Shown: positions 1 through 43,368 of the stretch, in pieces
How positions within the stretch are numbered: position 1 is the stretch's first letter
Layout: every line of letters starts with the position of its first letter
Source: a virus
Virus record (IMG/VR): IMGVR_UViG_3300033145_003433
Coordinates: 1 to 43,368 of that record
Direction: 5' to 3' (one strand)
Length of the DNA stretch: 43,368 bases
The notes under the pieces: generated by a model
Seen by the model: the letters and a program-made list of their open reading frames with translations, nothing else
Database searches by the model: none
What the model was told of the DNA's origin: nothing
Program-made: the position numbers and the translations under genes

Positions 1-213
1 ATGCGTCAGACGCCAACTCATAAACTTTCGCCCAGCCAGCGTCGGGCGGAAATCGTTCAGATTCTCACCCAGGCTGTCCGCCGATTGGTCAATTCTGCCC
101 CCAATGTGCCGGAAACTCTCGAAAATGGCGAAGAATCTGGAGATTATTCGTTAACTTCCCTTGATGTTTCGCCCGAGTCGAGGCTTCATGTGTGCAACGA
201 TAAAACGCTTTAA
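1..213 (+). CDS. Small conserved protein heading the recombinase cassette
   Basis: A 70-residue protein that starts with ATG at the first base of the window, so its ribosome binding site and promoter lie outside. It is basic near the N-terminus (SPSQRRAEIVQIL) and ends with a SPESRLHV-like tail. From memory, short proteins with an 'SPxxRRxEVxxIL...' start and an 'ESRLHV' end recur directly upstream of DUF2924 and serine recombinase genes in prophage-type cassettes, and the next gene follows after only 17 bases. No function is known to me. It is probably co-transcribed with the DUF2924 gene. The call as a real gene rests on position and composition, not on a recognised domain. Confidence 0.6.
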   Translation: MRQTPTHKLSPSQRRAEIVQILTQAVRRLVNSAPNVPETLENGEESGDYSLTSLDVSPESRLHVCNDKTL

Positions 214-230
214 ACACAGGAGATACGACT

Positions 231-731
231 ATGGCGACAACAATAGAAACCCATCGGCAACGCTTGGCGCAGCTCTCTATCGGGGAGCTTCGGCTGGAAT
301 ATGAAAAGGTCTGCGGCGAACTGACCACCAGCCGACACGCCAAGTACATTATTAAACGAATCCTCTGGCAGATGCAGGCCAATCTCTATGGCGGTTTGAG
401 CGAAGAATCCCTGAAGCGGGCAAAAGAATTGGCCGACCCGACCCAGCTCCGGATGACCGCGCCAAAGGCAAAACCCATTTCCGACAACGCCCAGACGGTC
501 ACGCGAACGCTGCCCGCCGCCATCACCACCAAGCAGAGCGAGCTTGTAGCGGGCACGCAACTGGAGCGGATGTACAGAGGCCAGAAAATCGTGGCGACAA
601 TCGTGGAAAACGGCGTCCGCTGGAACGGCGATTTATACAACAGCCTGTCCGCCGTCGCCAAGGCCGTCACTGGCAATCACTGGAACGGCAGACTGTTTTT
701 CGGTCTGACCAAGAAGAAAGGTAAATCATGA
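231..731 (+). CDS. DUF2924 domain protein
   Basis: A 166-residue protein with the hallmarks of the DUF2924 family: a helical N-terminal half, then a C-terminal domain reading [19 protein letters not shown], then [13 protein letters not shown] and a WNGRLFFGL-type end. The AGGAGAT sequence seven bases before ATG is a good ribosome binding site. Its stop overlaps the recombinase start as ATGA, so the two are translationally coupled. DUF2924 genes habitually sit immediately before large serine recombinases in prophages and mobile islands. Their biochemical role is not established; a recombination directionality or DNA-binding accessory function is an inference from the linkage. The lysine-rich end (TKKKGKS) fits nucleic-acid binding. 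Confidence 0.9.
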
Positions 732-2286
732 GTAGCGATAAAACACCAACCATCCGCTGCGCCATCTACACCCGCAAATCGACCGAGGAAGGTTTGGAGC
801 AGGATTTCAATTCACTCGACGCGCAGCGAGATTCAGCGGAAAGCTACATCGCCAGTCAGAAAAGCCAGGGCTGGCAATGCCTGAGCGATCACTACGACGA
901 CGGCGGATTCACCGGCGGCAATATGGAACGGCCTGCTTTGTGTCGCTTGCTGGCCGACATTGACACCGGCAAAATCGACTGCGTGGTCGTTTACAAGGTT
1001 GACCGCCTGAGCCGCTCGCTGATGGACTTTGCGAAAATTCTTGAACGCTTCGAAGCCAAGGGTGTGTCATTCGTATCCGTCACGCAGCAGTTCAACACCA
1101 CGACCAGCATGGGAAGGCTGACGCTGAATATTCTGCTGAGCTTCGCCCAGTTTGAACGCGAGGTGATTTCCGAACGTACCCGCGACAAGATCGCCATGGC
1201 CCGCAAGCGAGGCAAGTACACTGGCGGACGGCCTGTGCTTGGTTACAGCATCTCTGAAACAGGCAGTAAGCTCGTCGTCAACGAAACCGAGGCTGCACAG
1301 GTCAAAGCTATTTTTAACTCTACCTTAAACGTGGCAGCCTGTTGCCGGTGGTCGATGAACTCAATCGGCTCGGTTGGCATACCAAGGAATGGGTTACCCG
1401 GAAAGGAACCGTACATAAAGGCCACCCATACGACAAGAATCGCGTTCACGCCTTACTGAAAAATCCTGTCTATACAGGAAAAATGCAATACGACGGCGTT
1501 CTTTACGAAGGTGAACACGAAGCTATTATCAGCGAGGAAATCTTCGAGCAGACCCAACGCAAACTCGCCGCCAATCGCAATGTGCCAACCTGCGCCAAGC
1601 CCAACAAACACGGCGGCATCTTAAAAGGTATCCTGCAATGTAAAGCCTGCGACAGCGGAATGAGCCATTCCTACAGCAAGAAGAAAAAAGCGAAGAAGAG
1701 TTACCGCTACTATGTCTGCCAAAACGCTATCTCGCGAGGCTGGGCCAATTGTCCGCATCCATCATTGCCCGCTCATGAAATCGAACAATTTGTCATCAAC
1801 GAAATCCGCACCATCGGGCTTGACGAAAATATGATCGATGAAATTGTCGCCCATTCACGCGAGTCGGTGGAAGATGAAATTCGGGAACACAAAAAACGGC
1901 TGGCATTACTGCAAAAAGAGCTGACGGGCTACAACGCTCAACTCAAGCCCATGTTGACCATGCCGCATCCTGATGAAACCCAGATCACCAGCATACGGGA
2001 GAAGATAGCCATTACCGAGCGGGATATCACCACCGTGACCACTCGGTTGGACGGCCTGCGAAGCGGCACGCTTACCGCCGATGACATTCGCACCGCCTGC
2101 CGCAAGTTTGATCCGCTGTGGGATACGTTGAGCAACCATGAACAATGGCGAATGCTCAGCCTGCTTCTGGAACGGGTCGAGTTCGACGCCAAGACCGAGA
2201 CCATCAATATCACCTTCGCTCCCGGCGGCATCAAAACGTTGAATTACCAAACCGCTGATAGCGGACTCGATGAGGTCAGCGTATGA
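728..2286 (+). pseudogene. Large serine recombinase (phage integrase), single-base frameshift
   Basis: This is the phage integrase. The first part has the resolvase fold: YTRKSTEEG with the catalytic serine near residue 18, the YKVDRLSRS helix, and [25 protein letters not shown]. The second part has the recombinase domain (YTGKMQYDGVLYEGEHEAII), a zinc ribbon (C-x2-C near base 1640, later C), and a coiled coil before the C-terminus. The reading frame breaks at bases 1310-1316, after ATTTTT. Inserting one G there (TTT-GAA-CTC) restores the expected sequence [20 protein letters not shown] and gives 519 residues, normal for the family. A -1 ribosomal slip does not rescue it, because TAA follows at once. 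It is therefore a pseudogene or a sequencing error next to a T5 run. The start overlaps the DUF2924 stop and the end overlaps the next start. Confidence 0.9.
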
Positions 2287-2723
2287 GTTACACAGTCAGC
2301 CGAAAAATTCATTTTCGCAATATCCATCGGCCATCGGGCTTGCCCTCGCATAATAAAACCCGCCGACCGAGAAAGACCATTCAGCTTGGTGAAAAACCCA
2401 AACGCAAGACATATCGCACACAGCGAATCAGCAAACTGATGGCACTGGCGATTCACTTCGAGCAGATGCTCAAAGACGGCCACGTCGAAGATATGGCCAC
2501 CCTCGCCCGTTACGGGCAAGTCACCCGTGCCCGCATGACCCAGATCATGAACCTGCTGCTGCTCGCCCCGGACATTCAGGAAAAACTGCTGAACCTGCCC
2601 CAGACCACATCAGGCCGCGACACGGTCATCCTCGGCGAGCTGCAAACCATCGCCCTCCAGCCTGACTGGACTGTCCAACAACAGATGTGGTATGAGCTTT
2701 ATGGCGACATTTCACAGAAGTAG
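2283..2723 (+). CDS. HTH accessory protein of the recombinase cassette
   Basis: A 146-residue basic protein whose ATG overlaps the recombinase stop (ATGA), so it is coupled to it. The first 55 residues are rich in Arg, Lys and Pro. The centre reads LARYGQVTRARMTQIMNLLLLAPDIQEKLL, broken here only by length: a helix-turn-helix of the KorB/ParB type in which the recognition helix is followed by 'xIMxLLLLxPxIQ'. Similar proteins follow large serine recombinases in other cassettes. A DNA-binding role, possibly directing excision or regulating the cassette, is inferred from this HTH and the coupling. The remaining C-terminal 40 residues carry no motif I recognise. Confidence 0.75.
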   Translation: MSYTVSRKIHFRNIHRPSGLPSHNKTRRPRKTIQLGEKPKRKTYRTQRISKLMALAIHFEQMLKDGHVEDMATLARYGQVTRARMTQIMNLLLLAPDIQEKLLNLPQTTSGRDTVILGELQTIALQPDWTVQQQMWYELYGDISQK

Positions 2724-2774
2724 CCGAACCGCAGATGTTCTGGGATTGCTTCGCCTATGCTTTTTGCTTTTTCA

Positions 2775-2803
2775 TTGCTAAAGTCAACGATTTTCGCTAT
2801 ATT
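2775..2803 (+). promoter_or_regulatory. Candidate sigma-70 promoter for the DUF262 nuclease gene
   Basis: TTGCTA at 2775-2780, a 17-base spacer, then TATATT at 2798-2803. The match is 4/6 and 5/6 to the bacterial consensus with ideal spacing. It lies in the 199-base gap before the nuclease gene and would leave a leader of roughly 110 bases. The gap holds no other feature that I can see. Confidence 0.4.
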
Positions 2804-2922
2804 TCCCCTGTAAATATGAACTAACATCAATATCCAGCTCGCGTTAGGATTCGTTCCACCAGTCTGGCAGTTTTTGCTGTGGAGCCCCTTATCACCTGCT
2901 GGGCGGTGCAGGAGATTTTGAT

Positions 2923-4626
2923 ATGGCGAAAGCGGAAGCAACCGTAGATGAACTGGTTAGCAAAATAGAACGTGGCGAACTTCGTCTTCCCGAAATGCAA
3001 CGCCGATATGTCTGGCGAGCTCCCCGTGTTCGTGACCTTCTCGATTCACTCTATCGAAAGTATCCTTCCGGTTCTATTTTGGTTTGGGAAACGGACGAAA
3101 ATGTTCCGCTGCAGGACATGGCTATTGAGCAACAACGCAATCCATATCAGAGTACCCAATTGCTTCTCGATGGTCAGCAACGACTAACCTCGCTGGCTGC
3201 GGTAATTCGCGGAAAACTTGTACGAGTGCGTGGCCGCAAAAAACCAATTGAACTTTTGTTCAATCTCGAGCATCCCGACGAACTTACTTTTGTGACCGAA
3301 GTGCATGAAAACGCCACAGAGGAAGGTAATGGCGAAGAGCGGATTGAGGATGAAGCGGACTCGACCGAAGATGAACTTCAAAAACGTTTTGACCGCATGA
3401 CTTTTGTAGTGGCAACTAAAAAACTCGCCCAATTACCACATTGGGTTAAAGTAACGGATGTATTCAAAAGCGACAGTGATGCCGAGTTTCTCAAACGGGC
3501 TGGGGTTACCAATTTTGATGATCCAAATTACGAACGCTACAGTCAACGATTATCACAGCTTCGTAATATTCGAAAATATGTTTATCGAATGGATATCTTA
3601 GAGCGAAACCAGTCCTACGAAGAGGTGACAGAGATATTTGTCCGGGTTAATTCACTCGGAGCGAAACTCAGAAGTTCTGACCTTGCTTTGGCTCAAATTA
3701 CGGCCAAATGGCACAACTCCCTCAATGAATTTCAAGCGTTTCAAAAAGAATGTAAAGATGACGGTTTTGACCTCGATTTGGGCAGTATGCATTTAAGAAA
3801 CTTGATCGCTTTTGCAACTAATCAATCCCGGTTCCATACGGTTGGCAGCCTGACCGTTGAAGCATTGCAGGCCAATTGGGAGACATCCAAGCAAGGAATG
3901 CAGTTTGCGATCAACTTTATGCGAAGCAATCTCGGAATAGAAAGTCCTGCATTGCTATCTTCGCCGTTTATTCTGATTGCACTGGCGTATTATGGCCACA
4001 AGAAAGATTATTCGCTACCGCCAGAAGAAGTTGCCAGCTTGCAACAGTGGGTTTTATTGGCTAACGCCAAGGGCCGATATTCTCGCGGCTCAAGTGAAAC
4101 TATTCTTGACCAAGATATTGCAACATTGCGGGATGGCGGAAACGTGGATGGCCTTATGGATAGGTTGCGATTGCAAGTCGGACGTCTTGACATTACACCA
4201 GAAGAATTGGAAGGTCGTAATCAGAGAAGTTCGCTATTCAAAACGATGTTTTTGGCGTTCAGAGCGTCTGATGCCAAGGACTGGAAAGACGGGGTTATCA
4301 TCTCATTGAGCCATTCTGGAATGCAACACAAACTCCAGTTCCATCATATTTTCCCGAAAGCTCTTTTGAAGAAAGAAGGGATTACTCGAAAAGCTGACGA
4401 CATTGCCAACCTGTGCTTTATTTCAGGAAGGATGAATCGGAAAATCAGCGATAAGTCTCCTGAAACATATTTACCTGACATTATCGCTAAAGCCGGAACC
4501 ACCCCATTTGATGCACAGTGTATTCCTCTGAATGAAGAACTGAGAAGCGTTGATAGATATGATGACTTTCTCAAGGAACAACGCAAGCTCATCGCCGAAC
4601 GCTTAAATGAGTTTTTAAATCAGTAA
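2923..4626 (+). CDS. DUF262 and HNH nuclease, GmrSD-like (type IV restriction family)
   Basis: A 567-residue single-chain protein. Residues 1-240 form a DUF262 domain: GELRLPEMQRRYVW near residue 18, the invariant DGQQR at 83-87 and a later FVRVNSLGAKLRSSDLA segment. The C-terminus carries a DUF1524/HNH-type nuclease, with LQFHHIFPKALL near residue 470 and NLCFISGRMNRKISDKSP after it. In GmrSD-type enzymes DUF262 binds and hydrolyses nucleotides while the HNH part cuts DNA, often modified phage DNA. The ATG follows GGAG by eight bases. The gene stands alone with its own promoter candidate, between the integrase and the end of the late operon, where phages carry cargo. A defence (superinfection exclusion) role is inferred. 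Its codon use looks more AT-rich than the flanking structural genes, which hints at separate acquisition. Confidence 0.85.
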   Translation: MAKAEATVDELVSKIERGELRLPEMQRRYVWRAPRVRDLLDSLYRKYPSGSILVWETDENVPLQDMAIEQQRNPYQSTQLLLDGQQRLTSLAAVIRGKLVRVRGRKKPIELLFNLEHPDELTFVTEVHENATEEGNGEERIEDEADSTEDELQKRFDRMTFVVATKKLAQLPHWVKVTDVFKSDSDAEFLKRAGVTNFDDPNYERYSQRLSQLRNIRKYVYRMDILERNQSYEEVTEIFVRVNSLGAKLRSSDLALAQITAKWHNSLNEFQAFQKECKDDGFDLDLGSMHLRNLIAFATNQSRFHTVGSLTVEALQANWETSKQGMQFAINFMRSNLGIESPALLSSPFILIALAYYGHKKDYSLPPEEVASLQQWVLLANAKGRYSRGSSETILDQDIATLRDGGNVDGLMDRLRLQVGRLDITPEELEGRNQRSSLFKTMFLAFRASDAKDWKDGVIISLSHSGMQHKLQFHHIFPKALLKKEGITRKADDIANLCFISGRMNRKISDKSPETYLPDIIAKAGTTPFDAQCIPLNEELRSVDRYDDFLKEQRKLIAERLNEFLNQ

Positions 4627-4643
4627 GCACTACGAACAACACA

Positions 4644-4856
4644 TCATTTTGCTGAATCGATGTCCACCAGTTCTTTGTTCCAAGTGTGGCTGGAGATAGA
4701 TTGCATGATGTAGCTAAAACCGCTTAGGAGTTCGCGGATGTCGGCCATGGTTAATTGGGTAGTGTCAATGGTAAGTTGGTTCCCGGTGATGTCACGAATG
4801 ACGTGCAATCCGTTGGTATTTTGTGTGAATTGAAATTTCGGGGTTTCGTTACTCAT
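4644..4856 (-). CDS. Small protein at the end of the late operon
   Basis: A 70-residue protein with no domain I recognise. The start overlaps the stop of the preceding minus-strand gene (TAATG), which argues that it is real and translationally coupled. The sequence has alternating short strands (KFQFTQNTNGLHVIRD, QLTIDTTQLTM) followed by an amphipathic helix (ADIRELLSGFSYIMQSI). It ends 17 bases from the convergent nuclease gene. No terminator-like hairpin is visible between the two. Confidence 0.6.
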   Translation of the reverse strand: MSNETPKFQFTQNTNGLHVIRDITGNQLTIDTTQLTMADIRELLSGFSYIMQSISSHTWNKELVDIDSAK

Positions 4857-5044
4857 TATTTGACATCCTTTCCGGCTTGGTAGGCCTTTTCGAGGGCTTC
4901 TTTGATGCTCCAGACGGCGTGTTCATGGAAGTCGTGGGTATCCCACTTGCGGGTTTCCAGCGTTTCTAGGGAAAGCACTTCCGTGGCGATTTCGAGGAGC
5001 TTTGCATCGCGTTTTTTGTCTGGTTTTCTACTTGCGTTTGTCAT
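4856..5044 (-). CDS. Small DUF6900-like protein
   Basis: A 62-residue protein. The core 'LETLETRKWDTHDFHEHAVW' followed by SIKEALEKAYQAG resembles what I remember of DUF6900, a short domain of unknown function found in mobile elements and phages; I could not confirm this by search. AAGG lies nine bases before the ATG. It is the first gene after the LamG adhesin on the minus strand, separated by 112 AT-rich bases with no clear hairpin or promoter. It could be the tail of the late transcript or have its own start. Its function is unknown. Confidence 0.65.
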   Translation of the reverse strand: MTNASRKPDKKRDAKLLEIATEVLSLETLETRKWDTHDFHEHAVWSIKEALEKAYQAGKDVK

Positions 5045-5156
5045 TGTAATACCTTTCTATTCAATAGCTTACGTTCGTTTTCTACAACCCCATTAAGCCA
5101 TTGTTTTCGCAAGTCATCAAGCTAATTAAGTCATTATTCCGCAATTACTTACATCT

Positions 5157-8100
5157 TTATTTCCCCGTCTGGTTTGGCGGTGAAATTGGTCCAATTGTCG
5201 TCCACGGCAGGTGGATTTCGGTGACATGGCCGACCTCTGTATCGGTTATGGCGGCGACGGCGACGTAGCAGTCTACGGCCTGGGTGTAGGTGGTTTGGTA
5301 TTCGCTTTGACCGTCGAAGTAATTGATGGTGATGTCGGGCTGTCCCGTGGTGTCAACCGGGGTTGTGTCGCTGAGCCAAATGCCGAAGCTCATGTCGGCG
5401 GGTGCGTATTCGGCGGAGATGTTCCACTTCAGAACCGGCTGGAAGTTCAGCTGCGAAATCTCCCGTCTTAGATTCTGTATAACCGGCAGGCCGGTAACTT
5501 CCGTTCCACCATCGCCGACCCTGAGTGTCAGTAGTTTACGACAGTGGCAGTCCTGCCAGAACAGGTCTGACGGTCTGGCTTCGATCTCATAAACGCCGTC
5601 TGCCAACGAGATGTTTTCGAGTTTCTTTTCCGCTATGTCGGCTGAGATAAAGCCGAGTTCTTCGGTCTGTTCGGTCGCGGTATTGCGGGCGATGATCCGC
5701 CAGCCGGGTTGGGTGTAGGCGTTATTGTTGTCCGGATTCAACTGGTGTTGCAGATGCCGGATGGGGTGTGCGTTCGGAAAAATCTCCCCGGTCAGCTGAC
5801 GGACGCAGAAATCGCGTTTATCGGCAGCGGTGGTCTCATGGCGGGCGGTGAAGCGGTCGTGGTTGACGGTGTGGGATTGACTGCGAATGTCCATGCAATC
5901 CAGCCGATGGAATTCGATCTGGTATCGCAGGGCTTTGTAAAGATCGGGACACGATACCGCAAATAATCCTCGGCTGGTAAAGCCGTACGGCGATATGCTG
6001 AACACGCCACGCAGCGGAGCCGGATCGGACTGCATTGAATAATGGCCGTAGTAGCCATAACTGTAGCTATCGGCGACGAGGAAATACTCGCCGGTCACAT
6101 TGGGCGTGTAAGTGAAGCTGCCGGTGCCGTCATAATAAGTATAGGTGCTAGCGAGATTGGTCTTGCCGTCACGGTCATAGAGCCGGAAATACATCCGGTA
6201 CAGATCGTCGAGCATGTCGAAGGTGAAGGTGTATTCCTGCCCGGCGCGAAGTTTGAGCTTCCAGTAATCGCGGCGGTTGCCGGTGGCGTCGTTAGCGGTG
6301 TGGCCGGTAATGATCTGGCCATCTTCGCTCTGCTCGAAATCCCAATCAAACGCCCGAAGGTAGCAGAAACCGTCTTTTGCAACCGGCGGGTTGAACGCCG
6401 TCTGGATATCCGGGGCGAAGTAAAAAAACCACGGCTGATAGTCGTCGTACTCAATCTGAAAGCCGTCAGTTGGATCGGTAGTGTTCAGCGACCACGCAGC
6501 GTTGGAATAATCGGTCTGGATGGTGACGTTGAGCGTACTCAGCCGCCAAAGGCCATAGTAAGCGAGCTTGTAATTACCTGTGGCATTCTGCCAACCTTCT
6601 TCGTCGCTGTCGCCAACTCCACTGGCGGCGTATTTCAATGTAATCACATCGAGGCCATCGCGGACATAAAGGTATTCCGGCCAGTCGTGGGTATAGCCGC
6701 AGAGCGGGTTGGATAGGATAAGCTCATTGACGATCAGCGGCACGGCGTCGCTCCACGGGCCGTAACCGTAGCCGTTGCCCGCCCGAACCCGCCATTGATA
6801 GGAACCGAGCGACAACGTTTTGTTCAACACGCGATTGGGGTAATCGCTAATCGTCTCGACGCCGATCAGTTCGAACTCGAATCGATCCGCCTGGAACACC
6901 GCTGTCCAGCGGAAGGTCTGGTTGTTGGCGAAGGCTTCACCGCTGGGGCCTATCAGGCGAGGCGGGTTTGTCGGCGGCGCAGTGATCGGCGGGTCGGTTT
7001 GTGGTGATGTCGGCGGCGTGAATTCGTGATCGAATACGCCGTCGCTTTTGAACAAACGCAGCTCGTCAATCTGGCCAATGAACTGACTCGAGCCGGAATA
7101 GTACGAACCGATGCTGAAGTCGTAGGTCGGAGCGATGCTGCCGGTGTTGGTCGTGGTCAGTTTCAATTGACCATTGATGTAGACAAACAGGCAGCGCCCG
7201 ACACGGCAGATCGCCAGGTGGAACCATTGCTCGGTCGGGATGTCCGCAATGTAATAATAGCTGCCCGCGAAATAGAGCCGCAATTGGTTTGAACTATAGG
7301 TGTAAGCGGACAGTCGCTGGCCGCCGAGGTCGAAGATATATCGGCCTGTGGTGTAATTGGCGGGTAGTCTTAACCAGCAATCCAGCGCGCAGTCGCTGGT
7401 GCCTATCTGCCAGTCGGAAGGCTGACCGATGATGGCGTATTGTGTGCCATCATATTTGGCGGCTTCGTCGAATTTGCCTGTAACATATTCCACCTCGCCG
7501 GTTTCTGTGACGGCACAATCGTTGCCGGAGGCGTCGAAGATGCCGCCGTCGAAATGACAGACGAAATCCGGCGATGCTTCTGGTTCGCTAATCGCTGGTT
7601 GAGCGGGCAGGTATTCGACCGTCGGAGGCGTGAAATCCTCGATCCAGACGGCGGTGCCCTTGATGATTCGGAACTCATCGAGCAGGCCGTCAAGATGATA
7701 GGCTTCGGAGTTTTCCGCCGATCCGAGGTAGAGGTTGCCGTCGTTGTTGACATTGCTCGGTGCGTAAGCGGTCATCCATGTTGCGACACCATCGACATAG
7801 ATCAGGAAAACGCGATTGACCCGCACCAAGGCGATGTGATGCCACTGGCCGGTTTGGATGGTTCCGGTCGACGTGTACCAGTAATTCCCGGCGATGTAGA
7901 TGCGGATTCTGCCGTCACTGTAGAAATAGAATTTGAGATAATATGAGCTGCTGCCAGCCGAATCGACGAGATAGAAATTGCCATTGTCGTAGGAATCGAC
8001 CTTCACGCGAAAATCCAGCGTGAAATCACTACCACCGAGTTTGAGCGAATCAAGATTCTCGTATTTGACATTGCCATATTTGAAACGCGCGGCCCTGTCG

Positions 8101-9458
8101 AAAACGCCCGTTTCAAAATCGAAGCAACCGCTCTTAACGGGCAACGTCTCGGAAATATCCGCGAACGAGTCGTTGAAGTGCACCAGAAAATCGGCTGGTT
8201 GATCTCTTGGGGGCTTGGGCAGGCTGGGATAGGTGATCGTCACCTGCGAGGTGTCGAAATCCGTTACCCATCGGGCAGCGGATTTGGTGAACCGTACATC
8301 CTCGAGCAGGCCGACAAGATGAACGGATTCGCTGTTTTCGGATGCGCCAACATAAAGTTTGCCGTCGGGGTTGATGTCCGCTGGGTTTGTCCAGTAAGTC
8401 GCCTTCATCACCCCATCGACGTAAAGGATCAGCAGCTCCCCGGTTCGCACGAGCGCGACATGATGCCATTGACCGACGACGATGGCATCATAGGCGTAGA
8501 AGTAACTTCCGCCGATGTAGGTGCGGATGCGGCCATCGGAATAAAGCAGCATTCGCAGATAGTTGGAACTGCTGCCGGTCGTATTGAACAGGTACACCGT
8601 GCCGGTCGAGAAGTCGTCGACCTTGATTCGGAAATCGAGCGTGAAATCGTCCGTGCCGAGTTTCAGGCCGTCGTGATTATCAAAAAACAGATTGCCATAG
8701 TTGAACCGGATAGCCTTGCCGGAGGAGCCGTTTTCAAAACCGTAATGGCCATTGAATTGAGGCTCGACCGCATTGTCAGCCCGGTCGAAGGCGTAATAGT
8801 TGTCATCGAACGGCAGCAGGAAATCGCCGCTGGTGTCATCCGGAATCACCGGCGCGGGCGTTCCGCTGTATTGCGAAGTCGGCGGCGTGAATCCGTTCCA
8901 CCAGGCGGTTTCGGCGTGGTCGCACAGGCGAAACTCCGCCACGCCGGATGGTGGCTCACTACCGGACAGACTGTTACAGACTGCCAGTCCGCCTGTGGGC
9001 AGGATGCTGGCGGCATTGCTCCATTCCAGAACTTGCGTGCCGGAGATGAACATTCTGCAAACGCCGCCGCTGCGAATCACAGCGACATGGAACCACACGT
9101 CGTTATCAAAGACGCCATAGGCGGTTGTCTGATACGAACCATTGATATACAGCCGGGCATAGCGGTTGTAGTAATTGAACTGGACGGACAGGCGTCTGCT
9201 TGTGCCCAGTTCGAATGGGTATTGATAGCTTGAACCGCTGGAGTTGATCTTCACCCAGAAATCAACGGTGAAGTCCCCGGTTCCAAGCTGCCAGTCGCTG
9301 TGGTCGTCCAGCTTGATCCTGCCGGTATTGGCCCATAACCCCGTCCCAAACGGGCTGTCGGTCAGAAAACTGAAATACCCCTCTTTGATAGGGACATGTT
9401 CATTGCCACTACCGTCGTGAAAGGACTCGTCGAACTGGAGCAGGAGTTTGGTCGCCAC
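5157..9458 (-). CDS. Giant LamG-repeat tail adhesin (receptor-binding candidate)
   Basis: A 1433-residue protein that starts with GTG behind GGAG (spacing seven). Residues about 1-195, 210-405, 415-620 and 630-830 are four concanavalin-A-like LamG domains, each with a 'W-x-L/I-GTxDFTxDFWV' strand, a 'WxHxAxxR' strand, 'xxYxDG' or 'xxYxNG', and a closing 'DEFRxxK'. Domains two and three are the most alike. A proline/threonine linker (near 835) leads to a fibronectin-III-like domain. A PPC-type domain follows (about 1085-1170: YWKLKLRAGQEYTFTFDM). The C-terminus contains further beta-rich modules. Such domains bind carbohydrate or protein. As the last large gene of the tail module it is most likely the tail fibre or tip adhesin. 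There is no signal peptide, as expected for a virion protein assembled in the cytoplasm. Confidence 0.85.
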   Translation of the reverse strand: MATKLLLQFDESFHDGSGNEHVPIKEGYFSFLTDSPFGTGLWANTGRIKLDDHSDWQLGTGDFTVDFWVKINSSGSSYQYPFELGTSRRLSVQFNYYNRYARLYINGSYQTTAYGVFDNDVWFHVAVIRSGGVCRMFISGTQVLEWSNAASILPTGGLAVCNSLSGSEPPSGVAEFRLCDHAETAWWNGFTPPTSQYSGTPAPVIPDDTSGDFLLPFDDNYYAFDRADNAVEPQFNGHYGFENGSSGKAIRFNYGNLFFDNHDGLKLGTDDFTLDFRIKVDDFSTGTVYLFNTTGSSSNYLRMLLYSDGRIRTYIGGSYFYAYDAIVVGQWHHVALVRTGELLILYVDGVMKATYWTNPADINPDGKLYVGASENSESVHLVGLLEDVRFTKSAARWVTDFDTSQVTITYPSLPKPPRDQPADFLVHFNDSFADISETLPVKSGCFDFETGVFDRAARFKYGNVKYENLDSLKLGGSDFTLDFRVKVDSYDNGNFYLVDSAGSSSYYLKFYFYSDGRIRIYIAGNYWYTSTGTIQTGQWHHIALVRVNRVFLIYVDGVATWMTAYAPSNVNNDGNLYLGSAENSEAYHLDGLLDEFRIIKGTAVWIEDFTPPTVEYLPAQPAISEPEASPDFVCHFDGGIFDASGNDCAVTETGEVEYVTGKFDEAAKYDGTQYAIIGQPSDWQIGTSDCALDCWLRLPANYTTGRYIFDLGGQRLSAYTYSSNQLRLYFAGSYYYIADIPTEQWFHLAICRVGRCLFVYINGQLKLTTTNTGSIAPTYDFSIGSYYSGSSQFIGQIDELRLFKSDGVFDHEFTPPTSPQTDPPITAPPTNPPRLIGPSGEAFANNQTFRWTAVFQADRFEFELIGVETISDYPNRVLNKTLSLGSYQWRVRAGNGYGYGPWSDAVPLIVNELILSNPLCGYTHDWPEYLYVRDGLDVITLKYAASGVGDSDEEGWQNATGNYKLAYYGLWRLSTLNVTIQTDYSNAAWSLNTTDPTDGFQIEYDDYQPWFFYFAPDIQTAFNPPVAKDGFCYLRAFDWDFEQSEDGQIITGHTANDATGNRRDYWKLKLRAGQEYTFTFDMLDDLYRMYFRLYDRDGKTNLASTYTYYDGTGSFTYTPNVTGEYFLVADSYSYGYYGHYSMQSDPAPLRGVFSISPYGFTSRGLFAVSCPDLYKALRYQIEFHRLDCMDIRSQSHTVNHDRFTARHETTAADKRDFCVRQLTGEIFPNAHPIRHLQHQLNPDNNNAYTQPGWRIIARNTATEQTEELGFISADIAEKKLENISLADGVYEIEARPSDLFWQDCHCRKLLTLRVGDGGTEVTGLPVIQNLRREISQLNFQPVLKWNISAEYAPADMSFGIWLSDTTPVDTTGQPDITINYFDGQSEYQTTYTQAVDCYVAVAAITDTEVGHVTEIHLPWTTIGPISPPNQTGK

Positions 9459-9461
9459 GAG

Positions 9462-10730
9462 TTAGCTCCAAAGGGCAATGGTGTCGGTTCGGATTTGTTT
9501 GCGGGCGCGGTGACTATCCACGATGGTCTCGCGCCGCCAGACGCCGACCATTTCGCCGGGGGCAAGGTCGCCGATATAGATCGAATCGTTGACGCTGGCC
9601 TTATCGGCGAAAGTCAGACCGGTCGGTGGGGTCGTTTCATCGACGGGGCTGCTGAATACGCCGCTACCATCGGGTGTTTCGACAGCGATATCCACGTCGG
9701 CCAGTACTTCCACATTGTCGCCTTGCTCCCAGTTGACGGCGGTAAACCCGCGCAGTCCTGTCCCGACGTCGATGGTGTAGAGCGTCGTGCCGGAGCGGTA
9801 TTTGATATAGCGGCAATCGTTTCTGGTGGTGTTTTTGACCCAGAACGAATTGGTCGGCCAGTTGGCCGGGTTGTCAATGGTGAACTCGCCCGCACTTGGC
9901 GTCAGTGTCAGACTGGAGGTGATCGTCGTGGCCGCGCCTGCGGGCTTGGCGGTATAGACCGAAAGATCGACCATCGTGTCGACCGGGTCTTCGTTACGCA
10001 GGACTTCGAGTCGATAACGCGCCTTGCCGCCAGCGCCGTCGGCGGTTTCGTAGCCTTCGAAGTCCGGCGTGAAGACCGCCTCGGGACACGTGAGCGTGAC
10101 GATTTCCGTGGCGTTGCTGATGGGCAAACTCGCGGCTGTGACATTGACTCGCAGGTAACTCTGGGCATTTTCAGCAAAGAGCACACCGTCGGTAATATCG
10201 CCGGAGACATTCAAGCCAACGCCGTATTCCTCGCCCGCCTTTTTGAGATACAGCTCATCGAGCGTCGCATCGTAATGAAGCGTGATGTCGCCTTCTCCGA
10301 GCAGGCCGCTGGCCTTGGTGACGGTCACGCCGGTGATATTTGCCATCGCGACCGGCTGGAGTTCCGGTTGGTATCCCGCCGCCATGAGCGAGAATGTTTC
10401 CTGTGAGCTTCTGCGATTGCCGCCAATGACCAATCGGAAGGTGTCGCCCGCCTGTGGTACGGCGGGCAGGTCGCGGGAAAGCGTCAGCGTATCGGTCGTC
10501 GCATCGAACGAACGTACATGAAAAAAGCAGCCTTGTAGTTGCGGCGTGAGCGTATCGCCGTCAAACCAGCCGATTGCGCCCGCCCAGTAATCGTCGGATT
10601 CGGTCAACGCCGCATCGGTGATCGTCCGGGCGGCGGCGGAATCTACCGTGTACTGCGTTAGCACGTTGCCGTCGGCGATGTATCGGCTGGGGAAATAGGT
10701 TTTCAGTTTATCAGCTGTTGGTGTCGCCAT
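9462..10730 (-). CDS. Phage tail-tip structural protein
   Basis: A 422-residue beta-rich protein with no domain I can name with certainty. It begins with a short domain in which TADKLKTYFPSRYIADG is a recurring style in phage tail genes, and then carries strand-rich stretches (TLTLSRDLPAVPQAGDTFRL; EIVTLTCPEAVFTPDFEGYE). A later DGSGVFSSPVDETTPPTGLTF region reads like an immunoglobulin-type module. GGAG stands ten bases before ATG, and three bases separate its end from the adhesin start. Its place directly before the adhesin suggests that it is part of the tail tip and anchors the fibre. There is no signal peptide or membrane segment. Confidence 0.6.
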   Translation of the reverse strand: MATPTADKLKTYFPSRYIADGNVLTQYTVDSAAARTITDAALTESDDYWAGAIGWFDGDTLTPQLQGCFFHVRSFDATTDTLTLSRDLPAVPQAGDTFRLVIGGNRRSSQETFSLMAAGYQPELQPVAMANITGVTVTKASGLLGEGDITLHYDATLDELYLKKAGEEYGVGLNVSGDITDGVLFAENAQSYLRVNVTAASLPISNATEIVTLTCPEAVFTPDFEGYETADGAGGKARYRLEVLRNEDPVDTMVDLSVYTAKPAGAATTITSSLTLTPSAGEFTIDNPANWPTNSFWVKNTTRNDCRYIKYRSGTTLYTIDVGTGLRGFTAVNWEQGDNVEVLADVDIAVETPDGSGVFSSPVDETTPPTGLTFADKASVNDSIYIGDLAPGEMVGVWRRETIVDSHRARKQIRTDTIALWS

Positions 10731-10733
10731 GAT

Positions 10734-11315
10734 TTATACTCCAATCTCGAATGTAAATGTTCCGGGTAAATCTCCATCGGTAACGGTCAGCATCGCGGGT
10801 GGCGCGGGAAAATCGCGGGCATAAAACCGCCATGTTTGACGGGTGGACTCGTTGCCGTATTGATCGACCGCTTCGACCCGAAGGAAGTGCCACACGCCGC
10901 CATATTCGCCGTCGCCGTGCGACCCAGTCAATTCAATGGGGCATTTGGTTTCGGTAATGTTCGCAAGACCGTCATAGATTCTGGTTTCTGTCGCCTCGCC
11001 GCTCTGGTGATAGATTCGATAACGAACCGCCCTTTCGACCGGGTTCCATCGCAGTGTTGGTCTGGTATTGGGCGGGACATAGATTGGCTCGGCGATTTGT
11101 TCGATGAGCAGGTCGTGAACTTCAATCGCCAGAACATCATCGACTGTAAACAAAATCCCGACAGATCGCTGAAGCGTGTTCATCAACAGCGGCCCGAATA
11201 TCTTCTCGCCGCCATTAATGATGATCCAGCTTACCAAGTTGCTATCCGCGACCTGCCAGTGCAGATCACACCAGAGGCTGTTTCGCGGAGTAATGCGCAC
11301 GCTATTATTAACCAT
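10734..11315 (-). CDS. Fibronectin-III-like tail-tip protein
   Basis: A 193-residue protein. Residues about 75-175 read as a fibronectin type III domain: TRPTLRWNPVERAVRYRIYH, then GVWHFLRVEAVDQYGNES, the usual 'W-x-P...YRIY' and 'V-x-A-V-D-x-x-G-N-E-S' strands. Such domains are common spacers and ligand binders in tail tips. Its start overlaps the end of the vWA-motif gene by eight bases, and its end lies just before the 422-residue tail protein. The N-terminal 70 residues (PRNSLWCDLHWQVADSNLV) have no recognised fold. Confidence 0.65.
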   Translation of the reverse strand: MVNNSVRITPRNSLWCDLHWQVADSNLVSWIIINGGEKIFGPLLMNTLQRSVGILFTVDDVLAIEVHDLLIEQIAEPIYVPPNTRPTLRWNPVERAVRYRIYHQSGEATETRIYDGLANITETKCPIELTGSHGDGEYGGVWHFLRVEAVDQYGNESTRQTWRFYARDFPAPPAMLTVTDGDLPGTFTFEIGV

Positions 11316-12072
11316 CGAATCCGCCCTCCGCTTGTTGTTGGCGATATTCTTCGTACCAGTCGCAGGTCAGGTTCAACCAGCGTTCGTTGCTGAAGCTGAC
11401 TTCACGCCACTGAATAGGTTCAAGAGGATTGGCCGGGTCGGGCGTACTTGTTCCGCCGTTATCGAGCCATGTTTCAAATTCATCGATACCGGGCGTCATG
11501 GTCGAGCGGGTCATCGAGCCGGAATTATCCACGCAGATCACCACTTCCTGCGGGTGCGGTTTGTCGCTTCCGCCTTTGCAGTTGTTGTAGGCGTCAATCA
11601 TCTGTTGACCGCTTGGATTGCGGGCGATGGTGCGATATTGAATCTCCGGCGGGCAGCTTCGACCATCGGGAATGATGTCGTAACTCTGCCCATCGACCTT
11701 GTGAACGGCGGCGTGCTCCGGTGGGCCGTATTCTTCAACCAGATCGTTCCACCAAACTACATCGGCATCCCATGCCGCCTGACCATTGGGCGCGTAAACA
11801 CTGTTGGCTTCGTCAATGAAGACCATGATCATACCAAGAGCGGTGCCGCCGCCTTTGACCGCGACTGTCACAACATCGCAGCCTTTGACCGGCAGGCCAG
11901 TCTCGTCCTGTTGCGTCATCGAGGTTACTTTCATAGCAATCGCGCCCGTGGAAGTCTTTGCTGTGATGGCCAATTCGCCCTCGTTGGTTGGTGTGCCGAG
12001 TTTGTAGGCGATCACCCGATGATCTTCACCGCGCATGGCGATCAACGTGTCGTTTTGCTTGAGGATTCCCAT
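11308..12072 (-). CDS. Tail-module protein with a vWA MIDAS-like motif
   Basis: A 254-residue protein within the tail-tip genes. Residues 177-190 read EVVICVDNSGSMTR: a hydrophobic strand followed by D182-x-S184-x-S186, the metal-binding DxSxS signature of von Willebrand A domains. Only about 68 residues follow, too few for a full vWA fold (about 170), and no second MIDAS threonine or aspartate can be placed. It is either a truncated domain or a convergent loop. Residues 1-95 are beta-rich (ELAITAKTSTGAIAMKV). GGAGG lies 11 bases before the ATG, and the start overlaps the previous stop as TAATG. A surface-binding role is inferred from context. Confidence 0.6.
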   Translation of the reverse strand: MGILKQNDTLIAMRGEDHRVIAYKLGTPTNEGELAITAKTSTGAIAMKVTSMTQQDETGLPVKGCDVVTVAVKGGGTALGMIMVFIDEANSVYAPNGQAAWDADVVWWNDLVEEYGPPEHAAVHKVDGQSYDIIPDGRSCPPEIQYRTIARNPSGQQMIDAYNNCKGGSDKPHPQEVVICVDNSGSMTRSTMTPGIDEFETWLDNGGTSTPDPANPLEPIQWREVSFSNERWLNLTCDWYEEYRQQQAEGGFDG

Positions 12073-13112
12073 TAGCTTTCATCCTCCGGAATGATGTCGA
12101 GCGTAAAGGTGTCGCCCTCGGTATTGCCGTCCGAATCGCAATGTTTGACATCGATGGTGTCACCTGATGAATCCGCCACCGCCTTGATTACCGGCGGCAG
12201 GCCGGAGTAACGGACATAGGCGAAGTCGCCGTCGTCGGTGGATTCGGTTGCCAATACCAGAAAGCCGAATCGATTTTTTGTAAGTTCAAAGTAACCAGAC
12301 TGTGTGCCGACAAAATCGCCCGGCGATATGGAGCTTGCCGAATCTACTGCAAAACGCATTACCTCACCGATATGGACGGTTCCTATCTCTCCCGCCAGCA
12401 AATCCAGACCGCTGTATGGCAGCACGTTTAGTAACGAGTCACCGGTCGGCTTGACGACATTGAGTGTCCAAGGATCAGGACCTGCTGATTCAACCTCGCA
12501 CGCATCACCTTCCCACAGTGTTGAGCCGGTATTGTTCTTGAACCGAACTCGCGGGAAGTCGTTCACCGGAAAGTCAATCAATGCCCATTTAACGCCGACT
12601 CCATCCTGCTTCCAGAGAATGCGACACACGCCGTCATTGGAACTGAACAGCATCGTCGGATCGTCCGGAGTGGGTGATGCATAGCTGTGTTTGTCGTCTA
12701 AGAACTGAATCTGGATAGGAGTAATGCCGGTGACAATCGCCTGTCCGCATTCGTTGTTTTTGATCGGATCAACCAATACGACAAATTTCATCTCGTGCTG
12801 CTTGGTTTCGTCAATGTCGGCAATCCTCTTACAATCAAAGACGGGCTGTTCGGTGCGGAAGCGTTGGATCGTTTCTTCGTTGTCGGGTTTGATTGCCAGA
12901 TCATCAATACCCAGTACTGAAAGCTGATTTTGATCTTCACCTGATTTATTGCGAATTTTGACAATCGTATTCTGACGATTAGTTGGTATCACAGAGCTGG
13001 TCATCGCGGTTTGGCGTTGACGCACAAATTGCGCGGCGTCGATAAAGGCGTTCCAGGTGTCAGCCTTGGGCGAGAATGCTTGACCTTTGGCTACCTTCTT
13101 CAGATCACTCAT
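12072..13112 (-). CDS. Tail structural protein, 346 residues
   Basis: I start this gene at MSDLKKVAKGQAFS because that ATG overlaps the stop of the preceding gene (ATGA at 13109-13112). The longer open frame to 13337 only shadows that neighbour in Arg/Trp/Gly-rich nonsense. The N-terminus (FSPKADTWNAFIDAAQFVRQRQ) matches a recurring phage-tail opening in which a short helix precedes a beta-rich body. The centre has repeated strand-turn modules (EIGTVHIGEVMRFAVDSA; GDFVGTQSGYFELTKN). No enzyme motif is visible. It is probably a tail-tip or baseplate-hub component; the exact role is unknown. Confidence 0.65.
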   Translation of the reverse strand: MSDLKKVAKGQAFSPKADTWNAFIDAAQFVRQRQTAMTSSVIPTNRQNTIVKIRNKSGEDQNQLSVLGIDDLAIKPDNEETIQRFRTEQPVFDCKRIADIDETKQHEMKFVVLVDPIKNNECGQAIVTGITPIQIQFLDDKHSYASPTPDDPTMLFSSNDGVCRILWKQDGVGVKWALIDFPVNDFPRVRFKNNTGSTLWEGDACEVESAGPDPWTLNVVKPTGDSLLNVLPYSGLDLLAGEIGTVHIGEVMRFAVDSASSISPGDFVGTQSGYFELTKNRFGFLVLATESTDDGDFAYVRYSGLPPVIKAVADSSGDTIDVKHCDSDGNTEGDTFTLDIIPEDES

Positions 13113-13930
13113 GAGACCGCCTCCCCAAGGCCGAGGCCGGAAAAGTCCGTCAGGTAGTAAACCTTCTCCACATAGGCGGCGACGGGCTTTTTGATGATCT
13201 GCTTTTTTGCGTCGTCCACTTCGTCGCCATACCGCACCCACAAATACTCCCAGCCCCACTTGGCTCCAACGGTGATATCGCCCACACGAAAGTTGCTGCG
13301 GTTCTGGCTGACGGCGAAACGATAGGTGATTTCCCAAAGTGGATTCTCATCATCATCGCGTTTGCTGCCGGAAGCGCCGAGAAACAACACCTCACCCGGT
13401 TCGAATCCTCGAAAATAGTCGCCGTTGACCATGCCAGTCTTGCGGGCGAGATTGGCGATGAACCCGGTTGTCACCACGCCTTCGGGAAAGTAATGCGTCT
13501 CGGTTAGGTTCAAGGTCGGCTGAGCGATATCCACGCCCGCGACATTCTCGCCGTCATAGCCGATCGCGCCTTTATAGTCCGGCGCGTCGGCCGGATAGCG
13601 GTTGACCGTCTCAATGGACTGGGTGATGTGTTGTGTACCGCCGCCGGTATCGAAGGTATAGATGGCGGGCGGGATTTCCTCTTCCTGATCGTCCGCCTTC
13701 TGGTAGCGGGCGATTACCTTGAAGGTATCCTCGTTAATCCGCTCTTCAACTGTGACGCTTTCGCGGGGCATCCACATAAACGCTGATGGCGAGTTGTTGT
13801 AAACCGCGGCGATGGCCGAGTCTTCATCGGCCGCTTCAAAAACAAAATACGGCACATCGGCGGTGGTGTAGTTGCCATATTTGTTTACCGCTTGAGTTCT
13901 ATCGAAAAAAGCCTGTTCCACTCTTGCCAC
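13109..13930 (-). CDS. Tail structural protein following the tape measure
   Basis: A 273-residue protein that begins with GTG behind GAGGG. It holds a 'GYDGENVAGVDI' turn, a 'TETHYFPEGVVTTGF' strand pair, then ARKTGMVNGDYFRGFEPGEVLFLG and a C-terminal SNFRVGDITVGAKWGWEYLWV. Proteins of this type sit directly after tape measure genes and behave as distal-tail or hub proteins; I am matching the position and style, not a named family. Acidic patches (DQEEEIPP, DEVDDAKK) are frequent. Its stop overlaps the next start by four bases. Confidence 0.6.
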   Translation of the reverse strand: MARVEQAFFDRTQAVNKYGNYTTADVPYFVFEAADEDSAIAAVYNNSPSAFMWMPRESVTVEERINEDTFKVIARYQKADDQEEEIPPAIYTFDTGGGTQHITQSIETVNRYPADAPDYKGAIGYDGENVAGVDIAQPTLNLTETHYFPEGVVTTGFIANLARKTGMVNGDYFRGFEPGEVLFLGASGSKRDDDENPLWEITYRFAVSQNRSNFRVGDITVGAKWGWEYLWVRYGDEVDDAKKQIIKKPVAAYVEKVYYLTDFSGLGLGEAVS

Positions 13931-13944
13931 GATTATGCCCTCAA

Positions 13945-16458
13945 TTATCCAAAGACCACACCAGCGGGTTGCTGATTGTCGAGTTTCTGGTTGGTTTTCT
14001 TCTGTTGCTTGACCATCTCGGCGGTGTTGTTGACCACAGCGTCTGTCGCACCCGCCGAAGCTAGGGCGCGAATACTCATCGCGTTAAACGAGCCTTGCAC
14101 GTCGACCTTGCTTGTCGCCGCCGAGAGACCACCGCCTGCGGATTGGATTTTCTTCATCAGGGCTTCGATCTTCGCCGACGTGTCGGTTTCCGGCTTATCA
14201 TCCGCCGCTTCGCTCTCACCACGTTTCTGAGCGGCCTTGGCGATGGCAGCCTTCCATTCATCGCGGGCGTCTTTCAAGGCTTGGGCCGAATCTTTCAGGT
14301 CGGACGCCGCCTGAGCGTTCATCGCCGATTTTTCCGCTTCAGCGGCTTTGTCGATTTCCGCCTGAGCGGCCCGCATCTCGGCGAGCCTGCCCTGATTGCC
14401 GATAGATTTCTGGCGATCCAATTCGGTCAGACGCGAAGCCTGCTTGTCTTCGAGAGCCTTGTCCTCGGCGGCGTTTTCTTTCCGCAACTGATTGAGTTTG
14501 GCGGTATGCTCGTTTTCGAGATTGCTCATCTCACCGTCGAGAGCGTCCATTTCCTGCTGGTAGGAATCGCGAACCGCCTGTTTGACGGCGTCTTCGTCAA
14601 TCGAGTCATCGAAGAAGGCCATCACACCCACGACCTTTTCAGCGATCCAGCTTTGGGCGGCCTTGATGCCTTTGCTGACACGATTCCACGCCATCAGAAT
14701 CCCGCTGCACAGGTCGATCCAGACGCGAGAGAAAAATTGCGTTACTTTCAGCCAGCCATATTCCAATGCGTGAAACGTTTTCAGGATCGGCTCGGCGATA
14801 CCGGTCTTGATGGCGATCTCCTTGAGAGCGAACCACAACTCCTGCCAGAGCTTCTGCACGCCCGCCTTGAGATTCACCCAGACCGTCAGCGTTGATTTCT
14901 TGAAATCCATCCAGAGATTGTAAAGAGCGTTGATACCTCTCTGAAACACCAGCTTCAGCGACAGCCAAAGGATTCGACCAGCCAAGGCGATATCGCCAGC
15001 GGCCAGCGCGTCGCCGATGCCCTTGAACGCCTTTGACGCGACATCCTTGAGCCAGCGGAACTTTTCGCCCAGCCACGCCAGCGCCTTGCTGCCCGCGCCG
15101 CTGACGACCAGAACCGTCGTGCCCAGTGCCGCAACCGCGGCGACGACAAGCCCGATTGGTGAAAGCAATGCGGACAGAACCGCACCGGCGATACTGACCG
15201 CTGTGGTGAAGACTGTGATAATTGCGGATAGGCCACCAAAGGCGATTCCCATGATTTTCGCGGCCATTCCAACTGTGATTAACGCCGCGCCGATTCCACC
15301 GACGATCACGACTGTTTTCGCAATGGAAACCACCAGCGATTTGTTCTTCTGGATAAGTTTCTGCAGCCAACTCGCGAAACTCATTACGGTCTTGGCAGCT
15401 TTGGAAACCTTATCCGCCAGTGCTTCGCCGATGACGCTCAATACGGAAAGTCCAGCCTGTTTGAGTCGGGCGAAACTTGTCGCCAATGTTTTGCTCATTT
15501 TGGCGTAGGCGGTTTCGGTCGCACCAGCTCGGCTGGCCATCGCGGCAAGATCGCCAGCGAAACCTTCCATGTTTTTCAGGGCGGGCAGAACGCCGCGCAA
15601 CGCCCGGACGTTGGGGAACAGTTTACTGATCGCGTCGGCCGGAAGCTGACTGACTTTTTCAAACACACCCTGCAAGCCCTCGGCCTGCAGGGTCGCTGAG
15701 GACATCTCAAAACCGAGACTGCGGGCATACTCGGCGGCCTCATCGGTGGGTTTGAGAAAGGATGAGATGATCGCGCTGACGGCGGTGATGGCGTTGTCGG
15801 TTTTGACGCCGTTGCGGGTCATCGTCGCCAGGGCAGCGCCAAGTTCTTCGGTCGATACACCGGCGGTCGCAGCGGTCGTGGCCACCATGCCGATACTCGG
15901 TGCCAATTCGGCGAAGGTCGTCTTGCCACGTTTGACGATGCTGAACAGCAGATCTGACACGTCACCCGCCTTGTCCGCCGAGAGGCCATAGGCGTTGAGC
16001 ATGGTCGTAATCGCGTCAGCGGCAGTCCCGGTGTCGGTCAGTCCCGCCTTGGCGGCCTTGGCGGAAACCGCCAGCACGTCGAGTGCCTTTTCAGCCGGGA
16101 CGGATGCCGAAAGAATGTCGTACAACCCGGCCGCCAGTGTCGCCGTCGATTCGCCAAACTCAACTGACATCTGGCGGATGCTCGTCTTGAAGCGATCCAT
16201 GTGTTTGGCCGGTTCATCGAGCATGGTCGAAACGTTCGCCATCTGCTGCTCGAAGTCGGCGAAAACCTTCACGCCCGCCACGAACGGTGTCGCCATGACG
16301 CCAGACAGGGCCATCATCCGTTTGCCGATATTCGTGACCGAAGCCGAGAATCCGCGCAGCTGTCGCTGGGCGGATTTCAGGCCACGCGCCAAGGCGGAGT
16401 TGTTGACGTACAACTCCACATAGGCGGCCCCGGCTTTGATGTCAGATGCGGCGGTCAT
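13945..16458 (-). CDS. Phage tail tape measure protein (TP901 type)
   Basis: An 837-residue protein that sets tail length and lines the tube. Residues about 65-300 are the TP901 core: FADFEQQMANVSTML, then TAAGL-type helices ending FAELAPSIGMVATTAATAG, where sequence is typical of TIGR01760-type tape measures. Hydrophobic Ala/Gly/Val segments at about 370-455 (IVGGIGAALITVGMAAKIMG) could insert into the host membrane on injection. A charged coiled coil (about 625-770) with EAEKSAMNAQAASDLKDSAQ follows. The length would correspond to a tail of roughly 120 nm at 0.15 nm per residue, which is a family rule of thumb. GAGGAAG precedes the ATG by ten bases. Confidence 0.93.
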   Translation of the reverse strand: MTAASDIKAGAAYVELYVNNSALARGLKSAQRQLRGFSASVTNIGKRMMALSGVMATPFVAGVKVFADFEQQMANVSTMLDEPAKHMDRFKTSIRQMSVEFGESTATLAAGLYDILSASVPAEKALDVLAVSAKAAKAGLTDTGTAADAITTMLNAYGLSADKAGDVSDLLFSIVKRGKTTFAELAPSIGMVATTAATAGVSTEELGAALATMTRNGVKTDNAITAVSAIISSFLKPTDEAAEYARSLGFEMSSATLQAEGLQGVFEKVSQLPADAISKLFPNVRALRGVLPALKNMEGFAGDLAAMASRAGATETAYAKMSKTLATSFARLKQAGLSVLSVIGEALADKVSKAAKTVMSFASWLQKLIQKNKSLVVSIAKTVVIVGGIGAALITVGMAAKIMGIAFGGLSAIITVFTTAVSIAGAVLSALLSPIGLVVAAVAALGTTVLVVSGAGSKALAWLGEKFRWLKDVASKAFKGIGDALAAGDIALAGRILWLSLKLVFQRGINALYNLWMDFKKSTLTVWVNLKAGVQKLWQELWFALKEIAIKTGIAEPILKTFHALEYGWLKVTQFFSRVWIDLCSGILMAWNRVSKGIKAAQSWIAEKVVGVMAFFDDSIDEDAVKQAVRDSYQQEMDALDGEMSNLENEHTAKLNQLRKENAAEDKALEDKQASRLTELDRQKSIGNQGRLAEMRAAQAEIDKAAEAEKSAMNAQAASDLKDSAQALKDARDEWKAAIAKAAQKRGESEAADDKPETDTSAKIEALMKKIQSAGGGLSAATSKVDVQGSFNAMSIRALASAGATDAVVNNTAEMVKQQKKTNQKLDNQQPAGVVFG

Positions 16459-16464
16459 GGCGGA

Positions 16465-16755
16465 TTATTCTTCCTCGCTGATTTTCTTGTTCTCGTTTTC
16501 CGTTTCGATGCGGCTGTTCCAATCGAACTTGTGCAGCGTCCAGCCGTCGTAACGGCCGATCCAGAACCAACCTGCCGGGATCATGGCATTGCGATCCTTG
16601 TCGTAAACCGCCCCCTCGACGAATCCGCCGAAGGTGTCAGTGATCAATATCGGCGCGTCCGGGTGCGGTTCGATTCTGGGTTTGAACATGCCGCTGCACC
16701 CGGTCATCGTTAGCAACAGCCCAAATGTCAGTATCCAGCGAATCAAGTGTTTCAT
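16465..16755 (-). CDS. Small lipoprotein, outer-spanin candidate
   Basis: A 96-residue protein started at MKHLIRWILTFGLLLTMTGC, chosen because GGAG lies six bases upstream and a lipoprotein signal begins there. The signal is a basic start, a hydrophobic core and the lipobox LTMTGC (cleavage before Cys20), followed by SGMFKPRIEPHPDAPI. The mature part is about 75 residues. Small lipoproteins next to a holin-type gene are often outer spanins (Rz1 type). This one is encoded partly inside another frame (16637-16873), which is also the Rz/Rz1 arrangement. Lipid attachment is well supported; the spanin role is inference. The end (ETENENKKISEEE) is strongly charged. Confidence 0.75.
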   Translation of the reverse strand: MKHLIRWILTFGLLLTMTGCSGMFKPRIEPHPDAPILITDTFGGFVEGAVYDKDRNAMIPAGWFWIGRYDGWTLHKFDWNSRIETENENKKISEEE

Positions 16756-16873
16756 GGTCGGCTCCAGTCTGCTTGACGGTATTGTTCTTGTGGATTTCCC
16801 GGCCGAGTGCCGGGATGAGTTTCGCCAGCACCCGGCCAAGAAAGTCCGCAAGTATCGCAAGGAAGGTTTTCAC
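16637..16873 (-). CDS. Nested GTG-start gene with N-terminal hydrophobic helix (spanin-like partner)
   Basis: A 78-residue reading frame that starts with GTG at 16873. The GTG overlaps the stop of the holin-like gene (GTGA) and sits nine bases after a full GGAGG. The first 24 residues, VKTFLAILADFLGRVLAKLI and onward, form a hydrophobic, amphipathic helix, then a polar stretch. The last half overlaps the lipoprotein gene in another frame. An upstream extension to 17107 is a shadow of the holin-like gene and is not used. The geometry recalls nested inner/outer spanin genes, but the C-terminus has no clear coiled coil. It could be a small membrane protein or a short regulator instead. Confidence 0.5.
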   Translation of the reverse strand: MKTFLAILADFLGRVLAKLIPALGREIHKNNTVKQTGADHETLDSLDTDIWAVANDDRVQRHVQTQNRTAPGRADIDH

Positions 16874-17238
16874 TTGCTCAAGCCTCCAAAGCGGTCGAGA
16901 TCGGAATGTTTGATCTGGATGCCTTGTTTGATTTCCTCGACGAGTTTGTCGGAAGGCTGTTTGCCCTTGTTCGCCTCGGCGTAGGCGTCCAGTACGAACT
17001 TCAATGCGGCGTCGAGTTTGGCTAGTCCGGCGTTGGGCGTATCGTCTGGCACTTGCTTTTCCGCCAGCTTGATGCCGGTGATGATGCTGCCCTCGTACTT
17101 TTTCCACGCCTCCTGAAATGGATTCAGCTTACTGGTCAGGAAGATGAAAAATCCGACCACCGCCGCCCAAGTGACGGCAAAGCCGAATCCGGAACTGAAG
17201 AATTGTCCGAGTGCGTTAATGATAGTTTCAGCGTTCAT
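16870..17238 (-). CDS. Holin-like membrane protein (LLH type)
   Basis: A 122-residue protein with one N-terminal membrane segment at about residues 14-36 (FSSGFGFAVTWAAVVGFFIF). A charged helical tail follows, with KKYEGSIITGIKLAEKQVPD then LAKLDAALKFVLDAYAEANK. This matches the layout of LLH-family phage holins: one transmembrane helix, then 'G-x-x-x-A-E' helices of about 80 residues. Holins permeabilise the inner membrane at lysis. GAAAGG is ten bases before ATG. It sits between the tail chaperones and the small lipoprotein gene, which supports a lysis role. No endolysin is adjacent. Confidence 0.65.
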   Translation of the reverse strand: MNAETIINALGQFFSSGFGFAVTWAAVVGFFIFLTSKLNPFQEAWKKYEGSIITGIKLAEKQVPDDTPNAGLAKLDAALKFVLDAYAEANKGKQPSDKLVEEIKQGIQIKHSDLDRFGGLSK

Positions 17239-17250
17239 GGTTTTACCTTT

Positions 17251-17460
17251 CTATAAGTTTGGTTTTTCGTCTTTACAGAACACGTCTTTGAGAATCCGAA
17301 TATCCCGGCCTTTGATCACGCCTTTGGGTTTTTGCTGGTGCGGATTAAAATCACTCGGCGCGAAGGCTTTTCGCTTCTTCGGATCGCGGTGAATATTCGC
17401 CAGCAAGGTCATGGCGGCGGATGTGTGCTGCCAGTTATCCTTGCTTTTCGCCTCAGCCAT
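17251..17460 (-). CDS. Tail assembly chaperone, T-like half (frameshift partner)
   Basis: From its first ATG this frame gives 69 residues (MAEAKSKDNWQHTSAAMTLL and NIHRDPKKRKAFAPSDFNP). The 'W-x-x-T-A-x-L-L-A-N-x-H-R-D-P-K' stretch is typical of the C-terminal half of G/T-type tail chaperones. The family sequence clearly continues upstream of that ATG to about 17520 (FELAAIAGVEPDNLTLRELL), where the frame runs into the end of the preceding gene in the -1 register. The natural product is therefore probably a fusion made by a programmed -1 frameshift, as in lambda gpGT, rather than a free protein. There is no ribosome binding site before the internal ATG. Confidence 0.75.
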   Translation of the reverse strand: MAEAKSKDNWQHTSAAMTLLANIHRDPKKRKAFAPSDFNPHQQKPKGVIKGRDIRILKDVFCKDEKPNL

Positions 17461-17480
17461 CCACAGCAGTTCCCGCAGCG

Positions 17481-17963
17481 TCAGGTTGTCCGGCTCGACT
17501 CCGGCGATGGCGGCAAGTTCAAAGCAGAATCGGTAATATCGCTGAGCGCGTCGTTGATCTGCTTGTCCAGCGCCGGATCGTCCAGTTTCGCCGTAGCGTA
17601 CTCGGCCGCCCGCGCTTCCACCGCCCGCAGCTTCTCCAGCGCCTTGTGAAGAACCTGCCTTTTGGCCAAAGGGAAAAAATCGACAAGCTCCTCCAGTAAC
17701 GCCGATGTTGCGGATTCAATCGCGTCACCCGCCATAGCTTGTCCGAATTGCTCATCCGTTACGCCCTGAGCATCCGCCTCGGGTTTGCAGATCGCGTAAA
17801 CCACATCGCAAAGCAGAACCGGATCGGTCGAGAGCTTCTCGAGCAGATCGCCTTCGACGGCCTCCATCAGGTTTACATCCAGCAGGCCTTTGACTCGCTT
17901 GATCGCCGCGACATTCACCGCGACCGTCCACGATCTGCCTGCGTTGTCTTTGAATGTTTTCAT
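17481..17963 (-). CDS. Tail assembly chaperone, G-like
   Basis: A 160-residue protein between the tail tube and tape measure genes, the standard place for the lambda-G-type chaperone that coats the tape measure before tube polymerisation. It is mostly helical (KALEKLRAVEARAAEYATAK). The N-terminal KTFKDNAGRSWTVAVNVAAI opening recurs in such proteins. The C-terminus after SALN (PPSPESSRTT) is polar and low-complexity, as expected for the short tail made when the ribosome does not shift. GAGAGG precedes ATG. A perfect T-TTT-TTC slippery heptamer in this frame lies at 17673-17679, and the -1 frame stays open from there to the T-like half. Confidence 0.8.
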   Translation of the reverse strand: MKTFKDNAGRSWTVAVNVAAIKRVKGLLDVNLMEAVEGDLLEKLSTDPVLLCDVVYAICKPEADAQGVTDEQFGQAMAGDAIESATSALLEELVDFFPLAKRQVLHKALEKLRAVEARAAEYATAKLDDPALDKQINDALSDITDSALNLPPSPESSRTT

Positions 17964-17999
17964 TATGTTGGACCTCTCATGAATGTCTCAGAATCAGGC

Positions 18000-18422
18000 T
18001 CAGCTTCCTTCCACCCATGCCGGAGCGCGGGTCGAATAGGTCGGTTTGGCGGTGACGCTGACAGTGATCGCCTCCTCGAGCGGCTCGTTACGGCTGAAGT
18101 TGGTGATGCTGAAATCCGCGTCCAAGCCTTCGCCGTTTTCGTGATCGAGGATCGCCAGCGCGATGGGCGTGTTGTTGAAGTAGGCGTTCTTGATGGCGGT
18201 AAAACCGCTGTCGTCCGAGTCCCAGACCATCTCGAACTCGACACTACCCTCCTTGAGCGTGCCGACCGTCGCCCGCCAGCCCTGGTTGCCGCGCGTGGTC
18301 ACATCCGCCTCGCCGGTCTCCAGGTTGAGCGTTACGTCCTTGACGTTGGTCAGTTCACTGGTCGCGGTCGAACCCGCCGCGCCGTGATAAATCTTCGCTT
18401 CCATTCCAAGTCTGATCGCCAT
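18000..18422 (-). CDS. Major tail tube protein
   Basis: A 140-residue beta-rich protein. MAIRLGMEAKIYHG, then a strand LTNVKDVTLNLETGEADVTT and a loop TRGNQGWRATV, then VEFEMVWDSDDSGFTAIKNA, are the pattern of siphophage tail tube subunits, whose monomers stack into the hexameric tube. The closing strand AITVSVTAKPTYS fits the same fold. GGAGAT precedes the ATG. It lies directly before the chaperone genes in the canonical order tube, G, GT, tape measure. Confidence 0.85.
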   Translation of the reverse strand: MAIRLGMEAKIYHGAAGSTATSELTNVKDVTLNLETGEADVTTRGNQGWRATVGTLKEGSVEFEMVWDSDDSGFTAIKNAYFNNTPIALAILDHENGEGLDADFSITNFSRNEPLEEAITVSVTAKPTYSTRAPAWVEGS

Positions 18423-18447
18423 GGTTCTATCTCCGTAAAGTTACTGT

Positions 18448-18831
18448 CTACTTGATCGAGCCCGCCCACATGCGAGGCAGCCGGTCCTTGATCTTCATCA
18501 GTGCCGGACCCATCAGTGGCCGCTTGGGATACTGCTGGCTCTTGTACCGCCCGCCGAACTCATGGGCCGTTGCACTGCGACCGACGAGGCTGTATGTCGG
18601 ACCGATCAATACCCGCTGACGGACCTTCTCGACGCTGTATCGCAGCGAGCGTTTGAGTTGCCCGAATCGCGTATGCGGCGGCTGACCGGGTCGTGACGCA
18701 TTCTTCGACCTTCGGATACTTCGCCTCGCCGTCAATCGAATCGTCGCGCCAGCGTGACCAAGCGAACGGATGGATTTATCTCGCGTCGCCCGCTCAACCT
18801 TGCGATGATCGAAGGTGGATTTACTTTTCAT
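18448..18831 (-). CDS. Head-tail joining protein, HK97 gp10-like
   Basis: A 127-residue basic protein, started at MKSKSTFDHRKVERATRDKS; upstream extension would only shadow the neighbour at 18821-19123. The residues SRPGQPPHTRFGQLKRSLRY and then GPTYSLVGRSATAHEFGGRY, ending with YPKRPLMGPAL, are the signature of the HK97 gp10-type (head-tail connector/minor tail) family. An alternative start three codons upstream (MLLMKSK) is possible. The start overlaps the previous stop by 11 bases. The role is to join head and tail or to attach the tube. Confidence 0.8.
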   Translation of the reverse strand: MKSKSTFDHRKVERATRDKSIRSLGHAGATIRLTARRSIRRSKNASRPGQPPHTRFGQLKRSLRYSVEKVRQRVLIGPTYSLVGRSATAHEFGGRYKSQQYPKRPLMGPALMKIKDRLPRMWAGSIK

Positions 18832-19123
18832 CAATAACATCTTGCTGGCCCTGTCTGATTTCATGTTTGGCTTGCAGTTCCGCGCGACGGCGGTCGAGCT
18901 TCTCTTCGCGTGTGAGTTTGTCTTTGAGCCCCAGCCGTTTGATTTCCTCTTCGATTTCCGCCTTGGTTCCCGCCAACATGGTCTTGTCGGGATGGACGCC
19001 AAGTTTGCCGGTGTTTGGTTCCAACAACTCGATAATCCGCTCGCCGTCGTGAACAAGGACATATTGATCTTCATTACCGTCGGAGAGTTTGACCTGAACT
19101 GTTGTCGCTTGTATTTCTTTCAT
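18821..19123 (-). CDS. Small charged helical protein
   Basis: A 100-residue protein with no family I can name. The first 40 residues form strands (ATTVQVKLSDGNEDQYVLVH). The second half is a charged helix or coiled coil (KAEIEEEIKRLGLKDKLTRE, then LDRRRAELQAKHEIR). AAAGGA precedes ATG by nine bases, and the end overlaps the gp10-like gene. Its position between head-tail genes suggests a small virion or assembly protein. Confidence 0.65.
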   Translation of the reverse strand: MKEIQATTVQVKLSDGNEDQYVLVHDGERIIELLEPNTGKLGVHPDKTMLAGTKAEIEEEIKRLGLKDKLTREEKLDRRRAELQAKHEIRQGQQDVIDEK

Positions 19124-19136
19124 GGGTTTTGTTCCT

Positions 19137-19976
19137 TTAGTTGGTGTAGACCGTCCAGCCGCGAGAAATAAGAGTCGCCTTCAATGCCAGGCCATCCGGA
19201 TCGGATGGAGCGGCCGTACCTGTGCCGTCAATCCGCAAATAGCCATCATTTAGGCCATTGCCAACCACATCGGATAAGATTTGATCCACGGCGGCCTGAT
19301 CGAGCGGGCAATATCGAATGTAGATATAGTCGAGACTGTCACAGCCAATGAGATTCACATCACCCAATGATTCGCATCGATAGAGATAAAGGTTTTCCAG
19401 CGGAACATGATTACTGATGTCCAGCGCAGTAAAGCCATCGCAGTAATAGAGAGACAGTCGGTTAAGGCTGGGGCAACTGGCGGTTGCCAGCGTGGTAATG
19501 CCATCGCAGCTATTCAGATTAAGACTGGCCAAAGCCGAACATGTGGAAATATCCAAATTCGCCAGTGAAGACAGACTACTCAAATTGATAGTATTCAATC
19601 CCGTGCAACCTGTAACGTTCACCGCCGTCACCGCTGTCGAGTATGAGACATTCAGCGATGTCAGGTTGGTCTGGCCATGGGCATCGACCGACAACAAGCT
19701 GTAGTTGTCGTAGCAATAGCAGTATTCAAGAGCGGGGATTTTCCAGAGCGGCAGTTCAACGAATCCGCAATAATAAAGGTTGAGGTATTGAAGGTTGGGA
19801 ACATCCTGCCACGGGAATTCGGTCAAACTTGCCTGGCTGTCAAGATACAGCTCAGATAGATTCGGCATATTCATTGCGTCAACCCGTTGAAGGTTCCCCA
19901 TATATGGGAAGTAGAAGAAACTCCATTGTTCCATGGGCGGTTCGCAGATGATCGGTTCCTGTTTCCAGACAGCCAT
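19137..19976 (-). CDS. Leucine-rich repeat protein in the head-tail module
   Basis: A 279-residue protein built largely of irregular leucine-rich repeats of about 20-24 residues from residue 30 to 240, with units such as LQYLNLYYCGFVELPLWKIP and LNTINLSSLSSLANLDISTC. The 'L-x-x-L-x-L-x-x-C-x-x-L' style is closest to bacterial BspA-like or internalin-like LRRs, which bind proteins. I prefer the second of two adjacent ATGs (MAVWKQEPIICEPP) because GGAGGT is six bases before it; the first overlaps the upstream stop. There is no signal peptide, so it is likely virion-borne or cytoplasmic. An LRR gene here is not part of a standard head-tail gene set; it may be a moron or a decoration protein. Confidence 0.75.
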   Translation of the reverse strand: MAVWKQEPIICEPPMEQWSFFYFPYMGNLQRVDAMNMPNLSELYLDSQASLTEFPWQDVPNLQYLNLYYCGFVELPLWKIPALEYCYCYDNYSLLSVDAHGQTNLTSLNVSYSTAVTAVNVTGCTGLNTINLSSLSSLANLDISTCSALASLNLNSCDGITTLATASCPSLNRLSLYYCDGFTALDISNHVPLENLYLYRCESLGDVNLIGCDSLDYIYIRYCPLDQAAVDQILSDVVGNGLNDGYLRIDGTGTAAPSDPDGLALKATLISRGWTVYTN

Positions 19977-20350
19977 CATCGCACCTCCACCGTCAGTTCA
20001 CGGAAATTGACACCGCTGGTGAGGTTCTTGGCTGCAATACGACTGCCTGCGGGAATGCCACCGGGGATAACGATCTCGCGCCAATAGTTCGGCGGAATGA
20101 TGAACGGTTTTTCACTGCCGGTTTCATCGTCAATTGAAACCAACGCGCCGCCTGCCGCCACACGAATGAACACCACGCCGCTGTCGTGGCTTACGTTTCC
20201 GGTTTGCGGATCGGCGTAAGCGTCGCTTCCGGTGTCCCAGCAGAGCAAATCAGGCTTGCCTTTACCCTCCATCCCGCCGCGAACAACCAGCGCGCCGCTG
20301 TTGTCCTGCAGCAAGTCTGTCGATTCAATTGGCCGTTTTCGATAGCTCAT
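19976..20350 (-). CDS. Small beta-rich head-tail protein
   Basis: A 124-residue protein with glycine-rich strands: DNSGALVVRGGMEGKGKPDL, HDSGVVFIRVAAGGALVSID and FIIPPNYWREIVIPGG. No named family comes to mind. The fold looks like a small beta sandwich, as in decoration or minor tail proteins. ATGA overlap with the previous stop and overlap of its end with the LRR start show that it belongs to the same coupled transcript. Confidence 0.6.
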   Translation of the reverse strand: MSYRKRPIESTDLLQDNSGALVVRGGMEGKGKPDLLCWDTGSDAYADPQTGNVSHDSGVVFIRVAAGGALVSIDDETGSEKPFIIPPNYWREIVIPGGIPAGSRIAAKNLTSGVNFRELTVEVR

Positions 20351-20781
20351 AATTTCTTTCTCAAAAAAACCTTGAAAGTTAATGTCAGCACACTGGTGAA
20401 CTGACGGTACTGCTCGATATGTTCCGGGGCGTAGACCGGCTCGTTTTGAACCTTGACGCAGATCGCGTTTCCATATTCCGCCAGACGTTTGCCATCGAAA
20501 TGCGTGGCGATCTCTTCAACAAGGCCGAGTAGCTCTTCCGCTTCGCTTTCGCCGGAGAACTTCTTCTGGACGCCGATGTCGATCTGGACTTCACGACCGC
20601 TTTCACCTCGGGCCAGGCGAGTAAAGCTCTGGGCCTTGGGAACAACCGTGACCTTCAACTCCCGCATATCCTTGAGTTCAAAGACCGGCAGGAGCGACAT
20701 TTCCGCTGTGAACGGAATTGAAAAACCTGTGTCATTCAGTTCCGTTTTCACAGCGTTAGCGATTTGGGTGATCATTGACAT
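20347..20781 (-). CDS. Tail terminator / tail completion-like protein
   Basis: A 144-residue alpha/beta protein. MITQIANAVKTELNDTGFSI opens with a helix, then LKVTVVPKAQSFTRLARGES and a helix-strand pair (EELLGLVEEIATHFDGKRLA). The final strand has FTSVLTLTFKVFLRKK. This 'helix, strand, VxVVPxxxxxxxxxR' pattern is the style of small tail terminator or completion proteins that cap the tube and meet the connector. GAGG lies 11 bases before the start. I match the pattern and place in gene order, not an exact family. Confidence 0.65.
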   Translation of the reverse strand: MSMITQIANAVKTELNDTGFSIPFTAEMSLLPVFELKDMRELKVTVVPKAQSFTRLARGESGREVQIDIGVQKKFSGESEAEELLGLVEEIATHFDGKRLAEYGNAICVKVQNEPVYAPEHIEQYRQFTSVLTLTFKVFLRKKL

Positions 20782-20790
20782 CGTTTAACC

Positions 20791-21027
20791 TCAGTTCACT
20801 AAAATTGTGGCAATCGCGGTGGTCAGTCCCGCCGCGACCGCTCCGACCAACAGCCAGATGAGTTTCGCCTGCGATTTGGCGGACTGTTCCAACCGATCCA
20901 GACGCACGATGATGCCGGGCTTGCCGTTACCGCGAATGGCTACATCGATCCGGTCGAGTTTCTCGAAGAGAATTTCGAACTGCTGTTGGCAGTGTTTTTC
21001 GTTTTCGCAATGTTCAGTCATTTTCAT
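20791..21027 (-). CDS. Small membrane protein with C-terminal anchor (XhlA-like)
   Basis: A 78-residue protein. A charged helical half (FEILFEKLDRIDVAIRGNGK, then VRLDRLEQSAKSQAK) is followed by one transmembrane helix (LIWLLVGAVAAGLTTAIATI). This layout matches XhlA-type phage proteins, which help holins, and some inner spanins, but here it lies among head-tail genes far from the other lysis candidates. A second start at the third codon is equally possible. The end is followed at nine bases by the tail terminator gene. The lysis role is inference; membrane insertion is well supported. Confidence 0.65.
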   Translation of the reverse strand: MKMTEHCENEKHCQQQFEILFEKLDRIDVAIRGNGKPGIIVRLDRLEQSAKSQAKLIWLLVGAVAAGLTTAIATILVN

Positions 21028-21382
21028 TTCCAGTTTGCTTCGTATGAATCCGCAGCGTTTGGCGGTTGTTGTCCGAGTACCGCCAATCCGGCTGACCGGC
21101 GGGACTCATCACCTCATAGACAAAACCGCCTTCGATGATCTTGTCGCCAGCCGTGGGTGTGGCGATCTGGCCGCCAATGACCAGATCACACGCTCGAATC
21201 AAAAAGTCCCGCGATTCGATCTTCGTGATCCGTCCGTAATCGTCGGTGGTCTCAAAGATCGTTCTGCCGATGGTGGCTTGGAGCGTCAGCGCGTTTTCGC
21301 CACGCTGGTATTCGACCTCAACGGTCATGTGCGCGTGTCGCTGACGCTCCAGCCAATCGGCTCCTTTGCTCATCACACTCAT
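21014..21382 (-). CDS. Head-tail connector / head completion protein
   Basis: A 122-residue protein of the small head-tail adaptor type. It has DWLERQRHAHMTVEVEYQRG, then a beta body (FLIRACDLVIGGQIATPTAG) and the phrase DKIIEGGFVYEVMSPAGQPD-WRYSD, with a closing TLRIHTKQ strand. Such proteins fit between portal and tail in siphoviruses. The start overlaps the DUF2190 stop and the end overlaps the next gene by 14 bases. Confidence 0.75.
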   Translation of the reverse strand: MSVMSKGADWLERQRHAHMTVEVEYQRGENALTLQATIGRTIFETTDDYGRITKIESRDFLIRACDLVIGGQIATPTAGDKIIEGGFVYEVMSPAGQPDWRYSDNNRQTLRIHTKQTGNEND

Positions 21383-21717
21383 TGTGAGAGCCTTACCTGA
21401 ACGGTCTGGTCGTCATCACCGGCGGCGAGAATGGATTTGCCGAGGAATTTGTTCACCCCCGACGCATCGTCAGTAGTCGCCAGTAGATTGACCGCGTCCC
21501 AGTACACCTTCGCGCCAACGGCGATGGCCTCACCGCTGCCGGTGGCTTTGGGCATAGCGAACACGCCGGTAAGGGCCAAGGCTCCGAGGGTGTTGGCTTT
21601 GATGTCGAGTTTGGCGATGCCGATCAGGTCTTCCTGAACGACCACATCACCGGCGGATACATCGCTGGTCGGAACATAGTTGATCGCGTCGCCTCGTTGT
21701 TTGAAAATCGCTGTCAT
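21379..21717 (-). CDS. DUF2190 capsid decoration / head protein
   Basis: A 112-residue protein of the DUF2190 family. MTAIFKQRGDAINYVPTSDV opens the fold, then GDVVVQEDLIGIAKLDIKAN, an ATGSGEAIAVGAKVYWDAVN strand pair and SILAAGDDDQTVQVRL at the end. DUF2190 proteins follow the major capsid gene in many siphophages and are thought to decorate or cement the head. GGAGAT is eight bases before ATG. Confidence 0.9.
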   Translation of the reverse strand: MTAIFKQRGDAINYVPTSDVSAGDVVVQEDLIGIAKLDIKANTLGALALTGVFAMPKATGSGEAIAVGAKVYWDAVNLLATTDDASGVNKFLGKSILAAGDDDQTVQVRLSQ

Positions 21718-21768
21718 GGTTTTATCTCCGTAATCTGAAGGTTCTTGAAATTCCTGTTATGCAAGTGA

Positions 21769-23748
21769 TTACTCGCCGTCAGACTTCAGCAGGCCGCGCC
21801 AGTCTTGTTCGCGGATGCCAAGGTCGAAATAGACTCTGAACCACATGCCCAGTGTGTTGAAGTCGGTGTTGCCTTTCTCGATGGTCGGGGTACGTTTGCC
21901 CTTGAGGTAGCCGATCTCGAAGGTGTCCACCTGATTGGGATCGCCGAACAAGTACCAGCCGCTCTCGGAGTTGCCGGTGTAGTTGGCGTTGGTAAGGTAC
22001 GGGCTGGAAATCACGGTCAGGTTCTCGTCGGCCAGAGCGTTCAGCGCGGGCATCAGCGTGGGACTCGCGCCGCTGGTGGCGTCGCCACCGGAGACGATCA
22101 ACTGGCTGCCACGAGTTAGGCGAATCGCGTCGTGCTTGAGGCCGGTCGGAACGAGCAGGAATTTCGGCTCGACACTGATCGGCTGACCGTCGGCGTCGGT
22201 CTGATCCAGATACATCGAGATCGCCAGGGACAATGATTCGTGATTCAACTCGCTGTCCGCTCCGGTCAAAAGGTTCTTGTGGCCGGTGTGGAACAGCTTT
22301 TTGCCGTCACCTTGGGTCGGGTTGGAAAGCAGCCGCTGGAAGAAAAGCTGGTCGATCAGACGGGCCGCGCGATTACCCATCGAGGTCGGGAACTTCATAA
22401 ACGCGCCCAGATCGTCGTTGATGATCATCTTGCGGGTCAGTACAAACTTCTTGCCGTAGGTGTCGAGTTGGTTGGTGGCCTTGTCTTCACGGACGGAGCC
22501 GTCCTTGATCTCGCCATCGGCGGCCACCGGCTCCAGATCACCCACGTCGGTCAGGCGGAATCGCTGGTTTTCTTTGAAGTCGTTCAGGTCGCCCACGCTG
22601 CAGAGCTTCGGAGCGATTAACGGCTGGGATTCAAAAGCCTTGAGCATCCGCTTGTTGGCGACGTTGGAGAGAATACCCGGCAGGGATACCGTGCTGAACG
22701 CCGCTTGAATCAACCCGGTATCGCCGTCAGGAACGGCCATCCCTTCAAGGCGAACGCATTCCGCCAGAACGTCGGGCAGGCTCTTGCCGCGAATCTTGTC
22801 GGCGGAGTCGACCACCTGTTCACCGTAGCAGGCCAGTAGTTCATCACCGGACAAACCGACCCGCATGCAGAGAGCCGCTTCCAGCGTGTCGCGTTTGCTG
22901 CGGCTATCCGCTTGTGGCTTGACGGCGATGTTCACATCGGCCATCGGGCGCGCGTCGCGGATTGCCTGCAGGACGGCGGCGCTGGCGCGTTCGGTCGTCC
23001 ATCCTTCAGAGATGGCCTTGACCTGAATCGCGTCATGCTCACCCATGCAAATCTGGGTGATCGCTTCGACCCGCTTGCGTTCGTCGGCAATGGCCTTGGC
23101 GGTGATGTCCGCTTCGGCGGTCACGGTCTCGACGGGTTTGGTTTCAGGGTTGGAGGTTTTATCGTTCTTGTTTTCGTTGTCCATAGTGGTTTCCTTTGAA
23201 TTTGTAGATTGAGCTTCAGCGGTAAGCTCACCTGTCAGATTGAACATGGCCGCCACTTGCATTTTGGTACTGGCATCCGCGCCAACGGCGACAATGGACA
23301 CTTCACGAAGCGTGGCGGTTTTGACGTGATAGAACGGTGCTTCGTGCGTTTGGCTGTTGATTTGGCGGGAACCGGCCTTGACGAATTCGCTGTCGGTAAC
23401 TTCCGCGCCAATGGAAAGCTGCCAATCCGCACCGGCCTTGGCCTGCTCGACAATCCCACTGGCCGTTCCGCTGGCGGAAGTGATCTCACCTTCGATCATC
23501 AGCGCGCCGTCTTCAATCTTGGCCGCGACCTGACCTACGCGAGCGGCGGTTCGGTTTTCGTGGTTGGTCAGTAATGGCACGTTGGCGGGAATCGCCAATC
23601 CCGAAAGATCGACCACAACCGGATGCTTCCAGCCGGGCAGATTCATCTTGCCACCGGAATAGGCAATACCCATTACCTTGGGGTTGGCTGACTTTTCAGT
23701 GCCATCTGCGGCAGCCTCGATCATCAAGAATTCGGTTTGTCTATTCAT
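21769..23748 (-). CDS. Prohead protease fused to major capsid protein (Mu gpT-like)
   Basis: A 659-residue fusion, started at MNRQTEFLMIEAAADG because GGAG is ten bases upstream and the ATG overlaps the portal stop. Residues 1-175 are a capsid maturation protease (PLLTNHENRTAARVGQV with the catalytic His near 78; WQLSIGAEV with the serine near 130). A Gln/Asn/Lys/Thr-rich linker (about 185-225) leads to a scaffold-like helix. From about 300 the sequence is a Mu gpT-like capsid protein (YGKKFVLTRKMIINDDLGAF; LRGLFRVYFDLGIREQDW-type end). An internal ATG at 23184, eight bases after AAGGAAA, would give a 471-residue product with its own ribosome binding site. Separate capsid and fusion products are therefore likely. 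Confidence 0.85.
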   Translation of the reverse strand: MNRQTEFLMIEAAADGTEKSANPKVMGIAYSGGKMNLPGWKHPVVVDLSGLAIPANVPLLTNHENRTAARVGQVAAKIEDGALMIEGEITSASGTASGIVEQAKAGADWQLSIGAEVTDSEFVKAGSRQINSQTHEAPFYHVKTATLREVSIVAVGADASTKMQVAAMFNLTGELTAEAQSTNSKETTMDNENKNDKTSNPETKPVETVTAEADITAKAIADERKRVEAITQICMGEHDAIQVKAISEGWTTERASAAVLQAIRDARPMADVNIAVKPQADSRSKRDTLEAALCMRVGLSGDELLACYGEQVVDSADKIRGKSLPDVLAECVRLEGMAVPDGDTGLIQAAFSTVSLPGILSNVANKRMLKAFESQPLIAPKLCSVGDLNDFKENQRFRLTDVGDLEPVAADGEIKDGSVREDKATNQLDTYGKKFVLTRKMIINDDLGAFMKFPTSMGNRAARLIDQLFFQRLLSNPTQGDGKKLFHTGHKNLLTGADSELNHESLSLAISMYLDQTDADGQPISVEPKFLLVPTGLKHDAIRLTRGSQLIVSGGDATSGASPTLMPALNALADENLTVISSPYLTNANYTGNSESGWYLFGDPNQVDTFEIGYLKGKRTPTIEKGNTDFNTLGMWFRVYFDLGIREQDWRGLLKSDGE

Positions 23749-25204
23749 TTGCTTTGTTCTCCATAGCTGAAGGGTTGTTTTTGTTGAGGTCGTCGCTGCC
23801 AAGGCCAAGCTCACGCATCAGGTTCTTTTCGCGAGCGATCTGGCGGAGTTCTTCTTCCCAGTCACGGCCTTGACGGGCGTATTCGTAGGCGAGTGTGGTG
23901 GTATTGCTTGCAAGGCGGAGTTTCTGGGCGTTGGCTTCCTTGTAGGGATCAACATGCTCCATCCCGTCCCAGAACCACTGATGCGGCGGCAGGTTTCGGC
24001 TGACAGGTTTGTTTGACGCCAGCAGATATTCCGTTAGCCAGACGTGCAGAATCCGGTCGAGAACGGTGCGGGCGATAAAATCCTGATCCACCCTGATCGC
24101 CTTAAAATAGGTCTGATGGTCAAGCCGCCCGGACGAGTAGTTGTAGCCGGAGGAATTACCAGCCGCGATGTTGTACGGCATGTTCAGGCAGCGGGCGATT
24201 TCGTTGAGAATCTCGTGCTTGAATTCGGCGTAGGTCGTCGCGGGTTGCTCGGGTTGAAGCTGGCTCATCTTCCAGCCACCCGGCATGGTGAGCAGCATGT
24301 TTCGCTCAAGCTCGATCAAGTCCATCGGTTCGACAGCGTCGGCCTCGCCGGATGCGGGCGCGTCGGTGTAGAGAATGCCCGCGAAATTGGCGGCGGATTC
24401 AGCGGCGGTGATAACCGCGAGCGTGAACCGTCGCAGTTGTGCGAATAGCGGCAAGGCCGGAGTGATCTCCGGAATTCCGCGATGCAACTGCGGGCGATCC
24501 GAGCGGAAGCAGTGAATCATCGCGTTGGCGGGGATAATGTTCGCGTCTTCACTGACGCTGAACGATTGCCCGCCGGGATGCTTTTTCAAAACGCGATAGC
24601 TGACAGGATTGCCGTGTTCGTCGAGCTTGACGCCGTCGATGTCGTTGTCTCTGGGTGTAAAGGTCAGTTCGCCCGCCACCTGATCCGCTTCAATCAGTTG
24701 CACATCCATCTGGATCGCGTGGTTGATTTTGGGGTTGGCCATCAATAACGCAAAGGATTCGCCATCCTGACAGCGTGCCATGCGCATCGTGCGGAGTTTT
24801 TCCGGCAGACCGACGACGTTTGACCATGCGGCAAAATCGCGTTCCACTTGACGGTTCAATTCGATATCGTCGCTGAGCAGTTGCAATCGCGGGCCGGTGC
24901 CGATGGTGTCGTTGGCAATCGTCAGAACGATCCCGCGAGCGTAGGAATTGTTGGCCACTTCATAGCGGCTGCGCTCACGAAGTTGGCGGCGTACTTCCGG
25001 CGAGGCGGCAAGGTCGGCGGAGAATCCATCGGCGGCCGCCCAGTGCTTTTGATTGTCATGGGTGGTCTGCGCGGCGTCGAATCGTCCCCGCCCGAAATTC
25101 AGCCCGTACCGCTGGCACCCTCGCCAGAAACCGCCATGGGCCGATTGGCTCTGCGAGCTATTTCGCCGGAACAAGCCGGTAATATTGTTCAAAAGTCCCG
25201 CCAC
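23741..25204 (-). CDS. Phage portal protein (lambda B family)
   Basis: A 487-residue portal of the lambda gpB type. It has the N-terminal Arg-rich entry (GFWRGCQRYGLNFGRGRFDA), a helical LRERSRYEVANNSYARGIVL, the clip-and-stem core (MIHCFRSDRPQLHRGIPEIT), and the conserved MPYNIAAGNSSGYNYSSGRL tail motif that closes lambda-type portals. Twelve copies form the DNA channel at one vertex and dock the terminase. It begins with GTG; AGGAG is 11 bases upstream. It ends in the start of the protease-capsid gene. Confidence 0.95.
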   Translation of the reverse strand: MAGLLNNITGLFRRNSSQSQSAHGGFWRGCQRYGLNFGRGRFDAAQTTHDNQKHWAAADGFSADLAASPEVRRQLRERSRYEVANNSYARGIVLTIANDTIGTGPRLQLLSDDIELNRQVERDFAAWSNVVGLPEKLRTMRMARCQDGESFALLMANPKINHAIQMDVQLIEADQVAGELTFTPRDNDIDGVKLDEHGNPVSYRVLKKHPGGQSFSVSEDANIIPANAMIHCFRSDRPQLHRGIPEITPALPLFAQLRRFTLAVITAAESAANFAGILYTDAPASGEADAVEPMDLIELERNMLLTMPGGWKMSQLQPEQPATTYAEFKHEILNEIARCLNMPYNIAAGNSSGYNYSSGRLDHQTYFKAIRVDQDFIARTVLDRILHVWLTEYLLASNKPVSRNLPPHQWFWDGMEHVDPYKEANAQKLRLASNTTTLAYEYARQGRDWEEELRQIAREKNLMRELGLGSDDLNKNNPSAMENKANE

Positions 25205-25209
25205 GCTCT

Positions 25210-25404
25210 TTACGCTCCTGACGCTTTCATCTTGGAAATCCGAATTCCGCCCATGCCTTTGGCCGTAGCCTTCTTGGATGCCAGATAGCGATCCGCCTCG
25301 ATTTGGTCTTTGAGCGAATGCTGCTCGACCTCGCCGCTATCGCCCCGAACCCGCTTGGGTTCTGTGGCGTTTTGTTCTATGGATTGCTGAAGTTCATCCG
25401 CCAT
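25210..25404 (-). CDS. Small gpW-like head-tail connector
   Basis: A 64-residue protein between terminase and portal. I use MADELQQSIEQ as start because AAGGA is nine bases upstream; the longer frame only covers the intergenic repeat. The line VEQHSLKDQIEADRYLASKK then GGIRISKMKASGA is the style of the small (about 60-residue) proteins placed here in lambda-like phages (gpW/connector position). The C-terminal Lys/Arg tail could contact DNA. Confidence 0.7.
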   Translation of the reverse strand: MADELQQSIEQNATEPKRVRGDSGEVEQHSLKDQIEADRYLASKKATAKGMGGIRISKMKASGA

Positions 25405-25446
25405 GTTCGTTGTCCTTAAAAACGAGCCTGTTTTACTGGCCCATTC

Positions 25447-25478
25447 ATTTCTTACCCGGCGCGTAGGCCAACTGTCGG
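25447..25478 (-). promoter_or_regulatory. 32-bp two-block motif, copy A (candidate phage promoter)
   Basis: In plus orientation: ATTTCTTACCCGGCGCG, an 8-base variable spacer (TAGGCCAA), then CTGTCGG. On the minus strand, which is the sense strand here, it reads CCGACAG, 8 bases, then CGCGCCGGGTAAGAAAT. CCGACA and TAAGAA are 18 bases apart, a -35/-10-like pair. The copy lies in the gap between the terminase stop and the connector gene, 42 bases upstream of the connector ATG, so it would start the structural operon. Copies B and C are at 30550 and 38458. Confidence 0.65.
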
Positions 25479-25517
25479 AGAGCGGACAACTTTTTTGGAA
25501 AAACCACAGGGGATGGT

Positions 25518-27788
25518 TCAACGGCGGGAATTACGCTTGATATCGGAGAGCTTCAAACGCTTGGCGACGGGCTTGGAGATTTCCTGCGTGCCGGGCAGAA
25601 TCGCCCCCTGAATGCTGGCGGCGACCGCGCAACCTACAATTCCATCGAACCAGTGGTTGTCGTGGGCTTCCGGGCGGAGCTTCCATTCGTCAACAGTTCG
25701 ACCTCGGCCTGAGGTCTTGACGCGATATTCTGCGGTGAGATGTTCGGCGAAAAGTTGATGACGTGCCGGATCGCGGCCATGCAGAGATAGGCAACCCCGG
25801 TCACCCATCACCGCCGCTAATCGAGCGTGGATGAATGATTTCCAGTAGTTGGTGTCATACAAGACATGGCGAATCGCCCGCTTGCCGTGGACATTTGGAA
25901 TCCGCCAGTTATGACCAACCCGGTCACCATGCTTCTTCTTGTATTCGGCAAAAGGCGTGCTGGATGCCCCGACATAGCGACCGTGACTTGGATACAAAAC
26001 CGCGGCATGGTTTGACTGGCGACAGAACTGATAGACCACGTCGGTTGATGTTCCCCAGTTGGCGTCGATCAGACAGCGTTCGATTTTCATGATCGCGCCG
26101 TCGTCACGCTTCCATTCCTTGGAAAGATACTCGCCGGTCAGCGTTTCGAGTCCGGCGTAGATCGAACCTTCCAGACCCGCTCCTTTTTTCTCGTCCAGCA
26201 AAGTCGGACGGGCGTCACGAAGCGTGAAATATCGCCGCCGCTGGTCTGGGTAGGCTCCATAATCGACCACATAGCCGGTAAAATCCGATTCCCACGCCGC
26301 GACAACAAAGAACAGCAATTTGCCCTGAACATCGATAAACATCGTCAGGTGGTTACAGCCGATTGGAATCTCGCCAATCTTCTGGCCGTTGAGTTTCTGG
26401 GCGATCTCATCGACGGTAAGCTGTTCGTCTTCACCAATGTTCTCCGGCAAGGGTTCGTTCTGATATTCCGCCCAGAACGCCGTCTCATCCTGCAATTTCA
26501 GGTTCATCGCGTGCTGAATGGCACTGGCTTCATCATGATTGAATCGCGGCAACCAGGCCACCTTCGCTCCGGCGTCCATCGCTTCCTGATTGGCTCTGTA
26601 AAATGCGGTGGCCTCCCGCAGATCGCCGTGGATACGTAGGGAATCAGCTCGGATTTCGGCGTAACGATCCCAGAGCTTTTCATCTTCAGGAAAGGCATAG
26701 ACCATCTTGGTTCGCTCGCCGTTCCATTCGGGATGTTTTTCCGTATCGAGAATCCGGTCGGCCATATCGCCGGGGCGGATCACGGTGCATGGCATGATGC
26801 CGCTGATTTTTTGCCCCGGCCCGGCGAGCCCCAGCACCGCGCCCGCGAGAATACGCTCACGGTTGGCGCACTGGCTAAGCGACCGGGCCGATTCATCGGT
26901 CTGCGGGTCGTCGAGAATAACAAGCGAAGGCCGAACCGTCTGGCCATCGGGACGCTTGAACTTCATGCCGCGAATTCGACCTGTGATTCCCGCCACGCGA
27001 ATGACCGCTCCCGAGGCGGGCGAACCTTCAATCGTCGGCAGAACCACCTCGTTGGCCGTCCAGCTGATTTGCGTGCGATTACCTTGGTAAAGTTGACCAC
27101 CACAGCGGTTGGCGATTCCCTCGAGACAATGGATCGGGTAACAGATCGCCGGAAAATCTTCCAACAACAGTTCGTTGGATTCCAGTTCGGCCTTGATCGA
27201 ATCGAGCATACTCAAGGCGTGACCTTCATCGCTGCCGATGAGCGTTACAAAATCACGGTGTCCATAAACCATCGCCCAGAGACAGGCTGTTTCAGCAAGG
27301 GTCGATTTACCACTCCCGCGCGGCATGGCCATCGCGAACAATCCGCCATGCAAGACCGCCTGCTCGATTTTGGCGATTACGCGAAGGTGATCATCAGACC
27401 ATTCGAGGTTGAAGGTCAGCGGAAAGTAGCTTTCACAAAACAGCCGGAAATTGTCACGGCAATCCTCCATTCGCTTTGAATCGATTACCGCTGGCAGTTC
27501 ACCGATATCACGTCCCGCCTGCGACAAGGCGGCGTTGCGAGCGCGGGCGGCTTCCTTCATCGCTTCGTAATCGCGCGTTTCGGTTTCTGTTTTCTCGCGG
27601 TGGCGTTCATCCACCAGCCACGCCAGATACTTGAACAGGTTCACCGTCTTGCCATCCGGCGAAATACGAAAGCCCGCCTGCTGGCGATGCCTGAAAACCT
27701 TGGTGCCCTCGGCCACCGTGCCAAGGCTGGTCGAATTTAGCAGCCGCACCAGTTCGGAGGGCTTGAGTTGGGTCGGATCAATCGCCAT
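25518..27788 (-). CDS. Terminase large subunit
   Basis: A 756-residue packaging motor. Residues 10-60 form a helical HTH-like N-terminus (LKPSELVRLLNSTSLGTVAE; GFRISPDGKTVNLFKYLAWL). The ATPase has Walker A at 155-163 (PRGSGKST) and a Walker B with catalytic acids at 289-294 (LVILDD). The C-terminal nuclease has an acidic residue in MFIDVQGKLLFFVVA and another in CLIDANWGTSTDVV. The last 60 residues (SGRGRTVDEWKLRPEAHDNH) close the nuclease fold. It cuts concatemeric DNA and pumps it through the portal. The N-terminal HTH resembles the preceding small protein, so DNA recognition may be split between the two. Confidence 0.95.
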   Translation of the reverse strand: MAIDPTQLKPSELVRLLNSTSLGTVAEGTKVFRHRQQAGFRISPDGKTVNLFKYLAWLVDERHREKTETETRDYEAMKEAARARNAALSQAGRDIGELPAVIDSKRMEDCRDNFRLFCESYFPLTFNLEWSDDHLRVIAKIEQAVLHGGLFAMAMPRGSGKSTLAETACLWAMVYGHRDFVTLIGSDEGHALSMLDSIKAELESNELLLEDFPAICYPIHCLEGIANRCGGQLYQGNRTQISWTANEVVLPTIEGSPASGAVIRVAGITGRIRGMKFKRPDGQTVRPSLVILDDPQTDESARSLSQCANRERILAGAVLGLAGPGQKISGIMPCTVIRPGDMADRILDTEKHPEWNGERTKMVYAFPEDEKLWDRYAEIRADSLRIHGDLREATAFYRANQEAMDAGAKVAWLPRFNHDEASAIQHAMNLKLQDETAFWAEYQNEPLPENIGEDEQLTVDEIAQKLNGQKIGEIPIGCNHLTMFIDVQGKLLFFVVAAWESDFTGYVVDYGAYPDQRRRYFTLRDARPTLLDEKKGAGLEGSIYAGLETLTGEYLSKEWKRDDGAIMKIERCLIDANWGTSTDVVYQFCRQSNHAAVLYPSHGRYVGASSTPFAEYKKKHGDRVGHNWRIPNVHGKRAIRHVLYDTNYWKSFIHARLAAVMGDRGCLSLHGRDPARHQLFAEHLTAEYRVKTSGRGRTVDEWKLRPEAHDNHWFDGIVGCAVAASIQGAILPGTQEISKPVAKRLKLSDIKRNSRR

Positions 27789-27978
27789 AGCCCATCTCCC
27801 GAACCAGCCAGGCGGCGTATTCGATCATGTTAATTGTGCCATCGGCCGCCACCGGCGCACCGGCTTCGATGTCGGCGGCGATGGTTTCGTCGGAAACTTC
27901 CCGCGAGCCGGATTTTCTGAGGATTTCAGCCAGCTTTGGGGGCGAAATCGTGGTGATTTTGGGGGTTTCTTCGGTCAT
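27778..27978 (-). CDS. Terminase small subunit-like protein
   Basis: A 66-residue protein started at MTEETPKITTISPPKLAEIL; a longer start at 28011 (MCSQL) is possible. The body reads LAEILRKSGSREVSDETIAA then GAPVAADGTINMIEYAAWLV, the same order as the N-terminus of the terminase large subunit: an HTH-like turn, then a G-x-N-M/L-x-x-Y-A-A-W-L-V helix. Its stop overlaps the terminase large start by 11 bases. Position and resemblance make a small-terminase or terminase-recognition role likely. The gene is short for a classical small terminase (usually over 100 residues). Confidence 0.65.
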   Translation of the reverse strand: MTEETPKITTISPPKLAEILRKSGSREVSDETIAADIEAGAPVAADGTINMIEYAAWLVREMGYGD

Positions 27979-28121
27979 ATCTCTTGCCCCGTCCGCGAGT
28001 TGCGAACACATCGTAACTCATTGCAGAATAACAAGTTAATTGCCTTGATGTGTTTTGGGATTGAGGTGATGTGTGACTGTTGAACACGAAACGTAACCCA
28101 TTGACAAGAAAGGACATAACA

Positions 28122-28388
28122 ATGCGAATCACCAAGATTGAAATGGAAGGCCGCGACGGCCATTACGCCATCGTCAGCCGCAAACGAGACAGTGAGACTA
28201 TCGAGGTTGAAATTCTCCTGCCGGACTATCACGCGACTCACACCGTGGCAGCTAATGATAAAGGTGAAATTGACACTATTGCTCGCGTCATTCAACACAA
28301 GCTCGAAGGTTCCAACGCTAATGAAACGCAGCTGGAAGATTACTGCTGTCGGCTTTTGGATATGAGTGACAGTTCTCTGCTTCAATAA
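28122..28388 (+). CDS. Small conserved phage protein, counter-oriented
   Basis: An 88-residue protein started at MRITKIEMEGRDGHYAIVSR, since AAGGAC is seven bases before this ATG; an upstream TTG could extend it by 14 residues but has no ribosome binding site. The protein is a mix of strands and helices (ETIEVEILLPDYHATHTVAA; IDTIARVIQHKLEGSNANET). I do not recognise a family, although small 'MRITKIEMEGR'-type proteins seem to recur in this phage group. It is the first of two plus-strand genes in a minus-strand region. A regulatory or DNA-associated role is only a guess. Confidence 0.65.
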   Translation: MRITKIEMEGRDGHYAIVSRKRDSETIEVEILLPDYHATHTVAANDKGEIDTIARVIQHKLEGSNANETQLEDYCCRLLDMSDSSLLQ

Positions 28389-28406
28389 CCAAGAAAGGAA
28401 GAAATC

Positions 28407-28757
28407 ATGTCTACCAAAAAAACTAGCACACGGGCGAAAAGAACCACCAAGGCGACCAGAAAGGCCAAATCTAAAACAAAACGCGACACGGGCGAATCTG
28501 TGGCGACAGTGGCCAAACCTGATGCCAAACCGCTGTCGCTTTTGAACGCAGCCGCGATTGTTCTGGAAGCGTGTGACAAGCCGCTGTCCTGCAAGGAGAT
28601 TATCGAAAAGGCCGTTGACGCTGGTATCTGGAAACCCGGTGCGGGCAAGACGCCTGCCAATACGCTTTACTCGTCCATCCTCCGCGAAATCGCCAAGAAG
28701 GGAGCAGACAGTCGATTCGTCAAAGCCGAGAGGGGGAAATTCAAATTGTCTTCTTGA
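28407..28757 (+). CDS. HARE-type winged-helix protein
   Basis: A 116-residue protein. Its N-terminal 40 residues are almost all Lys, Thr and Arg (AKRTTKATRKAKSKTKRD), a histone-H1-like tail. The rest is a compact winged helix: LSLLNAAAIVLEACDKPLSC, then KEIIEKAVDAGIWKPGAGKT-PANTLYSSILREI and SRFVKAERGKFKLSS. This matches the HARE-HTH (HB1/ASXL/restriction endonuclease) domain, which senses DNA or modification and often tags restriction or chromatin proteins. AAAGGAAG is eight bases before ATG. It follows the 88-residue gene by 18 bases, so the two form a short plus-strand operon. DNA compaction or regulation is inferred. Confidence 0.8.
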   Translation: MSTKKTSTRAKRTTKATRKAKSKTKRDTGESVATVAKPDAKPLSLLNAAAIVLEACDKPLSCKEIIEKAVDAGIWKPGAGKTPANTLYSSILREIAKKGADSRFVKAERGKFKLSS

Positions 28758-28767
28758 TGCGACCACA

Positions 28768-29139
28768 TTATTTCCCTCTACCTTGCCTCGACAATAAAAC
28801 GCCGGGGCAATTCTTCGGCCTGATAAAGCGCACCGGCAGATTCAACTCTTTAGCGATGGCGATTTCCGCCTGAACGCCAATCGATTCCTCCCATCCGTAC
28901 AATTGCAACACCACCAGCTCATCGCAACGCTCAAGCATGGCGCGGTCATACCGCCGCCAGAACGCCCAGTCGCCGGGCAAGTCGTAGGCCGCGATTGGGT
29001 GCGTATGGGCAATCGGGCTGAAGACCAATTCACCACGTCGCATCATCTCCGCCGCTTGCTGACAGACGGCTTGGAATCGTCGCTCTTGAATTTGCCTGTC
29101 GGGATGCGAGTACGGTGAGGCAAGATAGATTAACCGCAT
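28768..29139 (-). CDS. DUF1937 nucleoside-deoxyribosyltransferase-like protein
   Basis: A 123-residue protein of the DUF1937 family: LIYLASPYSHPDRQIQERRF, then VFSPIAHTHPIAAYDLPGDW, then DELVVLQLYGWEESIGVQAE with IAIAKELNLPV. The fold belongs to the nucleoside 2-deoxyribosyltransferase-like superfamily, and such genes are common in phages near DNA modification enzymes. Its ATG lies inside the last codons of the ParB-methyltransferase gene (10-base overlap) after GAGGCGG, so the two are co-translated. Nucleotide handling is inferred from the fold. Confidence 0.9.
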   Translation of the reverse strand: MRLIYLASPYSHPDRQIQERRFQAVCQQAAEMMRRGELVFSPIAHTHPIAAYDLPGDWAFWRRYDRAMLERCDELVVLQLYGWEESIGVQAEIAIAKELNLPVRFIRPKNCPGVLLSRQGRGK

Positions 29140-30482
29140 GGAACCGCCTCAACCGCTGGCGTGAGTGTTTGCCAGTCGCATCCTTCACCGTGAACAAACT
29201 CCGCCCAACGCTTGCGAATGACATCGCAATATGGCGGGTCGATTTCCATCAGGTAGCCATTGCGACCAGTCTGTTCACACCCCATTAACGTACTGCCAGA
29301 ACCACCGAACAGGTCGAGGATGTTTTCACTTTTCTTGGATGAATACTGAATCGCCAGCACCGCCAGCTCGACCGGCTTTTCGGTCAGGTGAATCATGCTC
29401 TGTGGGTTGACCTTCTTGACCTCCCACAAATCGCGGGCGTTGTTGGGGCCAAAGAAACGATGGGCCGCGCCTGATTTCCATCCGTAGAAGCACCACTCGT
29501 GCGCGCCCATGAAATCTTTGCGGGTCAGCACCGGGTGCATCTTGTTCCAGATAATCGCCTGGCTGAAATACAACTCGTGTTTCTTCAATACCGGCGGGTA
29601 GTTGGCGCAGTTGGCGTACCCGCCCCAGATATAGAATCCATGGCCGGGTAGAAGCACACGGGCGATATTGCCGAACCAACCGTCGAGAAGTTTGTCGAAC
29701 TGCTCATCGCTGACAAAGTCGTTCTCCAGCGGACGGTCTTTCGGACGCAGTTTCTTGTGGGTCGCGTGGGCCTTTTCCGGGTGGCGTTCGACGTCCATCT
29801 TCTGGTGGTGCGTCACTCCACCATTGGCGGGAAAGCTCGAAAGACCAGCGGCGATGGCGTTGTTACTGCGAGGTTCAACTTTGACGTTATACGGCGGGTC
29901 GGTATTGACCAGATGGATCGGTTGGCCGCCGAGAAGAATATCCAGATCGCCGGGATTAGCCGAGTCGCCGCACATCAGTCGGTGCGAACCGAGCTGATAT
30001 ACCTGCCCGCGAACGGAGACCGCTTCATCCGGCGGTTCAGGAACAGCGTCGGGGTCGGTCATACCTTCGGTAACGGTCGCCTCGCTGTCGCCTTCGAGCA
30101 GACGATTGAGTTCTTCGTCATCGAACGCCAGCATACCGAGATCGAAATCGGCATCCTGCAGGTCAGCCAGTTCGATCTTGAGCTGATCGTAATCCCACTC
30201 GGCCAATTCCGCTGTGCGGTTGTCCGCCAGACGATAAGCCTTGACCTTCTCCGGCGATAAATCCTTGGCGACATGGACGGGTACTTTGTCCAGCTCAAGA
30301 CGCTGGGCGGCTTTGTAGCGGGTATGCCCGCAGATAATCACGCCATCTTCATCCACCACGATGGGCTGGCGAAAACCGAACTCGCGGATACTGGCAGTCA
30401 CCGCTTCGACTGCGTTGTCATTGAGACGGGGATTGTTTTCGTAGGGTTTGATGCTGGCAAGTTCGCGTTCAGTAATCCGCAT
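29130..30482 (-). CDS. ParB-domain DNA methyltransferase (beta-class N6/N4)
   Basis: A 450-residue protein started at MRITERELASIKPYENNPRL; GGAG is nine bases upstream, and the ATG at 30551 is part of the upstream repeat. Residues 1-120 are a ParB/Srx-like domain (VIICGHTRYKAAQRLELDKV). The methyltransferase has motif IV DPPYNV (about 194-199) before motif I DLFGGSGSTLMG (about 386-396), the permuted order of beta-class adenine or N4-cytosine enzymes. Such ParB-fused methyltransferases are frequent in phages, where they may protect DNA or switch gene expression. It has no restriction partner nearby. Copy B of the 32-bp motif lies 68 bases upstream. Confidence 0.93.
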   Translation of the reverse strand: MRITERELASIKPYENNPRLNDNAVEAVTASIREFGFRQPIVVDEDGVIICGHTRYKAAQRLELDKVPVHVAKDLSPEKVKAYRLADNRTAELAEWDYDQLKIELADLQDADFDLGMLAFDDEELNRLLEGDSEATVTEGMTDPDAVPEPPDEAVSVRGQVYQLGSHRLMCGDSANPGDLDILLGGQPIHLVNTDPPYNVKVEPRSNNAIAAGLSSFPANGGVTHHQKMDVERHPEKAHATHKKLRPKDRPLENDFVSDEQFDKLLDGWFGNIARVLLPGHGFYIWGGYANCANYPPVLKKHELYFSQAIIWNKMHPVLTRKDFMGAHEWCFYGWKSGAAHRFFGPNNARDLWEVKKVNPQSMIHLTEKPVELAVLAIQYSSKKSENILDLFGGSGSTLMGCEQTGRNGYLMEIDPPYCDVIRKRWAEFVHGEGCDWQTLTPAVEAVPCG

Positions 30483-30549
30483 ATTCAAAATCTCCGGGTT
30501 GAATTCAGGGTTTCTCCATCGTCGCAACGCATGCGAGATTGGCTTACCC

Positions 30550-30581
30550 ATTTCTTACCCGGCGCGAACGCCAACTGTCGG
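30550..30581 (-). promoter_or_regulatory. 32-bp two-block motif, copy B (candidate phage promoter)
   Basis: In plus orientation ATTTCTTACCCGGCGCG, spacer AACGCCAA, CTGTCGG; same blocks and spacer length as copies A and C. It precedes the ParB-methyltransferase start by 68 bases on the minus strand. The spacer with the flank reads GGCGTTCGCGCC, a tetraloop-like hairpin; that pairing is not preserved in copies A and C, so the conserved element is better read as DNA than RNA. Next to it, an 8-base inverted repeat (30579-30586 with 30636-30643) flanks a 49-base gap. Confidence 0.65.
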
Positions 30582-30681
30582 GAACCCGCTTGTTTCTTAT
30601 GCGGTTCAAAACAAACTCTGATTAACAAGGCCGCTGGTTCCCGCCGCCTCAGGAGCTGATTTCGCCCGGAAGGAACCATCG

Positions 30682-30953
30682 AACTCCGCATTCTCCCGCG
30701 CATATACACACGCGCTGTCGCGCGAGGGGGTGCGGGAATCTATGTGGGGTTTCAATGATGAAACACACTATCTCTTTATAAATACAGCGATTAAGGCAAA
30801 CAAAAACTCCACATTAACTCAGCATTAACTCCGCATAACTCAGCATTTGAAGGCTATCGATGCGGAGTTTTTTAAGGATCGGGGCATGAGAAAACCCCAC
30901 AACGCCACATTTTGAGAGTGGCCATGCGGGGTTTTGTGGAGTTTTGCTGAGTT
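30682..30953. repeat. AACYCMRCA short-repeat array (iteron/origin candidate)
   Basis: In the 478-base gap 30483-30960 (no gene) the motif AACYC[CA][GA]CA occurs about eleven times. On plus it starts at 30682, 30805, 30816, 30827, 30837 and 30893; on minus it occupies 30741-30752, 30858-30869, 30922-30932, 30932-30943 and 30943-30953. Four plus copies at 30805-30847 form a tandem set with 11, 11 and 10 base spacing, one helical turn. The AT-rich stretch 30762-30804 (TCTTTATAAATAC) lies just left of it. A short CG dyad (CGCGCTGTCGCGCG) is at 30711-30724. Clustered, phased, mixed-orientation repeats beside the primase gene look like iterons of an origin or a multi-site operator. Confidence 0.55.
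30891..30935 (-). terminator. Rho-independent terminator after the primase-helicase gene
   Basis: On the minus strand the stem runs CCCCGCATGGCCAC, loop TCTCAAAAT, GTGGCGTTGTGGGG, with two mismatches and one G-U pair, followed by TTTTC. It begins about 25 bases after the stop of the primase-helicase gene, where the early leftward transcript would end. Because AAAA lies on the other side, it may also act weakly on plus-strand transcripts. The array entry covers its overlap with the AACYCMRCA repeats. Confidence 0.7.
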
Positions 30954-30960
30954 ACTTGTA

Positions 30961-33501
30961 TCAGAGAATTCGATACTGTGGACGGGTCGGCCCACGGGAT
31001 GATGGCTTGAGTTCGATGCGTTCCTGAGCCAGAAGTGACTCGCGGACATCCTGAATTTTCTTTTCCGGCCAGCCCAACCGACGCGCAAGTTCCCAGTGTG
31101 GCATGAAGACGTCGGGGCCTTTGCGATGCTGATGCTTGGTCAGGAACTCGATAAACCGCTTGCAGTCAGACTGGAACTCGCTGTCGGCGACGTAGAGGTC
31201 GGCCATGAAAAGCATACGCTTGGTCTGATGCTCGACCAGCCGCCACGCCCAGTTCATGCCATCAGCAGTGATTCGCGGCGCTCGGTGATTTTCACTGCAT
31301 GCGTAAAGCAAAGCGAGTTTGCGGGTCTTTTCAAACGCTCTGGCCCAGATCGCCATTTTTGTTTCATCGCCGAGTCGTTGAGCGTTTTCGTAGGCGTCGT
31401 CGGTCAACTCCCAAATCTCATCGCTTCGCCCTGACGCTTCGGGTGTGTCCTCGATTTTGATTGGATCGGGATGAAACCCGCTCAGATTACCGCCACACAT
31501 ACCACCGGGATTGAAATTCGCCCAGTACTTGGCTGTCTCAATGATTGATTCGGGTACGGGAATATCAGCGGGTTTGCAGCCGCGACATCGCGGACCAGCG
31601 TCGAGAACCAAAGTTCGAGCGAACAGTCCATTGTTAAGCATCCGCCCGCTAAGCGCTTTGTAAAAATATTGCGGCACGGCGGTTCCGTAAAGAGACAACG
31701 ACGGCTGATGAATAATCAACGGTTCGGTTTGTCCGGCCTTTTTCCGCAACGGGTATCTGGATGTCGCCGAGCTGAACATTTTCAACAGAATCTGCATCAT
31801 CATTTCGTTTCGACCGTCGCGAGCCTTGTTGATACTGCCGAGAATCGCGTCGAATTCATCAGTCTGAAACAACATCGACTGATTATGAAACATGGCGTCC
31901 TCGATGCCTTCGCCGGAAGCGAAACCATCACCAATACCACGCATCAGCCCAACCAAGAAAGCGATGTCGCTGTTGACCTCTCGCGGACGGTTTTTACCGA
32001 CCCCGCTGCTGGCCAACGCCACAACATAAATGTTGCTGCGGTTCTTCATACAGTCTTTGACTCGTCGGGCGGCCAGATACGATTGCAACGCCAACGCGCC
32101 GCAAAACGCCATCGTGCGGTTTGGATATGGTGAAGTCGCCAGCGTGTGTTCGATGACTTCACCAATGAAACCAGGCACATTCAGTAAATCGTCGGGCATC
32201 AACCCCGGATCGGCGATGGTGGTTGGGGTGTCCGAATCATCTGACGCATATTCAGCATGGTTCGCCAGAGATGAAGATATATGCGGATTGTCGGCCAGCT
32301 GTGCGGGGATGTCCGGCGCACCATTGCCGATCTGGGCCATAATACCGGAGATATCCACACCATCGGCGGGGTTGTTTGTATATCCGTAACCCTCCGCCAA
32401 TAATGCCAACATGGCCGCTGAAAAGTCGTTATCGTGCTCCAGAATCGCGTAGACACCGAAGCGGGAGTAGCCTTTGCGTGATTCGAATGGTGTGGCGTTA
32501 TCGCTCCAGACATAGAACACCGTTCCATCACAGGTCGCTGAGTGCTGCCCGTTGTTTTTTCCGGGTCGCCACCAATATTGCTGATCGGATTCACTTTTGA
32601 GCGTCCAGCCATGTTTTGTGAGGATTGGAGCGATGTCGCCTCGCTGGTTGAAGTCGTCTATGGACGATGATAATTCGTAGTTCGTTACGACTTGATGGCC
32701 TATATCGCCATAAGTCGTAACATATTGCGAGTTAGCCAAAGGAGTTGGATTAGCCTCGGCAACCGAGTTTGACGGACTTTTCCCCGCTAGTTTATGCAGC
32801 AAATCCGTCGAGACAATCCGCATTTCATCGGGCTTGTCGAGAATCTCCGCGATTCTGTGCGGTCTGGTTTCGGTCGAGTCGCCTTTGCGGTTCCATGTTC
32901 CCGGTAGACGACAAATACGGGCCGGGTTATGAACACTCAAATCGATATGCACATTATCTGTTGAACATGGCCACAGTGCCTGCAAACATCGCTGGACAAG
33001 GCCGTCATCGTCAGTGGACAGAACGATCCGATAAAGCAACTGTGTGCCATTTCCAGAATCGACCGCCATTGGCTCTGGCCAATCCATCGACGCCAAGCCG
33101 GATTTAATCTCCATCGCCTTATCGAACGCCAGCGACTTTTCGTTGTCGGTCGCGCTAATGCCTGCAGGTCGCAACGGATCAACGTCAATGAGCAGCCACC
33201 GCCGACGCAGAATATCCTTGTCGCTGGTGGTCTCACGGTTCTTCGCTTTCTTGAAGCGGTTGTTCGCGCGTGCCAGCAGATCGGGATTAACCGGGTTCAG
33301 TGTGACATAAACACCGCCATAGGTTTTGAAATTCGCCAGCAGATTGGGAACGTCGTCGATGTGATCGTAATCGAAGTATCCGCTCTCGGTATGCTGCCAG
33401 TTGGAAATTGGAAGCACCGCATCGAGAACGCGAATCTCGAACACATCACCCGCTTCAAAAAGTGTTCGCAAGGCGGTTATAATTGTTGTTTCGTTAGCCA
33501 A
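30961..33501 (-). CDS. Primase-helicase-like replication protein
   Basis: An 846-residue protein that starts with TTG; GAGGCGAC sits before it and no ATG is near. Residues 95-205 carry the archaeo-eukaryotic primase pattern: RRWLLIDVDPLRP (metal acids D106 and D108), VDSGNGTQLLYRI at 148-160, and HNPARICRLPGTWNRKG at 191-207. A C-terminal DUF3987-like helicase has Walker A ASSGVGKNRP near 493-502 and MLFQTDEFDAILG as Walker B-like. The last 60 residues form a helix-turn-helix (ELARRLGWPEKKIQDVRESL) for origin or DNA binding. It would lay primers and unwind DNA at the origin. The adjacent repeat array is the obvious place to look for its site. Confidence 0.8.
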   Translation of the reverse strand: MANETTIITALRTLFEAGDVFEIRVLDAVLPISNWQHTESGYFDYDHIDDVPNLLANFKTYGGVYVTLNPVNPDLLARANNRFKKAKNRETTSDKDILRRRWLLIDVDPLRPAGISATDNEKSLAFDKAMEIKSGLASMDWPEPMAVDSGNGTQLLYRIVLSTDDDGLVQRCLQALWPCSTDNVHIDLSVHNPARICRLPGTWNRKGDSTETRPHRIAEILDKPDEMRIVSTDLLHKLAGKSPSNSVAEANPTPLANSQYVTTYGDIGHQVVTNYELSSSIDDFNQRGDIAPILTKHGWTLKSESDQQYWWRPGKNNGQHSATCDGTVFYVWSDNATPFESRKGYSRFGVYAILEHDNDFSAAMLALLAEGYGYTNNPADGVDISGIMAQIGNGAPDIPAQLADNPHISSSLANHAEYASDDSDTPTTIADPGLMPDDLLNVPGFIGEVIEHTLATSPYPNRTMAFCGALALQSYLAARRVKDCMKNRSNIYVVALASSGVGKNRPREVNSDIAFLVGLMRGIGDGFASGEGIEDAMFHNQSMLFQTDEFDAILGSINKARDGRNEMMMQILLKMFSSATSRYPLRKKAGQTEPLIIHQPSLSLYGTAVPQYFYKALSGRMLNNGLFARTLVLDAGPRCRGCKPADIPVPESIIETAKYWANFNPGGMCGGNLSGFHPDPIKIEDTPEASGRSDEIWELTDDAYENAQRLGDETKMAIWARAFEKTRKLALLYACSENHRAPRITADGMNWAWRLVEHQTKRMLFMADLYVADSEFQSDCKRFIEFLTKHQHRKGPDVFMPHWELARRLGWPEKKIQDVRESLLAQERIELKPSSRGPTRPQYRIL

Positions 33502-33512
33502 TAGTCGCCTCG

Positions 33513-35255
33513 CTAAAACGGAATATCATCTTCGTGCCAGCCGGTTACCGCCATGACAGAACCGTAATCATCTGTTGTGTCAGCACCATCGTTCCAGCCC
33601 GGTTCGGGGTAATACTCCGGTTTGTCGCCGACTTCGTGGCGGATTACCCGGTCGAATTTCTCATCAGAAACGCTGCGAACGGTAATCGATTTTGTTTTCG
33701 CTAACGCGCCATCTTCAGCCAGAATTACCGCTTCATGGGCGTTCTTAGGCGGCGGACACATTGACCGTTCACGCCACCATTTCTCAAATTTCTGCCTTGC
33801 CCAGCCGGTATGTTCGGGGCACACCCATTCGCTAATCCACTGGTTCCAACCGACCTGGTATTCAATCCGCATCGTTTTGGGAGCGGTCTCTTCGGCTCCC
33901 CGCTTAGTGTGAACGCTGAAGGCCACATCAGTTACGTCATAATCGGTGTCGGTGATTTCACCGGAGAGGATGCCTTCGCCGCTTGCGGTTGATTCCAGCT
34001 CGGTTTGCGGCGGCGGAAATTCGTGATTACATTCCGGGCAGTGACGATAGGCGGCGTGAATGAGCGCATGGCAGTTCGGACACTCCTTGGCAGGCACGTC
34101 ACCGTTGCCGGGCGTTTTATCGGTAACCACAACCGCATCGACAGGCCCGTGTCGCAGGACATTGCCGCCATAGTCGAGAATCAGACAATCGTCCTTGCCC
34201 GGATGCAGGCGTGTACCTCGACCGACCATCTGGACATACAGTCCAACCGACGCTGTTGGCCTCAGAAGAACCACACAATCCACATTGGTCGCGTCGAAAC
34301 CGGTGGTCAGGACATTGACGTTGGCGAGATATTTTAAGGGTGGTTTTACATCGCCAAATAGCCCGTCTTTGACTTGTTCGCCTTTGAACCGGGCGAGCAG
34401 TTCTGCCCGCTGGCCCGCAGGCGTGTCGCCAGTTACCACTCCGCATTCAGTGCCGCTTCGACGGGAAATTTCCACCGCGACATGCTGACAATGATCAACG
34501 CTGGTGGTAAAGATCAGAACGCTTTTGCGGTTATGGGTCAGTTCGACAATTTCCGCGCAGGCGGATGAAACCAGCGACTGCGTATCCATCGCCGCTTCCA
34601 TCTCGGACGCGATAAACTCACCGCCGCGAATATGCAGACCGTCGAGATTCGCTTTCGCTCGCCCGCCACGACTCTTTAGCTTGCAGAGATACCCCTGAAC
34701 GATCATCTCCCTGATGCCCGCCTCGTAGCAGACATGATTAAGGATATTCTCCGGCTGACAGATTTCGCCACCCTTGAGCCGGTACGGTGTCGCGGTTAGA
34801 CCGATCACCCGCAGGCGTGGATTGACGACCATCGCTTCGGTGAGAAACTGGCGATACATTCCCTCGCCATCCGGCGGAATAAGATGCGCCTCGTCCACGA
34901 TAACCAGATCAAACTTGCCAAGCTCGCAGGCCCGGCGATAAATGCTCTGAATCCCCGCAACAATAACAGCATGGTCGGTGTCGCGTCGGTTCAGACCAGC
35001 CGAGTAGATACCAACGTCCAACTCCGGAGCGTGAAGCGATACTTTCTCAGCGTTCTGCTGAAGCAACTCTTTGACATGGGCGAGAATGAGAACTCTGCCA
35101 GACCATCGCTCCACGGCGTCTGTCGCGATTTGAGCCAGACAATGTGCTTTACCAGTTCCGGTCGGCAAGACGATGCACGGATTATCGTCTCGCTGCCGCA
35201 GATGCCGATAAACAGCGTCAACGGCTTCTTGTTGGTAAGGTCGCAGACGAATCAT
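33513..35255 (-). CDS. SF2 DEAD/DEAH-box helicase with zinc ribbon, atypical Walker A
   Basis: A 580-residue helicase. Motif I is PTGTGKAHCL at 31-40, with Ala in place of the usual Ser/Thr after the Lys; motif II is DEAH at 121-124; motif III GLTATPYR follows. The second RecA domain has FTTSVDHCQHV, then NVNVLTTGFDATNVDCVVLL and the motif VI QMVGRGTR. A zinc ribbon (CPNCHALIHAAYRHCPEC) near residue 400 is likely for DNA binding. It resembles phage replicative or recombination helicases of the type III restriction-like family. ATGA overlap joins it to rusA. If the Ala is real, ATP hydrolysis may be altered. Confidence 0.9.
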   Translation of the reverse strand: MIRLRPYQQEAVDAVYRHLRQRDDNPCIVLPTGTGKAHCLAQIATDAVERWSGRVLILAHVKELLQQNAEKVSLHAPELDVGIYSAGLNRRDTDHAVIVAGIQSIYRRACELGKFDLVIVDEAHLIPPDGEGMYRQFLTEAMVVNPRLRVIGLTATPYRLKGGEICQPENILNHVCYEAGIREMIVQGYLCKLKSRGGRAKANLDGLHIRGGEFIASEMEAAMDTQSLVSSACAEIVELTHNRKSVLIFTTSVDHCQHVAVEISRRSGTECGVVTGDTPAGQRAELLARFKGEQVKDGLFGDVKPPLKYLANVNVLTTGFDATNVDCVVLLRPTASVGLYVQMVGRGTRLHPGKDDCLILDYGGNVLRHGPVDAVVVTDKTPGNGDVPAKECPNCHALIHAAYRHCPECNHEFPPPQTELESTASGEGILSGEITDTDYDVTDVAFSVHTKRGAEETAPKTMRIEYQVGWNQWISEWVCPEHTGWARQKFEKWWRERSMCPPPKNAHEAVILAEDGALAKTKSITVRSVSDEKFDRVIRHEVGDKPEYYPEPGWNDGADTTDDYGSVMAVTGWHEDDIPF

Positions 35256-35605
35256 TTTTTCCGCAACCTCACGATCACCTTGCCGCTGGGTCTATCAGGC
35301 TCGCGCATGTGACATTCAAAGTCTTTGATTTGCGAATCGTCGCGGTACGCGCCGCCGTGCTGTAGCGCGTCCCACAAACTTTTTTGAATGTTGTCGAGAT
35401 CGCGTCTGCGCTTGTCCGGCGGGTATGCGTCCACTGACATCGCCAGTTCGCCATTAAGCGGACGGAAATGCAGATCGCGAAGGATCGCGCATATCTCAGT
35501 GCGATATTTTCGGCCTTCACGGCTGATCAACGTGCGGTGGCCAACCCGGCGGTAATAATGATTCACACTCGGCGGCCACGGTAATTCTATGAGTAGTCTG
35601 TCCAT
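35252..35605 (-). CDS. rusA: RusA Holliday-junction resolvase
   Basis: A 117-residue RusA: LPWPPSVNHYYRRVGHRTLI at the start, the catalytic acids D69 and D71 in KRRRDLDNIQKSLWDAL and D90 in GAYRDDSQI, and Lys75 in the loop. RusA cuts four-way junctions at CC steps to clear recombination intermediates before packaging. Length fits the family (about 120). GAGG is seven bases before ATG. It sits with DUF669, Sak4-like and nuclease genes, forming the recombination module. Confidence 0.95.
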   Translation of the reverse strand: MDRLLIELPWPPSVNHYYRRVGHRTLISREGRKYRTEICAILRDLHFRPLNGELAMSVDAYPPDKRRRDLDNIQKSLWDALQHGGAYRDDSQIKDFECHMREPDRPSGKVIVRLRKK

Positions 35606-35698
35606 GAGATTACCTCAAAAGATTGGGCGGACGCTGAGCGTTCCAAGTGGAAAACACCCAGACGCCCGCCCTTGGTTAGAAGAAGTCTCCAGCGATGA

Positions 35699-36181
35699 TT
35701 AGCGTTGCCACGGAGGCGTGGCGTTGGTCGCTTGGGCCGCGGGAGCCATAGCGCGTGGGGTCGCGGCTGAATTCTGCAACGCCGCTTCCTTCTTCTCATA
35801 ACCTTTGATTTCGTTGGTAATCTCGCCGGTGTCTTCGCGTTTTTTGCAGGTAACCTTGATCGAAAGCGGCAGATTGTGCAGCTCGATGGAATCCTGTGGC
35901 TGCATGACACCAACAGCCCGACAGATGGCGGATAGTTCGCCACGTGCAATCTGCACGGCTTGGGCGTTGGGGTTGTCGAGATTCAACCTCGCCCAAACCT
36001 TTCGACCTTTGTACTGACCGTCGAGAATATCGAAGGTCAGTTCGAGGTAATGTCCGTTGCCGTTTTTGGTCGGCTTCATTTCCGATTCGGTAATAGCGGC
36101 GATGTATTTGCCAGCCGGGATCGGATCAAAACTGCTGGCTGGATCGACAGTGTTCGCGTCAAAATTGTTCAGATATGCCAT
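35699..36181 (-). CDS. DUF669 single-stranded DNA-binding-like protein
   Basis: A 160-residue DUF669 protein. It opens MAYLNNFDANTVDPASSFDP then IPAGKYIAAITESEMKPTKN and GNGHYLELTFDILDGQYKGR, with KVWARLNLDNPNAQAVQIAR. The OB-like core is followed by an Ala/Pro/Thr tail that ends PPWQR, resembling the acidic-aromatic tip of SSB proteins but ending in Arg. DUF669 proteins accompany phage annealing or recombination ATPases and are thought to bind ssDNA. GGAG lies nine bases before the ATG. Confidence 0.9.
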   Translation of the reverse strand: MAYLNNFDANTVDPASSFDPIPAGKYIAAITESEMKPTKNGNGHYLELTFDILDGQYKGRKVWARLNLDNPNAQAVQIARGELSAICRAVGVMQPQDSIELHNLPLSIKVTCKKREDTGEITNEIKGYEKKEAALQNSAATPRAMAPAAQATNATPPWQR

Positions 36182-36187
36182 TGTTTA

Positions 36188-36937
36188 TTACTCCTCATGT
36201 TTGGGGTTAGTGTTGGTTTGTGAAAAAGTCTGTTTGAGTCCCGCGCCAATCGCTTCGGCGAAAGATGTCCAATCGAAGGGGAGCGATTCCGGCAGGTGAT
36301 ACCGATTCTTGGCCAAGGCTCGCGGGGTCTCACGAGTCGTGAGCATTCGATTGCCCTCACCATCCATGCGGGCAAGGCAGACAAAGTCCGACCATTCGAC
36401 CATCACATTGAGATAGCCCTCCGGCAGTTCGGGCGTGGTCTTTTCGACTGTAATGCCGTCGATGTCGGTAATCTCGGTGCGTCTGGTATGAGCCAGAAGA
36501 AGCACGGCGATGCCGCGAGCGACGATTCGATCCAGAAGCGGCAAGAGAATCTGATAGACGTAGTTCTTCAAAACCTGCTTACCGTTGCCGTAGCCGCCAT
36601 GACTGCGGTTCAGCGTCGAGTCCGTCTTGCCGCCCGCGCAGCCGGAGACATGTTCTTCGATACGTCGCAGAAGCCAATCGACCGAATCAATCGCGATAGC
36701 TTGGTACGGATGATCTTCGGCTTCTATAGCGATAAGCCACTGATGAATTTCCGGCCAGGTCGCCAAATACGGTGTTCGCTGGCAGACAATCGCGCCCGCG
36801 CCATTTTCGCAATCGATAATCAGCGAGTTTGTCGCCGACGCGCCAAAGGTGGTCTTGCCCACACCCGGCGGCCCGTAGATGATGCCTTTCGGTGCCGACG
36901 GAGCGGGGTCGGTAATAATGTTGTTCAGTAACGTCAT
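36188..36937 (-). CDS. Sak4-like ATPase (phage recombinase / annealing)
   Basis: A 249-residue RecA-fold ATPase started at MTLLNNIITDPAPSAPKGII; GGAG is ten bases upstream, and any longer frame is a shadow of the exonuclease gene. Walker A is GPPGVGKTT at 22-30, Walker B YQAIAIDSVDWL near 78-89. Further motifs (LLLAHTRRTEITDIDGITVE) fit the Sak4/AAA_24 nucleotide-binding group, single-strand annealing proteins of phages. It is followed by DUF669, a usual partner. It would act with the exonuclease in recombination-dependent replication. Confidence 0.85.
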   Translation of the reverse strand: MTLLNNIITDPAPSAPKGIIYGPPGVGKTTFGASATNSLIIDCENGAGAIVCQRTPYLATWPEIHQWLIAIEAEDHPYQAIAIDSVDWLLRRIEEHVSGCAGGKTDSTLNRSHGGYGNGKQVLKNYVYQILLPLLDRIVARGIAVLLLAHTRRTEITDIDGITVEKTTPELPEGYLNVMVEWSDFVCLARMDGEGNRMLTTRETPRALAKNRYHLPESLPFDWTSFAEAIGAGLKQTFSQTNTNPKHEE

Positions 36938-36959
36938 TTGATTGTTTCTCCAATAAGGA

Positions 36960-37760
36960 TTAAACGGTGTCATAGATTCGGATTGCTTCGTAGCCGGTCG
37001 GCCAAACTTGGGTTTCCATGCAGACCTTGAGCCGCTGTATGGCTGACTCGTTTTCGGTTTGAGCGAAATCGAGAGCTTCCGGAGAGATTCGCCACACGCC
37101 GCAGCGGAACGGTTCTTTTTTCTCGACAGCGATGATGTGGGCGGCGGCGTCAATGCCTGTCGCCTGCCGAAGAACCGAGCGATAGAACGCGACCTGATGC
37201 AGATAGCCGAAACGCCGGGCGTCGGATTCAAACCAAGTCAGGTCATCGCAGGTTTTGAGGTCAACCAGACCACACTCAGGCTGGTAGTAATCCACGCGAA
37301 TCTGACACGGCAGGCCGCAGTAATCAGTACGAACAACACCTTCGGCGAAGCCGTCTGTGATCAGTGCGGGCGCTTCGGTATGAACCAGAACCGCTCGTTC
37401 CATCATTTCCAGTGTAATAGCGTCATCGTTGGTGACAGCGGATTCTTTGTCCGATTCAGCCAGCCATTGGGCATACGCTTTTGTGGATGAACCGAACGGA
37501 TTGCCTGTCTTGGGATTCGTTGGCCCGCCGATGGCGTATTCACGTTCAAAGGTTTCACGACCTTCAAGAATCAAGGTGTGCGCCGCCCGGCCAAACGCAT
37601 AGGCTGGCGAGTCCCTGTCCACAATCAGGCCGCTGTGCTTTTTCCAGTAGAGATAGGGGCACTTGCGGAAGTCGCCGAGTTGATGACTCGATAAGTTTTC
37701 ACGCGATTTGGCGTGATAGACTTCCGCCGATTCTTCGATCAGCCAACCGGGTCTTTGCAT
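36960..37760 (-). CDS. PD-(D/E)XK exonuclease (RecE / Cas4-like)
   Basis: A 266-residue nuclease started at MQRPGWLIEESAEVYHAK, which has a near-perfect AAAGGAGGT eight bases before it. The core has GRAAHTLILEG with His61, IRVDYYQPECGLVDLKT with acids D157 and D167 and K169 (the D-x(n)-D/E-x-K signature), and a Q-x-x-x-Y helix HQVAFYRSVLR. This is the DUF3799/RecE-type exonuclease that makes 3' tails for single-strand annealing. Four cysteines typical of Cas4 iron-sulphur clusters are not conserved (KCPYLY and a few others only), so a cluster is doubtful. Confidence 0.88.
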   Translation of the reverse strand: MQRPGWLIEESAEVYHAKSRENLSSHQLGDFRKCPYLYWKKHSGLIVDRDSPAYAFGRAAHTLILEGRETFEREYAIGGPTNPKTGNPFGSSTKAYAQWLAESDKESAVTNDDAITLEMMERAVLVHTEAPALITDGFAEGVVRTDYCGLPCQIRVDYYQPECGLVDLKTCDDLTWFESDARRFGYLHQVAFYRSVLRQATGIDAAAHIIAVEKKEPFRCGVWRISPEALDFAQTENESAIQRLKVCMETQVWPTGYEAIRIYDTV

Positions 37761-37762
37761 GG

Positions 37763-38053
37763 TTACCGACCTCCTTTGGCCGGATGCCATGTCATACTCA
37801 GTCTGCCGGTCGCTTCGCAGATTCGACTTTCACCATTGACGATCAATCCCTGATCGCGAAGTTCTGGAAGTCTGCGTGATGGGACATGTCGCTCCAGCCC
37901 ACAAGCGATAGCGATTTCAGCGGCGGTCTGGCCCGGATGAGAGTTCACCCGAGCCAGACAGATCGCCCGTTGAGACGCCGCCCGGCCTGAGGATTCGGCT
38001 TCGCTGGCGGCTTGGCGGGAAGTGATCGGGTCGGTTCGACGAGACTTAGCCAT
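37763..38053 (-). CDS. Small winged-helix regulator
   Basis: A 96-residue protein, started at the second of two start codons (GTG then ATG) because GGAGGT is spaced correctly from this one. The start MAKSRRTDPITSRQAASEAE and VNSHPGQTAAEIAIACGLER-HVPSRRLPELRDQGLIV form a winged helix of the MarR/IclR style common in phages, with TSRQAA opening. Its position between exonuclease and the small 122-residue gene suggests transcription control or a DNA-bending role within the early operon. Confidence 0.7.
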   Translation of the reverse strand: MAKSRRTDPITSRQAASEAESSGRAASQRAICLARVNSHPGQTAAEIAIACGLERHVPSRRLPELRDQGLIVNGESRICEATGRLSMTWHPAKGGR

Positions 38054-38421
38054 CACGCCACCTCCTTTGATTTATCGTGTTCAGCACAAACACACGGATC
38101 GCATTTGCCATCGCATGAACACGAATTATTGGATGGGTTTTCGGCATGCGTTTCGTGGACGACCTTGAATGCGTCCTCGCCGAACTCGTGGATCAGAAAG
38201 CCGGTGAAAATCTTTATAACGTCATCGCTGACCTTGCCGCGACACTCGATCACGCAGGCTCGTTTCTCGTTCGAGAACAGGTAGCGGGCTTCCAATCGAA
38301 CCGCCGCCTGACCGTGCAAGGCTTCAGCGGCGATAATCGACAACAGCAGCGTCCCTTCAGCCTGTTCCAGATCGACATCAGGCTTGAACGTGAATTTCTG
38401 AATTGTTTTTGTATGCGTCAT
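38053..38421 (-). CDS. Early protein with C-terminal cysteine cluster
   Basis: A 122-residue protein of unknown family. A helical/strand body (FKPDVDLEQAEGTLLLSIIA; DVIKIFTGFLIHEFGEDAFK) ends in CSCDGKCDPCVCAEHD, six cysteines in 14 residues, which could bind zinc or an iron-sulphur cluster. GGAG lies nine bases before the ATG. It is the first gene after copy C of the 32-bp motif, so it would head the early replication operon if that motif is a promoter. It ends overlapping the winged-helix gene. Confidence 0.65.
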   Translation of the reverse strand: MTHTKTIQKFTFKPDVDLEQAEGTLLLSIIAAEALHGQAAVRLEARYLFSNEKRACVIECRGKVSDDVIKIFTGFLIHEFGEDAFKVVHETHAENPSNNSCSCDGKCDPCVCAEHDKSKEVA

Positions 38422-38457
38422 TTTGAATCTCCATGTCTGCTTGTTTTGGGCGTATCT

Positions 38458-38489
38458 ATTTCTTACCCGGCGCGTGGGTGACCTGTCGG
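38458..38489 (-). promoter_or_regulatory. 32-bp two-block motif, copy C (candidate phage promoter)
   Basis: In plus orientation ATTTCTTACCCGGCGCG, spacer TGGGTGAC, CTGTCGG. It begins 13 bases downstream (minus strand) of the sigma factor stop and 37 bases upstream of the next ATG. The 17-base and 7-base blocks are invariant in all three copies, and only the 8-base spacer changes. It faces the replication/recombination genes. It would be the promoter closest to the sigma gene and could explain how the factor switches on the operon that follows. Confidence 0.65.
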
Positions 38490-38501
38490 AATCGCGGGTT
38501 T

Positions 38502-39092
38502 TTAGAAATAGCCTTCCAAATCCGCCTCGCGAAACGCCTCTCGCAGTGGCTCGATGATGTTCTGGTAGAACGTGGCGCGTTTGATGCCCGCGCGTCTGGC
38601 CGCCTCGCTGATAGACATGCCCTCAAGCAGACACTCACAAACCGACCGCAGTTCTTCGGGCAGTCTTCCAACAACCTGCCGCACGTCGGCGATAAGTTCC
38701 CGCTCCTCCTGACGGCTGCGGGTTTTACCCCGGCAGAATCGCTCGAATTGATCGCTGCTGATACAATCGCCGAGTGTGATTTCCCTGCCGGTGGAATCGT
38801 CGGTCTGGACTGTTGAATCAAGGCTCAAGCATTGGCGATTGGCGACGCTCTTGTCAGAGCAACGGTCACGCAGAATGTTTGCGATCTTGTGTTCGACCAC
38901 TCGTTGGATGAAAGTCGTCAGCTTCGCTTTGTCGCTATTGAACTTGGCGATTCGGCGAAAGAGGTCGGCGTAGAGTTCCTGCTCGATGTCCTTGATGTCG
39001 GCTTGGAGTAGGCCGCATTTGCCGACAAGCTGACGGGCTTTGCATTCGATAAAAGTTTTCGCGTAAGGGTGAAGTTTTTTTTGGGTATCCAT
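38502..39092 (-). CDS. Sigma-70 family RNA polymerase sigma factor (phage)
   Basis: A 196-residue protein of the sigma-70 superfamily. Region 2 is visible at about 30-75: ADIKDIEQELYADLFRRIAK, then FNSDKAKLTTFIQRVVEHKI-ANILR, where the sequence matches the core-binding and -10 helices. Region 4 at about 143-188 has LPEELRSVCECLLEGMSISE then AARRAGIKRATFYQNII, an HTH for -35 contact. AGGAGG is ten bases before ATG. The length is close to ECF-type factors (about 180-200). It would redirect host polymerase to phage genes; the 32-bp motifs are the best target candidates. The alternative, a sigma-like anti-terminator, is less likely. Confidence 0.85.
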   Translation of the reverse strand: MDTQKKLHPYAKTFIECKARQLVGKCGLLQADIKDIEQELYADLFRRIAKFNSDKAKLTTFIQRVVEHKIANILRDRCSDKSVANRQCLSLDSTVQTDDSTGREITLGDCISSDQFERFCRGKTRSRQEERELIADVRQVVGRLPEELRSVCECLLEGMSISEAARRAGIKRATFYQNIIEPLREAFREADLEGYF

Positions 39093-39137
39093 TTGGATGC
39101 CTCCTGTGATTGCGCCACAGGGAGGCCGGGAGCGAAG

Positions 39138-39229
39138 ACCAGATGGATGCCCGAAAACGCGAAAAGCGGAAGCAATCGAGAATGACCGTTTGGTCTTTCG
39201 TTCCCGATTACCTCCGCTTCGCGGCTGGT
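39138..39229 (-). ncRNA. Structured RNA element before the sigma gene
   Basis: On the minus strand, between the 137-residue gene and the sigma gene, a long stem forms: CGCGAA and GCGGAGGTAATCG pair with CGATTGCTTCCGC and TTCGCG (arms at plus 39205-39223 and 39158-39178), with a 2-base bulge and two G-U pairs. Inside the loop GACC-AAAC-GGTC (39184-39195) makes a second hairpin. An outer 5-bp stem joins 39225-39229 and 39138-39142. The G-U pairs favour an RNA on the minus strand. It lies in the leader of the sigma gene and could be a riboregulator, a processing signal or an attenuator. No match to a named family is claimed. Confidence 0.5.
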
Positions 39230-39286
39230 TAAAATCGACTAACGTTTACAACTTTGATTTTTTGTTTTGTGGGAGCCAACCCCGAA

Positions 39287-39700
39287 TCAAACGGCGGCTA
39301 GTTCTCCTTTCCGGGCGGATGCGGATTGTGGGAAAATAGGCAAAATGTCCGGAACTCCGTCGCCCGCGAAATCACCGTCTGGGAATTCCTCGACATCCAT
39401 AACGAACGGCAACCCGTGTTTGATCTCAAGCGAACGAATCAGCCCATCGCCAATCCGCTCAAGCTGGTCGAACAGATCGACGACCTGCCGCTTGAGTTCA
39501 AAGTCGCCATAACCAGATTCCGTCCGAGGTGTGTTCTCCCCACCGAGTTTGACCTTGCGAATCACTCGCGACTGATCAGCCCAGACCGGCTGGCCGCCAC
39601 GAACTGGCAAGTGCTCAATCCTCCCAAAATTGATCCTCTGCATTTGCTCGACAAGCGTTTGACCTTCCCGTGAAAGGTCTGACTTCTTCAATAGATTCAT
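39287..39700 (-). CDS. Conserved early protein, unknown function
   Basis: A 137-residue protein started at MNLLKKSDLSREGQTLVEQM; AAGGAGA is eight bases before it. Residues include QRINFGRIEHLPVRGGQPVW, then a VIRKVKLGGENTPRTESGYG stretch, FELKRQVVDLFDQLERIGDG and a beta pair (GLIRSLEIKHGLPFVMDVEE). I remember similar openings with GRIEHLxVRGGQPV in prophages of this bacterial group, but no function has been attached to them. It is the first leftward gene opposite the lexA gene, so it would be transcribed early. Control hairpins lie in its leader. Confidence 0.75.
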   Translation of the reverse strand: MNLLKKSDLSREGQTLVEQMQRINFGRIEHLPVRGGQPVWADQSRVIRKVKLGGENTPRTESGYGDFELKRQVVDLFDQLERIGDGLIRSLEIKHGLPFVMDVEEFPDGDFAGDGVPDILPIFPQSASARKGELAAV

Positions 39701-39761
39701 GCCGAATCTCCTTATGAATCTGACTGGCAAGGAGACAGGCTCGGTACGATTGTTTTCCCTG

Positions 39762-39798
39762 CGACAGTCAGAAGTTTTCTTCTGGCCGAGGCCTGTCG
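39762..39798 (-). promoter_or_regulatory. Nested dyad in the leader of the early operon
   Basis: Plus strand: CGACAG (39762-39767) pairs with CTGTCG (39793-39798), and inside it CAGAAG (39769-39774) pairs with CTTCTG (39779-39784) around TTTT. On the minus strand this makes a stacked hairpin 60-odd bases before the 137-residue gene ATG. It could be an RNA hairpin that tunes translation or a protein-binding dyad. Confidence 0.4.
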
Positions 39799-39807
39799 TA
39801 GGGATTT

Positions 39808-39953
39808 GGTGAAATGTCGCTGGAGCGGTGAAATTTCCTCGCGATTAACAGGCGTTCCAGACGTATCATCTTGTTATGAAATAAGTTACTGCACACAAAA
39901 AACTAGGCATTCCCTCAATTTTCTCAAAATCAACTCGGCGAAATTTCGCTGAG
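39808..39953. promoter_or_regulatory. Three GGYGAAATKTC operator-like sites in the divergent control region
   Basis: In the 381-base gap between the leftward early gene and lexA (39701-40081) there are three related sites: GGTGAAATGTCGC at 39808-39820, GGTGAAATTTC at 39827-39837, and the near-perfect 20-base palindrome CTCGGCGAAATTTCGCTGAG at 39934-39953. The remaining gap holds the lexA promoter (40007-40035), the nested dyad and AT-rich sequence (39884-39930), without any open frame I trust. Three spaced copies in a divergent region are the layout of a phage operator. I see no consensus leftward promoter among them. Confidence 0.5.
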
Positions 39954-40006
39954 ATGTTCTGGCTAACCTCACTCGCGACGATTCGGGCCGGAAAAACAAA
40001 AACTAT

Positions 40007-40045
40007 TTGACCTTATAGGCGTTAGGTGTTATATTGAGGTGTTAT
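40007..40045 (+). promoter_or_regulatory. lexA promoter with tandem AGGTGTTAT sites
   Basis: TTGACC (40007-40012), a 17-base spacer, then TATATT (40030-40035): a strong sigma-70 promoter. AGGTGTTAT occurs twice, at 40024-40032 (over the -10) and 40037-40045, 13 bases apart in the same orientation. The start codon is 47 bases past the -10, with AAGGA nine bases before it. Direct repeats over the -10 could be the operator of the LexA-like repressor; alpha-proteobacterial LexA also uses a direct repeat, though of a different sequence. Confidence 0.65.
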
Positions 40046-40081
40046 TTGGACAAATACTGCGATGATTAAGGACTAAACTTA

Positions 40082-40717
40082 ATGGGTAGGCCCAAGACAA
40101 TTGAACTAACAGACTGTCAGCGAGAGACACTCGCGCGGATATGCCGCTGTGTCGACGAAAACGGCTTTCCGCCAACGGTTCAGGAATTGGCTGATATGTT
40201 CGGAGTTTCCGCGCCAAGCGTTCACGACCGGCTGAATCAGCTTGTCCATAAAGGCTATCTGCAGCGGACGGAAAAGAAGGCTCGCGGATTGACCATCGCC
40301 AGACGCCCCGAGGATATGACGGTCAAATTGGCGGCTATTCCATTGGTGGGAACAGTCGCGGCCGGTGTGCCAATCTTGGCGGTTGAGAACATCGTCGGCG
40401 AAGTGCTGGTCGCGGAAACCGTCACCAGAGGCGGAGAATGTTTCGCCTTGACAGTTCAGGGTGAGAGCATGATTGACGCCGGTATTAACGACGGTGACAC
40501 GATTGTCGTTCGCCGCCAGGCGTTGGCTGAAAATGGCGATATAGTCGTCGCGATGCTCGACGATGAAGCTACCGTTAAACGTCTGCGAATCGACAACAGC
40601 CTTGTTGAGCTATATCCGGAAAATCCAAAACTAACGCCCATGAGAATTCACCCGGACTCGGACTTTCGTATCCTCGGCAAGGTCGTGGCCTGTAAACATG
40701 GAACAATAAATCGATAG
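40082..40717 (+). CDS. lexA: LexA-type repressor (prophage or SOS regulator)
   Basis: A 211-residue LexA. The N-terminal winged helix covers 10-72 (LADMFGVSAPSVHDRLNQLV recognition helix). The self-cleavage site is Ala94-Gly95 within TVAAGVPILA. The catalytic serine is Ser129 in VQGESMIDAGI and the lysine Lys166 in DEATVKRL. RecA-bound ssDNA would trigger cleavage and lift repression. Size fits LexA (about 200). It stands divergent to the early operon, the place of a phage repressor, with its own promoter and putative operator. It could be a captured host-type LexA used for phage immunity. Cysteines at 12, 21 and 23 are unusual. Confidence 0.93.
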   Translation: MGRPKTIELTDCQRETLARICRCVDENGFPPTVQELADMFGVSAPSVHDRLNQLVHKGYLQRTEKKARGLTIARRPEDMTVKLAAIPLVGTVAAGVPILAVENIVGEVLVAETVTRGGECFALTVQGESMIDAGINDGDTIVVRRQALAENGDIVVAMLDDEATVKRLRIDNSLVELYPENPKLTPMRIHPDSDFRILGKVVACKHGTINR

Positions 40718-40735
40718 AATTTGGAGACAAGCAAT

Positions 40736-41887
40736 ATGGCGACATTCAACCCCAGACGATTTTCAAAACCAGAGACGCTTCGCAAGGTGGCGAGAGAGCA
40801 TTTAATCGCCTTCCTCCGTCCACATGCGGACTACTTCACGGCTCGCGGGGTTGAATTACCGTCAGATCAGACTCAAGAACTGGACTATGACGCGCTGAGT
40901 GATGTTCTACTCAGCTCCGATACAACCACGCCAGCGGAATTGGCTGAATCGTTGTATTACGTTGACGAACTATCCACACAGGAAGGCTTTGACTCAATCC
41001 AGGAGGCTATTGACGGCACTGAATTTGACGCGACTATCGGTGATGAGATCACATGCGCCGACTTGGCGATTCAGGTATGGATGCGCAATCATGATTTAAT
41101 CGAACGACTCCATGCCGAGCAATTTCTGCATAGACCTCGCAGCTTCGAATATTTCATTACGACTGGTGAGATTCAGGACTGCCGGGAACTGGACGAGGCG
41201 GGGTTACGCGCATTGGAATCCGATCTTAACGATTGGTTCGAGAAAAAACGTCGAGGCAGAACCGCCAAGGTCTTTGTCTATCGTAAGCCGGACTTTATCT
41301 GGTTTCTTGTGCGACATGGTGAGCCCTTTACCCGTGAGCCATCTCTCAAAGCGGGTAATGAAGAAGGTAGCGAATACTTCCGCCCGATGAAGTTTGACTT
41401 GCTGGTTTATAACCCACACATAGGCGAAATTCGCGTCAACGCCAATTCCAAAGGCGAGAAACAACTCTACCGAAAACACTTCGGCGGGCACTTTTTCGGC
41501 GACGATGAGTATTTCGATAGCACCGCCAAATTCACGCTCGATCCTCTCCGCGAAGATGGAGCGGATGCGGTTCTATGCGGTGACATTGACGGCTTGGAAG
41601 AAATCAAGCTCAAGGAAATCCAGATATTTCGTGGCGGCACGCACAAGGAAATTGAAATTCGTAAAGCCGAGGATATTTTTGCGGCTTTGGCTGAACGCCA
41701 GCGGGATTTGTCCAAAGCCAAGGGGTTTTTCAAGGCAAGTTTCTCCGTCAAGTTCACTGACTCGAAAACACCCCGAACCGTAACGCTTAGCGGCAACAAG
41801 GCTCAATACAAGCGTGATGATGATTCGGAAATTCTGGAGCAGTGGTTCGCCGCTCGCGGATTTGTGAATGTTGGAGAGGGGGATTAA
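40736..41887 (+). CDS. Unknown protein A linked to lexA
   Basis: A 383-residue protein started at MATFNPRRFSKPETLRKVAR, with GGAG nine bases upstream; the TTG at 40721 has no support. Most is acidic and soluble. Features: YHAxx-like helices early (AREHLIAFLRPHADYFTARG), ADLAIQVWMRNHDLIERLHA, a WFEKKRRGRTAKVFVYRKPD basic turn, FWFLVRHGEPFTREPSLKAG, and a C-terminal half in which EIEIRKAEDIFAALAERQRD precedes a beta segment (FKASFSVKFTDSKTPRTVTL). No family is recognised. Its ATG lies 18 bases after lexA, and its stop overlaps the next start (TAATG), so lexA, A and B form an operon that LexA would control. Confidence 0.75.
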   Translation: MATFNPRRFSKPETLRKVAREHLIAFLRPHADYFTARGVELPSDQTQELDYDALSDVLLSSDTTTPAELAESLYYVDELSTQEGFDSIQEAIDGTEFDATIGDEITCADLAIQVWMRNHDLIERLHAEQFLHRPRSFEYFITTGEIQDCRELDEAGLRALESDLNDWFEKKRRGRTAKVFVYRKPDFIWFLVRHGEPFTREPSLKAGNEEGSEYFRPMKFDLLVYNPHIGEIRVNANSKGEKQLYRKHFGGHFFGDDEYFDSTAKFTLDPLREDGADAVLCGDIDGLEEIKLKEIQIFRGGTHKEIEIRKAEDIFAALAERQRDLSKAKGFFKASFSVKFTDSKTPRTVTLSGNKAQYKRDDDSEILEQWFAARGFVNVGEGD

Positions 41888-43032
41888 TGGACGATCATCA
41901 GTTTTGGAAGATTCTCGAAGACATACCTGCTCAGACCGCGCCGTGGTGCGAATGGCGGGACGCGCTATCTGGCTGGGCGCGTTTCGAACTTTTCCAGAAG
42001 CGATATCTCCAACTCGAGAAACACCAAGCCTCTGCTGTCGCATGCGTCAGTGATTGCCCGATGTTTTGCCCGCGACAGGTAGTTCACCACGCCGAGGATG
42101 ATATCGTCGCCGTTTGCCCTGAAAACGAAAGCAAACCATACCCACTGAGTAAGCAGGATATTCTCGTCTATAAGCTCAAACGCCCAGCCTTTCACAAAGA
42201 CCTATGCGATTCCCTCGGTATCCAACACAAGGAAAGTCAACCGACTGATACTCGATTTGTTTGGCGGCTCGGACAATACAAACCACGGGAAGGCTACGAG
42301 CTACCGGTATATCTTATTTTTCCCGAAGACCAAGAACACCTCACCGAATCGCTCAACCGAATCTGTCTGCTCCACGAAATTCATTTCGCTGTCATAATTC
42401 CGACGGATCAATATCAATGTCCAGAAACAGATCAGCTTCTCACCGCCAAGGAAGCGATTGGGCTGACCTTGGATGGGGAGATCGCGTTTGACGACAAAGG
42501 CAAGCTCGCCGTGAACCGCGAACTTATGGATATCTTCGCTACCTTCCATGCGACAATCCCTGAGCCTGGTTCTGGTGAGCTGGAGCAATTTCCAACCCCA
42601 ACGGGAGCCACATGGGAGGCCATCACTATCGAGTTTGTTGATGGCCACACCGTCTCGATCCGCACCGGCGACCTGCACCGCCAATACAGTTACGGCCAGA
42701 TGGGCATGCGGAACAAGACAAACAACACGCCCGACCGCCATTGGGCACTGTTGCAGAAATTCGCGGAAAGCCGTGGTGTTATCGGTTTCACCCCTATCAG
42801 TGATGCCGAAATGAAAAATAGCCTCAGCCAACTGGATCAACGGGTGGACACCGAATCCGGCGGTTTTAGCGTCAAAAACGCCCCTGATAAAACCTTGAAA
42901 AAACACAAACAAGGCCTTTCACAAGCCCTGAGAGCATTTTTCAACCTTGAAGACGACCCCATCCAGTGGATTGCCAAGGAATCCTGCTACCGTTGCCAGT
43001 TCATTCTGATTTCCGAAAACTCTGTCCAATAG
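41887..43032 (+). CDS. Unknown protein B with winged-helix-like C-terminal domain
   Basis: A 381-residue protein whose ATG overlaps the stop of protein A. An early CVSDCPMFCPRQVVHHAEDD segment has Cys spacing of a small zinc site. The middle has two repeats of strand-helix units with LPVYLIFPEDQEHLTESLNR. Residues about 235-300 (TWEAITIEFVDGHTVSIRTG then YGQMGMRNKTNNTPDRHWAL) match the winged-helix style 'W-x-x-I-x-I-x-F-x-D-G...Y-x-x-x-G' that I know from bacterial regulators. GAGGGGG precedes the start. The function is unknown; with protein A it may form a SOS-inducible system. Confidence 0.75.
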   Translation: MDDHQFWKILEDIPAQTAPWCEWRDALSGWARFELFQKRYLQLEKHQASAVACVSDCPMFCPRQVVHHAEDDIVAVCPENESKPYPLSKQDILVYKLKRPAFHKDLCDSLGIQHKESQPTDTRFVWRLGQYKPREGYELPVYLIFPEDQEHLTESLNRICLLHEIHFAVIIPTDQYQCPETDQLLTAKEAIGLTLDGEIAFDDKGKLAVNRELMDIFATFHATIPEPGSGELEQFPTPTGATWEAITIEFVDGHTVSIRTGDLHRQYSYGQMGMRNKTNNTPDRHWALLQKFAESRGVIGFTPISDAEMKNSLSQLDQRVDTESGGFSVKNAPDKTLKKHKQGLSQALRAFFNLEDDPIQWIAKESCYRCQFILISENSVQ

Positions 43033-43065
43033 AATCATAAAGATGCGTAAAAATACAGATAGACA

Positions 43066-43093
43066 TTGACAGGGCAACTGAAATCTGTATAAT
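43066..43093 (+). promoter_or_regulatory. Near-consensus sigma-70 promoter before the excisionase-like gene
   Basis: TTGACA (43066-43071), a 16-base spacer, and TATAAT (43088-43093): both boxes are perfect. It lies in the 135-base gap after protein B and would start transcription about 70 bases before the next ATG. A strong constitutive promoter here hints that the gene is expressed in the lysogen and marks a new transcription unit. Confidence 0.85.
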
Positions 43094-43167
43094 TTCCTTG
43101 ATTTCACTGAAAAAAACAGAAATTGCCCTCCTCGGGCATTGCTACTTTGGAGCAAACGAGGTCAATG

Positions 43168-43368
43168 ATGACAGAAGACAGATGGCTATCGGTGATGGAG
43201 ATTGCCGAATACCTCGGCGTTCGTCGCGAGACCATTTACAAATGGCTGGAACGAAAAGACATGCCCGCCCATAAGGTTGGTCGTCTTTGGAAGTTTAAGC
43301 GCGATGAAGTAGATGCTTGGGTACGACAAGGTTCTGGCGATGACAAAAATGTAACCGGAGATTGCTAA
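43168..43368 (+). CDS. Excisionase-family HTH protein
   Basis: A 66-residue protein of the excisionase/MerR-like HTH group: WLSVMEIAEYLGVRRETIYK, then WLERKDMPAHKVGRLWKFKR and DEVDAWVRQG. Two ATGs overlap (43165, 43168); the second has the better GAGG spacing. Proteins of this type (SinR-Xis-like) open many restriction-modification and defence operons as well as prophage excision modules. The window ends at its stop codon, so what follows is not visible. It may mark the prophage edge or the start of a host-type operon. Confidence 0.85.
   Translation: MTEDRWLSVMEIAEYLGVRRETIYKWLERKDMPAHKVGRLWKFKRDEVDAWVRQGSGDDKNVTGDC

Follow-up and report, generated by a model that had tools for sequence, protein, structure and literature searches.

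The viral genome analysed here (the window, i.e., the whole 43,368-base stretch of an IMG/VR virus record) carries three copies of a two-block motif that very probably serve as promoters for an ECF-type sigma factor encoded by the phage itself. Sequence comparison further suggests that dozens of related viruses share the same wiring in differing “dialects”, in which sigma and sites would change together. The features on which this reading is built are the following:

25447-25478, minus strand: promoter copy 1 (predicted), with -35 GACA at 25473-25476 and -10 GGTAAG at 25451-25456, before the portal/head/tail block
30550-30581, minus strand: promoter copy 2 (predicted), with -35 GACA at 30576-30579 and -10 GGTAAG at 30554-30559, before the methyltransferase
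38458-38489, minus strand: promoter copy 3 (predicted), with -35 GACA at 38484-38487 and -10 GGTAAG at 38462-38467, before the recombination/replication block
38502-39092, minus strand: phage ECF-type sigma factor, 196 aa, sigma2 and sigma4 (NCBIfam, PHROG, Pfam, AlphaFold/Foldseek)
38053-38421, minus strand: first gene behind copy 3, conserved, function unassigned (ORF, GGAG ribosome-binding site, synteny)
30961-38056, minus strand: recombination/replication block, i.e., exonuclease VIII-like, Sak4-like ATPase, DUF669, RusA, helicase and primase (Pfam/PHROG)
29130-30482, minus strand: ParB-N / N6_N4 DNA methyltransferase behind copy 2, ATG at 30482 (Pfam/PHROG)
25210-25404, minus strand: conserved 64-aa gene, first behind copy 1 (synteny in about 50 relatives; AAGGA ribosome-binding site)
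21769-25204, minus strand: portal and head protease/major head protein, behind copy 1 (Pfam/PHROG)
40082-40717, plus strand: LexA-type repressor (LexA DNA-binding and Peptidase_S24 domains), presumed lysogeny switch (Pfam)

Written as CCGACAG-N8-CGCGCCGGGTAAGAAAT, the motif has three exact matches in the window, all on the minus strand, where 0 are expected. The initial annotation had described three 32-bp copies with 17 and 7 identical bases around an 8-base variable spacer, and all of its positions proved exact; the genome-wide search that it had called for, run here on the 43,368 bases of the window, returned no fourth copy at up to three mismatches. The motif is likewise absent from 100 dinucleotide shuffles of the window, and the 17-base block by itself matches three times against 0.18 expected. 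Each copy does precede a gene block, at 36-67 bases between the end of the motif and the start of the gene, and all three genes have a ribosome-binding site. Between the stop codon of the sigma gene (ending at 38502) and copy 3 (ending at 38489), we count 12 bases rather than the 13 first given.

Judging from its profile matches and predicted fold, the gene at 38502-39092 encodes a real ECF-type sigma factor. The protein scores 44.0 bits against the NCBIfam profile TIGR02937 (sigma70-ECF; cut-off 42.9), which is matched at E<=0.01 by 18/18 aligned relatives, and it also matches PHROG 1740 (sigma; E 8e-15) and Pfam Sigma70_r2 (E 2e-5, above cut-off), while Pfam Sigma70_r4_2 stays below its cut-off. 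In the AlphaFold model (mean pLDDT 83), helices at residues 9-82 (sigma2) and 127-189 (sigma4), mostly with pLDDT above 85, are joined by a weakly predicted linker; regions 2 and 4 are present and regions 1 and 3 absent. Foldseek retrieves sigma factors throughout, including the ECF sigmas SigH, AlgU and RpoE, at a low whole-chain TM (about 0.3) that is due to the uncertain placement of the two domains. Among annotated phage records, the nearest homologues (tblastn) are sigma-like proteins of Wolbachia phage WO (21-25% identity, best E 2e-8).

Scanning viral contigs with the window sigma alone yielded no relatives and the sigma alignment was too diverse for scanning, so the methyltransferase and the terminase were used as anchors. 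The methyltransferase scans gave 80 viral loci and 80 genome loci, the latter nearly all from Planctomycetota MAGs; the nearest genome locus (L088; methyltransferase 92% identical) lies in a planctomycete MAG labelled Guay, presumably for Guaymas. The shared gene order runs from sigma through the 38053-like gene, the replication genes, the methyltransferase, the terminase, the 25210-like gene and the portal to the head genes, and the sigma is present in 67 of the examined sequences (window counted). The relatives are mostly Planctomycetota prophages, and the window appears to be a virus of Planctomycetota-type bacteria. The same phage family also occurs in MAGs with non-Planctomycetota labels (L090, L093, L101, L122, L136, L152; Cyanobacteria, Fimbriimonadales, Bacteroidales, Nevskiales, Vicinamibacteraceae), which are either misbinned planctomycete contigs or signs of a wider host range. 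Two sigma-like genes per phage contig or locus were seen in L136 and in the L218 contig (L269, L272), with identities to the window sigma of about 40% and 28% in the latter.

At up to six mismatches, the window motif itself was found, in the first batch of relatives, in only four near-identical phages, which implies that place and layout are conserved and not sequence. What each phage carries instead is a motif peculiar to it, which recurs at two places: immediately after the sigma gene and upstream of the portal operon (e.g., in L011, GTCAcctcgcgtccgaaccgGGTAGG behind sigma and GTCAgctcgaaccgcaaccgGGTAGG before the portal operon). When these two regions were compared phage by phage, the match in 24 of 36 was better than that of all 100 random windows drawn from the locus concerned (0.36 expected), and the other 12 gave no significant pair. 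The family weight matrix reads GNCA, then 16 largely unconserved bases ending in C-S-G, then [C/G][G/A]TA-GGT, with the spacing fixed at GNCA-N16-[C/G][G/A]TA, and about 50 of 58 relatives have a site equivalent to copy 3 behind sigma. A matrix built from post-sigma sites only, with the test phages' own post-sigma sites in its training set, finds the pre-portal site (the equivalent of copy 1) in 28/36 phages at p<=0.01. The family matrix, frozen beforehand, was then applied to 61 unseen loci (terminase-anchored, and without any 1-kb stretch in common with the training loci at 90% identity), where it finds the pre-portal site in 31 at p<=0.01, against 0.6 expected; among the 30 loci that miss this threshold, some probably use different boxes or carry the site elsewhere.

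The site upstream of the methyltransferase, sought in the whole family, is not general: an equivalent of copy 2 exists only in the closest relatives (L010, L022, L008, L191 and probably L088). In L010 and L022, whose sigmas are 38-41% identical to that of the window, the three-site arrangement is repeated with a different sequence (CCGCCAGTTGG...GGTGAATAAGAT): one site follows the sigma gene or overlaps its end, and the others precede the methyltransferase and the portal operon. In L191, CCGGGTAAGAAAT stands upstream of both the methyltransferase and the 25210-like gene. L218, with a sigma 40% identical and a near-identical recognition helix (ATFYDN, ATFYQN in the window), has GACA...GGTAAGTAACC behind sigma and before the portal operon, as in the window. 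What holds across the family is a copy behind sigma and another upstream of the portal operon; the methyltransferase copy is limited to close relatives of the window. Intermediates such as L191 and L218 place the -10 box of the window at GGTAAG, two bases upstream of TAAGAA, and the CCGACA-18-TAAGAA reading first proposed gives way in the family alignment to GACA and (CCG)GGTAAG, 16 bp apart, in an ECF-type layout. In L010, L022 and L088, the -10 at 16-bp spacing reads TGAA or AGTT, not GGTA, and the core and alignment of this box are less certain there.

The distance between pre-portal sites follows that between the sigma proteins, whose genes lie 13-15 kb away (partial r 0.52-0.54 with terminase, portal or methyltransferase held constant, P 0.0005), and once sigma is known the divergence of these three proteins explains nothing of it. 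At the post-sigma site, the -35 box follows sigma4 given sigma2 (partial r 0.27, P 0.0005; reverse 0.01, P 0.43) and the -10 box follows sigma2 given sigma4 (0.34, P 0.0005; reverse 0.07, P 0.14); before the portal operon, the association of the -10 with region 2 repeats (0.48, P 0.0005) and that of the -35 with region 4 is marginal (0.17, P 0.04). A spacer control was positive in the full set, which points to an effect of close relatives; among 37 representatives with less than 55% sigma identity, the association with sigma persists for the boxes (P 0.0005) and is lost for the spacer (P 0.11). Moreover, the GTCA -35 boxes belong, in 9/9 cases, to the ten sigmas with a PRTTL recognition helix. 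The sites thus diverge with sigma rather than with terminase, portal or methyltransferase, and behind the sigma gene the -35 tracks region 4 and the -10 region 2. Together with the conserved positions and layout, this makes it most likely that the copies serve the phage sigma as promoters.

This domain-by-domain match is predicted by sigma recognition and would be expected neither of an operator nor of an RNA signal. The long invariant 17-bp block of the window and the other DNA-binding proteins encoded nearby (the HARE-HTH protein, the ParB-like domain of the methyltransferase, the LexA-type repressor) could suggest that the motif is an operator for one of these, yet short boxes at a fixed 16-bp spacing, always oriented toward the gene, without a strong dyad (14/25 self-match in one copy) and unexplained by methyltransferase divergence make such a role very unlikely. 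It is still less probable that the copies serve a sigma of the host (sigma70 or an ECF), with the phage sigma gene there by coincidence: Planctomycetota have many ECF sigmas of their own and the two-block layout would suit them, but the sites differ among related phages along with the phage sigma, and host sigma70 promoters at the copies were rejected after 0/3 passed a scan for TTGACA / TATAAT-like hexamers. We give least credence to a role of the motif at the RNA level, where it would signal antitermination or processing in leaders whose transcription starts elsewhere; its position 36-67 nt before start codons and a possible hairpin just downstream in some relatives (L010, L022) are compatible with this, whereas the unconserved spacer, blocks that are explained without pairing, the co-divergence with the sigma domains and an Rfam search of the window without any match all speak against it.

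Under the preferred reading, i.e., promoters for the phage sigma, the LexA-type repressor would keep the phage silent, and derepression would allow transcription of the sigma gene, the product of which, by analogy with its family, should bind the host RNA polymerase core. As the co-divergence of sites and protein suggests, it would then direct the polymerase to GACA-N16-GGTAAG promoters, region 4 reading the -35 and region 2 the -10, with a conserved CCG just upstream of the latter. Transcription from them would run through short leaders into the recombination/replication block, the methyltransferase and the portal/head/tail block. The position of one site immediately after the sigma gene suggests that the replication block is decoupled from the promoter making sigma. 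The terminase (25518-28011) lies between copies 2 and 1 without a copy directly upstream, and read-through from copy 2 may transcribe it. The two-element promoter for the phage sigma proposed in the initial annotation is thus well supported by the comparison of relatives, through positions, spacing, matched sequences and domain-specific divergence.

Several other elements of the window deserve mention. A sigma70-like TTGACC-17-TATATT lies at 40007-40035, upstream of the LexA-type repressor gene. Upstream of promoter copy 2, at 30606-30678 (minus strand), a conserved non-coding element of 73-74 bases (GGTWCYTTCC ... GGCGGGAACAGCCGCC ... CAGAGTTTGTTTTG), which matches no Rfam family, precedes the methyltransferase in about 18 relatives and is possibly a packaging or ParB-type site. 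Two genes at 28080-28757 (plus strand), between methyltransferase and terminase, run opposite to the operon direction, the second with a HARE-HTH domain. The reading frame of a large serine recombinase (728-2286, plus strand) is broken into two that overlap, with the resolvase domain at 728-1459 and the recombinase and zinc-ribbon domains at 1342-2286; the split is a frameshift or a sequencing error. Beside the integrase lies the gene of a GmrSD_N (DUF262) protein (2923-4626, plus strand), likely a restriction-type defence cargo gene. Finally, the end of the structural block (5157-9458, minus strand) encodes a 1433-aa protein with four Laminin_G_3 (concanavalin-like) stretches, likely a tail fibre or adhesin.

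Taken together, these predictions amount to a testable transcription programme for a large, apparently unstudied family of Planctomycetota phages. The roughly 50 naturally diverged sigma/promoter pairs that they include, all predicted and in the same genomic context, would help to work out how -10 and -35 boxes are read by sigma regions 2 and 4, and are a possible source of orthogonal promoter systems. Several MAGs hold more than one such prophage; in one of them, L100 and L102 share the -35 GGACA and differ in the -10 box (CGTACC, CATACG). It is conceivable, although we hold it to be rather doubtful, that sigma specificity diversified as a form of regulatory insulation, which would keep related prophages in one host from activating one another.

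The initial annotation had seen here a candidate for a new system, for which a characterised parallel exists: in Salmonella phage 7-11, the sigma SaPh711_gp47 directs host RNA polymerase to bipartite late promoters, GTAAtg-(16)-aCTA (PMC8948821). A bipartite motif with fixed spacing before phage operons is present in the window too, as are a phage-encoded sigma and a 16-nt gap, the use of the sites by sigma being predicted here. Phage 7-11 is, however, a phiEco32-like Salmonella phage with eight promoters and other boxes (PMC8948821), whereas the window belongs to a LexA-bearing prophage-type phage with three predicted promoters, one of them directly behind the sigma gene, that would also serve recombination/replication genes. 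In phiEco32 itself, gp36 is the sigma for middle and late phage genes, and it uses a single-element promoter (tAATGTAtA) and lacks region 4 homology (as described in PMC8948821), unlike the window, which has both elements and a sigma with both regions. Bacterial ECF (group IV) sigmas such as M. tuberculosis SigH likewise consist of sigma2 and sigma4 only and need strict -35/-10 boxes at rigid spacing (PMC6411747); that of the window differs in being phage-borne, in its predicted control of phage operons and in its boxes (GACA/GGTAAG). The sigma-like proteins of Wolbachia phage WO, although the nearest annotated phage homologues, are distant. A search of literature outside the subscription journals found no paper on sigmas of this kind in phages of Planctomycetota; as evidence of absence, this is weak. 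A phage sigma with bipartite promoters has a known parallel; what is unusual here is the large natural set of predicted sigma/promoter pairs.
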